From positions 1,426,001 through 1,490,000 of the forward strand of contig NZ_QGNA01000001.1 of assembly GCF_003173615.1 (NCBI RefSeq): a stretch of DNA of 64,000 nucleotides, read 5' to 3'. The DNA is from Falsiroseomonas bella (GTDB lineage Bacteria; Pseudomonadota; Alphaproteobacteria; Acetobacterales; Acetobacteraceae). Below the pieces are notes generated by a model, which did no database searches, was not told the DNA's origin, and worked only from the letters and a program-made list of their open reading frames with translations. Shown here one piece after another: positions 1 to 64,000 of the stretch. The position numbers and the translations under genes are program-made. The first letter of the stretch is position 1; each line of letters starts with the position of its first letter.

Positions 1-1091
1 GGCTTGGCGCGCAGGGCATCCGCCACCTGGTGGCGGTTCTGCAGGATCACGATGACCAGCAGGATCGAGACGATCAGCAGCGAGATGCGCAGGATCGCGT
101 CATAGGCGCTCCAGGGCAGGCCGAAGAGCAGGCCGGCCTCGGCCACGGCGTAGCCGAACAGCGCCACAACCACGATCCGGCGGATCCAGATGTTGATGTA
201 GGCCGATGTCTCGTCGCCCACCTGCACCAGGCGCAGATGCGCGGAGGCCGGAGAGAACAGCATCCGCGATCCGGCCATCACCGCGCGCAGCGCGATATAG
301 GCGTTGTTCGCGGTCAGCAGCACGAGCTCGGTCGTCGGCAGCGGACGGACGAAGCCGATCAGGCCGTAGGAGACGACCGCGAAGGCCGCCACGGGGATCA
401 GGTCCAGAACGAAGCGGCCGAGCACCAGCGGGACACGGCGCATCCAGGTCCAGACATTGCCGCGCTCCGGCGCCATCGCGTCCAGCCGGTCGGACCAGCG
501 CCGCAGCGCGCGCGCGGTGATCCACTCCGCCAGCAGCGCGAGGCTGAACAGCAGCGCAAGCTTCCAGGCGGCGTCCAGCACCCGCGTCTGCGTCACCGGG
601 TCGCGCACGATGCCGGCGGCCCAGACGGCGACGCCCTGCACGTCGGTCAGGGCCTGCGCGGCGGCGAGCACGCTTTCCGACAGCGCCTGCAGGCGTTGCG
701 AGGCGCCCATGAGCAGCTGCGCGCCGAGCGTGTTGGGCGCGAGGATCGTGACCTCTGTCGCGGCCGGTGCCGCGGCAGCGCCCTCGGCGGCTGCCGGGGC
801 GGCGGCCGGCGTCCCATTGGCCGCGGCAGGCGCGGCGGAGGCCGGGGCGGTGGCCGCAGGCGCGGCAGCGGCGGGCGCTGCGGCGGCCGGGCTGGCCCGC
901 TGCGCCGCCTCCAGCGCGCGCAGGAACTCGGCGCGCCGCGCATCGTCGCGCAGCACCTCGATCAGCCGTTGGATCTCGCCCGCGGGCGCCGCGGGCGCCG
1001 CGGCCGGCGTGGCGGGCGCCTGGGCGCGTGCCGGGCCCAGCGCAGGCATCGTGACCAGGCAGAGCAGGAGGAGGAGTCGGGACAGGACCAT
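1..1091 (-). CDS. MscS-family mechanosensitive channel, N-terminal part (truncated by window edge)
   Basis: The reading frame is open from the ATG at 1091 to the window edge (363 codons), so the C-terminal pore and cytoplasmic domain are missing. A cleavable signal peptide (residues 1-24, ending ARAQ) is followed by an Ala/Pro-rich linker, a short helical segment and at least four hydrophobic membrane segments. This layout resembles long MscS-family channels of alphaproteobacteria, which release solutes under turgor stress. The family call rests on layout and general resemblance because the diagnostic MscS pore helix lies outside the window. It is divergent from the MFS gene at 1151, with about 60 bases between them. 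Another multi-pass membrane protein cannot be excluded. Confidence 0.6.
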   Translation of the reverse strand, partial: MVLSRLLLLLCLVTMPALGPARAQAPATPAAAPAAPAGEIQRLIEVLRDDARRAEFLRALEAAQRASPAAAAPAAAAPAATAPASAAPAAANGTPAAAPAAAEGAAAAPAATEVTILAPNTLGAQLLMGASQRLQALSESVLAAAQALTDVQGVAVWAAGIVRDPVTQTRVLDAAWKLALLFSLALLAEWITARALRRWSDRLDAMAPERGNVWTWMRRVPLVLGRFVLDLIPVAAFAVVSYGLIGFVRPLPTTELVLLTANNAYIALRAVMAGSRMLFSPASAHLRLVQVGDETSAYINIWIRRIVVVALFGYAVAEAGLLFGLPWSAYDAILRISLLIVSILLVIVILQNRHQVADALRAK

Positions 1092-1150
1092 CAACGCGGG
1101 GGTGAACCGCGCCCCTCCGGCCCGGTCAACCCTGGCGTGCGGCACGCCGG

Positions 1151-2389
1151 TTGCAGCGCAACAGGCCCGGCCACAGGATCAGCGCCGTGCAAGCCGGCGG
1201 CCCCTCCCTCTTCACATTGATGTTGGCACTGCTCGCGGTGCACCTGGCGGGCATGGGCGCCTTCCTGACGGTGCCCGTGCTGGCGCCGGCGATCGGCGCC
1301 GAGACCGGCCTGCCGGCCAGCCTCGCCGGCCTGCATACCGCGCTGGCCTATGCCGGCGCCCTGGTCACGGCGCCGCTGACCGGCCCCCTGGTGCGGCGGC
1401 ATGGCGGCATCCGGGTGCTGCAGGTCGGCCTCGTGGTGGTGGGCTGCGGCCTCATGCTTGCGACGCTTGGCGCGCCCTGGGCGCTGGCGCTCTCGGCCTT
1501 CGCGGCCGGCATGGGGCATGGGCCGGTGACGCCGGCGAGCAGCCATGTCATTGCCGCGCGCACCCCGCCGCGCCGCCGGGCGCTGGTGTTCAGCCTGAAG
1601 CAGGCCGGCGTGCCGGCAGGCGCCATGATGGTCGCCGCCGTGGCGCCCGCGGCTGCGGTGCTGGGCGGCTGGCGGGCGGGCGTGCTGACGATGGCGCTGA
1701 CCGCCTTCCTGGTGGCCGCCGCGCTGCAGCCGCTCCGCGCCGCGCTGGATGCGGAGCGCGACCCGCGCGCGGGCGCCGCCGGCCTTCGGGCCGTCGCGCG
1801 TGAGGCGACGGGCGCTGTCGGCATGCTGCGGCACGATGCGCTGCTGCGGCGGCTGACCGTGATGTCCTGCTGCTATGGGGTGGCGCAGTTCTGCTTCCTG
1901 ACCTTCTTCGTCGCCTACCAGGTCGGCACGCTTGCGACGCCGCTGCCCGAGGCCGGGCTGCGCCTGGCGGTGGCGCAGGCCGCGGGGGTGCTGGGCCGGG
2001 TCGGCTGGGCGCTGATCGCGGACCGGGGCGGGGCGCGGGCGGTGCTGGTGGCCTGCGGCGTGCTGGCGGCGGCGGCCGGGCTGGTTCTGGCGGCCGCGGG
2101 CCCGGGCTGGCCGGTGCTGCCGGTGGTGCTGGCCGGCATCGTGATGGGGGCCTCGGCCGTCGGCTGGAACGGCGTGATGCTGGCCGAGGCCGCCCGGATC
2201 GCCCCGCCCGGCCAGGTCGGGGCGGCCACCTCGGCGTTGTCCTTCGCCTTCGGGGTGACGATGCTGGTGGCCCCGCCTGCCTTCACCGGCCTGGTCGCCC
2301 TGACCGGGGGCTATGCCGCTGGCTTCCTGCTCTGCGTGGTCACCGCGCTGGGCGGCGCCCTGGCCATCGCGACAGCGCCCCGCCGATAG
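1151..2389 (+). CDS. MFS transporter
   Basis: The 412-residue product has about twelve hydrophobic segments and the charged loop GPLVRRHGG after TM2, the usual major facilitator A-motif position. It fits a single-polypeptide inner-membrane porter or exporter of a small molecule; the substrate cannot be read from sequence. The TTG at 1151 gives the longest product, but the first 23 residues are not hydrophobic and no clear ribosome site precedes them, so the ATG at 1220 (MLALLAVHLAG) is an alternative start. The gene stands alone between the divergent MscS-like gene and the small membrane gene at 2434. Confidence 0.88.
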   Translation: MQRNRPGHRISAVQAGGPSLFTLMLALLAVHLAGMGAFLTVPVLAPAIGAETGLPASLAGLHTALAYAGALVTAPLTGPLVRRHGGIRVLQVGLVVVGCGLMLATLGAPWALALSAFAAGMGHGPVTPASSHVIAARTPPRRRALVFSLKQAGVPAGAMMVAAVAPAAAVLGGWRAGVLTMALTAFLVAAALQPLRAALDAERDPRAGAAGLRAVAREATGAVGMLRHDALLRRLTVMSCCYGVAQFCFLTFFVAYQVGTLATPLPEAGLRLAVAQAAGVLGRVGWALIADRGGARAVLVACGVLAAAAGLVLAAAGPGWPVLPVVLAGIVMGASAVGWNGVMLAEAARIAPPGQVGAATSALSFAFGVTMLVAPPAFTGLVALTGGYAAGFLLCVVTALGGALAIATAPRR

Positions 2390-2433
2390 GTCAGGCGGGT
2401 TGCCGTGCCGGCCGGACCTGCCATCTTGGCCGC

Positions 2434-2631
2434 ATGGTGACGGTCCTCAAGGTGCTGGTCGTGGTCTCGGTGCTGGCCACGCTCGGCGTGATGTTCGCCG
2501 GCATGGCCGGTCTGGCGCGCAGCGAGCAGGGCGGCGGCGCGCGGTCCAACATGCTGATGCGATGGCGTGTCGGCCTGCAGTTCCTCACCGTCATCCTCTT
2601 CCTGCTGCTCCTCCTCGTGATGCGGGGCTGA
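2434..2631 (+). CDS. HIG1-like twin-transmembrane small protein
   Basis: This 65-residue protein has two hydrophobic helices (about residues 4-27 and 48-63) separated by a short polar loop. The loop end reads RWRVGLQ, which fits the RxRxxxQ core of the HIG1 (hypoxia-induced, Rcf1-like) family. Bacterial members are short two-helix inner-membrane proteins, thought to associate with respiratory complexes. In related alphaproteobacteria such a gene often lies just before etfB, usually with a cobalamin adenosyltransferase between; here the 139 bases before etfB hold no gene. Family assignment is by motif and context. Confidence 0.7.
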   Translation: MVTVLKVLVVVSVLATLGVMFAGMAGLARSEQGGGARSNMLMRWRVGLQFLTVILFLLLLLVMRG

Positions 2632-2770
2632 GGGGAAGCCGCCGTGCCCGCCTTGCCCGGCCGGGTTCCGGCAACTATGGTCCGGCCCGTTTCGCGGCCG
2701 CGCCGGCGGCCGGCGGCAGGCCCGGTGCGCCGGCATATCCTGCGCGCATGACCAAGGGATCCGTTGACCG

Positions 2771-3520
2771 ATGAAGATCCTCGTCCCCGTGAAGCGGGTG
2801 GTGGACTACAACGTGAAGGTGCGGGTGAAATCCGACGGCACCGGCGTCGAGACGGCGAACGTCAAGATGTCCATGAACCCCTTCGACGAGATCGCGGTCG
2901 AGGAAGCCGTGCGCCTGAAGGAGAAGGGCGCGGCGACCGAGATCGTCGCCGTCTCCGTCGGGCCCGCCGCCGCGGCCGAGCAGATCCGCACCGCGCTGGC
3001 GATGGGCGCCGACCGCGGCATCCTGGTCGAGCATGATGGCACGGTCGAACCCCTCGCCGTGGCCAAGATCCTGAAGGCGCTGGTGGCGAAGGAATCGCCG
3101 CAGATCGTGCTGATGGGCAAGCAGGCCATCGACGACGACATGAACGCCACCGGCCAGATGCTGGCCGCGCTGATGGGCTGGGGCCAGGGCACCTTCGCCA
3201 GCAAGGTCGAACTCGCCGATGGCGGCGTGAAGGTCACGCGCGAGGTGGATGGCGGGCTGGAGACGGTGGCGCTGAACCTGCCCGCGATCGTGACCGTGGA
3301 TCTTCGCCTGAACGAGCCGCGCTATGCCTCGCTGCCGAACATCATGAAGGCGCGCAAGAAGCCGATCGAGACGGTGAAGCCGGGCGATCTCGGCGTGGAT
3401 GCGACGCCGCGCCTGACCGTGCTGAAGGTGGAGGAGCCGCCGAAGCGCCAGGCCGGCGTGAAGGTGGGGTCCGTGCAGGAGCTGGTGCAGAAGCTCCGCA
3501 ACGAGGCGAAGGTGATCTGA
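2771..3520 (+). CDS. etfB: Electron transfer flavoprotein subunit beta
   Basis: The 249-residue product is a full-length EtfB. It begins [14 protein letters not shown], carries [18 protein letters not shown] near residue 37, and ends with the [17 protein letters not shown] and [11 protein letters not shown] region typical of the family. EtfB binds AMP and, with EtfA, forms the soluble FAD heterodimer that takes electrons from acyl-CoA and other dehydrogenases and passes them to ETF-quinone oxidoreductase. The gene is followed after two bases by etfA, so the subunits are co-translated. A short upstream frame at 2764 is out of phase and is ignored. Confidence 0.97.
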
Positions 3521-3522
3521 CG

Positions 3523-4452
3523 ATGGCGGTTCTCGTTCTCGCCGACCGCAGCGGGTCGGCCGTCTCACAGCCGACGCGCAGCGCCGTCGCGGCCGCGCAG
3601 AAGATCGGCGGCGATGTGCACCTGCTGGTGCTCGGCGCCGAAGGTGCGGAGGCCGCTTCGAAGCTGCCCGGCGTGGCCAAGGTGCTCGTCGCCAAGGGCG
3701 AGGGCGTGGAGGCCGCGCTGGCCGAGCCGGTGTCCGCGCTGATCGTCGCGATGGCGCCGGGCTATTCGCATCTGCTCGCGCCGGGCTCGGCGATGGGCAA
3801 GAACATCATGCCCCGCGTCGCGGCGCTGCTGGACATGCAGGTGATCAGCGACGTGGCGGGCGTGGAGGGTGCGGACACCTTCCGCCGCTTCATCTATGCC
3901 GGCAATGCGCTGGCAACGGTGAAGACCTCCGACGCGACCAAGGTGCTGACGGTGCGCGCGGCGAGCTTCGATCCGGTGCCGGCCGAGGGCGGCTCCGCCG
4001 CGATCGAGGACGCGCCGTCGGCGGCCGATCCGGGCGTCTCCCGTTTCGTGGGCGCGGAGATCGCCAAGCTGGAGCGGCCGGAGCTGACGGCCGCGCGCGT
4101 GGTCGTCTCGGGCGGGCGCGCGATGGGCTCGTCCGACAACTTCAAGATCCTCGAAGGGGTCGCGGACCGCCTGGGTGCGGCGATCGGCGCGTCCCGCGCG
4201 GCGGTGGATGCCGGCTATGCGCCGAACGACATGCAGGTCGGCCAGACCGGCAAGATCGTGGCGCCCGAGCTCTACATCGCCTTCGGCATCTCCGGCGCGA
4301 TCCAGCACCTGGCGGGGATGAAGGACAGCAAGGTGATCGTCGCCGTGAACAAGGACGAGGAGGCGCCGATCTTCCAGGTGGCCGACTACGGCCTGGTCGG
4401 CGACGTCTTCAAGGTGATCCCGGAGCTCGAGACCGAGCTGGACAAGAAGTAG
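3523..4452 (+). CDS. etfA: Electron transfer flavoprotein subunit alpha
   Basis: The 309-residue product matches EtfA in length. The N-terminal domain carries [20 protein letters not shown], and the C-terminal FAD-binding domain carries the family signature around [35 protein letters not shown] and a final [19 protein letters not shown]. It holds the FAD of the ETF heterodimer in the cytoplasm, linking beta-oxidation dehydrogenases to the quinone pool. It starts two bases after etfB. A palindromic intergenic element and the hydroxyacyl-CoA dehydrogenase gene follow, an arrangement common in alphaproteobacteria. Confidence 0.97.
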
Positions 4453-4465
4453 CGCGCGGATTTCG

Positions 4466-4568
4466 CCCCGACCCTCCCCGGTGATCGGGGCAGGGGGATC
4501 CGGCGCAGACATTCCCTCTCCCGCCTGCGGGGGAGGGTGCCCGAGCGAAGCGAGGGCGGGTGGGGGCC
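4466..4568. repeat. GC-rich intergenic palindromic element (REP-like)
   Basis: The gap between etfA and hbdA contains several nested inverted repeats. These are CCCCG(gtgat)CGGGG at 4476-4490, a longer near-perfect hairpin at 4514-4537 (CCCTCTCCC... against ...GGGGGAGGG), and a CCCGAGCGAAGCGAGGGCGGG segment at about 4540-4561. The pattern resembles the dispersed GC-rich palindromes common between genes in alphaproteobacterial genomes. There is no U-tract, so it is not a standard intrinsic terminator, though the hairpins could stabilise the etfBA transcript. Confidence 0.6.
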
Positions 4569-4600
4569 GCGCGCCCTTGTCCGCCGAGAGGAAGGCACTC

Positions 4601-5479
4601 ATGCCCGGCATCGAAAAACTCGGCGTCATCGGCGCGGGCCAGATGGGCAACGGCATCGCCCATGTCGCCGCGCAATCCGGCCTTTCGGTCGTCATGCTCG
4701 ACGTGGCGGAGGAGGCGCTGGCGAAGGCGCGCGGCACCATCACGAAGAACATGGACCGCCAGGTTCAGAAGGGCACGCTCTCCGCCGCCGACAAGGACGC
4801 GGCGCTGGCGCGCATCGCTTCCACCACCGACTACGCCGCCTTCGCGGAATGCGACCTGGTGATCGAGGCCGCGACCGAGCGCGAGGACATCAAGCGCAAG
4901 ATCTTCGCCACCCTCGCGCCGCATCTGAAGGCGGATGCGCTGATCGCCACCAACACCTCCTCCATCCCCATCACGCGGCTCGCCGCGGCGACCGACCGGC
5001 CGGGCCGCTTCGTGGGCATGCATTTCTTCAACCCCGTGCCGATGATGAAGCTGGTCGAGGTGATCCGCGGCCTCGCGACCGAGGACGCGACGGTGCGGAC
5101 GGTGGCCGCCCTGGCGGAGCGGATGGGCAAGACGGTGGCCTATGCCGCCGACTACCCGGCCTTCATCGTCAACCGCATCCTCGTGCCGATGATCAACGAG
5201 GCGGTCTTCGCGCTGCAGGAAGGCGTGGGCGACGTGGTGTCGATCGACGCCGGCATGAAGCTCGGCTGCAACCACCCGATGGGCCCGCTCGAGCTCGGCG
5301 ACTTCGTCGGGCTGGATGTGTGCCTGGCGGTCATGGAGGTGATGCAGGCGGGGCTCGGCGATTCCAAGTACCGCCCGGCGCCGCTGCTGCGCACCTATGT
5401 CGAGGCCGGCTGGCTCGGCCGGAAGTCCGGCAAGGGCTTCTACGACTACGCGACGACGCCGCCGAAGCCCTCGCGGTAG
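4601..5479 (+). CDS. hbdA: 3-hydroxybutyryl-CoA (3-hydroxyacyl-CoA) dehydrogenase
   Basis: This 292-residue soluble enzyme oxidises L-3-hydroxyacyl-CoA with NAD+, the third step of beta-oxidation or the C4 arm of polyhydroxybutyrate metabolism. The NAD-binding Rossmann motif GAGQMGNGIA is near residues 11-20. The catalytic His lies in GMHFFNPVPMMKLVEVI, and the C-terminal dimerisation domain contains HPMGPLELGDFVGLD. The ATG at 4601 gives the standard family N-terminus; the open frame upstream reads through the palindromic element and is not coding. It lies downstream of etfBA, which accepts electrons from the partner acyl-CoA dehydrogenases. Confidence 0.95.
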   Translation: MPGIEKLGVIGAGQMGNGIAHVAAQSGLSVVMLDVAEEALAKARGTITKNMDRQVQKGTLSAADKDAALARIASTTDYAAFAECDLVIEAATEREDIKRKIFATLAPHLKADALIATNTSSIPITRLAAATDRPGRFVGMHFFNPVPMMKLVEVIRGLATEDATVRTVAALAERMGKTVAYAADYPAFIVNRILVPMINEAVFALQEGVGDVVSIDAGMKLGCNHPMGPLELGDFVGLDVCLAVMEVMQAGLGDSKYRPAPLLRTYVEAGWLGRKSGKGFYDYATTPPKPSR

Positions 5480-5496
5480 CCTGGCGCGCTGAACCG

Positions 5497-6258
5497 GTGG
5501 AGGAGCGCGGCCTCGGCGGCTTCTTCGGCGCCGGCGGCCGCCCCGGCGCGCGTGCCGCCTATGCGCTGCTCGCGCTCGACCTGGCGGCGCTGGCCTGGGT
5601 CATCGCCGAATCCTTCCTGCCGAAGAACGCGGTCGTGTTCGCGATCGACATCGCCTTCGGCCTTGTGCTGGCGGCGGAGCTGATCATCCGCCTGCGCGAC
5701 TCCCCGGCCGCGAGGAGGGAGTTGCTGCACCCGGCGGGCATCGCCGATCTGATCGCCGTGGTGTCCTTCCTGCTGGCGCCCTTCTTCGCAGGCTGGGGCT
5801 TCCTGCGCAGCCTGCGCACGCTGCGGCTGCTGCGCTCGGCGCGGCTTGTGGCGCATCTGCGCCACGACCTGCCGGTGTTCCGCCGCAACCAGGACGCCTT
5901 CGTCGCCGCGGCGGACCTGCTGGTCTTCATCGTGGTGATGACGGGCATCGTGCATGCCACGCAGCACTGGCGGAACCCGGACATCAGCAACTGGGCGGAT
6001 GCGCTCTATTTCACCGTCACAGCGCTGACCACCACGGGCTTCGGCGACATCACCCTGCCCGGCACCACAGGGCGGCTGATCTCCGTGGTGATCATGCTGG
6101 CGGGCGTGACGCTGTTCCTGCGCCTCGCCCAGGCGCTGTTCCGTCCGAACAAGGTGCGGTTCCGCTGCCAGGCCTGCGGCCTCGGCCGGCACGAGCCGGA
6201 CGCGGTGCACTGCAAGGCCTGCGGCGCGCTGCTGAACATCCCCGACGACGACGACTGA
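5497..6258 (+). CDS. Potassium channel-type ion transporter with C-terminal zinc-ribbon-like tail
   Basis: From the GTG at 5497 the product has 253 residues. It has six hydrophobic segments, an S4-like helix rich in arginine (SLRTLRLLRSARLVAHLRH), and a pore loop ending TTTGFGDI at residues 178-185, matching the K+ selectivity filter T-x-GY/FGD. After the last helix a cytoplasmic tail carries two CxxCG knuckles spaced like a zinc ribbon (CQACG...CKACG) and an acidic end. This is a voltage-gated-like tetrameric channel layout. The start is uncertain: no strong ribosome site is visible, and the frame is open upstream through hbdA. It is convergent with the next gene, 12 bases away. Confidence 0.85.
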   Translation: MEERGLGGFFGAGGRPGARAAYALLALDLAALAWVIAESFLPKNAVVFAIDIAFGLVLAAELIIRLRDSPAARRELLHPAGIADLIAVVSFLLAPFFAGWGFLRSLRTLRLLRSARLVAHLRHDLPVFRRNQDAFVAAADLLVFIVVMTGIVHATQHWRNPDISNWADALYFTVTALTTTGFGDITLPGTTGRLISVVIMLAGVTLFLRLAQALFRPNKVRFRCQACGLGRHEPDAVHCKACGALLNIPDDDD

Positions 6259-6270
6259 CGCGCTGGTCTG

Positions 6271-6786
6271 CTAAGCCGGCCGCTTGAACGCCACCTTGTC
6301 GTTCTCGCCGATCTGCGGCGGCTCGCCGCTCAAGCGCGACTTCACGTAGCCATAGGCGTGCACGAAGCTGGAAGAGGGCGAATCCCAGTATTCCGCGCCC
6401 TCCACCTCCACCTTCAGCAGTGCCGCTTCCGGGTCCTCCGGGCCGCCGGGGAACCAGGTGCGCAGCGGCTCCGACCAGAGCTCCTTCTGCTTCGCCGGGT
6501 CGCGCAGCACCTGCGCCGTGCCGGAGACCGAGACATAGTTCTGCGCCGACGGATCCGCATACGCCAGCAGCACATGCGAGTCCTGCGCGATCTCCTCGGC
6601 CTTCGGACTGTGTCGGGTGGTGAAGAACCAGAGCGTGCCGGTGAAATCCTTCGCCTCCACCGCGCGCATCGGCCGGCCGCGGAGTTGGCCGCCCTGGTCG
6701 TTTGTCACCAGCATCGCGACCTTCACCTCGCGAATCAATTCCCAGACCTTGTCCCGGGCTTCCTGGTCGGTGCGCGTCTGGACCAT
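6271..6786 (-). CDS. Pyridoxamine 5'-phosphate oxidase-family (general stress protein 26-like) FMN protein
   Basis: The 171-residue product begins MVQTRTDQEARDKVWELI and shows the split-barrel flavin-binding pattern: VAMLVTNDQ, LRGRPMRA, GTLWFFTTRHSPKAEEI, LLAYADPSAQNYVSVSGTAQV and a C-terminal KVEVEGAEYWDSPSS. These are characteristic of the general stress protein 26 branch of the PNPOx fold, which binds FMN or F420; a precise reaction is unknown. The upstream in-frame extension is antisense to the enoyl-CoA hydratase gene and is not coding. It is divergent from that gene (gap 6787-6939). Confidence 0.85.
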   Translation of the reverse strand: MVQTRTDQEARDKVWELIREVKVAMLVTNDQGGQLRGRPMRAVEAKDFTGTLWFFTTRHSPKAEEIAQDSHVLLAYADPSAQNYVSVSGTAQVLRDPAKQKELWSEPLRTWFPGGPEDPEAALLKVEVEGAEYWDSPSSSFVHAYGYVKSRLSGEPPQIGENDKVAFKRPA

Positions 6787-6939
6787 CCTCGTCCCTCCTG
6801 CGTGTCGCACTGCGCAACGGCGGGGCGGCGGCGTGGTTCCGGCCTGGGGCGGGTTTCGCGCCGTCGGGGCGTCATCACCGACCGGCTTCGCGCCGCCGGG
6901 TTCTGGCGGCGGGCGCGCCTCTCGGGTAACACGCTCGGC

Positions 6940-7722
6940 ATGCCGCACCCGATGATCCGTTCCGACCGCGACGGCGAGATCGCCGTCGTCACGATCGACC
7001 GCCCCGCCAAGCGCAACGCGCTGGACCTTCCCATGTGGATCGCGCTGGCGGAGGCGATGGAAGCCGCCTCGGCCGACGGGACGGTCCGCTGCGTGCTGAT
7101 CCAGGGCTCGGGCGAGGAGGCCTTCAGCGCCGGGGCGGACATCGGCGCCTTCGAGCAGGAGCGCGGCACGCCGGAACGCGAGGCGGTGTACGGGCGCGAG
7201 ATCTCGCGCTCCTTCCAGTCCATCCGGCGCTGCGTGCACCCGGTGGTGGCCGCCTGCCGCGGCTGGACCATGGGCGGCGGCTGCGGCATCGCGACGATGT
7301 CGGATTTCCGCGTCGGCGGCCCGGCCACGCGCATGGGCATCCCGGCGCGCAACCTCTCGATCTTCTACCATCCGGGCGAGCTCGACCCGCTGCTGCAGTC
7401 GGTCGGCTACGCCGTGACCTGCGAGCTGCTGATCGAGGGCCGCGTCTTCACCGGCGAGGAGGCCTTCCAGAAAGGCCTGCTCACCCGCCTGGTGCCGGAC
7501 GAGGAGGTGAAGGCCGAGGCGATGGCGCTGGCGAAGCGCATCGCGCAAGGCGCGCCGCTGTCCAACCGCTATCACAAGGCAATGCTGCAGCGCCTGCGCG
7601 GCCCCCTGCCGCTGACCGAGGCCGAGCTCGCCGCCGTCAGCGACTTCGCCTACACCGAGGACTTCCGGGAGGCCACGCGCGCCTTCCTCGAGAAGCGCAA
7701 GCCGGTCTTCCGCGGGCGCTAA
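6940..7722 (+). CDS. Enoyl-CoA hydratase/isomerase family protein
   Basis: This 260-residue crotonase-fold enzyme starts at the ATG at 6940. It has the CoA-binding and oxyanion-hole segments FSAGADIGAFEQER and GWTMGGGCGIATMSDFR, and a C-terminal helical region ending FLEKRKPVFRGR as in hydratase and racemase-like family members. It probably hydrates or isomerises an enoyl-CoA, perhaps of a branched or aromatic acid. The classical second catalytic Glu is not evident: the downstream segment reads ARNLSIFYHPGELDPLL, so the exact reaction is open. It is monocistronic in appearance. Confidence 0.9.
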   Translation: MPHPMIRSDRDGEIAVVTIDRPAKRNALDLPMWIALAEAMEAASADGTVRCVLIQGSGEEAFSAGADIGAFEQERGTPEREAVYGREISRSFQSIRRCVHPVVAACRGWTMGGGCGIATMSDFRVGGPATRMGIPARNLSIFYHPGELDPLLQSVGYAVTCELLIEGRVFTGEEAFQKGLLTRLVPDEEVKAEAMALAKRIAQGAPLSNRYHKAMLQRLRGPLPLTEAELAAVSDFAYTEDFREATRAFLEKRKPVFRGR

Positions 7723-7756
7723 CCCTTCATCCACCGGCCGGGCGCATGCTGCCGCG

Positions 7757-8290
7757 ATGCAGCCTGAGCCGGATCGCGACATCGGCGCAGCCCTGGCCGC
7801 GGCGCCGCCCGAGAAGCTCGGCCGCATCGTCGGCCTGCTCGACTCGCTGCAGGCGCGCGGCGCGGCGGATGCGCTGCTGGCGGCGGCGCGCCCGCGGCTG
7901 AAGGACCTGCGGCCCGACCGGCCGATGCGCTTCACGCGGCTTCTGGCGGTGCCGCTGGAGCCGGCGCTGGTCGCGCCGGAGGCCTGGACCCGTGCCCCGA
8001 TCGAGATCCCGCGTAGCGCGCTGACCCCGATCGGGGATGCGGTGCGCGGCGCGCTCGGCCTTGCCGCGGACGAGATCGAGGCCGCGGCGCTGGGACGGAC
8101 GATGGCCGATGCGGCGCTGGTCGCGCGGCTTGGCGCAAGGCTGTGGCCGCTCGCGGCGGGGGCGGTGCTGCCCGCCATCCCGCCGGGCTGGGAAGCGGCG
8201 GGCCTGCCGGCCGCGAGTGCGGCCCCGGTGCTGGCGCTGTGCCGGGCGCTGTGGCGCGGCCCGTCGCGTCAGCCCGCGCCGGGCGGCTGA
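7757..8290 (+). CDS. Hypothetical protein
   Basis: The 177-residue product is Ala/Leu-rich, predicted soluble and without signal peptide. Visible segments are PPEKLGRIVGLLDSLQARG, RPRLKDLRPDRPMRFTRLL and IPRSALTPIGDAVRGALGL. I do not recognise a named domain. The middle resembles the N-terminal part of longer uncharacterised Acetobacteraceae proteins from memory, so it may be a shortened family member. Its last 22 bases overlap the end of the convergent thioesterase gene. Coding support comes from GC-rich third positions and the absence of a better frame on either strand in 7757-8260. Confidence 0.6.
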   Translation: MQPEPDRDIGAALAAAPPEKLGRIVGLLDSLQARGAADALLAAARPRLKDLRPDRPMRFTRLLAVPLEPALVAPEAWTRAPIEIPRSALTPIGDAVRGALGLAADEIEAAALGRTMADAALVARLGARLWPLAAGAVLPAIPPGWEAAGLPAASAAPVLALCRALWRGPSRQPAPGG

Positions 8291-8709
8291 CCCTCCACGC
8301 CTTCGCTGCCGGCGCGCCAGCGATGCGTGCTCGCGCCGAAGGCGACCAGCGTGCCGGCCGCGTCGAACACCTCGGTCCGGCAGAAGAAGATGTTGCGCCC
8401 GCGTGTGGCCACGCGACCTTCCGCGACCAGCCGCGCGCCGGCGGCCACCTGCCCGGTGAAGCGACAATCGAGGTCGAGCGTGACGGCGCGGCGGATGTTG
8501 CCGGGCACGCTGCACCACAGCCCCGCATAGGCCGCCGCCTGGTCGATCAGCGACAGCATCACCCCGCCATGCGTGATCCCGGAGCGGTTGGCGTGCTGCG
8601 GGCCGGTCGCGCAGGCGACCCGCGCGAAGCCGTCTCGCCACTCGATCAGTTCCAGGCCGATCAGGTCGTGGAAAGGGGCGTTGTGCGGATCGAGCGGCGC
8701 ATCGGTCAT
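8269..8709 (-). CDS. PaaI-family hotdog thioesterase
   Basis: The 146-residue hotdog-fold protein carries the family core: HANRSGITHGGVMLSLIDQA (the G-x-x-HGG active-site stretch), then RRAVTLDLDCRFTGQ and a strand reading EGRVATRGRNIFFCRTEV. PaaI-type enzymes hydrolyse acyl-CoA or aryl-CoA thioesters and recycle CoA from dead-end intermediates. The ATG at 8709 (MTDAPLDPHN) is chosen because the upstream in-frame extension is low-complexity Arg/Ala/Gly sequence antisense to the next gene. It is convergent with the hypothetical gene at 7757 and close to the enoyl-CoA hydratase, a fitting acyl-CoA context. Confidence 0.88.
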   Translation of the reverse strand: MTDAPLDPHNAPFHDLIGLELIEWRDGFARVACATGPQHANRSGITHGGVMLSLIDQAAAYAGLWCSVPGNIRRAVTLDLDCRFTGQVAAGARLVAEGRVATRGRNIFFCRTEVFDAAGTLVAFGASTHRWRAGSEGVEGQPPGAG

Positions 8710-8849
8710 GCGGGCCCCCTGCCGCCGCCTCGGCACGCCGTCAAGGCCGCGGCGTCGGCGCCCGCCCCCGACAAGGCCGCCGCTTGCCGACACGGCGCCG
8801 CACGCCGCATTGTCGCCACGCCAGCCGGTCCGATGGGGAACGACGCCGC

Positions 8850-10097
8850 ATGACGAGGTTGCAGGTCCTGGCGCGCCGCGCGCTCGCCGCCGTCGCGCTC
8901 GCCGCCTGCCTTGCAACGCAGGCGGGGGCCCAGACCGCGCCCGCCCCTGGCCCTGCCCCTGCGCCTGCCCCTGGGCCTGTCCAGCCCGCGCCATCCCCGG
9001 TGGAGAGGGAGCTGGTGCTGCAGAACGAGACCGACCTCGTCCTGATGCAGTTCTTCCTCTCGCCCCCGGACAGCAGCGCGCGCAGCCCCGACCTGCTCGG
9101 CGCCGAGGTGGTGCGGCCGGCCAGCACGCATCGCATCCGCCTCGGCCGCGTGCCGGCCTGCGTGTTCGACGCGGTCGCCCTCTTCGCCGATGGCAGCAAG
9201 GAGGTGCGGCGCGGCCTGGATGTCTGCGCCACGCCGCGCCTGGTGTTCGGGGATCCCGCCCTGCCGACCCTGGACGTCGCGGTGGCGAACCGCAGCCCGC
9301 TGCGGCTGCGTGAGCTCTATGCCTCGTCGCGCGACCCGGCCGATTGGGGGCGCGACCGGCTCGGCCGCGCCGTCATCCCGCCCGGCGGGCGCTTCACCCT
9401 GCGGATGCGCACGCGCGACTGCGTCTTCGACCTGCGCGCCGTCTACGAGGACAACCAGGAGGAGCTGCGCGAGCGCGTGGACCTCTGCGCCGCGCGGGAG
9501 ATCGCCTTCGACCGCAGCGCCATCGCGCGCCCGCCGACGCGGCGCATCGTGCTGGCCAACCGCCACCTGGCGACGGTGCGGCAGGTCTTCCTCTCGGCCA
9601 GCACCGAGGCCGATTGGGGGCCGGATCGCCTGGGCAGCGCCATGCTGGCGGTGGACGAGGACACGACGGTGGAGACGACCGGCGGCTGCCAGGCGGATCT
9701 GCGCATCGTCTTCGCCGACGGCGCCGCCGAGGAACGCCGCGCCATCGACATATGCGAGACCACGCGCGTGGTGCTGCGGCCCGGATGGGTCGTCGCCGCG
9801 CGGCTGGATGGCGAGGAGCCCCTGGCCCCCGAGCCCGAGCCGTCCGGGCCCGATCCGCTGCGGCTGCGCAATGCCGGGCCGCTTCCGATCGTCGAGATCT
9901 ACACCGGGCCACCCGGCGGGCCGCGTGGCGAGGACCGCCTCGGCGAGGACACCCTGCCGATCGGCGCGACGATCGAGATCGAGGCCACCGATCCGGCGGC
10001 CTGCGCCGTCGATCTCGTCGCCGTCTTCCGCGACGGGCGTGCGGTGACGCAGCCAGGCGTGGACCTCTGCGTCGGCGAGGAGATCGAGATCCAATGA
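8850..10097 (+). CDS. Secreted protein built of four about 80-residue repeats
   Basis: The 415-residue product has a signal peptide (MTRLQVLARR to QAGAQ, residues 1-28) and a Pro/Ala linker. Four tandem repeats of about 75-85 residues follow, starting near residues 55, 134, 223 and 330. Each runs roughly: hydrophobic strand, NxS/N, an L-Y/F strand, DWGxDRLG (clear in repeats 2 and 3, shortened to DLLG or EDRLG in 1 and 4), a strand, a Cys, xDxxAVFxDG, then V/IDLC or V/IDIC. Two conserved cysteines per repeat suggest one disulfide per unit outside the cytoplasm. I recognise the DRLG repeat as recurring in alphaproteobacterial hypothetical proteins but know no function. Its stop overlaps the ATG of the EF-hand gene. 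Confidence 0.85.
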   Translation: MTRLQVLARRALAAVALAACLATQAGAQTAPAPGPAPAPAPGPVQPAPSPVERELVLQNETDLVLMQFFLSPPDSSARSPDLLGAEVVRPASTHRIRLGRVPACVFDAVALFADGSKEVRRGLDVCATPRLVFGDPALPTLDVAVANRSPLRLRELYASSRDPADWGRDRLGRAVIPPGGRFTLRMRTRDCVFDLRAVYEDNQEELRERVDLCAAREIAFDRSAIARPPTRRIVLANRHLATVRQVFLSASTEADWGPDRLGSAMLAVDEDTTVETTGGCQADLRIVFADGAAEERRAIDICETTRVVLRPGWVVAARLDGEEPLAPEPEPSGPDPLRLRNAGPLPIVEIYTGPPGGPRGEDRLGEDTLPIGATIEIEATDPAACAVDLVAVFRDGRAVTQPGVDLCVGEEIEIQ

Positions 10098-10933
10098 GCA
10101 TGCTGCCTCGCCCGCTGGCCTTCCTGCTCGCGGCCCTGCTGCTCGGCGGCCCCGCCGTGGCGCAGGAGGTGCCGCAGGCGCTGCGCGGCGCCTGGTTCGC
10201 CGGCGACTGCGCCGACCCGGATGCGATGCTGGTGCTGACCGGCCGCAGCGCCGCGCGCCTGGAGGTGGAGACGGCGGGGCGGCTGTTCCGCTTCGACGCG
10301 ACGCGGCCGGCGGCGGGCTTCACCCTCGGCGTGGGTGTCGGCGCCGAGGCGCCACGGCTGATGTTCCGCGCGGCCCGCGACGGGCTGGAGACCGTCGAGC
10401 CGGAGGCGAAGACCCGCGACGACAGGCTGCCTGGCGACGCGCCGGTGGTGACCTGGCGCCGCTGCCCCACGCCGCCCGCCGCGATCGCGCTGCTGCATGG
10501 CGAGGGCATCGCCTTCATGGCCGCGCTGGAACAGCTCGAAGCCGCCTGTGGCACCGCGCCGGGCGCCTGTGCGGAGGCGATTCTGCGCCAGGGCGATGTC
10601 AGCGGCGATGCCCGGCTGGCGCCAGCCGAGATCGCGCGGTTGCTGCGCGGCGCCGCCTGGCTGCTGGCGGTGCAGGACGGCGCGACCCTCGACTCCGTGG
10701 TGAGCGCCATCGGCGCCGGGGCGCTCGGCGGCATCGTCAGTGCGCGGCTGCTGGTGGAGAGCCTGGATTATGACGGCGACGGCCGGCTCTCGGCCGCCGA
10801 GCTGCTGCAGGATCGCGGCACGGCCTTCGCGCGTGCGCCCGGCACGCCGATGGGCCGCCCGCTCGAGCTCGAGGGGCTGGCCGAAGGCGTGGGCCTGCTG
10901 CGCGGCCTGCTGGAGGGTCTGCTGGACCGGTAG
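10094..10933 (+). CDS. Periplasmic EF-hand calcium-binding protein
   Basis: The ATG at 10094 overlaps the stop of the repeat protein (ATGA), showing translational coupling. The 279-residue product has a signal peptide ending AVAQ (about residue 23) and a lipocalin-like-sized beta region starting LRGAWFAGDCADPDAMLVL. Two EF-hand loops lie near residues 170 (DVSGDARLAPAE) and 223 (DYDGDGRLSAAE), both keeping the D-x-[DS]-x-D-x-x-L-x-x-x-E pattern. A paired EF-hand implies calcium-dependent folding in the periplasm. The two-gene unit suggests it works with the repeat protein, possibly in envelope structure; this is inference. Confidence 0.8.
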   Translation: MSMLPRPLAFLLAALLLGGPAVAQEVPQALRGAWFAGDCADPDAMLVLTGRSAARLEVETAGRLFRFDATRPAAGFTLGVGVGAEAPRLMFRAARDGLETVEPEAKTRDDRLPGDAPVVTWRRCPTPPAAIALLHGEGIAFMAALEQLEAACGTAPGACAEAILRQGDVSGDARLAPAEIARLLRGAAWLLAVQDGATLDSVVSAIGAGALGGIVSARLLVESLDYDGDGRLSAAELLQDRGTAFARAPGTPMGRPLELEGLAEGVGLLRGLLEGLLDR

Positions 10934-10943
10934 GGGCAGGCCG

Positions 10944-12011
10944 TCAGAGCCGCGCTTCGCGCCAGAGGCCGAGCTTCTGCTGCGCCGCAGCGTCCGAATA
11001 GCCGAACAGCACCAGCTCGCTCTCTGCCTCGAGCCGCAGCGTCGCCCAGGCGGGCACGACCAGAAGGTCGCGCGGCACGAGGGCGAAATCCTGCTCGCCG
11101 ACCGTCGCGCGGCCCTCGCCTTCCACCACGACGAAGACGGTGGCGTCGGTGGCACGGCGCGGGCGCGTGACAAAACCCTTCGGCAGCAGCCGAACATGCG
11201 CCGCGATGGTCGGCATCACCGGCCCGCCATCCGCCGGGTTCACGAATTCGAGCGCATGGCCGAGATGCGGGTCCGGATCGCCCGCGCGTGCCATCGCCGC
11301 CAGGCTCTCGCGCCACTCGGCATAGGGGTAGTGGAACAGCGGCAGCGACGCGGGCCGCCGGGCCGCCGTGGAGCCGGCGAAGGGCCGCAGATTGCGCCCG
11401 TAGCGCGCCGCCGTGTCGCCTGGCGGCGCCGTCTCCGTATGCGCCATGGCGCCATCCGGCAGGCGCTCGGCGAAGGAGGCGGCGAAGTGGCGGACGGTCG
11501 GGATGTCGAGCCCGTCCAGCCAGATCATCGGCCGGCCGCTTGTGTTGCCGTGGTCGTGCCACTGCCAGTTCGGCGTCAGCACCAGGTCGAAGGGGCGCAT
11601 CACCGCCTTCTCGCCATCGAGCGCGGTGAAGGCACCGTCGCCCTCCATCACGAAGCGGAGCGCGCACTGCGTGTGCCGGTGGCAGGGCGCCACCTCGCCC
11701 GGCAGGATCAGCTGCAGTCCGGCATAGAGGCTGGTGGTGACGGCCGAGCTGCCGGGCATGCCGGGGTTTTCCAGGATCAGCACGCGCCGCTCCGCCTGCT
11801 CGGCGGTGATCAGGTCGCCGGCGCGCAGCAGATGCGCGCGGGCGGCGTCGTAGCGCCAGAGATGCGCCTGGGCCGGCGAGGTCGGCGTGGGCGTGACCAG
11901 CGCGTGCAGGACCTCCCAGAGCGGGTAGAGATGCTGCGGCGCCATCTCCGCATAGAGGGACTGGAGGAGGCTGCGGGCTTCGTTGGAGCCTGGGACTGGG
12001 CCATCGGTCAT
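10944..12011 (-). CDS. Gentisate 1,2-dioxygenase
   Basis: The 355-residue bicupin enzyme matches gentisate 1,2-dioxygenase along its length: MAPQHLYPLWEVLHALVTP at the start, then LQLILPGEVAPCHRHTQCAL with the iron-ligand histidines of the first cupin, a second HDHGN stretch, and a C-terminal cupin ending near RDLLVVPAWATLRLEAESEL. It opens the aromatic ring of gentisate (2,5-dihydroxybenzoate) to maleylpyruvate using Fe(II) and O2. The usual downstream maleylpyruvate isomerase and fumarylpyruvate hydrolase genes are not adjacent here; the tRNA-Arg gene and island lie on its upstream side. Confidence 0.92.
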   Translation of the reverse strand: MTDGPVPGSNEARSLLQSLYAEMAPQHLYPLWEVLHALVTPTPTSPAQAHLWRYDAARAHLLRAGDLITAEQAERRVLILENPGMPGSSAVTTSLYAGLQLILPGEVAPCHRHTQCALRFVMEGDGAFTALDGEKAVMRPFDLVLTPNWQWHDHGNTSGRPMIWLDGLDIPTVRHFAASFAERLPDGAMAHTETAPPGDTAARYGRNLRPFAGSTAARRPASLPLFHYPYAEWRESLAAMARAGDPDPHLGHALEFVNPADGGPVMPTIAAHVRLLPKGFVTRPRRATDATVFVVVEGEGRATVGEQDFALVPRDLLVVPAWATLRLEAESELVLFGYSDAAAQQKLGLWREARL

Positions 12012-12140
12012 CGGCGTGAATCCTCCGGCGCGGCGGTGCTTCGCGCCCTGCTGTTCGGCGGGAAGCTAGCCGATGCGAGGGGCGGCCGGGAATGCCAAGG
12101 GCTTCCTTCCCGGCCCGGCTTTCGGTAAGGAGATCGGGAC

Positions 12141-12217
12141 GGACCCGTAGCTCAGCTGGATAGAGCGTTGCCCTCCGAAGGCAAAGGTCGCACGTTCGAA
12201 TCGTGTCGGGTCCGCCA
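12141..12217 (+). tRNA. tRNA-Arg (anticodon CCG)
   Basis: A 77-base cloverleaf folds here. The acceptor stem GGACCCG pairs with CGGGTCC, the D arm contains AGCTCAGCTGGATAGAGC, the anticodon stem TTGCC/GGCAA closes loop CTCCGAA with anticodon CCG, the T arm contains GTTCGAATC, and the gene ends in discriminator G and encoded CCA. The 3' 45 bases are repeated at 18982-19026, marking this gene as the attachment site of the adjacent island. The tRNA remains intact after integration. Confidence 0.97.
12173..12217 (+). repeat. att site copy 1 (within tRNA-Arg)
   Basis: These 45 bases start at CTCCGAAGG in the anticodon loop and run to the terminal CCA of tRNA-Arg. They are identical to 18982-19026. 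This copy belongs to the functional tRNA gene and marks the left boundary of the integrated element; flanking bases diverge immediately (AGTTTTC after this copy, GTTTTCC after the other). Confidence 0.92.
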
Positions 12218-12330
12218 AGTTTTCAAAGGGTTAGCCTGAGGCTGGCCCGGGAACGAAAAGGGCCGGGGTCACACCGGGGATGCAGCGGAGCGCTGAGGCG
12301 CCACCGCTGTCGGCCAATTGGCCAAGTCAC

Positions 12331-12696
12331 TTACAACGACGCCCAGAATCGCTCTGCCTCTTCTGGTTCGCCGAAGCAGAGGCAGTCGAGCCAAACGCCA
12401 AAAGCGATGACCCCTAAGGCGGACTTTCGTTCACCCCTCCGTTCATAGACTTCTGACCTCTCGACCAATTTGGCCAGAAAGACGTTCCGTTGCTCCGGAG
12501 GGAGGTCCAGGAATCTGGACGGTGTCCCAAACTCCTGCAGGAAATGCTGGTGCTCATCCAGAACCTGCATACGGCAGATCTGACGGCCGTAGCCGTCGAG
12601 GCGATGGATTTTTCGGACGATACTCTCCCGGTAGAGCCTGCGGTTGCGGTGCATCTCCTCTTGCGGCGGCAGCTTCGGCTTGAACCACCCGAACAT
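12331..12696 (-). CDS. Island hypothetical protein
   Basis: The 121-residue soluble protein starts MFGWFKPKLPPQEEMHR from the ATG at 12696, preceded by a GGGGCG stretch. It is rich in charged residues (Arg, Glu) with helical segments such as VRKIHRLDGYGRQICRMQ and PEQRNVFLAKLVERSEVYERR. Base composition is slightly lower in GC than the core genes, fitting an acquired gene. No domain is recognised. It is the island gene nearest the tRNA and may be a cargo gene transcribed apart from the replication-like operon. Confidence 0.6.
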   Translation of the reverse strand: MFGWFKPKLPPQEEMHRNRRLYRESIVRKIHRLDGYGRQICRMQVLDEHQHFLQEFGTPSRFLDLPPEQRNVFLAKLVERSEVYERRGERKSALGVIAFGVWLDCLCFGEPEEAERFWASL

Positions 12697-12708
12697 GTAG
12701 CGCCCCTG

Positions 12709-13878
12709 TCAGACCGTCTCGGCAATTAAACACAAACGAGCACGGTGCGGGGAGACGCGTTTGCCTTCGGGAAGGTGCACGTCGCGGGTCTTCATCACCA
12801 AACCACGGCAACTACGCGCCAGCAGCCTGGGAGGGGGAGCAGCCTCCCCTTCCCTATGCGGTAGGTGGCGCCCCGCCGCCCGAGCCTTCGACCCTAAGCG
12901 TCCCCCGCCTCCGCGACACGGTAGATGGTGTAGGAGCCGCGGCCGCCGGCGCGGTTCGGCCCGACCGACCGCACCTTCTCCACCGCCTCGACCCGGATGC
13001 CCTTCTTCTTCAGCCCGACGAAAAAGCCGCGCACCGTGTCCTTCGTCCAGCCGGTGGCCTCGCAGACCTGGGCGACGGTCGTGCCCCCCGGCTGCTTCAG
13101 CAGGGCGACGACCGTCAGGAGCTTCGTCCCCTGCCGCGGCGGGCGCGGCCGCGCCGGGCGGCGCGTGGGCTTCCCGGCGAGGGCGGTGCGCAGGGCGTCC
13201 ATCGCGTCGGTGAGGTCGTATCGCTGGTTCGCCTCGTCGTCCCAGGCGTCGAGCACCCGCCGCGCCGCGGTCGGCGAGGTCCCATCCCTCGGGCCAGGAC
13301 TCGGGCACCGCGACGATACCCACGCTGCTGGCGCCGGCCTTCTCCGCGGCGCGCTTCACGGAGGCGGCAGCCTTGCGGCCGGGCGCGTCGTTGTCGGGCC
13401 ACACGTTCACGTGGCGGCCACGCAGCGGGCTCCAATCCGCTTTGCCGGTCGCATTGCAGCCGCCCTGCCAGGTCGTGGCCACGAAGTCGGGGAACAGCGC
13501 CGCTGCGGCATCGGCCGCCTTCTCGCCTTCGACGACGAGGATGGGGGCTTCGAGGCGCGCGGTGAGGCCCGGCAGGTTGTAGATCGGACGCGGCGCAGGC
13601 GGCGCCTTGAACCCCCACCCGTCCGCGCCGCAGGTGAAGGGCAGCACCTGCTTCCTGCCGTCCGCCGGATCGAAGCGCAGCACGGCGTAGAGGAGCGCGC
13701 CCTCGGCGTTCGTGTAGCGCCAAGCCCGCGATGGCGTGCCGTGTCGGCGATGCTGGATCACCTCCGGCAGCGGCAGCGCGGCCGGCAGCATCGGCGTCAC
13801 GGCCGGCGCATCGGCGATCGGCGCCGATTCACGAGGCTCGGATGCAGGCGGCAGCGGCGCGAAAGGGTCGTCGGTCAT
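12709..13878 (-). CDS. Toprim-domain primase-like protein, C-terminus disrupted
   Basis: The 389-codon frame starts at the ATG at 13878. Residues 1 to about 205 look genuine, with a toprim domain: PILVVEGEKAADAAAALFPD (toprim Glu), TTWQGGCNATGKADWSPL and VNVWPDNDAPGRKAA (toprim acidic pair), ending PEGWDLAD. After about base 13275 the translation becomes Arg/Ala/Gly-rich and lies out of frame over the DUF3489 gene, so the homologous part stops at that junction. A frameshift or deletion that fused the two genes is the simplest reading. The ATG overlaps the stop of the upstream gene by one base (TGATG). Confidence 0.6.
   Translation of the reverse strand: MTDDPFAPLPPASEPRESAPIADAPAVTPMLPAALPLPEVIQHRRHGTPSRAWRYTNAEGALLYAVLRFDPADGRKQVLPFTCGADGWGFKAPPAPRPIYNLPGLTARLEAPILVVEGEKAADAAAALFPDFVATTWQGGCNATGKADWSPLRGRHVNVWPDNDAPGRKAAASVKRAAEKAGASSVGIVAVPESWPEGWDLADRGAAGARRLGRRGEPAIRPHRRDGRPAHRPRREAHAPPGAAAPAAAGDEAPDGRRPAEAAGGHDRRPGLRGHRLDEGHGARLFRRAEEEGHPGRGGGEGAVGRAEPRRRPRLLHHLPCRGGGGRLGSKARAAGRHLPHREGEAAPPPRLLARSCRGLVMKTRDVHLPEGKRVSPHRARLCLIAETV
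12894..13256 (-). CDS. DUF3489-domain protein
   Basis: From the GTG at 13256 the product has 120 residues. The last 80 form a winged-helix-like DUF3489 domain: TKLLTVVALLKQPGGTTVAQ, EATGWTKDTVRGFF and GLKKKGIRVEAVEKV. Such domains are common in phage-like and island genes and are probably DNA-binding. The N-terminal VLDAWDDEANQRYDL segment also fits known family members, which begin slightly further upstream; here that upstream part (frame continuing past 13270) is replaced by the end of the toprim frame, so the true start may have been lost. Confidence 0.65.
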   Translation of the reverse strand: MLDAWDDEANQRYDLTDAMDALRTALAGKPTRRPARPRPPRQGTKLLTVVALLKQPGGTTVAQVCEATGWTKDTVRGFFVGLKKKGIRVEAVEKVRSVGPNRAGGRGSYTIYRVAEAGDA

Positions 13879-14246
13879 CAGCGACCGCCACCCATCGGCT
13901 CAAGGCCGAGCATCCGGGCGAGGCGCCGGGCGCCCTCCACCTGCCGCGTGCCCGCAACGGCGGCGGCGAGGCTGATCGGATCGCCGCCCTTCTCGCCGGT
14001 GGCGAAGTCAGCCCAGCGACCAGCGCGCTCGCCGCGCATCCGAACCCGCAGGCTGTCGCCGGGCTCGCCACGCAGGCTGCCGGCGTGCCACTCGGGACCG
14101 ATGATCCGGCCGCCGGGCAGCAAGCGGGCCAGCACCTCCGGCAGCCGGTGCAGCGCCGCGCGGTTGATCACCTCGAAGTCCAGAGGCGGGCGGCGCAGGA
14201 TCGGGTGGCGCTCAGCGCGCGGCAGCGCCAGTAGAGGGGCACGCAT
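13878..14246 (-). CDS. Primase N-terminal-like island protein
   Basis: From the ATG at 14246 the product has 122 residues. The segment SLRVRMRGERAGRWADFATG followed by EKGGDPISLAAAV resembles the substrate-recognition region that precedes toprim domains in phage and plasmid primases (the G-x-W-x-D-F-x-x-G-x-x-G-D pattern). It may form the other half of the primase, with the next gene supplying the toprim domain. Both ends overlap neighbours by TGATG, so the four small genes form a coupled operon. No zinc-finger cysteines are visible. Confidence 0.65.
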   Translation of the reverse strand: MRAPLLALPRAERHPILRRPPLDFEVINRAALHRLPEVLARLLPGGRIIGPEWHAGSLRGEPGDSLRVRMRGERAGRWADFATGEKGGDPISLAAAVAGTRQVEGARRLARMLGLEPMGGGR

Positions 14247-14503
14247 CACGCGAGTTCCTCGAAGCGATCCCGTCGCAGCGGTGCCTTCGCCCCACTCCAC
14301 TCGGCTTCCGAGATGACGTGCCGCAGATCGTGCGCCTTCACCTTCCATTCCGCGCCGAGCATGACCCGCAGCAGCCGCGCGATATCGTGCCGATTGCTAT
14401 CTTCCTGGCAGTGTGCGGGCATCGAGCCGATCAAGGCGTAGGTCGTGGCAAGGGCCTGCGCGATGATGTGGCCGTCGCGCCCGGTCAGATCGGCGGTCGC
14501 CAT
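14246..14503 (-). CDS. Small island hypothetical protein
   Basis: The 85-residue product starts MATADLTGRDGHIIAQALA at 14503. It is predicted soluble and helical, with no recognised domain. The motif HDIARLLRVMLGAEWKVKAHD is the most ordered-looking segment. Coding is supported by exact one-base TGATG overlaps at both ends with genes that have recognisable similarity, so it is part of a polycistronic unit related to replication or excision control. Confidence 0.55.
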   Translation of the reverse strand: MATADLTGRDGHIIAQALATTYALIGSMPAHCQEDSNRHDIARLLRVMLGAEWKVKAHDLRHVISEAEWSGAKAPLRRDRFEELA

Positions 14504-14757
14504 CACGCGGCGCTCCGCTGCGCGTCGGCCTCGGAGGTGCTGCGGCGCGGGGCGGTGGTCAGGCTTTGCGCCCACTCCAGCGCATCACCCCAGCGGTAAA
14601 GGGCCCGGCCGGAGAACAGCGAGTAGGGCGGGCCGCCACCGCGCGTGGCCTTGGTGGCGAGCGTCCGCGGCGAGATGGGATAGCCGGCTTCGGTGAGCGC
14701 TTCGGCGACACGCTGCCGCGTCAGCCGAGCGTCGTTGGTTTCAGGGATCTGTGCCAT
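14503..14757 (-). CDS. Excisionase/AlpA-like helix-turn-helix protein
   Basis: The 84-residue protein contains a MerR-like winged-helix pattern: LTRQRVAEALTEAGYPISPRT, LATKATRGGGPPYSLFSGRA and LYRWGDALEWAQS. It resembles the small DNA-binding proteins used as recombination directionality factors or island regulators. A GGAGG sits five bases before the ATG at 14757, favouring that start over the ATG at 14769. It is the first gene of the TGATG-coupled group, so it may control or accompany the downstream primase-like genes. Confidence 0.65.
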   Translation of the reverse strand: MAQIPETNDARLTRQRVAEALTEAGYPISPRTLATKATRGGGPPYSLFSGRALYRWGDALEWAQSLTTAPRRSTSEADAQRSAA

Positions 14758-14857
14758 CGGGGCCTCCATCGTTTGCGCGCAACGGCGCGCGGTTGATGGC
14801 CCTGGATGGCGGGGAAAAATCGCGCCGCCGAGAAACGCCGAATTCGCGCCGCCGTGT

Positions 14858-15535
14858 TCAGCGCGGCGCTTTGCGCGGCCCCGGTTTCAGCCAGTGCGCT
14901 GGGGCGAGTTCGCGCCGTATCGCGCGGAGGGCCGAGCGCGGAATCGCCCTGCCGAAATGCTTGGACGCTGCGCGTCGGTCTTCTGCTTCACTCGGCGGCA
15001 GCTGCGTCGCGGGCCAGCCCGCGCATCGAAGCCGGTACCAGCTCCGCAGCACCGCGAGAGAATAGACGGGCGCCGGCTCGCCGTCGGTGCGCGTCAAGGG
15101 GGCCGCAGGCGGTACGAGCACAGCCGCCGGAGACGCCAGCCCGGCGAGGGCAACGCGCACGTCGTAGAGTGCGATCTGGCCGTTACCGTCGCTCGCGCTG
15201 CTGTCGCCGAAAACCGGGGCCAGATAGCGCCAGGCCGCGGTCGGAACATCAATGCGTGGTCCGACGGGCCGTTCCCTCGCTGTGGCGATGAGTTCGCCGT
15301 CGCGAAGTTGCCGATGAAGTTCATCATGCAGGAGACGACGGTGATAGTCGGCATCGCGATACGCGGCGACCTTCAGCATCGCGCGGTGCGGATCCAGAGG
15401 GCCGGGCTCGGAGTCCTGGGCTTCCAGTCGAGCGGCTTCGCTCTCCGCGGCGGTGAGAAACAGAAGGATAGCTGGATCGCCATGCGCCCTGGCCGCCTCG
15501 GCGAGCGTCAGACCTGCCGCGTCCTGGTGCTTCAT
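14858..15535 (-). CDS. Island hypothetical protein, 225 residues
   Basis: The product starts MKHQDAAGLTLAEAARAHGD at 15535. It is soluble and has a helical N-terminal region and a central segment ERPVGPRIDVPTAAWRYLAP with a C-terminal Arg-rich tail (HFGRAIPRSALRAIRREL). The central part resembles the short regions of unknown function found in plasmid and island proteins next to primases, but I cannot name the family. It precedes the excisionase-like gene with a 100-base gap on the same strand, so it could head the minus-strand operon. Confidence 0.6.
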   Translation of the reverse strand: MKHQDAAGLTLAEAARAHGDPAILLFLTAAESEAARLEAQDSEPGPLDPHRAMLKVAAYRDADYHRRLLHDELHRQLRDGELIATARERPVGPRIDVPTAAWRYLAPVFGDSSASDGNGQIALYDVRVALAGLASPAAVLVPPAAPLTRTDGEPAPVYSLAVLRSWYRLRCAGWPATQLPPSEAEDRRAASKHFGRAIPRSALRAIRRELAPAHWLKPGPRKAPR

Positions 15536-15683
15536 TCCGTACCCCCACCCCGCAACTCAGGCGGCCCGGATGCCGGCGCGGGCCGGTCCGAGTCGCCGTT
15601 GGGGAAGGATGTAGGAGCTTGTTCCTGCTTTGTGCTATGCCCTGGATTGTAACGGCGCGATTGGGGTCGCGGCGGTTTGCAGG

Positions 15684-15893
15684 TCAGGCAGAATAGCTGT
15701 CGGCTTCGCGGACCGGGGCAGCGCTGGGAGACGCTGCGCCTGGCTCAGATTGCGGCCCAGGCCCCGCCACCTGGGTCGATGCGGGATGGATGACGGCGCC
15801 CGGCACTGTCTCACCGCGCGCCATCGCGGCGGCCTCGTGGGCTGCCTGGAACAAGCGGTCCGCCAATCGGTTTGCCACCCCGGCCTCCTTCAT
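15684..15893 (-). pseudogene. Possible remnant of an XRE-type antitoxin
   Basis: The ATG at 15893 opens a 69-residue frame whose first 38 residues (NRLADRLFQAAHEAAAMARG, then ETVPGAVIHP) read like the N-terminal helix of HigA/XRE-type antitoxins. After that the frame becomes Pro/Ser/Ala-rich. In another frame of the same strand the downstream bases read GRNLSQAQ, suggestive of an XRE helix, hinting at frameshift decay. This is weak, single-sequence evidence; it may equally be non-coding. It lies in the 514-base interval 15536-16049, which otherwise holds no convincing gene apart from the repeats before prlF. Confidence 0.25.
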
Positions 15894-16008
15894 CGGTGAT
15901 TGCGCGATAGACGCCTCAGCAGTTACGGCCTCCCCCGCGCGGCGGGAAGCGACCGGCCGTCGGCCCTTGGATTCTGGTCGACAGGAACCCAATTTGCGGC
16001 TAGGCGTA

Positions 16009-16030
16009 AGCACACTCGTGCTCACACTCG
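16009..16030. promoter_or_regulatory. Candidate PrlF-YhaV operator (repeat array)
   Basis: Just upstream of the GTG of prlF are two exact CACACTCG copies (16011-16018 and 16023-16030) separated by four bases. They overlap an inverted repeat AGCAC-ACTC-GTGCT (16009-16022). PrlF antitoxins are AbrB-type autoregulators that bind such repeats; the spacing of about 20 bases to the start codon suits a repressor site overlapping the promoter. Confidence 0.5.
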
Positions 16031-16049
16031 GCTTTTGGAGATCACCAGG

Positions 16050-16451
16050 GTGGCCACCCCACGCAGCAATGCCCCGGCGCGCAGCCCCCGCACAAGCAGC
16101 CGCAAGGCCGGCGTCAGCTTCACCGGCTCGATGGGCCGGGCGGGGAACAGCCGCGCCTTCCGGATCGAGGCCGCCTTCTTCAAGGCAGCGCCCGAGTTCG
16201 CCGCCGCTGAGAAGAAGGTCCGCGTCGACCTGATCGGGCCGGGCAAGGCGCTGGTGAGCGTGGATGTCGAACCGGAAGCTGGCGAGGATCCGGTGATCGG
16301 CGCCTGGCTGAGCTTCCTGGCGCGCGACATGCGCGACAACCCCCAGCGCATGACCTCGCTCAGCGAGACCGAGGCGACGGCGCTGGAGGCACTGGTGAGG
16401 GGCGTGAAGGTCCGCGACGACGAGACCATCCCGGACGACGTGACCTTCTGA
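16050..16451 (+). CDS. prlF: PrlF-type antitoxin (AbrB fold)
   Basis: From the GTG at 16050, nine bases after GGAG, the product has 133 residues. It ends with SLSETEATALEALVRGVKVR and an acidic tail, and contains GNSRAFRIEAAFF and GPGKALVSVDVEPEAG, consistent with a SpoVT/AbrB-like antitoxin of the PrlF (SohA) group. The gene is followed after one base by the toxin gene yhaV, the standard order for this type II toxin-antitoxin module. It would bind YhaV and repress its own operon. The first about 25 residues are basic and Ser-rich, so a later start remains possible. Confidence 0.8.
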   Translation: MATPRSNAPARSPRTSSRKAGVSFTGSMGRAGNSRAFRIEAAFFKAAPEFAAAEKKVRVDLIGPGKALVSVDVEPEAGEDPVIGAWLSFLARDMRDNPQRMTSLSETEATALEALVRGVKVRDDETIPDDVTF

Positions 16452-16452
16452 G

Positions 16453-17058
16453 GTGTCGCAGGCGCCGCGGGACAAGAAGGCATCGCCGTCGCTCGTTCTG
16501 AAGCGGAACGGCTGGCACATCATCCTCCATCCGCTGTTCCGCGACCGCCTGATCGGCCTTCAACGCGACGTGGAGGCGTTGCGTCAGGCCGATCCAGACG
16601 GTTGGGAGAGCAGGCCTCAGGCGAAGCTGCTGAAGCGCGTTGTGGACCTCGTGCTGACCGAGATCCCGCGCGATCCGGCTGCGGCGGAGTTCGAGCAGGG
16701 CGCGACGCTCGGGCGAGATGCGCAGGGCTGGCGGCGAGCCAAGTTCCTCGGCCGCTTCAGGCTGTTCTTCCGGTTCCACTCGGCGTCGAAGGTGATCGCG
16801 ATCGCCTGGGTGAACGACGAGAACACGCTGCGGAAGGCGGGCGCCTCGAGCGATCCCTACGCGGTCTTCCGCGGGATGCTCGTGAGGGGCAACCCGCCAT
16901 CCGGCTGGGAGGCGCTGGTCGAGGCCTGCCGGATGGCGCCCGACGATCCGGCGCGAACCGTGGCCCAGGCCGCGCTGGGGAGGATGGAGGTGGCGCCGGA
17001 CCTCGCCCTTGCGGAGCCCGCTGTCCCGGCAGCATCGAAGCGGAAGAAGCGGCGCTGA
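16453..17058 (+). CDS. yhaV: YhaV-family toxin
   Basis: The GTG at 16453 begins one base after the antitoxin stop. The 201-residue product shows the YhaV pattern: KRNGWHIILHPLFRDRLIGL, then DPAAAEFEQGATLGRDAQGW, RRAKFLGRFRLFFRFHSASK and IAIAWVNDENTLRKAG. YhaV is a ribosome-dependent RNase with a RelE-like fold, neutralised by PrlF. The C-terminal 50 residues, ending KRKKRR, extend beyond the compact family core and are rich in Ala and Pro. Location inside the island indicates a maintenance or addiction role. Confidence 0.88.
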   Translation: MSQAPRDKKASPSLVLKRNGWHIILHPLFRDRLIGLQRDVEALRQADPDGWESRPQAKLLKRVVDLVLTEIPRDPAAAEFEQGATLGRDAQGWRRAKFLGRFRLFFRFHSASKVIAIAWVNDENTLRKAGASSDPYAVFRGMLVRGNPPSGWEALVEACRMAPDDPARTVAQAALGRMEVAPDLALAEPAVPAASKRKKRR

Positions 17059-17110
17059 AACACGCGGTGGTCTGCGCGCGCCGGATCACGCCCCCGTCCA
17101 GGGCGCCAGG

Positions 17111-17350
17111 TCACACACCGAGATCACTCGGCGGCGCGCGATCGCGGCGCAGCTCCGCGCCCTCGGGGAAAGAAAGCAGAAGATGGGCCAGCGGGCGCCG
17201 GGCGGCGGTCAGGCGCTGCCATTCATCGAAGCCAACGACCACTGCCACCGGCTGGCCGCGCCGGGTCAATACGGTGGCATCCCCTCTGGCCGCGTGATCC
17301 AAGACGTCTCCAAGGGCGGCCTCCGCCTCCTCCAATGGCATCGACCGCAT
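17111..17350 (-). CDS. Phd/YefM-type antitoxin without an adjacent toxin
   Basis: From the ATG at 17350 the product has 79 residues: MPLEEAEAALGDVLDHAARG (from residue 4), then TVLTRRGQPVAVVVGFDEWQ, which is the Phd/YefM antitoxin core (beta-strand RGQPVAVV and the following helix). Normally a PIN or Doc toxin follows on the same strand, but the bases from 17110 to 17059 hold no such start, and yhaV ends at 17058 from the opposite side. It is therefore an orphan, or its toxin was lost when the island was rearranged. Confidence 0.75.
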   Translation of the reverse strand: MRSMPLEEAEAALGDVLDHAARGDATVLTRRGQPVAVVVGFDEWQRLTAARRPLAHLLLSFPEGAELRRDRAPPSDLGV

Positions 17351-17459
17351 GGCCCTGCCTCCCGTCACCGCCAACCGTCCCCGTGACCCCCATGGTACCC
17401 GGCGGGGCGGGAAGCGCGCGCCGGAAAATCTTGCTCCACCTTCGCCCCCCCGTCGCTGA

Positions 17460-18800
17460 TCACGCCACCACCAGCCCGGCCCGCGGCCCCTGCACCACCA
17501 CCGCGCTGCGCTCGCCCTCCAGCTTCCGCAGCGTCGCCGCGGCCACCCGGTCGGCGATCGAGAGCAGCACGTCATCCGCCGCATGGGTGTAGCGCGCGGT
17601 GACGCTGCCGGCCCGGTGCCCGAGCAGCGTCGCGATGGCGAGTTCCGAGCAGCCGAGGTCCGCCGCCAGGCTGGCGAAGGAGTGCCGCAGGATATGCGGC
17701 GTGATGTCCTTCGGCAGCCCGCCCTTCTTCGCGATGCGCTCAAAGACCGTCGGGAAGCCGGTCATGATCCCGTCACCGCGCGAAGGCGGGAACACCAGCG
17801 CGTTGGCCTTGCCGGGCCCGATCTTCTGCAGCAGGTCGCAGGCCGCGCTGGAGAGAGGCCGCACGCTCTCCCCCGTCTTCGTGTCGGGCAGGCGGGCTGT
17901 GCGCCGCGGCAGGTCGAGCATGCCCCACCGCAGCGCCAGCGCCTCCCCGCTCCGCCAGCCCGTCAATGCCAGGAAGCGCGCGGCCTGGATGGCGGCGGGC
18001 CAGATCGCGCGCGCGGGCTTCCCGTCCTTCCGCGGCAGGGGCGGCGCAGCCGCGGCCGCCAGCGCCCGGCCGAGCGCGGCGTACTCGTCGTCCGACAGGC
18101 GGCGCTGGCGCCGGCGATCGGCATAGCGGATCACGCCCCGCACCGGATGCTCGGTGATCATCCGCTTGCGCTGCGCATAGGTGAAGATGGCGCTCAGCAG
18201 CCCCACCGTGCGCGAGGCCGTGCCCTTGCCGCCGCGGACGTTCGAGAGGCCCCGCTTTCGGCCGGTCTTCACCCGCTTGCGGGTGGCGCCCTCAGCGATG
18301 CGGTGCATGAAGCGCTCGACGTCCTCGCGCGTGACGGACGGCACCTTCATCGTACCCATCAGCGGCTTGATGTGGGTGTCGATGCGGCTGCGGTCGGTCA
18401 GCACCGTCGAGGCCTTCTTCGCGATGCCCCGACGGGTCAGCAGCCGGCCCGCCTCCGCGTCCTCCATATACATGTCGCAGAGCTCGGCGACGGTCGCGGC
18501 CGCTCGTTTTGCCTTCTTCTCGTCGTTGGGATCGGTCCCCTCGATCTTGGCCGCCATCAATACTTGCTGCGCCTTGGTCCGCGCCGTCTCGGGCGTCCAG
18601 GGCGCGCCGTGGGTGCCGATCGTGTAGCGGCGCTGCCGGCCGTCCTGTGTGCGGTACATCACGAAGTAGGAGACATGGTGGCTGATGCGGCGCCTGGCGC
18701 CAAACCCAGGCACGGAGCCGGTTCCGCCATCGAAGATGGTGCTGTTCGGGCCGAGCGCGCGGATCTCGCGGAGGCCGATGCGGTTGGATGCGACGGGCAT
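17460..18800 (-). CDS. Tyrosine-recombinase integrase
   Basis: This 446-residue phage-type integrase catalyses site-specific recombination at the tRNA-Arg attachment site. An N-terminal arm-binding domain (residues 1-90) precedes a core-binding helical domain (about 95-205) and a catalytic domain with Arg in TGWRSGEALALRWG, HxxR in HILRHSFASLAADLG, and the final LLGHRAGSVTARYTH carrying His and the nucleophile Tyr near residue 404. All key residues are present, so the enzyme looks active. It points away from the second attachment copy (18982) and lies about 180 bases from it. Confidence 0.95.
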   Translation of the reverse strand: MPVASNRIGLREIRALGPNSTIFDGGTGSVPGFGARRRISHHVSYFVMYRTQDGRQRRYTIGTHGAPWTPETARTKAQQVLMAAKIEGTDPNDEKKAKRAAATVAELCDMYMEDAEAGRLLTRRGIAKKASTVLTDRSRIDTHIKPLMGTMKVPSVTREDVERFMHRIAEGATRKRVKTGRKRGLSNVRGGKGTASRTVGLLSAIFTYAQRKRMITEHPVRGVIRYADRRRQRRLSDDEYAALGRALAAAAAPPLPRKDGKPARAIWPAAIQAARFLALTGWRSGEALALRWGMLDLPRRTARLPDTKTGESVRPLSSAACDLLQKIGPGKANALVFPPSRGDGIMTGFPTVFERIAKKGGLPKDITPHILRHSFASLAADLGCSELAIATLLGHRAGSVTARYTHAADDVLLSIADRVAAATLRKLEGERSAVVVQGPRAGLVVA

Positions 18801-19235
18801 GTTCGACCTTTGCTCTCACTTCAAAAATCGGCCCCGAATTTCGGGGTAACGACGGGGTAGTCTGAGAGCGCAGATCAATTCAAGTATGATATCAATACAT
18901 CATCGGAGTCCAGCGTCAGATAGCGCGGAAAAGCAAATACCGAAGACGCTTATCAATGAACAAAGTAAGTAAAAGACCCCACTCCGAAGGCAAAGGTCGC
19001 ACGTTCGAATCGTGTCGGGTCCGCCAGTTTTCCCAGGCAGATCGTCACATGCGACGCGGTGAGGCCCGTCGGCGCCGCTCGCGCGCGACACGCCTCTGCG
19101 TGGCCGGCGTGCCGCTTCGTTCAGCCTGGCCAGACGGCCCCGTCGTCCGATGGACCCTTCCGCGCCGCCACCTGCGGAATGCATCGCGGGCGTCGGACGA
19201 ACGGGGCCGCCAGCCGATGGCCAAGCTCCCGAGCT
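18801..19235. other. Right island boundary, no gene
   Basis: From 18801 to 18981 the DNA is AT-richer than its surroundings (18860-18975 has runs such as AATTCAAGTATGATATCAAT) and probably carries the integrase promoter and recombinase arm sites. At 18982-19026 is the second tRNA repeat. From 19027 to 19235 I see no gene, only a GC-rich spacer before the lipoprotein gene on the minus strand; a 94-codon frame here is an artefact of the tRNA repeat. Confidence 0.7.
18982..19026 (+). repeat. att site copy 2 (tRNA-Arg 3' end fragment)
   Basis: These 45 bases, from CTCCGAAGG to the CCA, are identical to the last 45 bases of the tRNA-Arg gene at 12173-12217, but no cloverleaf 5' half precedes them. 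It is the duplicated target left at the distal end of the integrated element, next to the integrase. Confidence 0.92.
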
Positions 19236-20372
19236 TCAGTTGGCCGGCACCGTGAGAACCGGGGCCTGACGCGGCAATCCTGTCTCCGCCAGGGAGAACA
19301 GCAGCATCAGGAAGGACAGCACGGCCTTGGATGCCCGGTCGCCGTCCTCCACCCAGTACCAGGTCTCACGGTACGGTACCGCCACGAAGGCATCGGCTGG
19401 CCCTGCCGGGCCGGCGTGGATACGCACGAAGGGGCGGTCCCAGGGGTGCTCCGCCTCGACGGTGCGCGACGCGGCGCTTGTGCGACCCGCGGCCACATGC
19501 GGCTCCGGCACGGCGATGCCTTGCCCGAGCTCAAGCAGAATCTCCATCATCGAGCGCGACAGCACCGCGATTTCCTGCTCGTTGCGGGGCACCGCGCCGG
19601 TGGTCAGCAGGAACTGCCTGTTCCGGCCAAGCTGCAGGTTCAACGTCGCCGCCACCAACTCCAAGTCGCGCGTGACCGCTTCGGAAAGACCATGGGCCAG
19701 GATCAGGTGGGCGATCTCGTCCTGCCCCTGCCGTTCGCGCCGCAGGCTGACCGCGCCGGAGAGCTGCAGGCGCCGGAACGCCTCGAGCAGCGGGTAGAAG
19801 CGCGGATCGGCGCTGCGGCTCCGGCCACCCATGCTCGAACGGTTGAACACGCTGTTGAGGGCACGGATGGTGACGAGGAGGATCAGGTCGGCCGGGAAGC
19901 CGGCCTCCACCAGCCCGAAGATGGCGGCGGGCGGAATCGGGTGCAGCAGGCTGCGGGTGAAGCGATCCCCGCTCATCGGCGTGTAGGAGATCGTCGGGCG
20001 GTCGATGATGCCGGCGCCTGCACCGATCGTGCCGAGCCTGAAGGGCACGGCGGTGGTGCGGTCCGAACTGATGGCGGCCCCCGCCGAGACCTGGCCCTGC
20101 AGGGTATAGCCGCTGATGATCGAGGAGACGTCGAGAAAGGTCGGCGCGTCGCTGTAGCGCAGCCGCACGATGTTCAGCAGCGTCTGCTCCTTCCAGGACT
20201 CCCCGATCGCGGAAAGGTAGTCCGCCCGGTCGCGCACGATGGTCGCCGGGCCGATCGAGCCACATCCGGCAGCCCCGAGCACGCCGGCTGCGCCGGCGAG
20301 GCCACGGACGACGGCCCGCCGCCCGACGGCCGAAGGCGCCGGGCTGCGCGGTGCTCCGGTTCGGCTCCGCAC
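19236..20372 (-). CDS. Putative lipoprotein of unknown function
   Basis: The 378-residue protein starts with an Arg-rich N-terminus followed by a hydrophobic stretch and a lipobox LGAAGC near residue 37, so it is probably lipid-anchored in the envelope. Segments visible include WKEQTLLNIVRLRYSDAPTF, PPAAIFGLVEAGFPADLILL and the C-terminal SKAVLSFLMLLFSLAETG ending LTVPAN. I recall similar sequences only as conserved uncharacterised proteins from diverse bacteria. It lies just outside the island, and gene order suggests a separate transcript from the esterase gene at 22149. Confidence 0.75.
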   Translation of the reverse strand: MRSRTGAPRSPAPSAVGRRAVVRGLAGAAGVLGAAGCGSIGPATIVRDRADYLSAIGESWKEQTLLNIVRLRYSDAPTFLDVSSIISGYTLQGQVSAGAAISSDRTTAVPFRLGTIGAGAGIIDRPTISYTPMSGDRFTRSLLHPIPPAAIFGLVEAGFPADLILLVTIRALNSVFNRSSMGGRSRSADPRFYPLLEAFRRLQLSGAVSLRRERQGQDEIAHLILAHGLSEAVTRDLELVAATLNLQLGRNRQFLLTTGAVPRNEQEIAVLSRSMMEILLELGQGIAVPEPHVAAGRTSAASRTVEAEHPWDRPFVRIHAGPAGPADAFVAVPYRETWYWVEDGDRASKAVLSFLMLLFSLAETGLPRQAPVLTVPAN

Positions 20373-20550
20373 GCTCAGGCCTCCTGCATCACGTCCGCAC
20401 GGCTCGATGTCCTGGCACCAGGCATGGCATGCCTCTCGTTGCCGGATCGGTCACATCAGGCCGTCACGATAATGCAGCACCTCCTCGACCGACCTTGACC
20501 TGCAGCAAGCGTTGCGCCTCCCGGCAGCGACGGCCGGTGTCGCCGCGCAC

Positions 20551-22149
20551 TTATTCCGTTGCGCAGGCGAAGCTTGCCGCGTTGTTCGGATCGCCGCCAC
20601 GATACCGTGGCCAGGTCGGGTAGGCGCAGAGCGGGCGGGTGCGGCCGCGTGTCTCGCCGCGCGTGCCGTCGGTCACCGCCGCGCCGTCAGGCGGCGTGCC
20701 CTGCTCCACCCAGGCATCCAGGGCGGCGAGGCTTTCCCAGGTCGGCGAGAAGCGACCGCCGCCATGCGCCAGGCCCGCAAGCTCGTAGTACCGCATGAAG
20801 CGGTCCGTCGCCGCCTGGCCCATCCGCGCCACGACCGCCGCGTAGTTGCGCCGGTTCTCCAGCGGGCTGACGGAGGGATCGTCATGGCCCTGCAGCCAGA
20901 TGATCCTGCCGCCCCGCGCGGCGAAGGCGGAGAAGTCCGTCGCCGTCGCGTCGAACAGCGCGGAGATCTCCCGGATGCGCTCCCGCAGCGGGCCGGGTGC
21001 CATCACGTCGAGCGTGCGGATGTCGAAGTCGCGGCCGTCATTCACGAAGTAGCGGAAGAACTGGTAGGCGCGATCCACGTGGTGCGCGTTCGGCCCGGAG
21101 CGCGGCGGGGCGAGCAGCTCCCGCTGGCTGCCGAGCTGCATCGCGATCCCCTCCAGGCTGTTGTAGCCGAGGTAGTCGGTCGCGCCGTTGGCGAAGGCGA
21201 AGGGCAGGCGATAGCCTTCGTGATACACGCGCATGGTGCGCTCGATCTGCGCCCCGGTCAGGCAGGCCTCCGGATTGCCGGTCTCGCCACCGCGGCAGCG
21301 CAGCGCCTCGAGCGCGGCGGCGGAGCCGCGCCGGCACGCATCGGGGTTGCTGACCAGCCCGTCCGCCACGCCGTCCAGCGCATCGCAGCGCGCAAGGGAT
21401 TCGCGCGCGATGCGGCTGACCATCGCCGGCGGGATCCATCCGGCGGAACCGTCCTCGTAGACCGCCCGCGCCAGCATGGCGCCCCAGAGCCGCAGGCCCA
21501 TGAAGCTCGCTGTCGGATACCAGGTGATCACGCCGTCATAGGCCTCGGGCCAGCGGATGGCGGCCGTCAGCCCTTCGCGCCCGCCGGTGGAGCCGCCGTT
21601 GAAGTAGACGCGCCGCGGCGCACGCCCGTAATGCGCGATTGCCACCTGGCGCACGGCATCGAGCGTCTTGCGGATGTGCTGGTAGCCGAAGTTGCGCAGC
21701 GCCTCCGCGTTCAGCGCGAAGGAGGCGTCGTCGGCGCTGGCGGATTGATGACCGGAATCGCCGGCAAAGGTCAGGAAGCCGCGCGCGAGCGGCGTCGGCG
21801 TGCCCGCCAGTCCGTGCCGCTCGAGGCCGGTCGTGGCGGGGATGCGGCCGTTGTAGCCGCCGCCGCCGAACTGCAGCGCCTTGCCGTTCCACTGCGCGGG
21901 CAGGTTGGCCTGGAACAGGATGGCCGGCGCGGCGGGATCCACCGGCCGGATCGCGCCCATGACACGGCAATAGGCTCCGTTCGCATCCGCGACGGCCGCC
22001 GCTTCCGTCACCTCCGCGCCGCCGGTCGGCAGGGTGATGTCGGCCGCCGCGATGCGCAGCCCGGCAAGGCCGGCGCAATCCGTGGTCTGCGCCGCCGCGC
22101 CCTGTGTCAGCAGGAAGGCCAGGGCCGCGCCCGCAAGCATCGTCCTCAT
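20551..22149 (-). CDS. Tannase/feruloyl esterase-family hydrolase lacking the CS-D-HC cysteines
   Basis: From the ATG at 22149 the product has 532 residues with a signal peptide (to about GAAAQ, residue 21), so it is exported. It belongs to the tannase and feruloyl esterase alpha/beta-hydrolase family: GGSTGG with Ser near residue 187, D-P near residue 424 (GHDDPSVSP), and AHGGGR with His near residue 462, plus the fold segments TPTPLARGFLTFAGDSGHQ and GGYNGRIPATTGLERHG. The family's two cysteines next to Ser and His (the CS-D-HC disulfide) are both Gly here. It is the last gene of the ROK-led group, 27 bases from the CocE-like gene. Confidence 0.88.
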   Translation of the reverse strand: MRTMLAGAALAFLLTQGAAAQTTDCAGLAGLRIAAADITLPTGGAEVTEAAAVADANGAYCRVMGAIRPVDPAAPAILFQANLPAQWNGKALQFGGGGYNGRIPATTGLERHGLAGTPTPLARGFLTFAGDSGHQSASADDASFALNAEALRNFGYQHIRKTLDAVRQVAIAHYGRAPRRVYFNGGSTGGREGLTAAIRWPEAYDGVITWYPTASFMGLRLWGAMLARAVYEDGSAGWIPPAMVSRIARESLARCDALDGVADGLVSNPDACRRGSAAALEALRCRGGETGNPEACLTGAQIERTMRVYHEGYRLPFAFANGATDYLGYNSLEGIAMQLGSQRELLAPPRSGPNAHHVDRAYQFFRYFVNDGRDFDIRTLDVMAPGPLRERIREISALFDATATDFSAFAARGGRIIWLQGHDDPSVSPLENRRNYAAVVARMGQAATDRFMRYYELAGLAHGGGRFSPTWESLAALDAWVEQGTPPDGAAVTDGTRGETRGRTRPLCAYPTWPRYRGGDPNNAASFACATE

Positions 22150-22175
22150 CGCGTTTCCTCCTGTCCTTCGTGGCG

Positions 22176-23993
22176 TCAGTCGAGCAGCGGCAGCATCAGG
22201 CGACTTGCGCGGCCGGCATCGAGGAAGATCGTGTTCGTCGCGCAGCGCAGCCCGCGCGCCTCGCCCTCCGGCTCGCCGGTATTCGGGTTCACGTCGAAGC
22301 GCGGGAAGTTGGAGGAGGAGACGTCGAGCCGGATGCGGTGGCCAGCCAGGAACAGGTTGGCGATCGGCAGCGAGAGCCGCACGCGCCGCACCTCGCCCGG
22401 CTGCGAAAGGCGCGGTCGCGCGGGGTCCTCTGCATAGCGCAGGCGCATGATGGTGTCGCCGAGCAGCATCGCGTAGCCGCGCGGGTAGTCCGCCGAGGGC
22501 GGATGGACATCCACCAGCTTGACCGTGAAGTCCGTGTCCGGTGCGTCGGTGGCGACGAAGAGCTCGATCTCGACCGGGCCAACCACCTGCAGCGGCGCCG
22601 CGAGCGGCGGCGTCTGGAACACCACCACGTCGGCCCGCGACGCAAGCGGCAGATAGGGCGGCCGGCATCCGAAGAAGCCCGGCGCCTCCACCTGATCCTG
22701 GCTGCCGGGCGAGGCGATCGGCTCCAGGGAGGAGAAGCCTCCGCCGATGGTCGGCACCGGGTTCGCCGGATCGAAGCGGAAGCTGACCGGTGCGGCGCCC
22801 GCCGCCGGCGCGTCGCGGCGCAGCGCGCCGTCGCGGTGCAGGTGAAAGACGGTCGGCATCGCCCCGGGCAGCGGCCAGTCGGCCACGCTGATCCAGCGTC
22901 CGCCATGGTCGAGATGCCCCGCCGGCGTGCGTCTTCCGCTGCCGCCGCCCATGACGAAGACGCGCACCGTGGGTTCGCCGTCTGCCACGCCGCGCACGGC
23001 GTGGTCGAGGAAGCGCACGCGGTGCCGGTTCCAGTCTCCGGCCCAGGAATCGATCGGCGCATCCGGCCCGAAATCCACGTCGCCGAAGACGCGTGCGCTG
23101 CGCTCGCCATGCGTCCAGGGGCCGAGGATCAGGCGCTGCGGCCCTCGGCCCGCCTGCTTCAGGCCGCGATAGTTGCACGTCGCCGTCGCAGGATAGGGAT
23201 CGAACCAGGAGGACATGTGCAGCAGGGCGGCGCGGCTGTAGGTTTCGTAGTACCCCTCGGCCCAGAGGCCGTTGCGCCGCCAGCCATCGTCGAAGGTGCC
23301 CGCGCGCCACTGGTCCAGCAGCACGCGCTCATAGGCCGGATGGTGGCGCAGCGGAGAATGGCCTTCGCGCCAGGGCGTGCGGGTGAACCAGGCGGCGAGG
23401 TCCTCGGCTTCCAGCGCCGCGCGCAGCACGGGATCGGCGGCGGCTTCGGGGGAGCGCCGCGCTTCGTTGAAGGCCCAGCTCGCCTGCTTCAGCTCGAAGG
23501 CGCCGTTTTGGCGGATGGCGTTGCGCCAGCCATTGTCGAAGCCGCCGGAATCCAGGATCTGCGCGACGAGGCCCGGCGGGTCGAGGCAGCCGAGCGCGGC
23601 GGCGGAATGCGCGCCATAGGACATGCCGATGGTCGCGATGCGGCCGTCGCACCAGGGCTGGCGCAGCAGCCACGCGCAGCTGTCGAAGCCGTCGGCGCCT
23701 TCGTTCAGGTATTTCTCGAAGACGCCGCCGGACTCGCCGCGCCCGCGGCAATCCTGCAGCACCACGGCATAGCCGGCGCGGGTGAAATGCGCGGCGAGGC
23801 GCGGCCCGTCCATCGGGTTCGGATCGGCCGCCGTGACCTCGACGCGGCGCGGCGCGTCGCGGCCATAGGGCGTGCGCTCCAGCACCACCGGGAAGGGGCC
23901 GCCGCCCTCGGGCAGGTAGAGGCTGGCCGCCAGATGCGCGCCGTCGCGCATCGGCATCCGCAACATGCGGTTCACCGCGCGACCCGCAGTCAT
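22176..23993 (-). CDS. CocE/NonD-family alpha/beta hydrolase
   Basis: The 605-residue product is a full-length X-Pro dipeptidyl-peptidase/cocaine-esterase-type hydrolase. It starts with a beta-strand LRMPMRDGAHLAASLYLPEG, carries the nucleophile motif GMSYGAHSA and the preceding DCRGRGESGG, and has a C-terminal jelly-roll typical of the group (IRLDVSSSNFPRFDVNPNTG). It has no obvious signal peptide. It probably hydrolyses amide or ester bonds of an imported substrate. It starts one base after the stop of the peptide-type binding protein, and the ROK regulator lies just upstream. Confidence 0.88.
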   Translation of the reverse strand: MTAGRAVNRMLRMPMRDGAHLAASLYLPEGGGPFPVVLERTPYGRDAPRRVEVTAADPNPMDGPRLAAHFTRAGYAVVLQDCRGRGESGGVFEKYLNEGADGFDSCAWLLRQPWCDGRIATIGMSYGAHSAAALGCLDPPGLVAQILDSGGFDNGWRNAIRQNGAFELKQASWAFNEARRSPEAAADPVLRAALEAEDLAAWFTRTPWREGHSPLRHHPAYERVLLDQWRAGTFDDGWRRNGLWAEGYYETYSRAALLHMSSWFDPYPATATCNYRGLKQAGRGPQRLILGPWTHGERSARVFGDVDFGPDAPIDSWAGDWNRHRVRFLDHAVRGVADGEPTVRVFVMGGGSGRRTPAGHLDHGGRWISVADWPLPGAMPTVFHLHRDGALRRDAPAAGAAPVSFRFDPANPVPTIGGGFSSLEPIASPGSQDQVEAPGFFGCRPPYLPLASRADVVVFQTPPLAAPLQVVGPVEIELFVATDAPDTDFTVKLVDVHPPSADYPRGYAMLLGDTIMRLRYAEDPARPRLSQPGEVRRVRLSLPIANLFLAGHRIRLDVSSSNFPRFDVNPNTGEPEGEARGLRCATNTIFLDAGRASRLMLPLLD

Positions 23994-23994
23994 G

Positions 23995-25575
23995 TCACCG
24001 CGCTACCCGCGCGAAGCGCACCGAGGTCTCGTCGAGCATGTTGGCGTCGTAGGCGACCTCTCCGCGCGACGCCCAGAAGGATTTCTGCCAGAGCAGCGGG
24101 ATGATGCCCTGGTCCTCCATCCCGATCCGCGTCGCCGCCGCGAGCAACCGGTTGCGCTCGCCCTCGTCGAAGACCTCCAACGCCTTGGCGAGCGCCGCGT
24201 CGAACTCCGGGTTGGAATAGCGACCGCGATTCACGCCACCCATGCCTCGCGGCAGGTCGCGCGTGGCGAGCAGCCCGCGCAGGCCGTCTGCGGAATGCGG
24301 GCTCGCGCTGTTGTAGGCGAAGAGGAAGGCGGAGAAGCGCTGGTCGGTCGCCTGGCCGATATAGACGTTGAATGGCATGGTCACCACGCCGTTCACGCGG
24401 ATGCCGCCGCGCGCCAGCATCTGCCCGATGGCTTGCGCCATCGCCGCATCCTGCGGGAAGCGGTTGTTGGAGGAATGGATGGTCAGGCCGAAGCCGTTGG
24501 GCCAGCCGGCTTCGGCCAGCAGCGCGCGGGCGCGCGCCGGATCATACGGCGTGGGCTGCAACGATGGATCGTAGCCGCCTTGGCCTTCCGGCACGATCTG
24601 CCCGGCTGGCACGCCGCCCCCGGACAGCAGGTTGTTCGCCAGCGCCTCGCGGTTGATCAGGTGCGAGATGGCCCGCCGCACCCGCGCGTCGCGCAGCGGG
24701 TTGCGCGTCATCGGCCGGCCTTCCGCATCGGTGACGAAGGGGCTTTCGTCGCGCGCGGAATCGAGCGCCATGTAGGCCATGCGGGGCGTCACGGTGGAGC
24801 TCACGCGGACGTTCCGGTCGCGCTGCAGCCGCGCCACGTCGCCGGAAGGCACGCCGTCAATCACCTCCACGTCCCCCGACAGCAGCGCGGAGATGCGCGC
24901 CGCGGGGTTGCTGATGAAGCGCACCGTCACGCGCTCGAAGTCGGAGGCGCCGCGCCAGTGCTGATCGTAGCGCCGGAGCTCCATCCGGTCGCCCGGCGTC
25001 CAGGAGACGAAGCGCATCGGACCGGTCCCGATAGCGGCCCGGCCGGCGTTGAAGTCCGAGGTGGACGCGCCCTGCGCCACGCCGCGGGAGACGATGTAGA
25101 CTTGCCCGATCTGCTCGAGCAGCAGCGGCGTCGGCTGACGCGAGGTGACGCGGATGGTGTGCGCGTCCACCACGGTCATGCTCGCGACATCGCCCACGTT
25201 GCGCGCCCAGGAGGAGGGGCTGTTGGGCACGTCCTTCGCGCGCGTGAGCGAGAACACGACGTCCTCCGCCGTGAAGGGGGTGCCGTCGTGGAAGCGCACC
25301 CCCTCGCGCAGCCGGATCTCCCAGGTCAGCGGATCCAGCACGCGCCATGAGACGGCGAGGGAGGGGCCGATCGCCTGGTTCACGTCGAAGTTCAGCAGGC
25401 TGTCGTAGATGTTGCGCATGGTGGAGGCGTCGTTGCCCGCATTGTTGAAATGCGGGTCGATCGCGGCGTGCTCGGCCACGCGCGCCATGGTCAGGTCGCG
25501 CGACTGCCCCGGCGCCGGGACCAGTGCGAGCGAGGCTGCCAGCAGCCAGGGCGCCGCGCGCAGCGATGCGTTCAT
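23995..25575 (-). CDS. ABC transporter peptide-type substrate-binding protein
   Basis: The 526-residue protein is a periplasmic SBP_bac_5 (DppA/OppA-type) receptor. The start at 25575 is preceded by GGAGGAAC and gives a signal peptide ending near PGQSRD. Landmarks are PHFNNAGNDASTMRNIYDSL, LREGVRFHDGTPFTAEDVVF, RRYDQHWRG and the C-terminal GIIPLLWQKSFWASRGE. It delivers a peptide or other amphiphilic solute to a permease complex that is not encoded beside it. Upstream in-frame codons to 25626 are not used. It follows the ROK gene on the same strand, with a 57-base gap. Confidence 0.92.
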   Translation of the reverse strand: MNASLRAAPWLLAASLALVPAPGQSRDLTMARVAEHAAIDPHFNNAGNDASTMRNIYDSLLNFDVNQAIGPSLAVSWRVLDPLTWEIRLREGVRFHDGTPFTAEDVVFSLTRAKDVPNSPSSWARNVGDVASMTVVDAHTIRVTSRQPTPLLLEQIGQVYIVSRGVAQGASTSDFNAGRAAIGTGPMRFVSWTPGDRMELRRYDQHWRGASDFERVTVRFISNPAARISALLSGDVEVIDGVPSGDVARLQRDRNVRVSSTVTPRMAYMALDSARDESPFVTDAEGRPMTRNPLRDARVRRAISHLINREALANNLLSGGGVPAGQIVPEGQGGYDPSLQPTPYDPARARALLAEAGWPNGFGLTIHSSNNRFPQDAAMAQAIGQMLARGGIRVNGVVTMPFNVYIGQATDQRFSAFLFAYNSASPHSADGLRGLLATRDLPRGMGGVNRGRYSNPEFDAALAKALEVFDEGERNRLLAAATRIGMEDQGIIPLLWQKSFWASRGEVAYDANMLDETSVRFARVAR

Positions 25576-25632
25576 GGTCGTTCCTCCTTCCTCTCCCCGC
25601 TCGCTGGCGGAGGTCGTTCTTCCCAAATCGGA

Positions 25633-26820
25633 TCAGCGCGTGGCGCGGCGCGCGGCCTCCTGCGGTGCCTGCGCGAAGCCGCCGTCGCGAACCAGTTCGT
25701 GCATCGCCCAGGCCAGCGCCGGGCGCGGATCGGTGCCGAGCGAGGCGGGCAGGATCCGCAGCGGCACGGAGGCCGCGGCGAGCCCGCCGAAGAGGCTGGA
25801 ATCCATCCCTTCCCCGATCGCCGCCTGCAGGTCCGGCGGCAGCGCCGCCGGCCAGCCCGACAGGACCACGAGCGAGACGGGCATCACGTTCAGCACGTTA
25901 CCGATCACCAGGCCGACGCCGTGCAGCGCATCGCGCAGCAGCGCCGTGCGGCGTGGCGTCATGCGCACCAGTGCCGGCCAGTCGTCGCCGGCCGCGATGA
26001 GCGCCGGCTCCGCGATGCCGCAGATGGCGGCCGCCGCGGTGGCGGAGGCGATCGCCTCCAGGCAGCCGAGATGGCCGCAGCGGCAGCGCGGCCCGTTCCG
26101 GTCCACCACGATGTGCCCGAATTCGATCGGCCGGATCGGCAGCGCCGCCGTGACCGGCTCGACCCAGGCCCCGCCGACGCCATGGCCGAGATGGACATAG
26201 AGGTGCCGCGTCTCGACCGGCGGGTTGCCCGGACCGCGCAACTGCATGGCGGCGCGCGCGGCGACCGAGTTGGCCAGCGCGACCGGCACCCCCGGGAAGG
26301 CCGATTGCAGCCGCGCCGTCAGCCAGGCGCTGTCGAGGGCCACGATCGGGTTGGGCGCTCCTGCCGGTTCGCGCAGGCCCGGTATGGAGGCCGCGACGCG
26401 CAGCGGCGCCGCGCCACGCTCGCGGAACCATGCCGCGAGCGCCGCGATGCCCGCTTCGAAGGCGCCGGTGATCGCAACGCAATCGGAGAGGGCGGGCAGG
26501 GGCAGGCGCTGATGGAACGCCACCTCCCCGGCGATGGAGGCGATGCCGAGGGCGAGACGCTCATTGGCGAGGTCGAGGCCCGCGACCCACTGGTCGGCGC
26601 GCAGCGAAACCATCTGGCTGGGGCCGCCGTGATAGGGCGCGGGGCGGCGGATCTCCTCCACCAGACCTTCGTCGCGCAGCTCCGCCACGATGCGGGAGAT
26701 GCTCGCTTCGGTGAGGTGGCAGTCGGCCGCGAGCTGCGGACGGAACAGGCCGCCGGTCGCCAGAAGCCGCTCCAGCACCGCCGCGCGTGTCTGCCGCCTG
26801 GTCCGGAGCCGCTCCATCAC
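25633..26820 (-). CDS. ROK-family transcriptional repressor
   Basis: The 395-residue product has an N-terminal winged helix-turn-helix (RRQTRAAVLERLLATGGLF, then LTEASISRIVAELRDEGLV) and a C-terminal ROK sugar-binding domain with GHIVVDRNGPRCRCGHLGCL, the family zinc-binding cluster. ROK proteins respond to sugars and repress catabolic genes. A perfect palindrome lies six bases before the ATG, suggesting autoregulation. It separates two catabolic units and may control the downstream peptide-receptor group, the upstream SIS/PfkB operon, or both. The sugar-kinase catalytic Asp and ATP loops are not evident, so it is a regulator, not a kinase. Confidence 0.9.
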   Translation of the reverse strand: MMERLRTRRQTRAAVLERLLATGGLFRPQLAADCHLTEASISRIVAELRDEGLVEEIRRPAPYHGGPSQMVSLRADQWVAGLDLANERLALGIASIAGEVAFHQRLPLPALSDCVAITGAFEAGIAALAAWFRERGAAPLRVAASIPGLREPAGAPNPIVALDSAWLTARLQSAFPGVPVALANSVAARAAMQLRGPGNPPVETRHLYVHLGHGVGGAWVEPVTAALPIRPIEFGHIVVDRNGPRCRCGHLGCLEAIASATAAAAICGIAEPALIAAGDDWPALVRMTPRRTALLRDALHGVGLVIGNVLNVMPVSLVVLSGWPAALPPDLQAAIGEGMDSSLFGGLAAASVPLRILPASLGTDPRPALAWAMHELVRDGGFAQAPQEAARRATR

Positions 26821-26825
26821 CGCCT

Positions 26826-26846
26826 ATTCTTACACAGAGTAAGAAT
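26826..26846. promoter_or_regulatory. Perfect 21-bp palindrome, candidate ROK operator
   Basis: The arms ATTCTTAC (26826-26833) and GTAAGAAT (26839-26846) flank ACAGA. The element sits six bases upstream of the ROK start on the minus strand, so it would overlap the ribosome binding region or promoter -10. Its AT-richness stands out in a 70% GC background and ROK repressors bind comparable inverted repeats. Confidence 0.7.
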
Positions 26847-26902
26847 GCTAGGTCTGGGCTCCGAGCGGAGTCAAGGACGCCGGCCAGGGGCCAGCGGCGG
26901 CC

Positions 26903-27691
26903 TCAGCCTTCCGCCGCGGCCCGCGCGTGATCCATCAGGCGGCGCGTCCGGTCGGCATCCCAGCGCAACAGCTCGTCGGATGCGGCGCCGCGCCGCATGA
27001 GCGAGGAGGAGACGATCACCCCCTGTGCCACGCCCAGGGCCTCGGTGACGTTCTGCTCCGTCACGCCGCCGCCGAGCAGGATCGGCACGCGCACTCCGGC
27101 GGCGCGGGCTGCGCGGATGCGGGCGAGACTGTCGGCGAAATCCGCGCCGGTCAGCACCAGCCCGTCGGCGCCGAGCGATTCGGCCCACAGGGCAGCGCGT
27201 TCCGGCTCGGTCGGCGCAAGCGGCAGGGTGGTGCGGTCGAAGACATCCGCCAGGATCGCGACACCGGGCGCCCGCGTCGCGCGATACGCGCGCGCCGCGA
27301 CGGCCAGCGCGTGCTTCGGTCCCTCCGCGCCGACCACCGAGGCGACATAGACCTTGAGGCGCACGAAGCAGGCGCCCCCTGCGGCGGCGACGGCGAGCGG
27401 CGCTTCGGCGTCATGCGCCTGCAGGATGATCCCGAGGCGGAGTGCCGGGAATTCTGCGCGCAGCAGGCGGGCGAGGGAGGCCATGCGTGCCACCGTCTCC
27501 ACCGTCGCGGTGCCGGATGCGCGAGTCTGGTCCTGCAGCTTGATGGCGGGCACGCCGGCATCGGCAAAGACGCGCGCATTCGCCAGCACATAGTCCTCGA
27601 GCCAGGCCTGCGACCGCGGCTCGACCACCGGGTCCGGCAGGTGCAGCGCGGCGACGACGAGCGGAGCGTGGCTGAAGAACGTGGCGGTCAC
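26903..27691 (-). CDS. BtpA/SgcQ-family TIM-barrel protein
   Basis: The 262-residue soluble protein carries the BtpA/SgcQ pattern: VVAALHLPDP, VFADAGVPAIKLQDQTRASG, LGIILQAHDAEAPLAVAAAGG, ARAYRATRAPGVAILADVFD, GADGLVLTGADF and VRVPILLGGGVTEQNV. The family is linked to sugar operons (sgc) and photosystem I biogenesis in cyanobacteria, with unknown chemistry. Its ATG overlaps the stop of the PfkB kinase upstream (four bases), so it is the last gene of the SIS-PfkB-ABC operon and probably performs a step on the phosphorylated sugar intermediate. Confidence 0.88.
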   Translation of the reverse strand: MTATFFSHAPLVVAALHLPDPVVEPRSQAWLEDYVLANARVFADAGVPAIKLQDQTRASGTATVETVARMASLARLLRAEFPALRLGIILQAHDAEAPLAVAAAGGACFVRLKVYVASVVGAEGPKHALAVAARAYRATRAPGVAILADVFDRTTLPLAPTEPERAALWAESLGADGLVLTGADFADSLARIRAARAAGVRVPILLGGGVTEQNVTEALGVAQGVIVSSSLMRRGAASDELLRWDADRTRRLMDHARAAAEG

Positions 27692-28707
27692 GGCAGGCTC
27701 CTGGTGATCAGCTGTTCGATACGGGCGCGCCGCGCGGCGATCTGCTCCGGCGGCAGGGCGAGCGGCGCGAGCGCGCCCATGGCTTCGACCGCGCAGGCCC
27801 CTGCCACGAGACCGCGCGCCGCGGCCCGCGCGACCGGCTCGCCGGCAACGAGACCCGCCAGAACGCCGCCCGCGAAGGCGTCGCCGGCGCCGGTCGGATC
27901 AATCGCGGAGACCGGCAGGGCGGGCAGGGGCTGCGGCAGGCCATCCCGCGGATCGAGCAGCAGCGCGCCGGCAGCGCCAAGCTTCGCGAGCAGCACGGGC
28001 CCGTCCGGACGCGCCAGGCTCGCCAGCGCGGATGCCGGCGACAAGCCGGGCCGCAACGCCTGCAACTCGGCCTCGCTTGGCAGGAAGACATGGCAGGCGC
28101 CGAGCAGCGCCTCGAGCTGATCGGGCGACAGGCTGCGGGCCGTGAAGCCCGGGTCGAGCGTGACGATCAGGCCCCGCTGCCGTGCCGCACGTGCAAGCGC
28201 GAGTTGCGCCGCGGTGACACCGGGGGCGACATGCAGGCCCCGGGCGGACCACCAGATTGGCGGCACATGCTCGGGCAGCACCGGATGCGCGGCGCGGAAG
28301 GCGGCGTAGCCGGGGCGGTCGGGACGGGCTCTGAGATGGCACTCCCAGGCCTTGGCCGCGGCCGGGCTCACGCTTGCGCCGCGGATGCCGAAGGCGTCGG
28401 CCTCACGCAGGGATGCGTGCAGCCGGTCCACGCGGCTGCCGTCCGGGCGGTGAAAGAACCACTCGGGATCGGGCAGCGCCGCAGGTTCGATGCGGATGCC
28501 CGTGGCGTCCAGCGGCGTGCCGATGAGTTGATGCACCGGCCAGCCCTGCGGCACACGCGCGACGATGCCAGCCCGCGCGCCCATCAGCGTCGCACCGACC
28601 GCCGAATGGATCGCGTTTCCGCCGATCTGCGCCAGCGCCAGCGCGCCGTCCGCAGCGACGATGCAGTCGAGCGTCGCGCCGCCTGCGGTGAAGAGCTGCG
28701 GCGTCAC
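27688..28707 (-). CDS. PfkB-family carbohydrate kinase (copy 1)
   Basis: The 339-residue ribokinase-like protein has the Gly-rich start GGATLDCIV, the anion-hole motif DPTGAGDAFAGGVLAGL and the preceding strand GLIVTLDPGF. It phosphorylates a sugar or sugar adduct with ATP; members paired with SIS proteins in other bacteria include fructoselysine and fructose-asparagine kinases. It overlaps the genes on both sides by four bases (BtpA and SIS), so it is expressed with them. It is only distantly related to the second PfkB protein of the operon, which implies two phosphorylation specificities. Confidence 0.88.
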   Translation of the reverse strand: MTPQLFTAGGATLDCIVAADGALALAQIGGNAIHSAVGATLMGARAGIVARVPQGWPVHQLIGTPLDATGIRIEPAALPDPEWFFHRPDGSRVDRLHASLREADAFGIRGASVSPAAAKAWECHLRARPDRPGYAAFRAAHPVLPEHVPPIWWSARGLHVAPGVTAAQLALARAARQRGLIVTLDPGFTARSLSPDQLEALLGACHVFLPSEAELQALRPGLSPASALASLARPDGPVLLAKLGAAGALLLDPRDGLPQPLPALPVSAIDPTGAGDAFAGGVLAGLVAGEPVARAAARGLVAGACAVEAMGALAPLALPPEQIAARRARIEQLITRSLP

Positions 28708-29795
28708 GCGCCGGGATAGCCGAGCCCGGCCTCCGCCCGCGCGACCGCATAGGCGTGGGCCAGGTGATGCAGCGGAATGGTGGCGAGCAGCGGCATCAGC
28801 AGCGGATGCGCGGCGGGCAGAATCAGGTGGCGCTCGACGAGGCTCGCGATCTCCGCATCCGCGCTGCCGAGCAGCGCCAGCGTACGCCCGCCGACACCGG
28901 CGCCGACGATCGCCGCATCCAGCGCGCGCGAGCGCGAGGCGACGTCGGGCGCGATCAGCACAAGCGGATCGCCGTGCTTCTGCGCACGGTAGTGGTGCAG
29001 TTCCTCGAGCGGCCAGGCGACGGCATGGACAGGGCCGAGTTCACGGATCTTCGCCGCGCCGATCTCGGCTGTCGCATGGAAGGGGCCGGCGCCGCTGAAG
29101 GCGAGGAAGCCGGCGCGCGCGAAGGCGGCACCCGCTTCCTGCATCGGGGCGGCCGCGATCGCGCCCAGCCGGTCAGCCTGTTCCGGCAGCGCCGCGAGGG
29201 CGGTGCGCAGCGACGCATCGGGGCGGATCGCCTCGGCGGCGGCGACCAGCAGCGCGATGGTCGCGGTGGTCGCCTGGGTAGGCCAGCCGCGGCGCGTCGC
29301 CTGCACCAGCAGCGCCGCGTCGAAGCGCTGGTGCAGCGGCGAGCCGGCGCTGTTCGTGACGCCGACGGCCAGCGCGCCGCGCGCATGCGCGCGGTCCAGC
29401 GCCTCCAGGACGGCAGGCGTCGTGCCGCTGGAGGAGATGCCGAAGACCAGCGTGCCGGGCCCGGCATGCGCCGCCTCGTAGAGCGCCCAGTCCAGCGCCT
29501 GCACGCCGCAGGCTGGCACGCCGAGCCGCGCGCGGAAGGCCGCCGCGGCGATCCGCCCGGCCTGCCACGAATCGCCGCAGCCGGCGATCACCACCTCGGT
29601 GACCGGGCGCGCCGCGACGCGCGCGGCCAGCGCGCCGAGCGCCGGCGCCGCCTGGGCGAGCGTCGCGGCGATGGCCTCGCCCTGCGCCAGCATCTCGACC
29701 CGCGTGCGCTCGACGCGCGCGAGCCGCGCGGGGTCGCGCGGCGCATCGGTGGAGGGCTCGGCGCGCAGCTTCGCGAAGCGGGGATCCGGGCTCAT
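28704..29795 (-). CDS. SIS-domain protein (copy 1), GlmS/FrlB-type isomerase or deglycase
   Basis: The 363-residue protein contains tandem SIS domains like the isomerase half of GlmS. First domain: AGCGDSWQAGRIAAAAF, then GISSSGTTPAVLEALDRAHA (phosphosugar-binding S-S-G-T). Second domain: FSGAGPFHATAEIGAAKIRE. No glutaminase domain is present. FrlB and FraB deglycases share this layout and act on 6-phosphorylated Amadori compounds. It overlaps the downstream PfkB gene and the upstream permease gene by four bases each. Confidence 0.88.
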   Translation of the reverse strand: MSPDPRFAKLRAEPSTDAPRDPARLARVERTRVEMLAQGEAIAATLAQAAPALGALAARVAARPVTEVVIAGCGDSWQAGRIAAAAFRARLGVPACGVQALDWALYEAAHAGPGTLVFGISSSGTTPAVLEALDRAHARGALAVGVTNSAGSPLHQRFDAALLVQATRRGWPTQATTATIALLVAAAEAIRPDASLRTALAALPEQADRLGAIAAAPMQEAGAAFARAGFLAFSGAGPFHATAEIGAAKIRELGPVHAVAWPLEELHHYRAQKHGDPLVLIAPDVASRSRALDAAIVGAGVGGRTLALLGSADAEIASLVERHLILPAAHPLLMPLLATIPLHHLAHAYAVARAEAGLGYPGA

Positions 29796-30631
29796 CGGCC
29801 GAGCCGCTCCAGCCCGACGGTGCGGGCGATCACCAGCATCACGACGAAGGAGAGCATGATCTCCATCGCCGAGATCGCAGCGATGGCGGGCGTCGAATCG
29901 TTTTGCACGAGGTAGTAGAGCTCCACGGGAAGCGGCCTGCCGCGCACGTCGGAGGTGAAGAGCGCGACGGTGACGTTGTCGAAGGCCTCGATGAAGGTGA
30001 AGGCGGCCGCGGCGAGCAGCGCCGGGCCGAGCTGCGGCACGGTGACGCGCAGGAAGGTCTCGGCCGGCCCGGCGCCGAGATTGGCCGAGGCCTCGTCCAG
30101 CCGCGGATCGAGCCCCGCAAGCCGCGCCATGACGATGCGGATGGTGAAGGGGATGCAGAAGACGGTCAGCGCCACGACCAGCATGAGGTCGGAGGCGCGG
30201 AAGCCGACATAGGCACCGAAGAACAGCATCGCGATCCCGATCACCATCCCCGGCATCATCTGCGGCGCGAGCAGGAAGGCGTTGGCGCCGGCCTTGCCGG
30301 GAAAGGTGCCGCGCACCGAGGCGAAGGCGGCCGGCACGCCGAGCAGCAGCGCCGCCAGCATCACCAAGGTCGCGACCTCCAGGCTGACCAGGATGGAATC
30401 GGTCAGCTGCCGGTTCTCGAACACCGCCCAGTACCAGCGCAGCGAGAAGCCCGAGGGCGGGAAGCTGATGAAGGCCCGCGGCTCGAAGCTGATGGCGATG
30501 ACGATGAGGCTCGGCGCGACCAGCAACAGCAGCGCGAATCCCGCGACCAGCCCCAGCAGCAGACCGCCGAGCCGGTCGATGGCGGGAATGGTGCGGCGGC
30601 GCTTCGTCGCGCCGGAGGCGCGCGGGCTCAT
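29792..30631 (-). CDS. ABC transporter permease, polyamine/opine type (PotC-like)
   Basis: The 279-residue protein has six predicted transmembrane helices and a cytoplasmic EAA loop EASANLGAGPAETFLRVTVP that couples to the ATPase. The start SPRASGATKRRRTIP and first helix place it in the PotC branch of the spermidine/putrescine-type importers. It forms the inner-membrane channel with the permease immediately upstream. ATG at 30631 overlaps the stop of that permease by four bases. Confidence 0.92.
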   Translation of the reverse strand: MSPRASGATKRRRTIPAIDRLGGLLLGLVAGFALLLLVAPSLIVIAISFEPRAFISFPPSGFSLRWYWAVFENRQLTDSILVSLEVATLVMLAALLLGVPAAFASVRGTFPGKAGANAFLLAPQMMPGMVIGIAMLFFGAYVGFRASDLMLVVALTVFCIPFTIRIVMARLAGLDPRLDEASANLGAGPAETFLRVTVPQLGPALLAAAAFTFIEAFDNVTVALFTSDVRGRPLPVELYYLVQNDSTPAIAAISAMEIMLSFVVMLVIARTVGLERLGR

Positions 30632-31536
30632 GGCTTTGCCACCTCGTTCCAGCGCGCGAGCCGGTTGCCTAGGGCGACGATCGCGAGGACGAAGGCGAAG
30701 CAGGTGGACAGCAGGATCGTCGCCAGCACCGCGCCGCGCGTCCAGTCGAGCACCACCACCGTCTGCTCGTAGACCTGCACTGCGAGCGTGGAATAGGCGC
30801 CGCCGCCGAGCAGCTGGGGGACGATGAAGTTGGTGTAGGAGACGGCGAAGACCAGCGCCAAGCCGGCGAAGATGGCCGGCACGCTCATCGGCACGGTGAC
30901 GCGGAAGAAGGTGCCGGTGCGGCTGGCGCCGAGGTTCAGCGACGCCTCCTCCAGCCGCCGGTCGCGCTCCGCCAGCACGGCCAGCAGCGGCAGCACCATG
31001 AAGGGCAGGTGAATCTGCGTCATGCCGATCAGCACCGCCCAGTCCGTGTTGAGAATGCGCAGCGGCTCTTCGATGAGACCGAGCGACAGCAGCGCCTGGT
31101 TGAGCATGCCGCGCCGTCCGCCGAGGATCACGATCCAGGCATAGGCGCGCACCAGCGCGCTGGTCAGCAGCGGCGAGATCACCGCCACCAGGATCAGCGT
31201 GCGCCAGATGCCTTTCGTCTCGGCGAAGAGGTAGGCGACCGGATAGGCGAGCAGCAGGCACAGCACCGAGGACACCACGGCCACCCAGAAGCTGCGCCAC
31301 ATCAGGCGCCAGACCAGGTCGTCCTGTAGTGCATGCAGCAGATGCGCGACGGTGAAGCTGTCGGGCTGGATGCGGCCGCGCTCGATGGTGAGGAAGCCGA
31401 AGGCCAGCAGCGTGACCATCGGCAGCAGGAGGAAGACGAACAGGAACACCAGCGCAGGGACGGCTGGCCAGATGCCACCGCCGTGCAGGATGCGGCGCAG
31501 CGGCGCCGGCCGGCGCGCGAGGGTCTCAGCCGGCAT
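30628..31536 (-). CDS. ABC transporter permease, polyamine/opine type (PotB-like)
   Basis: The 302-residue protein has six predicted membrane helices, an N-terminal cytoplasmic segment (ETLARRPAPLRRILHG) and an EAA loop EEASLNLGASRTGTFFRVTV. It partners the PotC-like permease. Its start overlaps the end of the ATPase gene by 11 bases, so both depend on coordinated translation. The substrate is set by the two binding proteins and is not visible here. Confidence 0.92.
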   Translation of the reverse strand: MPAETLARRPAPLRRILHGGGIWPAVPALVFLFVFLLLPMVTLLAFGFLTIERGRIQPDSFTVAHLLHALQDDLVWRLMWRSFWVAVVSSVLCLLLAYPVAYLFAETKGIWRTLILVAVISPLLTSALVRAYAWIVILGGRRGMLNQALLSLGLIEEPLRILNTDWAVLIGMTQIHLPFMVLPLLAVLAERDRRLEEASLNLGASRTGTFFRVTVPMSVPAIFAGLALVFAVSYTNFIVPQLLGGGAYSTLAVQVYEQTVVVLDWTRGAVLATILLSTCFAFVLAIVALGNRLARWNEVAKP

Positions 31537-32569
31537 GCGGGATCACCGCGCAGCCCGCCGGATCGGCGATGCCGAGGCCGAGCAGCGTGCCCGCGGCAGG
31601 GGCCGCCTCTCCGGCGCGGCGTGGCAGCACGGCCCGCAGCGGCTCGGCGAGGCCCGCATCGAGCTCGAGTTCCATGGTCGGTCCATCGGCGGTCGCGAAG
31701 GCGACGCGACCATTCCAGACGACGCCAGGTGCGCCCGCAGCAAGCAGCCGGAGGTTCTCAGGCCGCAGCACCAGCGCGGCGGGGCCATCTGCGCGCGCCG
31801 CGGCCACGCCCGGCACGCCCTCCACGGCGCCGCCACGCACCGTCACCGGCACGACATTCGCGCGGCCGATGAAGGTTGCGACATAGGGCGTCGCGGGCCG
31901 GTCGTAGAGGTCGAGCGGTGCGGCGAGCTGCTCGATCCGCCCCTCCCGCATGACCGCGACCTGATCCGACAGCGTCATCGCCTCGGCCTGGTCATGGGTG
32001 ACGAAGATGGAGGTGATGCCGACGCGCGAGATCAGCTTGCGCAGCTCCACCTGCATCGCCAGCCGCAGCTTGGCATCGAGCGCGTTGAAGGGTTCGTCCA
32101 GCAGCAGCACCTCCGGCTCCAGCACCAGCGCACGGGCGATCGCGACCCGCTGCTGCTGGCCGCCCGAGAGCCGCGCGGGGTAGCGGTCGGCGAAGCCGGC
32201 CAGCGCCACCGTCTCGAGCGCGGCGCGGACCCGATCAGCGATCTCGGCGCGCGGGCGGCGGCGCACCTTGAGGCCGTAGGCGACGTTCTCGGCCACCGTC
32301 AGGTGCGGGAACAGCGCGTAGTTCTGGAAGACGTAGCCCACCTGGCGGCGATTCGGCGGCAGCGTCGTGATGTCGCGGCCCTGGATGCGCACTTCGCCCT
32401 CATCCGGGTCGAGGAAGCCGGCGATGATGCGCAGCAGCGTGGTCTTGCCGCAGCCCGAGGCGCCGAGCAGCGTCAGCACCTGGCCACGCGCGATGGAGAG
32501 CGTGCAGTCCCGCAGCACCTGGTGTGCGCCGAAGCGCTTGCCGACGCCGGCGATCTCGATCTGTGTCAT
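31526..32569 (-). CDS. ABC transporter ATP-binding protein (PotA-like)
   Basis: The 347-residue ATPase carries all nucleotide-binding motifs: Walker A GASGCGKTT, Q-loop VFQNYALFPHLTV, signature LSGGQQQR, Walker B VLLLDEPF, and H-loop FVTHDQAEAMTLS. A C-terminal TOBE domain follows (FIGRANVVPVTVRGG). It powers uptake by the two permeases. The ATG at 32569 overlaps the stop of the upstream PfkB gene by four bases; the longer frame upstream is antisense noise. Confidence 0.95.
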   Translation of the reverse strand: MTQIEIAGVGKRFGAHQVLRDCTLSIARGQVLTLLGASGCGKTTLLRIIAGFLDPDEGEVRIQGRDITTLPPNRRQVGYVFQNYALFPHLTVAENVAYGLKVRRRPRAEIADRVRAALETVALAGFADRYPARLSGGQQQRVAIARALVLEPEVLLLDEPFNALDAKLRLAMQVELRKLISRVGITSIFVTHDQAEAMTLSDQVAVMREGRIEQLAAPLDLYDRPATPYVATFIGRANVVPVTVRGGAVEGVPGVAAARADGPAALVLRPENLRLLAAGAPGVVWNGRVAFATADGPTMELELDAGLAEPLRAVLPRRAGEAAPAAGTLLGLGIADPAGCAVIPHAG

Positions 32570-33378
32570 GGTTGGAACCCGAGCGCGGCAGGGCCCTGGG
32601 CGGTGACGGCGCGCGCACCGATGGCGACCGCGGCGCCGAGCGCCGCGTCCAGATCCTGCCCATTTGCAAGGCCGCCGGCGATTGCGCCGACCGTGGCGTC
32701 GCCCGCGCCGGTCGGGTCGACCACGGCGACCGGGGGCGGTGGGAATCGGCGCGGCGCCGCGCCGTCGGCGGGGAACAGCGCCAGACCTTCGGCGCCGCGC
32801 TTCTCCACCACGGCGCAACCGGAAAGCGGGCCGAGCAGCGCGATCTCCTCGCGGCTCGGCGCGAAGAGGAAGAGGCGCGGCAGCAGGGCGCGCAGCGCCT
32901 CGGGCTCGCGCCGCGCGAAGGCCTCACTGGTGTCCACGACGGCGCGCGCCGGCCCCGCTGCATCCAGCGCACGCGATGCCTGCCCGGATGGCATCGGGCA
33001 AAGGACGAGGACGTCGTCCGGTGCGAGTGGCCCCGGCGGGAGCGGCGGCGCCAGCGCCGCGGTGCGTTCCCACCAGGCGGCTTCCGCATGGTGCGCGGAG
33101 TCGCGCGTGCCATCGGCCGCGTAGTCGAGGCGCGCGCGCCGCGTCGGTCCCGCGCGCCGGATGCGCTGCGACAGGTCCACGCCGAGGCGTTGCGCTTCCG
33201 TATCCCAGGCCTCCGGCCAGTCCTCCCCGGCGGCGGCGAGCAGGGCGGTTTCCGCGCCGACGGCGCGCGCGCCGAGCGCGGCGTAGAGCGCGGCGCCGCC
33301 CGGCTGCTCACGCGCCACGCCATCCGGCCCGCGCACGCGGTCGATGGAGAGGTAGCCCATCACGAAGACGCGCCCCAT
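32566..33378 (-). CDS. PfkB-family carbohydrate kinase (copy 2)
   Basis: This 270-residue kinase is shorter than copy 1. It has MGRVFVMGYLSIDRV, an acceptor-binding segment EQPGGAALYAALGARAVG, and the catalytic anion hole VDPTGAGDATVGAIAGG near residue 220. Length and motifs resemble FrlD/FraD-type kinases of 260-300 residues. It lies between the second SIS gene (ending 33383, four bases before its ATG) and the ATPase gene, so the pair may phosphorylate and then cleave or isomerise the imported sugar derivative. Confidence 0.88.
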   Translation of the reverse strand: MGRVFVMGYLSIDRVRGPDGVAREQPGGAALYAALGARAVGAETALLAAAGEDWPEAWDTEAQRLGVDLSQRIRRAGPTRRARLDYAADGTRDSAHHAEAAWWERTAALAPPLPPGPLAPDDVLVLCPMPSGQASRALDAAGPARAVVDTSEAFARREPEALRALLPRLFLFAPSREEIALLGPLSGCAVVEKRGAEGLALFPADGAAPRRFPPPPVAVVDPTGAGDATVGAIAGGLANGQDLDAALGAAVAIGARAVTAQGPAALGFQP

Positions 33379-33382
33379 GCGA

Positions 33383-34441
33383 TCACTGGCCCGTGCCGAT
33401 CAGGGAGCGGCGGGTCAGCATCCGGCTGACGCGGAAACGCGCCGCGTCGCCCTTCAGATGCGTGCGCGTGTCGGGATCGAGCCCGCCGGCCCGCGCCAGC
33501 CCATGCGCCAGCGCCTGCAGCGGGATCGCGGTGGCGAGCGGCGCGAGCGCCGGCGGGATGGCGGGCAGCGTCCACCGTCGTGTGGCCGTGGCCACGGGCG
33601 TCGCTTCGGTGTCCATCGCGAGGCAGCGCATGCCGAGTTCGGCCAGCGCCTCGCAGCTTTCCGTCGCGAGACGAGCGAGCGCTGGCTCGGCGGCGACGAC
33701 GACAATGAGGTCCGTCACCGGGGTCGCCCAGTACTGGCTATGGGCGAATTCCTCGAGATCGGCGGACCAGGCCGGCACGCCGGTGAGTTCCACCAGCTTC
33801 GCCGCGCCGTACCGCACCGTGCCGGCATCGGCGCCGGCCGAGAGCAGGCGCACGCCGCTCGGTACGGCTTCCGTCACTTCGAAGGCGATGGCGGCGCGGA
33901 TGGCCGGCAGCGCGGCGTGCAGCGCCTCCGCCGCCTCCGGTCGCCCGGCCGCGCCGGCTGCCAGCAGCATCAGCGCGGCGACCGTCGCCGTGTAGCTCGA
34001 CGTGCCGCAGAGGAAGGGCGCGATGTCGGCGATGTCGAGCGAGATGCGGGCACCGGCGACCTCGCCCAACCGCCCGCCCTTGCCGTTGACCAGCGCGAGC
34101 AGTCGCGCGCCCATCCCCGAAGCAGCCTCTGCGGCGGCAACGGTGCGATCCACATTGCCGGACATCGAGATGGCGATCACGCGATCCGCCGCCGCCAACC
34201 GACGCGCCGACAGCAGCAGGTCGAGCGCGCCGAGCGGGCGCCAGTCCAGGCCGAGCTCGCGCGCGAACTCCGCCGCCGCTTCGGCGGCAAAGGCCCCGTC
34301 GCCGCAGCCTGCCACGAACAGGCGCCCGCCCGCGCCTGGTGCGAGCGTCGCACCGGCGGCGAGGAACTCCGGCGCGCGGGCCAGCAGGCCCGCGATCACC
34401 TCAGGCTGGCGCGCCATGTCGGCGCGCATCGGTCCCTGCAT
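33383..34441 (-). CDS. SIS-domain protein (copy 2)
   Basis: From the ATG at 34441 the product has 352 residues. It carries a first SIS domain with FVAGCGDGAFAAEAAAEFA and AISMSGNVDRTVAAAEAASG (S-x-S-G-N in place of the usual S-S-G-T), and a second with SAGADAGTVRYGAAKLVELT. It resembles GlmS-type isomerases and FrlB-type deglycases; the divergent first motif suggests a different phosphosugar from copy 1. It starts two bases after the stop of the binding protein gene. Upstream in-frame codons to 34663 are antisense to that gene and not used. Confidence 0.86.
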   Translation of the reverse strand: MQGPMRADMARQPEVIAGLLARAPEFLAAGATLAPGAGGRLFVAGCGDGAFAAEAAAEFARELGLDWRPLGALDLLLSARRLAAADRVIAISMSGNVDRTVAAAEAASGMGARLLALVNGKGGRLGEVAGARISLDIADIAPFLCGTSSYTATVAALMLLAAGAAGRPEAAEALHAALPAIRAAIAFEVTEAVPSGVRLLSAGADAGTVRYGAAKLVELTGVPAWSADLEEFAHSQYWATPVTDLIVVVAAEPALARLATESCEALAELGMRCLAMDTEATPVATATRRWTLPAIPPALAPLATAIPLQALAHGLARAGGLDPDTRTHLKGDAARFRVSRMLTRRSLIGTGQ

Positions 34442-34443
34442 TG

Positions 34444-35478
34444 TCAGCTGAAGGTCCTGTCGAACTGTTCCAGGATGCGGCCGCGCACCGGAGCGATCTT
34501 GGACCAGTCCACGGACTGCAGCCGCGCAACCTCCGCCGGAGTCGAGGGCGTGTAGGGCTTCGCCGCGTCCGGCACCGCCACGCCGCGCACCGTTGGCCCG
34601 AAGAAGTAAGGCTCGTTCGCCGCGCGCTGCTGGTACTCGGGCGACAGGATCTCGTTCATCCACTCATGCACCAGCTCGGGATGCCGTGTGTTGGCGATCT
34701 CCGACATGAAGGAGAGCAGCGAAACCGGGCCGGGCGCGGGCTGGATGAAGCGGATCGGCAGCCCCCGCGCGGCCGCGCCGGCGACATCGTTGTTCCAGAT
34801 CGGCGCGACGCCGATCTCCTCGCGCTCGAGCAGCTGCAGCAGGGCGGTGGGCGAGCGGCCGACCACCGGGCGCAGCGCGGCCAGCCTCTCCCAGGCCGGC
34901 GCGAGGTTGTCCTCGGACCCGCCGAACACCTTGGCGATGATCGCCAGGACCGCGAGGCCGAGGTTGGAGGAGGCGCGCGGGATCGCGACCTTGCCGCGGT
35001 AGTCGGCGTGCCAGAGATCCTCCCAGGAGGTAGGCTCGCGCCGCACCACGCGAGTGTTCCAGGCGATGCCCACCAGCGAATAGCTCGCCGGCACGCCGAA
35101 GCCGCCGGACTTCGCCATGAACTCCGGCACGACATTGGCCGCATTCGGCACCTTCGCCGGATCGAGGCGCGTGATGTAGCCCTCGCGCTGGGCGATCAGG
35201 TGCGGCGGCTCGCCATTCGGCATGGCGTCGAAGGGCGAATGGCCCTGCGCGGCCTTGATCTGCGCGACGATGTCCTGCGCCTCGCTCGGCACCAGGCGGA
35301 TGCGCAGGCCGGGGTGGCGCGCCTCCATCCGGCGCGCGAGCCACTGGTGCGGCTCCTGCAGCTGGCCCGCGAAGGAGACGATGACGAGTTCGCGCGATTG
35401 CGCGCGCGCGACCTGCGGCGTGGCGAGCGCGGCCAGGGCGAGACCGCCGAGCGAGCGGCGGCCGAGAAGCGTGGTCAT
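34444..35478 (-). CDS. ABC transporter binding protein, polyamine/opine type (copy 2)
   Basis: The 344-residue periplasmic protein begins with a Tat- or Sec-like signal (RRSLGGLALAALATPQVARAQ). It belongs to the extracellular solute-binding family 1 used by spermidine/putrescine and opine systems: GHSPFDAMPNGEPPHLIAQR, SGGFGVPASYSLVGIAWNTR, APIWNNDVAG and a C-terminal SPEYQQRAANEPYFFGPT. It is about 60% identical by eye to the next protein, a tandem duplication. It docks with the permeases downstream. Confidence 0.92.
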   Translation of the reverse strand: MTTLLGRRSLGGLALAALATPQVARAQSRELVIVSFAGQLQEPHQWLARRMEARHPGLRIRLVPSEAQDIVAQIKAAQGHSPFDAMPNGEPPHLIAQREGYITRLDPAKVPNAANVVPEFMAKSGGFGVPASYSLVGIAWNTRVVRREPTSWEDLWHADYRGKVAIPRASSNLGLAVLAIIAKVFGGSEDNLAPAWERLAALRPVVGRSPTALLQLLEREEIGVAPIWNNDVAGAAARGLPIRFIQPAPGPVSLLSFMSEIANTRHPELVHEWMNEILSPEYQQRAANEPYFFGPTVRGVAVPDAAKPYTPSTPAEVARLQSVDWSKIAPVRGRILEQFDRTFS

Positions 35479-35500
35479 GTTCGGATGCCTCCTTGTTGGT

Positions 35501-36544
35501 TCAGCCGGCGAAGACGCGGTCGAATCGCTCGACCAGGCCGCCGCGCTGCGGCGCGATCGCGCCCCAGTCGATGGTCTGCAGGGCCAGCACCTCGGCCGGC
35601 GTCGAGGGGGTGTAGGGCCGCGCGGCCTCCGGCACCGTCACGCCGCGCACGGTCGGGCCGAAGAAATACGGCGCCCCGGCGGCGCGGGCCTGGTACTCGG
35701 CGGAAAGGATGCCATCGAGCCACTCGTTCACGAGGTCCGGATGCCGCGTCTGCGCGATGGCGGAGAAGAAGGAGAGGATCGCGATCGCGCCGGGCGCGGG
35801 CATCAGGAAGCGGATCGGCAGGCCCTTGTCGGCGGCCGAGGCCGTGTTGTTGTTCCAGAGCGGGGCGATCGCGATCTCCTCGCGTTCCAGCATCTGCGTC
35901 AGGATGGCCGGCGAGCGCGCGGCGCGCGGCTGCAGCTCGCGCAGCTTCTCCCAGCCCACGTCGAGGTTTCGCTCGCTGCCACCATGCGTCTTGGCGGCGA
36001 TGGCGAGCGTCGCCAGGCCGAGATTGGAGGAGGTGCGCGCGATGCCGACCTTGCCGCGGTACTCGGGTCGCCAGAGATCGGCCCAGCTGGTTGGCGCGTT
36101 GCGCACCATCTGGCTGTTGTAGGCGATGCCGACCAGCGAATAGGTCGCCGGCACGCCGAAGCCGCCGGATCGCGCGAGAAGATCGGGGAAGACGTTGCCC
36201 AGGTTGGCGAGCGCGGCGTCGCTGCGCCGTGCGATGTAGCCCTCGGTCATCGCCGTGATGTGCGGCGGCTCGTCGTTCGGCATGGCGTCGAAGGGCGAAT
36301 GGCCCTGCGCTGCCTTGATCTGCGCGACGATGTCCTGGCTGTCGGAGGGAACGAGCCGGATGCGCAGGCCGCGATGCCGGGCCTCCATCCGGTCGGCGAG
36401 CCAGCGATGCGGCTCGGAGAGGCGGCCGGGATAGGTGACGATCACCAGCTCGCGTGCGGCCTGGGCGTGGACGAGGCGGGAGACGGCGAGAAGGCCCGCG
36501 GCGGCGGCGCCGAGGCGGGCAAGCGAACGACGGGAGACGGACAT
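35501..36544 (-). CDS. ABC transporter binding protein, polyamine/opine type (copy 1)
   Basis: This 347-residue paralogue is the first gene of the operon. It has the signal SRRSLARLGAAAAGLLAVSR, then REGLVIVTYPGRLSEPHRW-like start segments, SGGFGVPATYSLVGIAYNSQ, IAPLWNNNTASAADKGLPIR and SAEYQARAAGAPYFFGPTVR. Alignment by eye shows the same landmarks as copy 2 in the same order, with many substitutions in the ligand-facing loops. Two receptors for one permease pair imply two related ligands. A divergent amidohydrolase gene faces it across 320 bases. Confidence 0.92.
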   Translation of the reverse strand: MSVSRRSLARLGAAAAGLLAVSRLVHAQAARELVIVTYPGRLSEPHRWLADRMEARHRGLRIRLVPSDSQDIVAQIKAAQGHSPFDAMPNDEPPHITAMTEGYIARRSDAALANLGNVFPDLLARSGGFGVPATYSLVGIAYNSQMVRNAPTSWADLWRPEYRGKVGIARTSSNLGLATLAIAAKTHGGSERNLDVGWEKLRELQPRAARSPAILTQMLEREEIAIAPLWNNNTASAADKGLPIRFLMPAPGAIAILSFFSAIAQTRHPDLVNEWLDGILSAEYQARAAGAPYFFGPTVRGVTVPEAARPYTPSTPAEVLALQTIDWGAIAPQRGGLVERFDRVFAG

Positions 36545-36864
36545 CGGAACCTCCTGCGGTGACGACGTGTCGGCGCCGCGCAGGCGCGCGGCATCGTCCG
36601 GGCCCGACGGCCCGGCAACGTCATCAGGCCGTTCGGCGGGAGGCGGCGATCAGTGCCACATAGGCACGGCAGGAACGGGACGGCGCGGACCAAGCGCGGG
36701 CACGGCGGCGCCGTCCGCTTGGCTTGCTCCGATTCAGGGTGAAACGCCCGCGCGTCATCCTGTCATTCTTGTCATCCCGTTTGCGCCGGCGCAAGCATGC
36801 GCCTGCCTCGCACGGCGCCGCCGGGCGCGCCCTTGCCTGCGAGGCGAGCAGGAGCGTGCCAACC
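36545..36864. promoter_or_regulatory. Divergent intergenic region between ABC operon and amidohydrolase
   Basis: These 320 bases separate divergent starts. I see no gene. The region from 36600 to 36700 is GC-rich with short inverted repeats (GGGCCCGACGGCCC at about 36600). Near 36758 a direct repeat TGTCATTCTTGTCATCC may mark a regulator or promoter site for the amidohydrolase. No copy of the ROK palindrome is present, so ROK control of this promoter is not supported by an exact site. Confidence 0.45.
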
Positions 36865-38427
36865 ATGCCCGGAACGACGGCAGACGAGCCGGTCTCTCTC
36901 ATCCTGCGCGGTGCGGCGCTGCTGGAAAGCTTCGGGCCGGACGACTCGCCCATCCTGCACCGCGACGCCGGGCTCGCCGTCGCGGCAGGGCGTGTCGCCG
37001 CCATCGCGCCCTTCGTCGAGCTCGCCGCCCGGCATCCCGGCGCGCAGGTGGTCGGCGACGCCGACACGGTCGTCATCCCGGGTCTCGTCAACGCGCATCA
37101 CCATGTCGGGCTGACGCCGCTGCAACTCGGCTCGCCGGATCATCCGCTGGAGCTGTGGTTCGCGAGCCGGCTGGCGCTGCGCGACGTGGATCTGCGCCTC
37201 GACACGCTGTTCTCCGCCTTCGAGATGATCGCCTCCGGCGTCACCACCGTGCAGCACCTGCACAGTCGCGCGCCGGGCGGGCCGGAGCGGATCCTGGCGG
37301 CGGCGCAGGGCGTGATCGGCGCGTATCGCGAGGTGGGCATGCGCGCCTCCTACTCCATGGCGCTGCGCGACCAGAACCGGCTGGTGTACGAGGATGACGC
37401 CGCCTTCACCGCGCGCCTGCCGGAGGCGCTGCAACCCGCGATGCGCGACTATTTCGCGCGCTTCACCCTGCCGCTGTCCGAGCAGGTGGCGCTGTTCGAG
37501 GACATCCGCGCGCTGGCCGCGGGCGATCCGCGCATCGCCGTGCAGGTCGCGCCGGCGAACCTGCACTGGCTTTCGGATGCGGCGCTGGGCGCGGCGGCGG
37601 AGCTGTCGGCGAAGCACGACCTGCCGATGCACATGCACCTGCTGGAGACGCCCTACCAGAAAGCCTATGCGAAGCGGCGGACGGGTGGATCGGCGCTGGC
37701 CTTCCTGCATCGGCTCGGCCTGACGGGACCGCGGCTCACGATCGGCCACGGCGTCTGGATGACGGAGGCCGACATCGAGCTCTGCGCGCATGCGGGCACG
37801 CGCATCTGCCACAACTGCTCCTCCAACCTGCGCCTGAAATCCGGGACCGCGCCGGTGAACCGCTTCCTCGCGGCGGGGATCCCCGTTGCGCTCGGCATGG
37901 ACGAGGCCGGCATCAACGACGACCGCGACATGCTGCAGGAGATGCGCCTGGCCCTACGTATGCACCGCGAGCCCGGGATCCACGCGCCGCATCCCTCGCC
38001 GGCGCAGGTGCTGCGCATGGCGACCGAGCACGGCGCCGGCACCACGCCCTTCGGTGCGACGATCGGGCGGCTTTCCGTCGGCTGCCATGCCGATGCCGTG
38101 CTGTTCGACTGGCCGCGCGTGACGCGGCCCTGGCAGAGCCCCGACATCCCGCTGGTCGATGTGCTGGTGCAGCGGGCGAAGACGGATGCGGTGAAGACCG
38201 TGCTGGTGGGCGGCGAGGTGGTGTATCGCGACGGCCGGTTCACGCGCGTGGATCGTGACGCCGTGCTCGCCGAGATCGCCGCGCGGATGGCCCGTCCGCT
38301 GACGGCGGAGGAGGAGGCGCGGCGGGACCTGGCACGCGCGGTCTTCCCGCATGTCAGCGCCTTCTACGACGGATGGCTGGACGGGCTCGGCGACGATCCG
38401 CACTACCGGCCGAGCGGGCGACGCTAA
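36865..38427 (+). CDS. Amidohydrolase-superfamily metal-dependent hydrolase or deaminase
   Basis: From the ATG at 36865 the product has 520 residues. It carries metal-binding HxH in NAHHHVGLTPLQLG, LHSRAP and QVAPANLHWLS segments, the second pair in HMHLLETPYQKAYAKR, a His in IGHGVWMTEADIEL and the Asp in GMDEAGINDD, as in the AtzA/TrzN and SsnA branch. It hydrolyses a C-N bond on a ring or amide. It is divergent from the ABC operon and overlaps the convergent deacetylase gene by four bases; it may act on a substrate related to the neighbouring cluster, which is inference. Confidence 0.9.
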   Translation: MPGTTADEPVSLILRGAALLESFGPDDSPILHRDAGLAVAAGRVAAIAPFVELAARHPGAQVVGDADTVVIPGLVNAHHHVGLTPLQLGSPDHPLELWFASRLALRDVDLRLDTLFSAFEMIASGVTTVQHLHSRAPGGPERILAAAQGVIGAYREVGMRASYSMALRDQNRLVYEDDAAFTARLPEALQPAMRDYFARFTLPLSEQVALFEDIRALAAGDPRIAVQVAPANLHWLSDAALGAAAELSAKHDLPMHMHLLETPYQKAYAKRRTGGSALAFLHRLGLTGPRLTIGHGVWMTEADIELCAHAGTRICHNCSSNLRLKSGTAPVNRFLAAGIPVALGMDEAGINDDRDMLQEMRLALRMHREPGIHAPHPSPAQVLRMATEHGAGTTPFGATIGRLSVGCHADAVLFDWPRVTRPWQSPDIPLVDVLVQRAKTDAVKTVLVGGEVVYRDGRFTRVDRDAVLAEIAARMARPLTAEEEARRDLARAVFPHVSAFYDGWLDGLGDDPHYRPSGRR

Positions 38428-39311
38428 CCCCCCGCGGCGATCCAGGCGCGCGCGATCTCGTCGCGCCGCGCCACCCAGATGCGGTCGCCGAGCGCGGCGA
38501 GCTTTTCGAGCACGCCCTCGAAGGCGGGGAAGCGGCCAGGGCGCCCGGCGATGCGGAGGTGGTAGCCGATGTTGAGCAGCCGCGGCTTGCCGCGCTCCGC
38601 CTCGGCCAGCAGCGTGGCCAGCGCGTCCTCGACATACTCCACCATCTCCCGCGCGCGGACGAAGCCGTTCGGGTGGAAGAACTTCATGTCGTTGCTGTCC
38701 AGCGCATAGGGCAGCACGACCAGGCCGCGATGTGCCCGGTCGCGATAGGGCAGGTCGTCGTCGAAGGCGTTGGATGTGTAGAGGAAGCCGCGTTCCTCCA
38801 GCAGCGCGCGCGTCCAGGCGCTCTCGCTGCCGCGGCAGAAGAAGCCGGCGGGCCGCACGCCGCAGGCCGCGTCGATCGCGTCGATGCAGCGATCGAGATC
38901 GTGCGCTTCCTCCGCCCGGTCGCGGTAGTCGGCATGCGGGCGCCAGCGCCAGCCATGCACGGCGGCCTCATGCCCGCGCGCCACCACCTCGCGCGCCTGC
39001 CGGGGCGCGCGCTCCACGGCGCGGCCGCACATCAGGAAGGTCGCGCGGATGCGGTGCCGGTCGAGCGCGTCCAGCATGCGCCAGAGCCCGGCGCGCATGC
39101 CATAGGCGAAGATCTGCTCCTGCCCGAGGTCGCGCACGCCGGGCTCGACGACGCTGATCACCTCGCCGATTCGCTCGCTCTGTGGGTCGCCGTCTCCAAC
39201 CTGCTGCTCGGCGCCTTCCTCGAAGTTCACCACGACCGAGACGGCAAGCCGGGCGCCGTTCGGCCAGGCGATGTCAGGGTCCGACCCTCCGCGACCGACG
39301 AGATCGCGCAT
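38424..39311 (-). CDS. Polysaccharide deacetylase-family protein (PuuE/allantoinase-like)
   Basis: The 295-residue protein carries the NodB homology of the PuuE type: VVNFEEGAEQQVGDGDPQSE, ATFLMCGRAVE, a HGWRWRPHADY metal-binding stretch, and GFFCRGSESAWTRALLEERG. PuuE-like enzymes act on allantoin or related cyclic amides and on N-acetyl groups. Length and motifs fit an intact enzyme; no signal peptide is seen, so the protein is likely cytoplasmic. The neighbouring amidohydrolase also cleaves C-N bonds, which suggests but does not prove a shared purine-like or glycated-amine route. Confidence 0.85.
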   Translation of the reverse strand: MRDLVGRGGSDPDIAWPNGARLAVSVVVNFEEGAEQQVGDGDPQSERIGEVISVVEPGVRDLGQEQIFAYGMRAGLWRMLDALDRHRIRATFLMCGRAVERAPRQAREVVARGHEAAVHGWRWRPHADYRDRAEEAHDLDRCIDAIDAACGVRPAGFFCRGSESAWTRALLEERGFLYTSNAFDDDLPYRDRAHRGLVVLPYALDSNDMKFFHPNGFVRAREMVEYVEDALATLLAEAERGKPRLLNIGYHLRIAGRPGRFPAFEGVLEKLAALGDRIWVARRDEIARAWIAAGG

Positions 39312-39386
39312 GATGCCTCCTGCTGCTGGCCGGCGTGCTGTAGCGCGCAGCGTGCAGGGCCGGAAGTGGCGGCGGCACCGGTCGCG

Positions 39387-40268
39387 TCAGGCGGTGCCGG
39401 CCATCTCCTTGAAATGCGCCATCATCCGGTCGGCATCCGCCTCCAGCCCGGTGAAGAGGCGGAACGCGCCCACGGCCTGGAAGACGGCCATGCCGCTGCC
39501 GTCGAGCGTGCGGCACCCGATCCGGCGCGCGGCGCGCAGCAGCTCGGTCTCCATGGGGAAATAGATGATCTCGGCCACCCAGAGCGAGGGGCGCAGCAGG
39601 CCGGGATCCAACGGCATGCCGGGCAACTTCGCCATCCCGACGGGCGTGCAGTTCACCAGCCCGTCCGCGGCGGCCAGGCTGGCGCCGAGGTCGGCCGCGG
39701 CCTCTGCGCGGCCGGCGCCGAAGCGCGTGCAGAGGCTGGCAGCCAAGGCTTCCGCGCGCGAAGCCTCCACGTCGTGCAGGCTGAGCCGGGCGATGCCCGC
39801 GCCGAGTAGCGCGTGGGCGACCGCGGCGCCGGCGCCGCCGGCGCCGAGCTGCACCACCGCACCGCGCGCCGCGTCCGGCAATCCACGACGGAAGCCCTCC
39901 GCGAAGCCCGAGCAATCGGTGTTGTGCCCGATCCTGCGGCCCTCTCGCAGAACCACCGTGTTCACCGCCCCGAGCGCCTCCGCATCACGGGACAGCTCGT
40001 GCAGCAACGGGATCACGGCCTGCTTGCAGGGATAGGTGATGTTGAGCCCCGCGAAGCCCATCCATTCCGCGGCGGTCAGCAGCGCGTCGAGCGAGTCCGG
40101 CCCCAGGCGGAGCCGGTCGAGATCGATCAGCCGGTAGACCAGGCGCAGCCCCTGAACCTCGCCCTCGCGTTCGTGCATGGCAGGCGTCAGGGAGGCCTGG
40201 ATGCCGCTGCCGATCAGCCCGAGCAGTACGGAGCGCTGCCGCTGGGCACGCATCGCGCGCTGCACCAT
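39387..40268 (-). CDS. Quinate/shikimate dehydrogenase-type enzyme
   Basis: The 293-residue product has a shikimate dehydrogenase fold but matches the Corynebacterium quinate/shikimate dehydrogenase (QsuD) pattern better than biosynthetic AroE: SLTPAMHEREG replaces the usual S-x-S-P start, followed by GFAGLNITYPCKQAVIPLL, LGAVNTVVLREG, GHNTDCSGFAEGFRRGLPD, an NAD-binding LGAGGAGAAVAHALLG and METELLRAARRIGCRTLDG. It would interconvert quinate or shikimate with the dehydro forms. It starts five bases after aroQ-like stop, in a TRAP-led operon, so a catabolic role is likely. Confidence 0.88.
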   Translation of the reverse strand: MVQRAMRAQRQRSVLLGLIGSGIQASLTPAMHEREGEVQGLRLVYRLIDLDRLRLGPDSLDALLTAAEWMGFAGLNITYPCKQAVIPLLHELSRDAEALGAVNTVVLREGRRIGHNTDCSGFAEGFRRGLPDAARGAVVQLGAGGAGAAVAHALLGAGIARLSLHDVEASRAEALAASLCTRFGAGRAEAAADLGASLAAADGLVNCTPVGMAKLPGMPLDPGLLRPSLWVAEIIYFPMETELLRAARRIGCRTLDGSGMAVFQAVGAFRLFTGLEADADRMMAHFKEMAGTA

Positions 40269-40273
40269 TCCGC

Positions 40274-40723
40274 TCAGCCCGCCGCCGCGTCGTCGAGTAT
40301 CTCGCGCAGCGCGCGGATCGCAGTCGGGTAGCCGCGTGCGCCGAGCCCCGCGATGACCGCGGTGGCGACCGGAGAGACGAGCGAGCGATGATAGATCGGC
40401 TCCCGTCGGTGGATGTTGGAGATATGCAGCTCGATCACCGGGCCCTTGAACATCTTGAGCGCGTCGAGCAGCGGGATGGAGCTGAAGGTCAGGCCGGCCG
40501 GGTTGATGACGATGCCCGCGACCTCCTGGTCGGTCGCCTCGTGGATCCACTCGACCAGCTGGCCTTCGTAGTTGGTCTGGCGGAACACGATCGTGTCGTC
40601 GCCGGCCGCATGTCGGCACATCGCCTCGATTTCGACCAAGGTCGTGCGGCCGTAGATCTCGGGCTCGCGCTTGCCGAGGCGATTGAGGTTGGGGCCGTTC
40701 AGCATATGGATGGCTCGGGTCAT
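40274..40723 (-). CDS. AroQ-like (type II 3-dehydroquinate dehydratase) protein with altered active site
   Basis: The 149-residue protein fits type II dehydroquinase in size and order: LNGPNLNRLGKREPEIYG with Arg19 and Tyr24, NYEGQLVEWIHEA, IELHISNIHRREP with Glu98 and His100, and SPVATAVIAGLGARGY. The conserved N-P-x-A-Y-T-H-T-S stretch reads NPAGLTFSS, so the active-site histidine position (residue 80) is Phe. It may have changed activity or substrate. It is translated just before the quinate-type dehydrogenase and just after the TRAP permease, suggesting uptake and breakdown of a quinate-like compound. Confidence 0.85.
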   Translation of the reverse strand: MTRAIHMLNGPNLNRLGKREPEIYGRTTLVEIEAMCRHAAGDDTIVFRQTNYEGQLVEWIHEATDQEVAGIVINPAGLTFSSIPLLDALKMFKGPVIELHISNIHRREPIYHRSLVSPVATAVIAGLGARGYPTAIRALREILDDAAAG

Positions 40724-40766
40724 GAGGCTACCTCGTCGGCATGCGGGCGAAGGCGGGGGGCGGCCG

Positions 40767-42068
40767 TCAGCCCTGGTAGCCGAGCTGCCGCGGCAGCCAG
40801 AGCACCAGCTCCGGCACGAAAGTGATCAGCATCAGCGCGGCGAGCAGGGCGGCGATGAAGGGCAGCGTGTCGCGCACCACGGCGCCGAGCGTGCTGTCGG
40901 ACAGCTTGGCGACGATGAACAGCAGCAGGCCGTAGGGCGGCGTGATGAGACCGATCATCAGGTTCACCACCACGACGACGCCGAAATGCACCATGTCCAC
41001 GCCCAGCGCCTGCGCGGTCGGGATCAGCACCGGCACCACGACCAGCAGGATCGTGCTGCCTTCCAGCAGGCAGCCCAGCACCAGCAGCAGAAGGTTCACC
41101 GCCAGCAGGAACTGCCAGTCCGCCATCTCCCATCCCGCTAGCAGGTTGCGCACCGCGGCGGGGATGTTCTCGCTCGCGATCACGTAGTTGAAGGCCAGCG
41201 CGCCGGCGATCAGCATGCCGATCGCGGCGGTGGATCGCGCGCTGCCCAGCACCGTTCGATACACCTCGCGCGCCGAGATGCTGCGATACAGCAGGGTCGA
41301 GACGAGGAAGGCATAGGCGGCGGCGACGGCGGCCGCCTCGGTCGGCGTCATCACCCCGCCATAGATGCCGCCCAGCAGGATCGCCGGCATCAGCAGCGCC
41401 GGAAGGGCTTCCCAGGTCAGGCGCGGCAGTTCGCGCAGCGGCACGCGCTCGGCCACCGGGAAGCCGTGCCGGTGCGCCATCCAGCTGTTGATGCCCATCA
41501 TCGCCAACGCCATCAGCAGGCCTGGCACGACGCCGCCGAGGAACAGGTAGCCGATCGAGGAATCCGAGATCAGCGCGTAGAGCACCATGGGGATGGATGG
41601 CGGGATGATCGGGCCGATCACCGCCGTCGCCGCGGTGATCGCGCCGGCATAGCTCGCCGGATAGGCGCCGCCGCGCTTCATCATGTCGATCAGGATCTTG
41701 CCGCTGCCCGCGGCGTCCGCGATGGCGGAGCCCGACATGCCGGCGAAGATCACGCTCTGCACCACGTTCACATGGCCGAGGCCGCCGCGGAAACGGCCGA
41801 CGAGCAGGTTGCAGAAGCGCAGCAGACGGTCGGTCATGGTGCCGGCGTTCATCAGACCCGCGGAGAAGATGAACAGCGGAACGGCCAGCAGGATGTAGCT
41901 GCCGTTCAGCCCGTTCAGCAGCTGCTCCGCCGCGATGGACATGTCCTGCCCCGAGGCGGCGAGGTAGATGATCGAGCCGGTGATCATGGACAGGCCGATC
42001 GGCAGGCCGAGCAGCGACAGGCCGATGATCGCCATCAGGGCGAGCGCGAAGGGGCTGTCGAGGCTCAC
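40767..42068 (-). CDS. dctM: TRAP transporter large permease (DctM-like)
   Basis: The 433-residue inner-membrane protein has twelve or so hydrophobic segments and the DctM pattern: GLPIGLSMITGSIIYL at the N-terminus, GMSGSAIADAAGSGKILIDM, IIPPSIPMVLYAL and LITPPYGLLLFIVAKLSD. It is the Na+-driven substrate channel. Its GTG at 42068 overlaps the stop of the small permease (GTGA). The longer frame upstream is antisense to dctQ and dctP. Confidence 0.94.
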   Translation of the reverse strand: MSLDSPFALALMAIIGLSLLGLPIGLSMITGSIIYLAASGQDMSIAAEQLLNGLNGSYILLAVPLFIFSAGLMNAGTMTDRLLRFCNLLVGRFRGGLGHVNVVQSVIFAGMSGSAIADAAGSGKILIDMMKRGGAYPASYAGAITAATAVIGPIIPPSIPMVLYALISDSSIGYLFLGGVVPGLLMALAMMGINSWMAHRHGFPVAERVPLRELPRLTWEALPALLMPAILLGGIYGGVMTPTEAAAVAAAYAFLVSTLLYRSISAREVYRTVLGSARSTAAIGMLIAGALAFNYVIASENIPAAVRNLLAGWEMADWQFLLAVNLLLLVLGCLLEGSTILLVVVPVLIPTAQALGVDMVHFGVVVVVNLMIGLITPPYGLLLFIVAKLSDSTLGAVVRDTLPFIAALLAALMLITFVPELVLWLPRQLGYQG

Positions 42069-42565
42069 GCGCCCGCACCCGTGGCACGCGCCCTGCCGGT
42101 GACGGCGCGCCAGACGATCCAGCCATGGCGAATGATCATGGCGACCGCGAAGACCAGATAGACGGAGAAGAGCAGGTCCATCCGGATGGCGAGATAGGTG
42201 GAGCGCTCCACCTTCATGAAGGTGACGTAGTCGTAGACGGCCGGCAGCGACCAGGCGAACACCGCCACCACGACCGCGCCGGTGATCGCATCGAACAGGC
42301 GGCGCACGCCCGCGGGCACGGCGCCGTGGATCAGGTCGAAGCGGATCTCCTCCTCCTCGGTGAGGACCAGGGCCGCTCCCCACAGGATGCCCCAGAACCA
42401 GGCGAGCGTGGAAACCTCGGTCGTCCAGCCGACCGGGGCGTTCATCGCATAGCGCATGAAGATCTGGACGACGAAGGCGATGAACATCGCCGCCAGCAGC
42501 GCGGCGAGCACGTCCTCGGCGCGCCGGCGGCCCCAGGCGAGGACGCGTCTTGCAAGGGAGGTCAT
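42065..42565 (-). CDS. dctQ: TRAP transporter small permease (DctQ-like)
   Basis: The 166-residue protein has four predicted membrane helices and the DctQ core (QIFMRYAMNAPVGWTTEVST and WGILWGAALVLTEEEEIRFD). It bridges the large permease and stabilises the complex. It follows the periplasmic receptor gene after a 60-base gap and overlaps the large permease gene. Confidence 0.92.
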   Translation of the reverse strand: MTSLARRVLAWGRRRAEDVLAALLAAMFIAFVVQIFMRYAMNAPVGWTTEVSTLAWFWGILWGAALVLTEEEEIRFDLIHGAVPAGVRRLFDAITGAVVVAVFAWSLPAVYDYVTFMKVERSTYLAIRMDLLFSVYLVFAVAMIIRHGWIVWRAVTGRARATGAGA

Positions 42566-42625
42566 CGGCGCGCCCCGGGGAACGGCGCGACCCGGAACGC
42601 CGGCGGCGCTCCGGGTCGGGTGGCG

Positions 42626-43615
42626 TCAGCGGACCGCGTTGATGCGCTCGAGGATGCCGCGCGGCCAGCTCTGCGACAGGGACGAGGCCAGGTAGCGGCG
42701 CTGCGCCTCCGCCCGGAAGGCATCGACGTTCGGCGCGTAGACCTCGAGGCCCTGGCCGCGGAAGAAGGTCACCATCTCCTGCTCCTGCTCGAGATGGCGC
42801 CGCGTGCTGAGGTCGATCGCCTTGTCCGCCGCGGCCTGCAGCGCCTGCTGCTGCGCGGGGGCGAGCCCGTCCCAGAAGCGGGCGGAGACGGAGAGCAGGT
42901 CGTAGGCGACGAGGTGGCTGGTCAGCACGAACTGCGTCGTGACCTCGTAGAAGCGCATGGTGCGGCTGGTCGGCAGCGGGTTGTCCTGCCCGTCCACCGC
43001 GCCGGTCTGCAGCGCCGTGTAGAGTTCGGCGAAGGCGACCGGCGTCGGGTTGGCGCCGAGCGCCTCGCCCAGGAACTGCCACGCCTCGCCCGGCGGCATG
43101 CGTAGCTTCATCCCGGCCATGTCCGCCGGCGTGGCGATGCGCTTGCGCGGCTTCAGGTTCACGTGCCGCGTGCCGAAGTAGAGCGGGCCGAGGATCTGCA
43201 CGTTCAGCTGGTCGCGCACCATCTTCTTGAAGTCGGCGCCCACGTCGCCGGCGAAGACCTTGCGCATGTGATCGGCGTCGCGGAACAGGTAGGCCGAGGT
43301 CATCACGGACCAGGCGGGGATCTGCCGCGAGAAATCCTGCGGCGCGATGTTGGCCATCTCCAGGTTGCCGCGCTGCAGCGCGACCAGCTCCGTGCCCTGG
43401 CGGAAGAGCGAGGCGTTGAGATGCAGCTCGACCTCGAACTCGCCCTGCAGGTCGGTTGCAAAGCCGCGCATCGCCTCGGCGCGGATGTCCTGGTCCGAGA
43501 AGACGGCGGCGAAGCGCAGGCGACGGCGCGCCTGGGCGCCGGCCGGCAGCGCGGCCCCTGCCGCAAGCGCCGCCGCGCCCGTGATGGCTGCACGACGTCC
43601 GATGAGCGCTCGCAT
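42626..43615 (-). CDS. dctP: TRAP transporter periplasmic binding protein (DctP-like)
   Basis: From the ATG at 43615, preceded by AGGGGAGGA, the product has 329 residues and a signal peptide (GRRAAITGAAALAAGAALPA). Family landmarks are LHLNASLFRQGTELVALQRG, GTRHVNLKPRKRIATPADMAG (with the carboxylate-binding Arg), AFAELYTALQTGAVDGQDNP and a C-terminal helical region. It captures organic acids, plausibly quinate or shikimate given the operon. It is the promoter-proximal gene, divergent from gntR, with a palindrome between. Confidence 0.93.
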   Translation of the reverse strand: MRALIGRRAAITGAAALAAGAALPAGAQARRRLRFAAVFSDQDIRAEAMRGFATDLQGEFEVELHLNASLFRQGTELVALQRGNLEMANIAPQDFSRQIPAWSVMTSAYLFRDADHMRKVFAGDVGADFKKMVRDQLNVQILGPLYFGTRHVNLKPRKRIATPADMAGMKLRMPPGEAWQFLGEALGANPTPVAFAELYTALQTGAVDGQDNPLPTSRTMRFYEVTTQFVLTSHLVAYDLLSVSARFWDGLAPAQQQALQAAADKAIDLSTRRHLEQEQEMVTFFRGQGLEVYAPNVDAFRAEAQRRYLASSLSQSWPRGILERINAVR

Positions 43616-43706
43616 GCGCGTCCTCCCCTTGCGAGACATGCTTGGTCGCGCCGGCAGCGCGGCCGGGCGACTGCCGCGGACGCTAGTCGCAGCGGATCGC
43701 GTGATC

Positions 43707-43735
43707 AATAGTCATTCCAGGGAATGTCCGCTATT
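43707..43735. promoter_or_regulatory. Nested palindrome between TRAP operon and GntR genes
   Basis: An inner perfect inverted repeat CATTCC-AG-GGAATG (43713-43726) is framed by AATAG (43707-43711) and CTATT (43731-43735). The stretch is AT-rich compared with the surroundings and lies about 90 bases before the dctP start and about 60-90 before the first gntR start. It is a good candidate operator for one of the two GntR/FCD regulators encoded immediately to the right. Confidence 0.6.
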
Positions 43736-43794
43736 TTGCAATTCGTTGGATGAACCGGGCGCCGCCCGCCCGGCGAAACAGGAGGAAACATCGC

Positions 43795-44550
43795 TTGCCC
43801 GCACGGCAGGACGGCCATCCGGCGCAAGAAGTCGGCAGCAGCAGCGAGGCGGCGTATCGCCGCATCCGCGCCGATGTCGTGCTCGGGCGCCTGGCGCCGG
43901 GCAGCAAGCTCGGGCTCGACGGGTTGCGCCGCATCTACGGCGTCGGCATCGGCACGCTGCGCGAGGTGCTGAACCGGCTGGTCTCCGAAGGACTCGTGGT
44001 GGCCGAAGGACAGCGCGGATTCGCGGTGGCGCCGGTATCCCCCCAGGAATTCCGCGAGGTTGCGGCGCTGCGCCTGCTTCTGGAACGCCACGCCATCGCG
44101 CTGTCCTTCGCCGCCGGCGACCTGGACTGGGAAGGGCAGGTCGTCGGCGCACATCACAAACTGGCGGTGCTGGAGCGGCGCCTGCTGGCGGGCGAGTCCA
44201 CCGATCCCGCCCTGTGGAAGCGGCATGACCGCGAGTTCCACGCGCTGCTGATCGCCGCCTGCGGCTCCACGGCACTGCTCGACACCTACGCGGCGGCCTA
44301 CGACCTGTTCCTGCGCTACCAGATGGTCGCGGTGGTGTTCCGCGGCGCCGTCGCGGCCGACCAGCATGCCGCGCTGCTCGCCTGCGCCCTGGCGCGCGAC
44401 AGCGCGGGCGCCTGCCGCGTGTTGGAGGACCATGTGCAGGGCTGCGTGGATCACGTCATCCGAAGCGGCGCCCTTGCGCCCTTTTCGGGCGGCCGAAGGC
44501 GGCGGACGCCGACCGGCGCCGGTGTTCCGCGACGCGTCGCCCGCCCATGA
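43795..44550 (+). CDS. GntR/FCD-family transcriptional regulator (first of tandem pair)
   Basis: From the TTG at 43795, nine bases after AGGAGG, the product has 251 residues; an ATG at 43750 would add 15. The N-terminal wHTH (AYRRIRADVVLGRLAPGSKL, IGTLREVLNRLVSEGLV) is followed by an all-helical FCD ligand domain with REVAALRLLLERHAIALSFA and WKRHDREFHALLIAACGS, whose Asp/His residues bind a metal and organic acid. It probably represses the divergent TRAP operon. It overlaps the next regulator gene by four bases. Confidence 0.9.
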   Translation: MPARQDGHPAQEVGSSSEAAYRRIRADVVLGRLAPGSKLGLDGLRRIYGVGIGTLREVLNRLVSEGLVVAEGQRGFAVAPVSPQEFREVAALRLLLERHAIALSFAAGDLDWEGQVVGAHHKLAVLERRLLAGESTDPALWKRHDREFHALLIAACGSTALLDTYAAAYDLFLRYQMVAVVFRGAVAADQHAALLACALARDSAGACRVLEDHVQGCVDHVIRSGALAPFSGGRRRRTPTGAGVPRRVARP

Positions 44551-45233
44551 GCGCGTCCCCGAGCCGCACCGACATGCAAGCGGCATCCGAGCAGGCCGGC
44601 GAGCGCGCCTATCGGCTGATCCGCGCGGACATCCTTTCCGGCGTGCTGGCACCCGGGCGCAAGCTGAAGCTCGACAGGCTGCGCGACCTTTACGGCGCCG
44701 GCATCAGCACGCTGCGGGAAGCGCTGAGCCGGCTGGCCGCCGAGCGGCTGATCCTCGCCGAGGGCCAGCGCGGCTTCGAGGTGGCGCCCTTCTCGGCGAC
44801 GGACCTGCGCGAACTCGCCGGCCTGCGGCGGCTGCTGGAGGGCCATGCGCTCGAACACGCCTTCCGCGCCGGCGACGTGGAGTGGGAGGCGCGCATCGTC
44901 GCTGTTCATCACAAGCTGTCGCAGATGGAGGATAAGCTGCGTGGAGGCGACGACGGCGCCATCGAGCCCTGGCGTCGCTTCGATTCGCAATTCCACCAGA
45001 CGCTCATCTCCGCCTGCGGCTCCCGCACGCTGATGGCGACCCATGCGGCCGTGTTCGACCGCTACCTGCGCTACCAGAACCTGGCCCTCGGCTTCCGCGG
45101 CGACATCGCCATGCGCGAGCACCAGGCGCTGCGCGACTGCGCGTTGCGGCGGGATGCGGCGGCCGCGCGCAAGGTCCTCGCCGAGCACATCCTCGGCGGG
45201 GTGGAGCACGCGCTGGCCAGCGGCGCGCTGTAG
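44547..45233 (+). CDS. GntR/FCD-family transcriptional regulator (second of tandem pair)
   Basis: The 228-residue protein is a paralogue of the preceding regulator: wHTH (AYRLIRADILSGVLAPGRKL, STLREALSRLAAERLIL), then an FCD domain with RELAGLRRLLEGHALEHAFR and RRFDSQFHQTLISACGSRTL. Its ATG lies in the stop of the first gene (ATGA). The two are about half identical by eye, so they are a tandem duplication whose products may sense different acids, one perhaps for the TRAP operon and one for the MmgE/PrpD-Tct operon downstream. Confidence 0.9.
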   Translation: MSASPSRTDMQAASEQAGERAYRLIRADILSGVLAPGRKLKLDRLRDLYGAGISTLREALSRLAAERLILAEGQRGFEVAPFSATDLRELAGLRRLLEGHALEHAFRAGDVEWEARIVAVHHKLSQMEDKLRGGDDGAIEPWRRFDSQFHQTLISACGSRTLMATHAAVFDRYLRYQNLALGFRGDIAMREHQALRDCALRRDAAAARKVLAEHILGGVEHALASGAL

Positions 45234-45354
45234 CGCCGACGAGAGCGCGGCGGCCGCCGCGGCACGCGGGCAGGTCTGTATGCAGCCGCACACAATTGCG
45301 CTAAAAGACCCCCGGAGCGCGACGACACGACCGCGCCCGGAAGGGGGAAACCGC

Positions 45355-46764
45355 ATGTCCAGCACTGCGGCGCAGACGGAGCGTGGCGCCAGGACGGAAT
45401 ATGGCGTCGCCGCACTCGGGCTCGGCGTGACAAGGGCGCTCGGCGGCTTCATCGCCGGGCTGCGTTTCGAGGATCTGCCGCCGGCCGTGGTGCATGAGGC
45501 GCGGCGCGGGGTGCTGGACTGGATCGGCTGCGCGCTCGCGGCAAGCCGGCATCCCACCATCCGCATCCTTCTGGACACTTTCGAAGCGACGGGCTCGCCC
45601 GCGGTCGCGACCGTGCTGGGTCAGGGCGGCCAGGGCGGGAAACGGCTCGGGCTGCTGGATGCGCCGGTGGCGAACGGCCAGATGGGCCATCTGCTGGACT
45701 TCGACGACACGCATATGGGCGGCGTCGTGCTGCACACCTCCTCCCCGCTGCTGGCCGCGCTGCTGGCGCTGGCCGAGCACCGTCCGGTGAGCGGGCGCGA
45801 CCTGGTCACGGCCTATGTCGCCGGCTTCGAGGCCGGGGTGCGCGCCGGGCAGGGGGCGCCCGCGCATCACGACGGCGGATGGCACCTGACGGGCACGCTC
45901 GGCGCAATCGCAGCCGGGGCCGGCAGTGCGCGGCTGCTCGGGCTGGATGCAACGCAGGTGACGCATGCGATCGGCATTGCGACGACGCAGGCCGCCGGCA
46001 TGCAGCAGAACCGCGGCACGATGTGCAAGTCGTTCCATGCCGGCAAGGCGGCGGCCTCCGGCGCGCTCGCGGCGCTGCTGGCCGCGCGCGGCTTCAACAG
46101 CTCCGACGAGATCCTGGAAGGCAAGCGCGGCTTCATCCGCATCTACAGCACGAGCTCGGCGCCGGAGCGCATCACGGATGGCCTCGGCGAGCGCTTCGAG
46201 ATCGCGCGCAACGGCTACAAGCCCTATGCCTGCGGCATCGTGCTGCACCCACTGATCGACGCCATGATCGCGCTGCACGACAGCGCCGGCATCCCGGCCG
46301 CGCAGGTCGCGCGCGTGGAACTTCAGGTGCATCCGCATGCGGTGAAGATCACCGGGGTGGACGATCCGAAATCGGGACTGATGTCGAAGTTCAGCATCAA
46401 CCACTCGGCATCCGTCGCCTATCTCGACGGCACGGCGGGCATCGCGCAGTACAGCGATGCGCGCGCTGGCGCGGCTGATGTGCTCGCCTTCCGGCCGAAG
46501 ATCGAGGTTCGCACCGTCGAGACGTTCCGCAAGGACCAGGCGCATGCGACGCTGGTCGCCACCGACGGGCGCCGCTTCGAATCGCCCGTCGCCCACGCCT
46601 CCGGCACGGTGGACAACTCGATGTCGGACGCCGCACTGGAGCGCAAGTTCCTGGGCAATGCGACGGAAGCGCTCGGCGAGGATCGCGCGCGCGCCGTCGC
46701 GGCGCGGGTCTGGACGCTCGACGAGGCCGCGGACATCCGCGACCTGCTCGCGCTCTGCGCCTGA
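45355..46764 (+). CDS. MmgE/PrpD-family protein (first)
   Basis: From the ATG at 45355 (AAGGGGG seven bases before) the product has 469 residues. The MmgE/PrpD pattern includes HEARRGVLDWIGCALAASRH, GHLLDFDDTHMGGVVLHTSS, VTAYVAGFEAGVRAGQGAP and ITDGLGERFEIARNGYKPYA. The family includes 2-methylcitrate dehydratase and iminodisuccinate epimerase; which reaction applies is unknown. It heads an operon with a tripartite tricarboxylate transporter, so it probably acts on the imported acid. Confidence 0.88.
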   Translation: MSSTAAQTERGARTEYGVAALGLGVTRALGGFIAGLRFEDLPPAVVHEARRGVLDWIGCALAASRHPTIRILLDTFEATGSPAVATVLGQGGQGGKRLGLLDAPVANGQMGHLLDFDDTHMGGVVLHTSSPLLAALLALAEHRPVSGRDLVTAYVAGFEAGVRAGQGAPAHHDGGWHLTGTLGAIAAGAGSARLLGLDATQVTHAIGIATTQAAGMQQNRGTMCKSFHAGKAAASGALAALLAARGFNSSDEILEGKRGFIRIYSTSSAPERITDGLGERFEIARNGYKPYACGIVLHPLIDAMIALHDSAGIPAAQVARVELQVHPHAVKITGVDDPKSGLMSKFSINHSASVAYLDGTAGIAQYSDARAGAADVLAFRPKIEVRTVETFRKDQAHATLVATDGRRFESPVAHASGTVDNSMSDAALERKFLGNATEALGEDRARAVAARVWTLDEAADIRDLLALCA

Positions 46765-46766
46765 AC

Positions 46767-47225
46767 ATGGCCCGCCGCTTGGACCGCGACGTGCTGGCCG
46801 GCGTCGTCCTGGCCGGGCTCGGCGGCTACGTCGCCTGGCGGGCGCTCGGATGGGACATCCTGACCGAGGACGGACCGGGGCCGGGCTTCTTCCCGCTCGG
46901 CTACGGGACGCTGATGGTGGCGCTCTCCGCCCTTCTGGTGCTGCGCGCGCTGCTGCAGCCGCGCCCCGCCGAAGAGGAAGCGGATCCCGGCGGCCACTGG
47001 CGCGCGCTCGCAACCTGGGCGGCCTTCGCGGGCGCGGCCTTCGTGATGCAGTGGATCGGCTTCGTCGCCGGCTTCGCCCTGCTCTCCGCCTTCGTCGTGG
47101 TTTTCGTCTTCGAGCGCGGCTGGGTGCGTGGCGCGGTGGTCGGGTTCTCCGCCGCCGCCGTCTTCTGGCTGGTCTTCGAGCGGCTGATGGGTGTCGGCCT
47201 GCCGGCCGGCCCTTGGGGCTTCTGA
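46767..47225 (+). CDS. tctB: Tripartite tricarboxylate transporter small permease (TctB-like)
   Basis: The 152-residue protein has four predicted helices and the TctB start RRLDRDVLAGVVLAGLGGY with GPGPGFFPLGYGTLMVAL. It is the small membrane component of the Bug/TTT uptake system. It starts two bases after the MmgE/PrpD stop and is followed three bases later by the large permease gene. Confidence 0.88.
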   Translation: MARRLDRDVLAGVVLAGLGGYVAWRALGWDILTEDGPGPGFFPLGYGTLMVALSALLVLRALLQPRPAEEEADPGGHWRALATWAAFAGAAFVMQWIGFVAGFALLSAFVVVFVFERGWVRGAVVGFSAAAVFWLVFERLMGVGLPAGPWGF

Positions 47226-47228
47226 GCG

Positions 47229-48734
47229 ATGGAGACCTTCGCAGCCCTCGGGCATGGCTTCGCCGTCGCGCTGCAGCCGGTCAACCTGTTCTGGTGCTTC
47301 GTCGGCTGCTTCCTCGGCACCATCGTCGGCGTGCTGCCCGGCCTCGGCCCCGCGGCGACCATCGCGCTGCTGCTGCCGCTGACCTTCGGCATGGATCCGA
47401 CCGGCGGGGTCATCATGCTGGCGGGCATCTATTTCGGCGCGAAATACGGCGGCTCCACCACCTCGATCCTGCTGAACATCCCGGGCGAGGCGTCTTCCGT
47501 CGTCACCTGCCTCGACGGCTACCAGATGGCGCGGAAGGGGCGCGGCGGGGCGGCGCTCGGGATCGCGGCGATCGCCTCCTTCGTCGCGGGAACCTTCGGC
47601 ATCGTGGCGCTGACGCTGCTCGCGCCGCCCATCGCGGAGTTCGCGCTCAGCTTCTCCTCGCCCGAGTATTTTGCGCTGATGGTCCTCGGCCTCTCGCTGG
47701 TCGTGGTGCTTGGCGGGTCGTCGCTCCTGAAGGCGCTGCTGTCGCTGCTCTTCGGGCTGTGGCTGACCAGCATCGGCACCGACCTCTTCACCTCGCAGAG
47801 CCGCTTCACCTTCGGATCCTCCTTCCTGCTTGGCGGCATCGACTTCATGGTCATCGCGGTCGGCGTCTTCGCCATCGCCGGCGTGATGGAGAGCATCCGC
47901 GCGCGGGAGGAGAACACGCCGATCCCGGTGCCGAACCGGCTGCGCGAGCTGATGCCCTCCTGGGCGGAGCTGAAGGCCTGTCGCTTCGCCTTCCTCAACG
48001 GCTCGGTCACCGGCTTCATCGTCGGCGTGCTGCCGGGCGCGGGCTCTGCGATCGCATCCTTCATCGCCTATGGCGTGGAGAAGGCGGTCTCCCGCCACCC
48101 CGAGAAGTTCGGCACCGGCGTGCCCGAGGGCGTCGCCGCGCCGGAGGGTGCGAACAACGCCGATTCCGGCGGTGCGATGGTGCCGCTGCTGACGCTCGGC
48201 ATCCCGGGCGGCGGCAGCACGGCGATCCTGCTCTCGGCGCTGGTGGTCTGGGGCGTGAAGCCCGGGCCGCTGATGATGACGGAGAGCCCGGAGGTCTTCT
48301 GGGGCCTGATCGCCAGCCTCTACATCGGCAGCGTGATGCTGCTGGTGATGAACCTGCCGCTTGTGCCGCTTTTCGCGCAGATCCTGCGCATTCCGGTCTA
48401 TGTGCTGTTCCCGCTGATCTTCGGCCTGGCGCTGGTCGGCGCCTTCGGCGTCTCCGACAACCCGATGAACCTGATGCTGCTCGCGGGCTTCGGGCTGCTC
48501 GGCTACGTCATGGCGCAGTTCGGCTTCCCGCCCGCGCCGCTGATCCTCGGCTTCGTGCTCGGCGACGCGATGGAGCGCGCTGTGCGCCAGTCGCTCACGA
48601 TGTCCATGGGCGATCCGGCGATCCTGGTGGAGCGACCGCTTTCGGCCGTGATGCTCGGGCTCGCCGTGCTCGTCCTGATCTCGCCGCTGCTCGGCCGGCT
48701 GCTGCGCCGGCGGCGGGCGGGTGCAACAGCATGA
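47229..48734 (+). CDS. tctA: Tripartite tricarboxylate transporter large permease (TctA-like)
   Basis: The 501-residue protein has about eleven or twelve membrane helices and the TctA signature: VGVLPGLGPAATIALLLPLT, GAKYGGSTTSILLNIPGEAS and, in the second half, ADSGGAMVPLLTLGIPGGGS. It is a secondary transporter for tri- or dicarboxylates driven by ion gradients. The ATG starts three bases after tctB, and its stop overlaps the upstream candidate start of the receptor gene. Confidence 0.94.
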   Translation: METFAALGHGFAVALQPVNLFWCFVGCFLGTIVGVLPGLGPAATIALLLPLTFGMDPTGGVIMLAGIYFGAKYGGSTTSILLNIPGEASSVVTCLDGYQMARKGRGGAALGIAAIASFVAGTFGIVALTLLAPPIAEFALSFSSPEYFALMVLGLSLVVVLGGSSLLKALLSLLFGLWLTSIGTDLFTSQSRFTFGSSFLLGGIDFMVIAVGVFAIAGVMESIRAREENTPIPVPNRLRELMPSWAELKACRFAFLNGSVTGFIVGVLPGAGSAIASFIAYGVEKAVSRHPEKFGTGVPEGVAAPEGANNADSGGAMVPLLTLGIPGGGSTAILLSALVVWGVKPGPLMMTESPEVFWGLIASLYIGSVMLLVMNLPLVPLFAQILRIPVYVLFPLIFGLALVGAFGVSDNPMNLMLLAGFGLLGYVMAQFGFPPAPLILGFVLGDAMERAVRQSLTMSMGDPAILVERPLSAVMLGLAVLVLISPLLGRLLRRRRAGATA

Positions 48735-48757
48735 CTGCAATGCCAAGGGAGGACCAC

Positions 48758-49735
48758 ATGCAGCGTCGTCATCTTCTCGCCGCCGGGGGCACGCTCGCGC
48801 TCGCCGGCCTCGTCCGGCCGGCGCGTGCCGCCTGGACGCCCTCGCGTCCGATCGAGTTCGTGGCGCATAACGGCCCGGGCAGCGGCCCGGATGTCTTCGC
48901 CCGCGCGCTGATTTCCGCCATCGAGCAGGACAAGATCTACGAGGGTCGCATGCAGGTCGCCAACCGCGTCGGCGGCGGCGGCGCCACGGCGATGAACTAC
49001 ATCATGGAACGGCGCGGCGACCCGCATGTGGTCGGCGTGTGGACCAGCCTCTGGATGTCGCTGCCGCTGGTGCAGGCCGAGGCGCGGTCCCAGGTCACCG
49101 ACATGACCGCGATCGCGCGCGTCGCCATCGAGCCCGCAGTCGTCATCGTGCGCGGCGATTCGCCCTATCGCAGCCTTGCGGACTTCATCGAGGCGGCGAA
49201 GGCACGCCCTGGCCAGGTGCGCCAGTCCGGCGGCTCGCCCACCGCGCGCGACGCGCTGGTGCGGCAGTTGCTGATGGCGCATACCGGCGCACGCTGGGCC
49301 TTCATCTCCTTCCCCTCGGGCGGCGAGCGGATGTCCGCGCTGCTCGGCGGCCATGTGGACATGATGATCGCCGAGCCCGCCGAGATCCGCGAGCAGGTGC
49401 GCGCCGGCCGGCTGCGCATCCTGGCCACCGCGACGGCGACCCGCCTGCCGCTGCTGCCGGACGTGCCGACGCTCGCCGAGGCCGGCTTCCCGATCAACGA
49501 CGTCATCCAGGCCCGCGGCCTGGTGGCGCCGCCCGGCATCCCGGAGGAGGCGGTCGCCTTCTACGGCGATCTGTTCCGCCGCATGTCGGAAGGGCCGGCC
49601 TGGGCCAAGTATGTCGAGGACAACCAGCTGCAGAGCGCCTTCCTCTCGCCTGCGGACACCGCCGCCTTCTTCCGGGACTACCAGGTGCAGTTGCGAGACG
49701 TGCTGCAGACCGGCGGCGTGCGGCTGGCGCGCTGA
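48758..49735 (+). CDS. tctC: Bug-family periplasmic receptor (TctC-like)
   Basis: From the ATG at 48758, with AGGGAGG six bases before, the product has 325 residues; ATGs at 48731 and 48740 are possible but poorly supported. It has a signal peptide (RHLLAAGGTLALAGLVRPAR) and Bug landmarks RPIEFVAHNGPGSGPDVFAR, GGGGATAMNYIMERR, HVDMMIAEPAEIREQVRAGR and LPDVPTLAEAGFPINDV. It binds a dicarboxylate or similar ligand and delivers it to TctAB. Confidence 0.93.
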   Translation: MQRRHLLAAGGTLALAGLVRPARAAWTPSRPIEFVAHNGPGSGPDVFARALISAIEQDKIYEGRMQVANRVGGGGATAMNYIMERRGDPHVVGVWTSLWMSLPLVQAEARSQVTDMTAIARVAIEPAVVIVRGDSPYRSLADFIEAAKARPGQVRQSGGSPTARDALVRQLLMAHTGARWAFISFPSGGERMSALLGGHVDMMIAEPAEIREQVRAGRLRILATATATRLPLLPDVPTLAEAGFPINDVIQARGLVAPPGIPEEAVAFYGDLFRRMSEGPAWAKYVEDNQLQSAFLSPADTAAFFRDYQVQLRDVLQTGGVRLAR

Positions 49736-49737
49736 CC

Positions 49738-50478
49738 TTGATCGAGCCGCTGGCCGCGCTGGGCGTCGGCGTCGCCGCCTACGGGACGGCGATCGTCGGC
49801 GGCCTGGCCGGCTACGGCACCAACCTGCTGATGCCGATCGCCCTGGTTCCGGTGGTCGGCGCGGCGGCGGCGATCCCGATCCTCGCGGTGTCGGGACTGT
49901 TCAACAACGGGTCGCGGCTGGTGATCTTCCGCGATCGCGTGGAGTGGCGGCCGGTGCTGCCGCTGACGCTGGCGGCGATCCCGTCCTGCTTCGTCGGCGC
50001 CTGGCTGTTCACGCTGCTGAGCGGGCCGCAGGTGGCGCTGCTGCTCGGCGCGACGCTGTTCGCCACGGTGCCGCTGCGGCGCTGGCTGCGGGGAAGACGG
50101 CTCAACATCGGCACGCTCGGCATCGTGCTCCTCGGTGTCGTCTTCGGCCTCGTCACCGGCGGCACGCCGGGCGGGGGCGTGGTGCTGACGGCGGCACTCG
50201 CCGCGATCGGGCTTGCGCCGCAATCGGTCGTCGCGACCGATGCCGCGATCTCGCTGGTGGTGGGCCTGGTGAAGGTCGCGACGTTCCAGGCGTTGGGCGA
50301 GCTGCCGGCGGCGTCGTGGGTGTTCGCGCTGGTGATCGGGCTGATCGCCATCCCCGGCGTGATGACCGCGCGCTGGCTCAGCGACCGCATGAGCGTGTCG
50401 CTGCACGGCACCATCCTGGAAGCGGCGATCCTGACCGGGGGCGCCATGCTGGTGCTGCGCGGCCTGGGCTGGGTGTAG
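49738..50478 (+). CDS. TauE/SafE-family sulfite/anion exporter-like permease
   Basis: From the TTG at 49738, two bases after the tctC stop, the product has 246 residues and seven to eight hydrophobic segments. It fits the TauE/SafE pattern GGLAGYGTNLLMPIALVPVV and TGGTPGGGVVLTAALAAIGL, with a duplicated two-half layout. Family members move sulfite, sulfoacetate or organic anions. The weak start codon suggests coupling to the upstream gene. It may export a by-product or import an analogue of the tct substrate. Confidence 0.85.
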   Translation: MIEPLAALGVGVAAYGTAIVGGLAGYGTNLLMPIALVPVVGAAAAIPILAVSGLFNNGSRLVIFRDRVEWRPVLPLTLAAIPSCFVGAWLFTLLSGPQVALLLGATLFATVPLRRWLRGRRLNIGTLGIVLLGVVFGLVTGGTPGGGVVLTAALAAIGLAPQSVVATDAAISLVVGLVKVATFQALGELPAASWVFALVIGLIAIPGVMTARWLSDRMSVSLHGTILEAAILTGGAMLVLRGLGWV

Positions 50479-50493
50479 GGAAAGGGAAGCATC

Positions 50494-51891
50494 ATGGCCG
50501 CATCGGCCTCGCAGCCGCTGTCGGACGAGATCGTCGCGCTGGCCGGCCACATCGCCGCGGCCGGCACGCGCCCGCTGCCGGAGGAGGTCGCGCGCAAGAC
50601 GCGGCTGCACCTGCTCGATACGCTCGGCGCCATCGTCTCCGGCACGCAGCTGCCGGCCGGGCTGCTCGGGGCGCGCTTCGCGGCTTCGACCGGTGGCGCG
50701 GCGGAGGCGCTGGCGGTCGGCGCCGGTGCGCTGCTGCCCGCCGCGCAGGCCGCCTTCGCCAACGCCATGGCCGCGCATGGCGACGAGACCGACGACAGCC
50801 ACCTCGCCGGGCGCTGCCATCCCGGCTGCGCGATCGTGCCCGCCGCGCTCGCTGTCGCGGAACGCGTGGATGCGGACGGTGGGGCGCTGCTGCGGGCCAT
50901 CGCGCTCGGCTACGATGTCTGCGTGCGCGTCAACCTCGCCCTCGGCTTCCCGCCGCCGGCCAAGGCGAAGCACAGCACGCACAGCATCGGCCCCGCCTTC
51001 GGCGCGGCGGCCGCCTGCGCGGCGCTGCTCGGCTTCGACGAGCGCCAGGTGCGGCACATGCTGTCCTACTCGGCGCAGCAGGCCAGCGGCATCCCCTTCT
51101 GGAACCGCGACGCGCACCATGTGGAAAAGGCCTTCGACTTCGCCGCCATGCCGGCGCGCAACGGCACCCTTGGCGCGCTGATGGTCGCTTCGGGCTTCAC
51201 CGGCGTCGAGGATCCGCTGGGCGGGCCGCACAACCTCTTCGCCGCCTTCGCCGAGAAGCCCGATCGTGCGGCGCTGGTAGACGGCCTCGGCACGCGCTTC
51301 GAGATCATGCGCGCCTCCATCAAGAAGTGGTGCGTCGGCAGCCCGATCCAGGCGGTGCTGGATGCGATCGTCGCGATCACCGGCGGCGCGCCGCAATCGC
51401 CCGACACCATCGAGGCGGTCACCATCACCATGCCCGACGACCGCATCCACATCGTCAACGACCGCGCCATGCCGGATGTCTGCGTGCAGCACATGGCGGC
51501 CATCGTGCTGCTGGACGGCGGCGCCAGCTTCGCCGCCGCGCATGACGTGGACCGGATGCAGGACCCCGCGGTGCGCGCGCTGCGCGGCCGCATGACGCTG
51601 GTGCCGAGCCCGGAGCTCACCCTTGCCGTGCCGGCCCGCCAGGCGATCGTGGAGATCGTCTTCGCGGGCGGCACGCGCAAGCGCCACCATGCCGTGGCCG
51701 TGCGCGGCACGCCGGAGAACCCGATGACGGAGGCGGAGGTCGAGGCGAAGGCGCTCGATCTCTGCGCGCCGCTGCTCGGCGATGCCCGCGCCGCCACGCT
51801 GGTCGAGGCGGTGCGCGGCCTGGAAGGCCGTCGCGCGCGCGACCTCCGCCCCCTGTTGCACCTGATCGCCTCGCCGGAGAGCCACCCATGA
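50494..51891 (+). CDS. MmgE/PrpD-family protein (second)
   Basis: The 465-residue product starts at the ATG at 50494 with GGGAAAGGGAAG upstream. It has the family segments TRLHLLDTLGAIVSGTQLPA, HGDETDDSHLAGRCHPGCAI, IALGYDVCVRVNLALG and GTRFEIMRASIKKWCVGSPI. It is distantly related to the first MmgE/PrpD protein of this region, so two enzymes of this family are made together with one transporter. Its stop overlaps the SDR start by four bases. Confidence 0.9.
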   Translation: MAASASQPLSDEIVALAGHIAAAGTRPLPEEVARKTRLHLLDTLGAIVSGTQLPAGLLGARFAASTGGAAEALAVGAGALLPAAQAAFANAMAAHGDETDDSHLAGRCHPGCAIVPAALAVAERVDADGGALLRAIALGYDVCVRVNLALGFPPPAKAKHSTHSIGPAFGAAAACAALLGFDERQVRHMLSYSAQQASGIPFWNRDAHHVEKAFDFAAMPARNGTLGALMVASGFTGVEDPLGGPHNLFAAFAEKPDRAALVDGLGTRFEIMRASIKKWCVGSPIQAVLDAIVAITGGAPQSPDTIEAVTITMPDDRIHIVNDRAMPDVCVQHMAAIVLLDGGASFAAAHDVDRMQDPAVRALRGRMTLVPSPELTLAVPARQAIVEIVFAGGTRKRHHAVAVRGTPENPMTEAEVEAKALDLCAPLLGDARAATLVEAVRGLEGRRARDLRPLLHLIASPESHP

Positions 51892-52631
51892 CCACCACCC
51901 CCATGCTCGGGCATGTCGCGCTGATCACCGGCGGCGTGCGCCGCATCGGCCGCGCCTGCGCCCTCGCGCTCGCCGAGGAAGGCGCCGACATCGTGCTGCA
52001 CGCGCGCAACTCGCGCGAGGAGGCCGAGGCGGTCGCGCGGGAGGTGGAGGCGCTGGGCCGCCGTGCCCTGGTGCATCTCTGCGACATCACCGACGAAGCC
52101 GGCGTGGAGGCGATGTTCGCGGAGATCGACCGCGCCTTCGGCCGGATCGATATCCTGGTGAACAACGCCGCGCTGCGCGCCGAGGCGCACTTCACCGAGA
52201 TGAGCTACGCCGAGTGGAAGCAGATCACCGGGGTCATCCTGGACGGCGCCTTCCTCGCTTCCCGCGCCGCGCTGCGGCGGATGGCCCCGCGCGGCTACGG
52301 ACGGATCGTCAGCATGGGCGGCGTCTCCGCCCATCTCGGCGCGAAGGAGCGCGCGCATGTCGGCACCGCGAAGGAAGGGCTGATCGGCTTCACGCGCGCG
52401 CTGGCGGTGGAATTCGCCGCGCAGGGCATCACGGTGAACTGCGTCATCCCCGGCAAGATCGGCGGCAAGCGCGCGGCGACGGCAGGCAAGGGCATCGCCG
52501 GGATGCCGCTCGTCGGCCGCGAGGGCGTGCCGGAGGACGTCGCGGAAGTTGTGCGCCTGCTGTGCCGGCCAGCGTCCTCCTTCATCACGGGCCAGAGCAT
52601 CCATGTGAATGGCGGGCTCTTCCTGCCGTGA
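51888..52631 (+). CDS. SDR-fold protein lacking the catalytic Tyr and Ser
   Basis: The 247-residue Rossmann-fold protein has the NAD(P)-binding GGVRRIGRACALALAEEG and the VNNAA motif near residue 91. The catalytic Tyr-x-x-x-Lys should lie near residues 158-162; the sequence reads AHVGTAKEGLIGFTRALA, so Val158 replaces Tyr while Lys162 remains. The upstream Ser position appears to be Gly145. It is still dinucleotide-binding in appearance. It overlaps both the MmgE/PrpD gene before it and the regulator gene after it by four bases each. Confidence 0.88.
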   Translation: MTTTPMLGHVALITGGVRRIGRACALALAEEGADIVLHARNSREEAEAVAREVEALGRRALVHLCDITDEAGVEAMFAEIDRAFGRIDILVNNAALRAEAHFTEMSYAEWKQITGVILDGAFLASRAALRRMAPRGYGRIVSMGGVSAHLGAKERAHVGTAKEGLIGFTRALAVEFAAQGITVNCVIPGKIGGKRAATAGKGIAGMPLVGREGVPEDVAEVVRLLCRPASSFITGQSIHVNGGLFLP

Positions 52632-53347
52632 CCGCGCCATCCCGCGGCGGGACTGACGCGCCCATCGAGGCCGGGCCGGAGGATGCAGGCCTCTCGCGGG
52701 CCGAGCGCGTCTATCGCCACCTGCGGGCGGGCATCCGCGCCGGCGCCTACCGTCCGGGTCAGCGCCTGCGCGAGACGCAGTTGGCGGCCGCGCTCGACAC
52801 GAGCCGCACGCCGGTGCGCGAGGCGATCCGCCGGCTCGAGGCCGACCGCCTGGTGGAGGACGTGCCGGGGCGCGGCCTGGCGGTGGCGCGGCTGGACCAG
52901 GATCGGGTGCGCGAGCTCTACCAGTTCCGCATGGCGATCGAGGGCGCGGCGGCCGAGATGGCCGCGCTGCACGCCACCGCGCTCGACATCGCGGAGCTGT
53001 CCGACCTGCTCGAGCAGATGCGGACCGCCGCCGGGGATTCCGCGCGCGCCGCCCATCTCAACCGCCGCTTCCACGAAGGCATCTACCGCGCGGCGCGGAA
53101 CTCCTTCCTCAGCCATGCCATCGCCGCCATGACCGATTTCATGGCGCTGCTGCCCGGCACCACCTATGCCCTGCCGGGGCGTGCCGCCGAGGTCGTGGAG
53201 GAGCATGAGCGGGTGCTGCGCGCCATCGCGGAGCGCGACCCGGAAGAGGCCGCGCGGGCCGTGCGCGCGCACATCCAGAAGGCGGCGCAGTTCCGGCTGC
53301 GGATGACGGGTGCCGAGGAGCTGGCCGGCGTCACGACGGCCGGGTGA
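52628..53347 (+). CDS. GntR/FCD-family transcriptional regulator (third)
   Basis: From the GTG at 52628 (GTGA overlap with the SDR stop) the product has 239 residues. It has a wHTH (VYRHLRAGIRAGAYRPGQRL, TSRTPVREAIRRLEADRLV) and an FCD domain (ELYQFRMAIEGAAAEMAALH, HLNRRFHEGIYRAARNSFLS). Its position at the end of the tct operon suggests it senses the operon's substrate. Its last 17 bases overlap the end of the convergent histidine kinase gene. Confidence 0.92.
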   Translation: MTAPSRGGTDAPIEAGPEDAGLSRAERVYRHLRAGIRAGAYRPGQRLRETQLAAALDTSRTPVREAIRRLEADRLVEDVPGRGLAVARLDQDRVRELYQFRMAIEGAAAEMAALHATALDIAELSDLLEQMRTAAGDSARAAHLNRRFHEGIYRAARNSFLSHAIAAMTDFMALLPGTTYALPGRAAEVVEEHERVLRAIAERDPEEAARAVRAHIQKAAQFRLRMTGAEELAGVTTAG

Positions 53348-54710
53348 GGCCCCGCTCCTGCGCCGTGGCGCGGGCCAGCGTCAGCTCCGCTTCGAAGCCG
53401 TCCGACCGCCCGCGCGCCGGCGAATGCAGCGCAAGACCGGCGCCCAGCTGCTCGGCGATGGTGTGCACGATGGACAGGCCTAGGCCCGAGCCCTTGCCGC
53501 CATAGGACACGAAGCGCCGGTGCAGGATGGCAAGCCGCTCCGGCGGAACGACCGGCCCGGCATTGGTCACGCGCACCACGCCCTCTGCAGTGACCGCGAC
53601 CTCCACCGCCGACTCCGGCGAACCGTGGCGCAGCGCGTTCTCGATCAGGTTCCGCAGCGCGATCGCCAGTGCGTCGAGGTCGGCCAGCACCGGCAGCTCC
53701 GCCAGGCCGCCATCGTCAAGGCGCAGCCGCGTGCCGACGCCGGGCCGGGCGCGGAACTCCTCCACCAGCAGATCCAGCGCCATCATCAGGTCCACCCGCT
53801 CGCGGCGCTGCGCGACGCCGGCCTCGGCCCGCGCCAACTGCAGCAGCTTCTCGAGCCGTGCGCCGAGCCGCCCGAGGCTGGCGGCCAGCTCCTCGGCCTC
53901 GCGGCGCGCATGGCCGTCCGGTGGCAGATGGGCGGCCAGCAGCTGCGCCTGCGCGAGGCCGGCCGCCACGGGCGTGCGCAACTCATGCGCGGCATTGGCG
54001 CTGAAGCTGCGCTCCGCTTCCAGCGCCTGGCGCAGCCGCTGCAGCAGCTGGTTCACGTCGTCGCCGATCGAGGCGAGCTCCGCGGGCAGATGCCCGATCG
54101 GCAGCGGGTCGAGGTTGGCGCCGCCGCGCCGCTCGATCTCCGCCTGCAGGCTGCGCACCGGCGCGAAGCCGCGCCTGACAGCCAGCGGAACCAGCACCAG
54201 CGCCGCAAGCACCAGTGCGAGCAGCGGCGCGAGCAGCCGCACCAGGGTCGGGCGGATGGTGTGCAGGCGGTGGTCGGGCGGCTCCGCCAGGGTGATGACG
54301 TAGCGGCCGTCCGTGCTCGGCTCGCTGTAGAGCCGCGCGCCGGCGATCGTGGTGAAGCCGACCGGCGGCGGCGGCGCCTCGGCTGCGCCATGCGAGCGCA
54401 TCATCAGCCGGCCATCCGCGGCGTAGAGCCGCCAGGTGATGTATTCGTCATGGGGCGTCGCGTCGGTGATCACGACCGGATGCGGCCCGACCCCGTCAAG
54501 CTCCCCGCCATAGCGCCGCATGAGGTCCGGCAGCATGATCTGCGCATGCTCGGACAGGATGCTGTCGAACACCTCGTTCATCTCGCGCACGACCACGAGG
54601 CTCGCCGAGATGGCGGAAAGCACCCAGAGCAGCAGCAGGCCTGCCGCCAGCGAGACACCGAGCCGCCCGGCCATGCTGCGCGGCCAGGCCGCGCGCAACA
54701 GGCGCCTCAT
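53331..54710 (-). CDS. Two-component sensor histidine kinase
   Basis: From the ATG at 54710 the product has 459 residues. It has an N-terminal membrane helix, a periplasmic sensor of about 130 residues, a second helix (near 165-190), a HAMP-like linker, a HisKA domain with H242 in NAAHELRTPVAAG and an HATPase domain with N-box ALRNLIENALRHGS and GKGSGLGLSIVHTIAEQLG. The G1 box, normally D-x-G-P-G, reads TNAGPVVP, so the Asp is Asn (residue 383), which may lower ATP affinity. The gene overlaps the regulator stop by four bases. Confidence 0.92.
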   Translation of the reverse strand: MRRLLRAAWPRSMAGRLGVSLAAGLLLLWVLSAISASLVVVREMNEVFDSILSEHAQIMLPDLMRRYGGELDGVGPHPVVITDATPHDEYITWRLYAADGRLMMRSHGAAEAPPPPVGFTTIAGARLYSEPSTDGRYVITLAEPPDHRLHTIRPTLVRLLAPLLALVLAALVLVPLAVRRGFAPVRSLQAEIERRGGANLDPLPIGHLPAELASIGDDVNQLLQRLRQALEAERSFSANAAHELRTPVAAGLAQAQLLAAHLPPDGHARREAEELAASLGRLGARLEKLLQLARAEAGVAQRRERVDLMMALDLLVEEFRARPGVGTRLRLDDGGLAELPVLADLDALAIALRNLIENALRHGSPESAVEVAVTAEGVVRVTNAGPVVPPERLAILHRRFVSYGGKGSGLGLSIVHTIAEQLGAGLALHSPARGRSDGFEAELTLARATAQERGLTRPS

Positions 54711-55363
54711 GCGCGGGCGCGGTAGCCGACGCCGCGCAGCGTGTCGATCAGCCCCGGGCCGAGCTTGCGGCGGATGCGGCTGATATAGACCTCCACCGCG
54801 TTGCTCTCGACCTCCGCGCCGTAGCGGTAGATCGCCTCCTCGATCTGCTCGCGGGATACGGCCGCGCCGGGACGCTGCAGCAGCCGCTCCAGGATCGCCC
54901 ATTCGCGCGCCGTCAGCGTCACCTCCTCCCCCGCCACGCTGGCCCGCCGGTCCTCCAGGTCCAGCACCACCTCGCCGGCGCGGAAGGCGCGGTCGGGATG
55001 GGTGCCCGCGCGCCGCGTCACGGCCTGCACCCGCGCCAGCAACTCGCCCAGGTCGAAGGGCTTCACCAGGTAGTCGTCGGCGCCCGCCTTGAGGCCCTCG
55101 ATGCGGTCGGAGATCTGGTCGCGCGCGGTCAGCACGATGACGGGGCGCCAGTCGCCGCGGTCGCGCAGCGCGCGCAGCACATCCAGACCGTTGCCGTCCG
55201 GCAACCCCACATCGAGCAGCACCAGGCAGTGGCCGGGGGCGCGCAGCGCCGCCTCGGCATCGGCCCGGCTTCCCACGAGGTCAACCGCGTGCCCGGCCAG
55301 CGTCAGGTGTTCGCGCACCGCGCGGCCCAGCGCCGGGTCATCCTCGACGAGCAGGATCCTCAT
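54707..55363 (-). CDS. OmpR/PhoB-family response regulator
   Basis: The 218-residue protein starts MRILLVEDDPALGRAVREHL. The receiver domain has the acidic pair, phospho-acceptor Asp in VLLDVGLPDGNGLDVLRALR (residue 51), and Lys in DDYLVKPFDLGELLARV. The C-terminal winged helix (LTAREWAILERLLQR, VESNAVEVYISRIRRKLG) binds DNA. Upstream in-frame codons to 55417 are not used. It is transcribed divergently from the giant RTX gene across 95 bases and is the natural candidate to control it. Confidence 0.94.
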   Translation of the reverse strand: MRILLVEDDPALGRAVREHLTLAGHAVDLVGSRADAEAALRAPGHCLVLLDVGLPDGNGLDVLRALRDRGDWRPVIVLTARDQISDRIEGLKAGADDYLVKPFDLGELLARVQAVTRRAGTHPDRAFRAGEVVLDLEDRRASVAGEEVTLTAREWAILERLLQRPGAAVSREQIEEAIYRYGAEVESNAVEVYISRIRRKLGPGLIDTLRGVGYRARA

Positions 55364-55458
55364 CCCTCGGTCGAACTCTCCCCGTTTCAGGGTGGCGTCA
55401 GGTTGTGCGCCTAGCAAGCCCCGGAAAGTGCCCGGTAAGGGCGAGGAAGGATTCGAGC

Positions 55459-58400
55459 ATGCCGCTACCCGTCACCAAGGTGTTCCTCGTCGGTGCGACG
55501 GCTGGCAGCGGCGGCTATGTGCTGACGCCGGAGGAGACCGGCGACATGGCCTATGTCGCCACGGGCTTCCCCTCGGCTTCCTGGGTCACGACAATCGGCG
55601 ACATCGACGGCGACGGCATTGCCGAGATCGTGGCCGGCGTGCCCGGCAACGGCGACCAGGAGATCGGCGGCGGGCGCGTCTATATCGAGATGGGCGGCGC
55701 CGCCGGCGGCTCCTCCTTCAAGCTCGGCGACAACCTCACCTCCATCCGCCTGGACGGCGCCTTCCCGGACGACCACGTCGGCAGCGCCGTCGCCGCGACC
55801 GGCGACATGAACGGCAACGGCCTGCAGGAACTGCTGGTCGGTGCGCCGGAGGCGGACCGCAACGGCGAGACCGATTCCGGCGTCGCGTATCTCTTCTTCA
55901 CGCCAACCGCACCGGGCAGCACCGACCTCAAGGACCTCGACGACGCCGGTTCGAATGAAGGCTTCGCCATGTTCGGCGAGGCCGGCGGCGACATGGCGGG
56001 CTACGCCGTGGCGGGCATCGCCGACCTCAATGGCGACGGCCGTGCCGACCTCGTGGTCGGCGCGCCGGGCAGCGACGCGGGCGGCACGGATGGCGGCGCG
56101 GCCTACGTGGTCTGGGGCAAGGCGACCCGGGCGGGGGTGGAACTCGCCAATGTCGCGGCGGGCACGGGCGGCTACCGCATCACGGGCGTGGCGGGCGAGG
56201 CGGCTGGCTCGGCGCTGGCGACGCTCGGCGACCTGAACGGCGACGGCAAGGCGGAGATCCTGGTCGGGGCGCCGGGCGCCGATGGCGGCGCCGGTGCGGC
56301 CTATGTCGTGTTCGGGAAGGGCACGACGGCCGAGGTGGACCTCGCGGATGTCGCCGCCGGCACCGGCGGCTTCCGCATCACGGGCGCGAACCCCGGCGAG
56401 GCGGCCGGGATGCGCCTCGCCGCGCTCGGCGATGTCAACGGCGACGGGCTTGCCGACATGCTGCTCGGCAGCACCGGGCTGGCCTATGTCGTGTTCGGCA
56501 AGGCGGACACGGCGGAGGTCTCGCTGGCGGACGTGGCCAATGGCCTGGGCGGCTTCGCGATCCTTCCCGAGTCCTGGGGCGACCTGGACGACATCGCGGT
56601 GGCCGGCGGCGGCGACCTGAACCGCGACGGCGTCAACGACATCGTCATCGGCGCCTCCCACAACGGGGAGGGCGGGTTCGACGCTGGCGCGGTCTATGTC
56701 GTGTGGGGCGGCGGCAGCGGCACGGTGGATCTCGCCATGATCGCCGAGGGTGCGGGCGGGGCGAAGGTGGTCGGCAGCGCCGGCAGCTACACCGGCAGCA
56801 GCGTCGCGGTGGCACCCGACCTCGATGGCGATGGCGCGGCGGACCTGGTCATCGGCTCGCCCGGCGCCGCGCTGGAGCAGGTGAGCATCCTCTACGCGCC
56901 CGACAGCTGGCAGCCCGACGACAACGTCTACGGCACCAATGGCGACGACCTGCTCGGCGCGGGCAGCGGGAGCCGGCACCTGGTCGGCGAGGGCGATGAC
57001 AGCATCTACGCCTTCGCAGGCGCGGATTCGATCAGCGCGGGCGGCGGCCACGACCTTCTCGACGGCGGCGCCGATGCCGACACGATGCGCGGCGGCGCGG
57101 GCGACGACGTGTATGTCGTGGACGTTGCCGAGGACGTGGTGCTGGAAGAGGCGGGCGGCGGCGCAGACACGGTGGATGCCACCGTCAGCTATATCCTGGG
57201 TGACGGGGTGGAGGCGCTGCGGCTGACCGTGGCGGGCCTGGCCGGCACGGGCAATGCCGGCGACAACCTGCTGTTCGGCAGCACCGGCGACGACACGCTG
57301 GAAGGCGCCGAGGGTGCCGACACGCTCGCGGGCGACGCCGGCAACGACAGCCTGGATGGCGGCGCCGGCGCGGACAGCATGGCGGGCGGCACGGGCAACG
57401 ATGCCTATGCCGTGGACGACGCCGGCGACGTGATCGAGGAAGCGCCGGGCGCCGGCGCCGACACCATGGTGGCGAGCATCGAGACCGCCTTGGGCACGAA
57501 TCTCGAGGTGCTGGTGCTGGCAGGCGCCGCGCATGCGGGCAGTGGCAACGACGGCGCCAACACGCTGGTCGGCGGCGCTGGCGACGACAGCCTCAGCGGC
57601 CTCGGCGGCGGCGACAGCCTGGTCGGCGATGGCGGCGATGACCGGCTGGACGGCGGCACCGGCGCGGACAGCATGGCCGGCGGCGCCGGCAACGACCTCT
57701 ACATCGTGGACAACCTGCTCGACCGCGCGATCGAGGCGGCGGGCGGCGGCGCGGACACGGTGGTCTCCGCAGTGGACTTCACGCTCGGCACGGAGGTCGA
57801 GGCGTTGGTGCTGACCGAGCCCGGCCACAAGGGCATGGGCAACGCGCTCGGCAACGCGATCACCGGCACCTCGGGCGCGGACACGCTCGATGGCGCGGGC
57901 GGCGCCGACACCCTCGCGGGCGGCGCGGGCGACGACGTCTATGTCGTGGACAGCGGCGCCGACGCGATCGTCGAGGACGCGGCGGGCGGGCATGACCTGG
58001 TGCGCAGCGCCGTCACCTACGTGCTGGGCGCCGAGCTCGAGGACCTGGTGCTCACCACTCCCGGAGTTTCCGGCACCGGCAATGCCGGCAACAACGCCCT
58101 CACCGGCACGGCTGGCGGCGACACGCTGGACGGGGCGGGCGGCGACGACACGATGACGGGCGGCGGCGGCAACGACGCCTACCGCGTGGACGGCGCCGGC
58201 GACATGATCGTGGAAGCGGCGGGCGGCGGCGCCGACACCGTCTTCGCCTCCTTCGACACGACCCTGGCCGCCGATGTCGAGGTGCTGGCGCTGGAAGGCG
58301 AGGCGCATCACGCGACCGGCAACGAGGGCGACAACCGGCTGATCGGCGGCGTGGGCGAGGATTCGCTCGAAGCGCTCGGCGGCGCCGACACGCTGGATGG

Positions 58401-61400
58401 CGGCGCGGGCGCGGACACCATGGCCGGCGGCCTTGGCGACGACACCTATGTCATCTCCGATCCCGGCGATGTCGTGCTGGAACTGCCGGGCGAGGGCTTC
58501 GACACCGTCGTGGTCTCGACCGACTGGGTGCTCGCGGACGGCATCGAAGGCGTGCAGCTGGTGGGCAGCGGCCATGTGCTGACCGGCAATGCCGGCGCCA
58601 ACACGCTGAGCGGCAACAGCGGCGACGACACGCTGGATGGCGCATCGGGCGACGACATCCTGCTCGGCGGCGACGGCAACGACGTGCTGGTCGGCGACGA
58701 TGGCCTCGACACGCTCTCGGGCGGCAGCGGCGACGACCGGTTCGAGCTGCATGGCAGCGCCGCGCATGTCGAGGACTTCCTCGGCGAGGACACGATCGAC
58801 GCCTCGGACGCGCTCGGCGACAGCTATATCGACCTCTCCGGCGACACGCAGACCGAGATCGAGGACCAGCTCTGCGACTTCGGCCAGGGCGGCAGCACCG
58901 CGGGACCGCTCGACCTGCAGTTCCTGCAGGACCTGACCGGTTCCTTCGGCGATGACATCGCCATGGTGCGCTCGCTGGTGCCGCAGATCGTCCTGGCGTT
59001 GCAGACGGTGCAGCCGAACAGCACCTACGGCGTCTCCTCCTTCCGCGACAAGGCCTTCGGCGGCTTCGGCAATGTCGGCGACTGGGTCTACCGGCAGGAG
59101 ACGGCGCTCGCGAACGACACCGCCGCGCTGCTCGCCAGCTACACGGCGATGGCCGCGGGCGGCGGCGCGGACGGTTCGGAAGCGCAGATCGAGGCGCTGA
59201 TGCAGCTTGCGCTGCATGTCACCGATGTCGGCTTCCGCACCAACTCCGCGCGCTTCGTGGTGCTGTTCACGGATGCTTCCTACCACGCCGCGGGCGACGG
59301 CCTCGCGGCCGGCATCCCGCTGCCCAACAACGGCGACGGCGTGCTCGACGGGACGCCCCCCGGCACCGGCGAGGACTATCCCGCCATCGCCCAGGTCAAG
59401 GCGGCGCTGGAAGCGGCCAACATCATCCCGATCTTCGCGGTCGCCGGCGGCTTCGTCGGCGACTACCAGAACCTCGTCACCCAGCTCGGCCGCGGCGCCG
59501 CCGTGACGCTCTCGGCCGACAGCTCCAACGTGGTGAGCGCCATCACCACGGGCCTCACCGCCGTGACCCAGACGCGCATCGAGGATGCCTGGGGCGGCGA
59601 GGGCGCCGACACGCTGAAGGGCAATTCCGCGGCGAACGAGCTGCGCGGCGCCGCCGGCAATGACAGCCTGGACGGCGGCGAGAATGACGACACGCTGATC
59701 GGCGGCGACGGCGCTGACACCATGGCGGGCGGCGGCGGCATCGACATGGCCTGCTTCGACCTCGACTGGAAGGAGTACGAGATCGGCCGCGACAGCGTCT
59801 CCGGCGCGTGGAGCCTCACCCATGCCGGGCTGACGGCCGTCGTGACGTCCGACGTGGAGACCCTGCGCTTCGGCGCCGGCCCTGCCGCGCTGGTCGTGGA
59901 CCTCGTCGCCGCCGCCGATGCCGTGGCCTCCGCGGCGCCCGTCATCGCCACCGTGACCGAAGCGGGCACGGACGAGGATGCCGACCCGGCGACACTGCAA
60001 CTGGCCGAAAACCTGCCGGCCGGCACGGTGGTCGCGCTGCTGGTCGCCACCGATGCGAACCTCCCGATGGGCGACGCGCTGTCGGCCGCGCTGGTGCTGG
60101 GCGACGGCACGCCGGACCTCGCCTCGCCCTTCGAGCTTGTCGCCGTCGCCGGAGGCTGGGAGCTGCGCAGCACCGCGCCGCTGGACTTCGAGACCTCGCC
60201 GGGCTTCACGCTGCGCCTCGCCGTAACCGATCTGGCCGGGCATGTGGCGACGCAGGATGTCACCGTGGGTGTCCTCGACGTGGAGGAAGGCATCTTCGGC
60301 ACGGCGGACGCCGACAGCCTCGCCGGCACCGCGCTCGACGACCTGATGCGCGGCCTCGGCGGCGGCGACACCCTTGTCGGCCAGGCTGGTGCGGACACGC
60401 TGGATGGCGGCACCGGTGCGGACAGGATGGCCGGCGGCGCGGGCAACGACGAATACCGCGTGGACGACATTGCGGACCGCGTCCTGGAGACGCGCACCGG
60501 CGGCGCCGACACGGTCTGTTCCGCCCTGAGCTGGACGCTGGGCGCGCACCAGGAAGACCTCGTCCTGACCGGCGACGCCGCGATCGACGGCACCGGCAAC
60601 GATCTGGCGAATGTCATCACCGGCAACGACGCCGCGAATGTGCTGACGGGCGCCGGGCGTGCGGACACGATGGCGGGCGGCGGCGGCGACGACCTCTACC
60701 TGGTGGACGCGACCGACTTGCTGGTCGAGCAGCCGGGCGGCGGACACGACACGGTGGTGGCGAACGCAACCTTCGCACTCGCCGACAACATCGAGGATCT
60801 GCGCTTCAACGGCAGCGCCAATGTGCGCGGCGACGGGAACGCCGAGAACAACTCGATCCGCGGCAATGTCGGGAACAACCGCCTCGTCGGCTATGACGGC
60901 GACGACACGCTCTTCGGCAGCCTCGGGAACGACACGCTGCAGGGGGGCGAGGGCGCGGACAGCCTGGTCGGCAGCGAAGGCGTGGATCGCCTCGATGGCG
61001 GCAATGGCGACGACACCTATGTCATCGCGGATGCCGACCTGGTGGTCGAGCTGCCGAATGCCGGCATCGACACAGTGCTGAGCGCGATCAGCTACGTCCT
61101 GCCGGGCGCGGTGGAGAACCTGTCGCTGCTCGGTACCCACGATCTCTCCGGCATCGGCAACGCGCTGGCGAATGTGCTGAACGGCAACAGCGGCGCCAAC
61201 CTGCTGCGCGGCCTGGGCGAGGCCGATCGTGTCTCGGGCGGTGGCGGCGCGGACACGATGGATGGCGGGCTCGGTGCGGATACGCTGACGGGCGGCGGCG
61301 GCTTCGACCGGTTCCTGTGGCAGGATCCGGGGGAGGGGGCGGATATCGTGACGGATTTCCGCAGCGGCGAGGACCATGTCGCCTTCCGTACTGGCGGCTT

Positions 61401-61605
61401 CGGCGGGCTTGCGGTCGGCGCCCTGGATCCCGCGCATTTCGCGAAGGATGCACCGGGCGCGGCGCTGCCGCAGTTCGTCTATGAAGAGACGACCGGCACG
61501 CTGACCTGGGATGCGGACGGCACGGACGTGGGTGAGGCGTTCACCATCGCCGTCTTCGCGAACCTGCCCATCCTCGGCGCCGCGGATATCCAGCTGATCG
61601 CGTGA
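55459..61605 (+). CDS. Giant RTX protein with FG-GAP propeller, integrin-beta-like VWA and cadherin-like domains
   Basis: From the ATG at 55459 the product has 2048 residues and no Sec signal, as expected for type I secretion. Residues about 45-480 hold seven FG-GAP motifs (for example DIDGDGIAEIVAGVPG, DLNGDGRADLVVGAPG), the number in an alpha-integrin propeller. Residues about 490-1120 hold RTX-type Ca2+ repeats in units of about 100 residues. Residues 1124-1368 hold an integrin-beta-like VWA domain with DLTGSF at 1158-1163. More RTX repeats (1378-1434), a cadherin-like domain (about 1498-1611), further RTX (1613-1948) and a C-terminal secretion-signal region ending LGAADIQLIA follow. It is probably a cell-surface adhesin. 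Confidence 0.92.
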   Translation: MPLPVTKVFLVGATAGSGGYVLTPEETGDMAYVATGFPSASWVTTIGDIDGDGIAEIVAGVPGNGDQEIGGGRVYIEMGGAAGGSSFKLGDNLTSIRLDGAFPDDHVGSAVAATGDMNGNGLQELLVGAPEADRNGETDSGVAYLFFTPTAPGSTDLKDLDDAGSNEGFAMFGEAGGDMAGYAVAGIADLNGDGRADLVVGAPGSDAGGTDGGAAYVVWGKATRAGVELANVAAGTGGYRITGVAGEAAGSALATLGDLNGDGKAEILVGAPGADGGAGAAYVVFGKGTTAEVDLADVAAGTGGFRITGANPGEAAGMRLAALGDVNGDGLADMLLGSTGLAYVVFGKADTAEVSLADVANGLGGFAILPESWGDLDDIAVAGGGDLNRDGVNDIVIGASHNGEGGFDAGAVYVVWGGGSGTVDLAMIAEGAGGAKVVGSAGSYTGSSVAVAPDLDGDGAADLVIGSPGAALEQVSILYAPDSWQPDDNVYGTNGDDLLGAGSGSRHLVGEGDDSIYAFAGADSISAGGGHDLLDGGADADTMRGGAGDDVYVVDVAEDVVLEEAGGGADTVDATVSYILGDGVEALRLTVAGLAGTGNAGDNLLFGSTGDDTLEGAEGADTLAGDAGNDSLDGGAGADSMAGGTGNDAYAVDDAGDVIEEAPGAGADTMVASIETALGTNLEVLVLAGAAHAGSGNDGANTLVGGAGDDSLSGLGGGDSLVGDGGDDRLDGGTGADSMAGGAGNDLYIVDNLLDRAIEAAGGGADTVVSAVDFTLGTEVEALVLTEPGHKGMGNALGNAITGTSGADTLDGAGGADTLAGGAGDDVYVVDSGADAIVEDAAGGHDLVRSAVTYVLGAELEDLVLTTPGVSGTGNAGNNALTGTAGGDTLDGAGGDDTMTGGGGNDAYRVDGAGDMIVEAAGGGADTVFASFDTTLAADVEVLALEGEAHHATGNEGDNRLIGGVGEDSLEALGGADTLDGGAGADTMAGGLGDDTYVISDPGDVVLELPGEGFDTVVVSTDWVLADGIEGVQLVGSGHVLTGNAGANTLSGNSGDDTLDGASGDDILLGGDGNDVLVGDDGLDTLSGGSGDDRFELHGSAAHVEDFLGEDTIDASDALGDSYIDLSGDTQTEIEDQLCDFGQGGSTAGPLDLQFLQDLTGSFGDDIAMVRSLVPQIVLALQTVQPNSTYGVSSFRDKAFGGFGNVGDWVYRQETALANDTAALLASYTAMAAGGGADGSEAQIEALMQLALHVTDVGFRTNSARFVVLFTDASYHAAGDGLAAGIPLPNNGDGVLDGTPPGTGEDYPAIAQVKAALEAANIIPIFAVAGGFVGDYQNLVTQLGRGAAVTLSADSSNVVSAITTGLTAVTQTRIEDAWGGEGADTLKGNSAANELRGAAGNDSLDGGENDDTLIGGDGADTMAGGGGIDMACFDLDWKEYEIGRDSVSGAWSLTHAGLTAVVTSDVETLRFGAGPAALVVDLVAAADAVASAAPVIATVTEAGTDEDADPATLQLAENLPAGTVVALLVATDANLPMGDALSAALVLGDGTPDLASPFELVAVAGGWELRSTAPLDFETSPGFTLRLAVTDLAGHVATQDVTVGVLDVEEGIFGTADADSLAGTALDDLMRGLGGGDTLVGQAGADTLDGGTGADRMAGGAGNDEYRVDDIADRVLETRTGGADTVCSALSWTLGAHQEDLVLTGDAAIDGTGNDLANVITGNDAANVLTGAGRADTMAGGGGDDLYLVDATDLLVEQPGGGHDTVVANATFALADNIEDLRFNGSANVRGDGNAENNSIRGNVGNNRLVGYDGDDTLFGSLGNDTLQGGEGADSLVGSEGVDRLDGGNGDDTYVIADADLVVELPNAGIDTVLSAISYVLPGAVENLSLLGTHDLSGIGNALANVLNGNSGANLLRGLGEADRVSGGGGADTMDGGLGADTLTGGGGFDRFLWQDPGEGADIVTDFRSGEDHVAFRTGGFGGLAVGALDPAHFAKDAPGAALPQFVYEETTGTLTWDADGTDVGEAFTIAVFANLPILGAADIQLIA

Positions 61606-61646
61606 CGGCGCAGGGCGCGCCGCCGCCCGCCCGCTGGCGGGCCGGA

Positions 61647-61952
61647 TCAGAAATGCTCGCCGCGCAGCACGCTACAATCGGAGATCGCGACGATGGCCGG
61701 CCGCGCGCCGAGCAACTCGTCCCGCGCTTCCGCCACGCGCTGCGCCACCGCTTCGGAGGCGATGCACAGGATCAGCACGTTGTCGAAGACGCCGCCCGGG
61801 TCGCCGCCGCGGCGGAGCCCCTGACGGCCCTTGCCCGACAACACCGGCTGGATGGTCCAGCCCGGCGCGCCGAGCCGGTCCAGCAGGTCCGTCACCGCCT
61901 CCGCCTGGACGGCCTCGACGACGATCTCGATGCGCTTGCGTGCGTGCAGCAT
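61647..61952 (-). CDS. P-II-like regulatory protein (SbtB-like)
   Basis: The 101-residue product starts MLHARKRIEIVVEAVQAEAV at 61952. It has the ferredoxin-like P-II pattern with a T-loop segment SGKGRQGLRRGG and a C-terminal VFDNVLILCIASEA. It is not a canonical GlnB (no uridylylated Tyr in the T-loop is visible). Its partner gene 13 bases upstream encodes SbtA, and SbtB proteins bind and regulate that transporter in cyanobacteria, so it is called SbtB-like by motif and context. Confidence 0.75.
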   Translation of the reverse strand: MLHARKRIEIVVEAVQAEAVTDLLDRLGAPGWTIQPVLSGKGRQGLRRGGDPGGVFDNVLILCIASEAVAQRVAEARDELLGARPAIVAISDCSVLRGEHF

Positions 61953-61965
61953 GCCGGTGCGGATC

Positions 61966-62928
61966 CTATCCCACGGCCAGGCCCGCCACCCAGAGGTAGA
62001 GCGGGATGCCGAGCACGATGTTGAAGGGGAAGGTGATTGCGACGGAAAGCGTAACATAGACGCCCGCATCGGCCTCCGGCAGCGCCAGCCGCATCGCCGC
62101 GGGCACCGCAATGTAGGAGGCCGAGGCCGCAAGCGTCATCATCAGCGCCACCCCGCCCAGGCTGAGACCCGCGAAAAGCCCCGCCCCCAGCCCCGCGGCC
62201 GCGCCGATCAGCGGCATCACCAGGCCGAAGACGACGAGCCGCGCGCTCAGCCGACCCGGCGCGGCCCGCAGCTGCCGCGCGGCCAGCAGCCCCATCTCCA
62301 GCAGGAAGAGGCAGAGCGCGCCTGGGAACAGCCCCTCCACGAAGGGCGCGAGCTGCGCCTTCTGCCCCGCGCCGCCGATCCAGCCGATCAGGAAGGAGCC
62401 GAGCAGCAGCACGACCGAGCCGTTCAGCAGCACCTCCCGCGCGAGGTGGCGCTTGCCGCGCACCGCGCCCTGCCGCCCGCGCCGCGCGAGCAGCAGCGCC
62501 GTCAGGATCGCCGGCGTCTCCATCGCCGCGAGCACCGCCGGCATGAAGCCCTCGGAGGCGATGCCGGCCGTCGTCAGCGTGCCGGCGGCCGCCGCATAGG
62601 TGACGACCGAAACCGAGCCGTAATGCCCCGCCACCGCCGCCGCCGTCACGCGGTCGAGCCGCACCGGCCCGCGCAGCAGCGCATAGGCGGGCAGCGGCAG
62701 CAGGAAGGAGAGGGCGATGCCCAGCGCCAGCGCGCCGAACAGCCCCTCCGACGCGCCAGGCGCGGCCAGCGCCATGCCGCCCTTCAGCCCGATCGCGAGC
62801 ATGAGATAGAGCGACAGCGCCTTCGCCACCGCGTCCGGCACGGCGAGATCCGATCGCGCCAGCCCCGCCGCGAGGCCGAGGCCGAAGAACATCACCGGCA
62901 GGGGGATCAGCAGCGAGAGGGAGGACAA
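61966..62928 (-). CDS. sbtA: SbtA-type sodium-dependent bicarbonate transporter
   Basis: The 320-residue membrane protein starts at the TTG at 62928, with AAGGA seven bases before. It has about ten hydrophobic helices and the SbtA landmarks AVAGHYGSVSVVTYAAAAGT, PAILTALLLARR and SIAVPAAMRLALPEADAGVYV-like segments near the end. SbtA takes up HCO3- with Na+ at high affinity in cyanobacteria and other bacteria. Together with the P-II-like protein it forms a two-gene operon. Its role here may be bicarbonate supply for carboxylases. Confidence 0.88.
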   Translation of the reverse strand: MSSLSLLIPLPVMFFGLGLAAGLARSDLAVPDAVAKALSLYLMLAIGLKGGMALAAPGASEGLFGALALGIALSFLLPLPAYALLRGPVRLDRVTAAAVAGHYGSVSVVTYAAAAGTLTTAGIASEGFMPAVLAAMETPAILTALLLARRGRQGAVRGKRHLAREVLLNGSVVLLLGSFLIGWIGGAGQKAQLAPFVEGLFPGALCLFLLEMGLLAARQLRAAPGRLSARLVVFGLVMPLIGAAAGLGAGLFAGLSLGGVALMMTLAASASYIAVPAAMRLALPEADAGVYVTLSVAITFPFNIVLGIPLYLWVAGLAVG

Positions 62929-63098
62929 TCTGGTTTCCTTGGCGCCCCGCTTGCCATGCGCGGCGCGCGCTCAAGGCCTCATTGCGCCGCCGGCGTCAAG
63001 CGCCGGCCGGTGCGGCGCCGACGGGCATTGGCACGGCGCCCGTCTGCTTCGATGCTGCGGGCCGAACGTCCATCAGCACAGCGAGCAGGCCACTGCCC

Positions 63099-64000
63099 AT
63101 GTCCATCGACCTCATCCGCCTGACCGCAACCCAGGCCGTGCAACTGCTCCGCCGCGGCGAGGTCTCGCCGCTCGACCTGATCGAGGCCGCCGCCGCCCGC
63201 ATTGCGGACGTGGAGCCGGCGGTGAACGCACTGCCGACGCTCTGCCTCGATCGCGCGCGGGCGCATGCCGCGCGCCTGATGCGGGGCGAGGGGCGGGAGC
63301 TGGAAGGCGCGCCGGGCTGGCTCGGCGGCCTGCCCGTGACGATCAAGGACCTGACCGACGTGGCGGGCGTGCGCACCACCTATGGCTCGCCGATCTTCGC
63401 GGACCATGTGCCGACGGAGTCGCACCCAGTCGTGAAGCGGATCGAGGCGCGCGGCGGCATCGTGATCGCCAAGTCCAACACGCCGGAATTCGGCGCCGGC
63501 GGCTCGACCTTCAACGAGGTGTTCGGGCGCACGCGCAATCCCTGGAACACCGCGCTGACCTGCGCGGGCAGCACCGGCGGCGGCGCCGTTTCGGTCGCGA
63601 CCGGGGAGGCGTGGCTGGCGCAGGGCACCGACCATGCCGGCAGCCTGCGGCGGCCCGGCACCTATTGCTCCGTGGTCGGGCTGCGGCCCACGCCTGGCCG
63701 GGTGACGCGCGGCACGCCGAACAACCTGTTCTCGCCGCTGACCGTACAGGGGCCGATGGCGCGCACCGTGGCGGATGTCGCGCTGTTCCTCGACACCATG
63801 GCCGGCTGGTGCCCGCTCGATCCGCTGACCTGCGACGCGCCGGCCATGCCCTATGCCCAGGCGGTGACGGAAGCCGAACGCCACCGGCCGCGCCGCATCG
63901 CGTACACGCCCGATTTCAACGGCAAGCTGGCGGTGGACCGCGAGACGCGCGCGATCTGCGCGCGCGCCGTCCGCCGCTTCGAGGAGCTGGGCTGCATCGT
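63099..64000 (+). CDS. Amidase-signature-family protein (truncated by window edge)
   Basis: The ATG at 63099 opens a frame that runs past the window end; 300 residues are visible. It carries the amidase-signature landmarks: the catalytic Lys in GLPVTIKDLTDVAG, the cis-Ser region CAGSTGGGAVSVATG and the nucleophile Ser in QGTDHAGSLRRPG. The enzyme hydrolyses amides; the substrate is not predictable. No signal peptide is visible. It is divergent from sbtA across 170 bases. Confidence 0.92.
   Translation, partial: MSIDLIRLTATQAVQLLRRGEVSPLDLIEAAAARIADVEPAVNALPTLCLDRARAHAARLMRGEGRELEGAPGWLGGLPVTIKDLTDVAGVRTTYGSPIFADHVPTESHPVVKRIEARGGIVIAKSNTPEFGAGGSTFNEVFGRTRNPWNTALTCAGSTGGGAVSVATGEAWLAQGTDHAGSLRRPGTYCSVVGLRPTPGRVTRGTPNNLFSPLTVQGPMARTVADVALFLDTMAGWCPLDPLTCDAPAMPYAQAVTEAERHRPRRIAYTPDFNGKLAVDRETRAICARAVRRFEELGCI

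Follow-up and report, generated by a model that had tools for sequence, protein, structure and literature searches.

Relation to known systems

Operons whose products take up amine-linked sugars, phosphorylate them and cleave them with a SIS enzyme include E. coli frlABCDR, Salmonella gfrABCDEF and B. subtilis frlBONMD, the last an Amadori-type comparator (PMC12632257). The Salmonella operon, too, has two SIS proteins, the deglycases encoded by gfrE and gfrF within a single operon (PMC12675984). On Agrobacterium and Rhizobium plasmids (pGV2260, pArA4 and R. brockwellii pRltCC275eA), a Pot-type ABC importer lies beside one SIS and one PfkB gene.

The locus described here is part of a 64,000-nucleotide stretch of Falsiroseomonas bella DNA, the whole of which is called the window. 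It differs from frl and gfr in that its SIS proteins and kinases belong to other clades, its importer is of Pot type, and two kinases, a BtpA protein and cyclic-amide hydrolases are added. In the plasmid clusters, by contrast, the SIS proteins and kinases are single copies of the FrlB and FrlD clades; the stretches of pGV2260, pArA4 and pRltCC275eA shown lack BtpA, the amidohydrolase AMH and the PuuE-like gene described below, and the binding-protein similarity between pArA4 and the window is marginal (26% over 96 residues).

Organisation of the operon

Ten genes, all on the minus strand, form an operon within 26903-36544:
35501-36544, minus: SBP1, solute-binding protein of PotD/2-AEP-like class (SBP_bac_6 78, SBP_bac_8 71 bits)
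34444-35478, minus: SBP2, second solute-binding protein (Pfam SBP_bac_6 72 bits; conserved order)
33383-34441, minus: SIS1, two-SIS-domain phosphosugar enzyme (Pfam SIS 37 bits; residues, tree, model)
32566-33378, minus: PfkB1, short PfkB-family sugar kinase (Pfam PfkB 69 bits; tree; GAGD at residue 224)
31526-32569, minus: ABC importer ATPase, PotA/PhnT-like (ABC_tran 142 bits)
30628-31536, minus: ABC permease 1, PotB-like (BPD_transp_1 31.7 bits)
29792-30631, minus: ABC permease 2 (ATG at 30631 overlapping permease 1; translation; same-position identity)
28704-29795, minus: SIS2, GlmS/NagB-II-like phosphosugar enzyme (Pfam SIS 68 bits; GlmS/NagB-II models; residues)
27688-28707, minus: PfkB2, PfkB-family sugar kinase (Pfam PfkB 81 bits; tree; GAGD at residue 273)
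26903-27691, minus: BtpA/SgcQ-family TIM barrel of a divergent subfamily (Pfam BtpA PF03437 80.4 bits, cut-off 30)

The genes follow one another in the order listed, from SBP1 to BtpA. Neighbours overlap by 4 bases at five junctions and by 11 bases between ATPase and permease 1; the gaps are 22 bases between SBP1 and SBP2, 2 between SBP2 and SIS1 and 4 between SIS1 and PfkB1. All nine operon genes scanned have Pfam support. Permease 2, which lay outside the scan, was assigned from its 71-83% identity to the same-position gene of 14 loci with strictly conserved order. A search of 36300-37100 found neither a sigma-70-like promoter nor a terminator-like site. The sequence-only reading had described a single tight SIS-PfkB-BtpA-ABC unit, and all ten genes are indeed in place on one strand. 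Its description of the unit as duplicated fits the binding proteins, which are 67% identical, but not SIS1 and SIS2 (33% over 291 residues) or PfkB1 and PfkB2 (29%). A recent duplication of a SIS-PfkB cassette was rejected on these identities and on the separate clades of the copies; judged by sequence comparison, the SIS and kinase genes are old paralogues, with close copies only among the binding proteins.

The importer had been ascribed to the polyamine/opine class. The ATPase and permease 1 are nearest to Pot and 2-AEP models (PhnT2 351 and PotA 341 bits for the ATPase, PotB 171 bits for the permease), all below the equivalog cut-offs, so the assignment holds at class level only. Among structures, the best sequence matches of SBP1 are to PotD (E 4e-13). 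The proposal of a catabolic unit in which a Pot-type importer stands beside SIS and PfkB genes is supported by the same layout on the Agrobacterium and Rhizobium plasmids.

Conservation in other genomes

Loci of other genomes were fetched with a SIS1 profile, their order was scored by 3' ends and matches were filtered by identity. The combination of two SIS, two PfkB and BtpA genes recurs, and 14 of 34 loci keep the exact ten-gene order on one strand, which excludes a chance arrangement. One of these 14 (L017) is a 10.9-kb contig that terminates at BtpA. By record titles, the relatives are leaf, pond, lake and pelagic Proteobacteria. A 12-kb Pelagibacterales contig (L046) carries SIS1, a second SIS, AMH, a PuuE-like gene, a racemase, the importer and one kinase. 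In a plasmid search, no SIS1 relatives were found at E 1e-5, and no BtpA or SIS2 relatives at E 1e-15. An Enterococcus faecium plasmid has SIS, fructoselysine-kinase and 'amidohydrolase' genes; the last was considered as an AMH relative and rejected, as it has no similarity to AMH.

Cyclic-amide hydrolases accompany the operon

Two further genes lie upstream of SBP1:
36865-38427, plus: AMH, divergent TRZ/ATZ-type amidohydrolase (Amidohydro_1 150 bits, longer frame from 36724; linked in relatives)
38424-39311, minus: PuuE-like cyclic-amide hydrolase, CE4 fold (TIGR03212 253.7 bits; PuuE structure 3cl6 at E 8e-60)

The AMH start, an ATG at 36865, is preceded by AGGAGCG, and the protein scores 172-190 bits on deaminase and TRZ/ATZ models, all below cut-offs. 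The PuuE-like protein falls far below the TIGR03212 allantoinase cut-off of 424.6 bits, whereas another gene of the same genome scores 434; on these scores the other gene is the true PuuE and the window protein a paralogue of it. Such paralogues are abundant in the genome (14 matches), so a PuuE-like gene near the operon means little alone. AMH is transcribed away from the operon in the window and the PuuE-like gene points towards AMH, and co-transcription with the operon is therefore not supported there; neither a racemase nor a carbamoylase gene lies next to the operon in the window.

AMH (at least 50% identity) is present in the fetched stretch of 12 of the 14 strict-order loci, with a PuuE-like gene (at least 60%) in ten and a racemase-family gene in seven; the AMH of L018 lies at the edge of its stretch, and the L017 contig stops at BtpA; the fetched stretches of L006, L014 and L016 lack the PuuE-like gene. 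Among loci of at least 21 kb in any layout (n=21), AMH occurs in 16 and a PuuE-like/CE4 gene in 16. In Skermanella, Aureimonas, Ancylobacter, Aurantimonas and Paracoccus the operon continues on the same strand through BtpA, CE4, PuuE-like, racemase and AMH genes. Across 289 genomes of the class, SIS1 was found in four, a close AMH in eight and both in three (Fisher p 5.6e-5, uncorrected for kinship); Elioraea (L024) has its close AMH on a different contig. AMH relatives in SIS-free stretches have carbamoyl-amidase-like, racemase-family, PuuE-like or HyuAB/caprolactamase-type neighbours, and some AMH neighbourhoods (L076, Pleomorphomonas) lack a cyclic-amide hydrolase. The pairing of PuuE-like and racemase-family genes with AMH resembles ureide and hydantoin catabolism (PuuE allantoinase, hydantoin racemase, HyuAB) but is coupled here to sugar kinases and SIS enzymes. 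Conservation of the AMH, PuuE-like and racemase genes, which the sequence-only reading had passed over, lowers the likelihood of a plain fructosyl-amino-acid pathway.

SIS proteins and kinases

Best family models for both SIS proteins are GlmS and NagB-II (78.5 and 62 bits for SIS2, each below cut-off). The SIS1 structure model (pLDDT 91.6) has GlmS/GFAT, AgaS and glucosamine-6-phosphate deaminase as nearest folds. Identity to the GlmS isomerase domain is nevertheless 27% for SIS2 (313 residues) and 28% for SIS1 (116 residues), Lys603 is not aligned with a lysine in the SIS proteins, and the HGP motif is replaced by LEE[FLW]xH. Glu218 and His234 of SIS1 align with GlmS E488/H504, and SIS2 retains the catalytic pair as Glu252 and His268. 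The glutamate and histidine are retained in nearly all aligned rows of three SIS groups: 35 and 36 of 36 for SIS1, 22 and 21 of 22 for SIS2 (one gap), and 9 and 9 of 9 for SIS3. The positions kept in this alignment are Lys485, Glu488 and His504 in GlmS numbering. As the catalytic pair is kept, chemistry on amine-linked sugar phosphates is still plausible for SIS1 and SIS2 from their sequences.

PfkB1 and PfkB2 belong to the PfkB superfamily by their Pfam scores (cut-off 25.8 bits) and GAGD motifs, although the PfkB2 match covers residues 169-315, the C-terminal half only. The FrlB/FraB and FrlD/FraD affinities proposed for the SIS and kinase pairs are not supported. On the FrlB model NF008481, SIS2 scores 14.8 bits and SIS1 is unlisted with the E limit set at 5 (above 0.1, most matches are removed by HMMER filters), against 812 for E. 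coli FrlB and 110 for a distant Enterococcus SIS. On the FrlD model NF007321, PfkB1 and PfkB2 score 32 and 27.8 bits against 513 for E. coli FrlD and 202 for the annotated Enterococcus kinase, itself below the cut-off of 247. In a SIS tree built without GfrE, GfrF and FraB, FrlB and five plasmid SIS proteins form one clade (100/99) with SIS1, SIS2 and SIS3 outside. The tree joins SIS1 to SIS3, a grouping given no weight because of the program's long-branch warnings at that join and on the FrlB side. FrlD and four plasmid-cluster kinases likewise group together (93/83, not starred), with PfkB1 and PfkB2 outside.

A SIS pair nearer to GlmS than to the deglycases had been named in advance as evidence against an Amadori-type pathway, and family scores, the tree (with its long-branch warnings) and the SIS1 fold ranking all place it there. 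This test is weaker than it sounds, because GfrE, a glucoselysine-6-phosphate deglycase, is itself called a GlmS homologue in a review (PMC12735817). In a Frl/Gfr-like alternative, two glycated amino acids or opine-like compounds would enter a dual Amadori/Heyns pathway, with each kinase phosphorylating the sugar and each SIS deglycating one linkage isomer. This would agree with the plasmid layout, the paired gfr deglycases, the conserved Glu/His and the variant loci L029 and L035 (both 21 kb) and L032 (17 kb in length), which have SIS1 and PfkB1 and no AMH, PuuE-like or racemase matches. AMH and the PuuE-like gene would then only process the released amine or be unrelated neighbours. We consider this unlikely: both SIS proteins and both kinases lie outside clades whose models recognise even the distant Enterococcus proteins far better, and BtpA, AMH and the PuuE-like gene are absent from the loci compared, namely the frl operon and the plasmid clusters.

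More doubtful still is a pathway for free or substituted amino sugars, with the SIS proteins as NagB-II/GlmS-like deaminases or isomerases, the kinases as amino-sugar kinases and the heterocycle genes serving a different substrate. The GlmS and NagB-II family models and the SIS1 fold neighbours agree with it; against it, AMH is co-conserved with the operon across many genera and in the compact Pelagibacterales version, and Pot-type importers are unusual for amino sugars.

BtpA and its neighbours

BtpA exceeds the PF03437 cut-off, and its structure model (pLDDT 94.1) is a TIM barrel by folds. It differs from the family in scoring 75.8 bits on TIGR00259 (cut-off 153.4; E. coli SgcQ 409.5) and in its 19% aligned identity to SgcQ. 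Elsewhere, a kinase of FGGY or PfkB type is the direct neighbour of BtpA in 10 of the 12 loci read, so a sugar phosphate is probably its substrate; no described reaction for BtpA/SgcQ proteins was found in the open-licence literature. A second BtpA locus of the same genome has kinase, PuuE-like, racemase and HyuA genes alongside. The window-type BtpA occurs in only two of the four class genomes with SIS1, the other two being assemblies of 350 and 400 contigs. Separately, a 416-residue protein suspected to be a BtpA fusion (P0133) has its extra part at the C-terminus, which gave no clue by eye.

Proposed pathway

We suggest, with the chances about even, that the operon and its AMH and PuuE-like companions form a catabolic cluster for a small molecule in which an amine-linked sugar is conjugated to an N-heterocycle (a cyclic amide or amidine, hydantoin-like). 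Its reactions, their order and the substrate are those that we infer from the observed gene content, order and conservation, the catalytic residues, the coupling to cyclic-amide hydrolases and the BtpA-kinase adjacency. The Pot-type importer with its two binding proteins would take up the conjugate, AMH would hydrolyse a C-N bond of the heterocycle, and the cyclic amide would be opened by the PuuE-like enzyme, joined in relatives by a hydantoin-type racemase. PfkB1 and PfkB2 would phosphorylate the sugar-amine intermediates; SIS1 and SIS2, through their GlmS-type Glu/His pair, would split the amine from the sugar phosphate, one perhaps acting on C1-linked and the other on C2-linked amines as in the GfrE/GfrF pair; and BtpA would finally convert or cleave the sugar phosphate. 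No described system for such a conjugate and no paper on this cluster was found in the open-licence literature. If correct, up to 14 genes in a conserved cluster serve to consume a class of sugar-nitrogen conjugates, joining SIS/PfkB sugar-amine chemistry to ring-opening hydrolases and giving the new SIS clades a role, and the placement of BtpA/SgcQ proteins beside sugar kinases makes the BtpA reaction directly testable.

It is rather improbable that the substrates are guanidine glycation products, such as arginine carrying a fructosyl or a glucose-derived hydroimidazolone adduct. AMH would then turn the imidazolone amidine into a hydantoin and a free amine, the racemase and PuuE-like hydantoinase would open the hydantoin, and the kinases, SIS1/SIS2 and BtpA would recycle the sugar carbons; bacteria would thereby have a pathway dedicated to advanced glycation end products, and the substrate of BtpA would be a sugar phosphate. 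Least probable is a nucleoside-like substrate. With the base ring still attached to the sugar, AMH would deaminate it and the PuuE-like enzyme would open it, the resulting glycosylamine rearranging before kinase, BtpA and SIS handle the product. Nucleoside and nucleobase deaminases are among the best models of AMH, and ureide breakdown includes both PuuE and the allantoin/hydantoin racemase family, but among the conserved genes neither a nucleosidase nor a phosphorylase was recognised and the importer class differs from the usual nucleoside importers.

A regulatory gene beside the operon

A regulator gene and a palindrome lie beyond BtpA:
25633-26820, minus: ROK-family regulator, NagC/Mlc-like (Pfam ROK 48 bits; 82 bases after BtpA)
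26826-26846, unstranded: perfect palindrome ATTCTTAC-N5-GTAAGAAT at the ROK promoter (a single match in the window and a single place in the genome)

The regulator had no match in the relatives' loci, and its part in the pathway is uncertain. An operator shared by the ROK gene and the operon was rejected: the palindrome has no other genome copy at up to 2 mismatches, and because it is unique, ROK control of the operon is unsupported. With sigma-70-like hexamers of the ROK promoter at 26874-26845, the palindrome is likely, from its sequence and position, to be the operator of the ROK gene itself.

Organisation and conservation of the operon

The gene unit that the sequence-only reading had proposed at 26903-36544 is present: ten genes lie on one strand, the expected Pfam family was found for each of the nine scanned, and five gene junctions show four-base overlaps. 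The unit and its upstream neighbours, in a genome of 5.94 Mb, are arranged as follows.

36544-26903, minus strand: operon, in the order SBP1-SBP2 (binding proteins), SIS1, PfkB1, ATPase, P1-P2 (permeases), SIS2, PfkB2, BtpA
36865-38427, upstream of the operon and divergent from it: AMH, a TRZ/ATZ-type amidohydrolase
38424-39311, behind AMH: PuuE-like gene, for a CE4-fold cyclic-amide hydrolase

With a SIS1 profile built from 20 relatives, and two peptide patterns that returned at least 80 candidates, at least 34 loci in named genomes were found among the matches listed. Acetobacteraceae, Roseomonas, Hyphomicrobiales and Rhodospirillales are among the labels carried by close relatives, which makes an Acetobacteraceae host likely. 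Among the matches listed, 14 of the 34 loci keep the strict operon order on one strand. The visible genes follow it to the end of the stretch in L007, L008, L015, L019, L022, L025 and L033, and also in L005, with a single binding protein. The remaining 12 loci are variants, in which BtpA is divergent from SIS1 (L027, L029, L030, L035), a further SIS gene, SIS3, lies upstream of the binding protein (L028, L031, L032, L034, L036, L037, L038), or the layout is rearranged (L024). SIS1 is rare, occurring in 4 of 289 class genomes, the window's own counted, and two of these four carry a BtpA of the window's type.

Association with cyclic-amide hydrolases

AMH scored 172-190 bits against the TRZ/ATZ, 5'-deoxyadenosine deaminase, 8-oxoguanine deaminase and N-ethylammeline chlorohydrolase models, all below cut-offs, and matches structures of deaminases and atrazine hydrolases. 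Within the stretches of the 14 strict-order loci, AMH (at least 50% identity) was found in 12, the PuuE-like gene (at least 60%) in 10 and a racemase-family gene in 7. AMH at 50% identity or more occurs in 20 of the 34 SIS1 loci among the matches listed, all lengths and short stretches counted; of the 21 loci of at least 21 kb, 16 hold AMH and 16 a PuuE-like/CE4 gene. The stretches of L029, L032 and L035 gave no AMH, PuuE-like or racemase match. Whole-genome searches of 20 genomes of the 34 loci recovered AMH at E <=1e-60 in 19, the exception being that of L030, whose locus holds a 32% relative; in the L024 genome a close AMH lies on a contig other than that of the SIS1 locus. In the 289 class genomes AMH (1e-120) is found in 8, three of them with SIS1 (Fisher p 5.6e-5, uncorrected for kinship). 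Six ten-gene relatives (L039-L044) were read beyond AMH on its downstream side, and no further gene was common to all.

AMH relatives were also examined in stretches without SIS1. The Burkholderia relative lies beside an ArgE/DapE-type hydrolase, a racemase and a carbon-nitrogen hydrolase, whose nearest model is N-carbamoylputrescine amidase (137 bits, below cut-off). Carbon-nitrogen hydrolase genes also accompany the Klebsiella oxytoca plasmid relative, together with an ABC importer, and that of Methylobacterium, together with a PuuE-like gene and a Pot-type ABC. Nearby genes elsewhere include a racemase-family gene with EutA as best model (Leptolyngbya), HyuB-type and caprolactamase-alpha-type subunits (L073), PuuE-like genes (L072, L075), a racemase plus another amidohydrolase (L074), and Pot-type ABC, creatininase-family and nucleoside-deaminase genes (Rhizobium, 41% relative). 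No cyclic-amide hydrolase was seen in the neighbourhoods from L076 and Pleomorphomonas, the latter with an adjoining cytosine-deaminase gene. The common theme of these neighbourhoods is cyclic amide opening, a chemistry that we infer.

The PuuE allantoinase model matches 14 places in the genome, only one of them above cut-off; this hydrolase family is greatly expanded here. Further along, genes at 39387-43639 for a shikimate-dehydrogenase-like protein, a type II dehydroquinase and a TRAP transporter (DctM, DctP) resemble a cluster for taking up and using quinate or shikimate.

SIS enzymes, kinases and importer

The best family models were GlmS, with 36 bits for SIS1 and 78 for SIS2, and NagB-II, with 26 and 62 bits; all these scores are far below cut-offs. 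On the model of FrlB, the fructosyl-amine pathway deglycase, SIS1 had no match and SIS2 scored 14.8 bits; E. coli FrlB reaches 812 bits and a distant Enterococcus relative 110. In a tree of 75 rows (SIS1 36, SIS2 22, SIS3 9), SIS1, SIS2 and SIS3 each form one clade, and FrlB with five plasmid SIS proteins forms another (100/99), apart from all three. The AgaS branch is very long, and the program warns that long branches meet both on the side of FrlB and where SIS3 joins SIS1. Both kinases carry a PfkB domain with GAGD; FrlD groups with four kinases of SIS-PfkB plasmid clusters (93/83) without PfkB1 (28 rows) or PfkB2 (15 rows).

The GlmS positions K485, E488 and H504 are kept with few exceptions in the aligned SIS1, SIS2 and SIS3 groups; K603 has no matching lysine, at a loose end of that alignment. 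The motif at the histidine is LEE[FLW]xH in the SIS groups, in contrast to the HGP type of GlmS. For the predicted SIS1 structure (pLDDT 91.6), GlmS/GFAT, AgaS and glucosamine-6-phosphate deaminase folds rank high. GfrE, the glucoselysine-6-phosphate deglycase, is called a GlmS homologue in a section of the review PMC12735817, and passages of PMC12675984 describe gfrE and gfrF as two deglycases within one operon, their substrates given in opposite ways in text and figure legend. Deglycation thus stays compatible with a non-FrlB grouping.

The SIS3 proteins (L004, L028, L031, L032, L034-L038) have two domains and form a third SIS clade; in most of these loci the gene directly precedes those for a binding protein and SIS1. 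SIS2 is also present further along in L034, L037 and L038. On an Enterococcus faecium plasmid (L091, 7013-11120), genes for an FrlB-like SIS and a fructoselysine-kinase stand next to a YfcC transporter gene and an amidohydrolase-family gene that does not resemble AMH.

The models that fit the ATPase and permease 1 best are those for Pot and 2-aminoethylphosphonate, with no cut-off reached. SBP1 and SBP2 share 67% identity and are 26-27% identical to the binding protein of Methylobacterium whose gene lies close to AMH and a PuuE-like gene. The similarity of SBP1 to the pArA4 binding protein is only marginal.

BtpA and the ROK regulator

Of 12 loci read, 10 (L079, L081-L085, L087-L090) have an FGGY or PfkB kinase gene as the immediate neighbour of BtpA, a lead to the function of the BtpA/SgcQ family. 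Elsewhere in this genome (C1:261000-280000; L078, 7917-18522) a canonical BtpA overlaps a kinase of the FGGY type and a PuuE-like gene; a racemase, a TRAP transporter and HyuA lie nearby.

A perfect palindrome, ATTCTTAC-N5-GTAAGAAT at 26826-26846, overlaps a sigma-70-like promoter ahead of the ROK regulator gene and occurs at a single place in the genome. Autoregulation of that gene through the palindrome is predicted as likely.

Proposed pathway

What was observed is the cluster and its conservation, together with retained catalytic residues, the link to cyclic-amide hydrolases and the pairing of BtpA with kinases. There is about an even chance that operon and neighbours serve catabolism of a conjugate in which an amine-linked sugar is joined to a hydantoin-like heterocycle. 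The conjugate would be imported, its ring part hydrolysed by AMH and the PuuE-like enzyme and its sugar side phosphorylated by the kinases; SIS1/SIS2 would remove the amine and BtpA convert the sugar phosphate. A plain dual Amadori/Heyns pathway is unlikely. Amino-sugar use, in which the neighbours would be unrelated, is somewhat more doubtful. A nucleoside-like substrate is improbable.

The building blocks of the cluster are already known. No described system combining SIS-kinase and cyclic-amide hydrolase genes was found in the open-licence literature searched, and we regard the cluster as a variant of SIS-kinase sugar-amine catabolism whose substrate class may be new.

Other observations in the window

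At 20551-25575 lie genes for a tannase/feruloyl-esterase-family protein, for a CocE/NonD hydrolase and for a binding protein of the peptide type, next to which no permease gene was seen. Two very long open frames overlap on opposite strands at 55405-61605 (plus, 2066 residues) and 55465-61437 (minus, 1990 residues), and composition favours the plus-strand frame.
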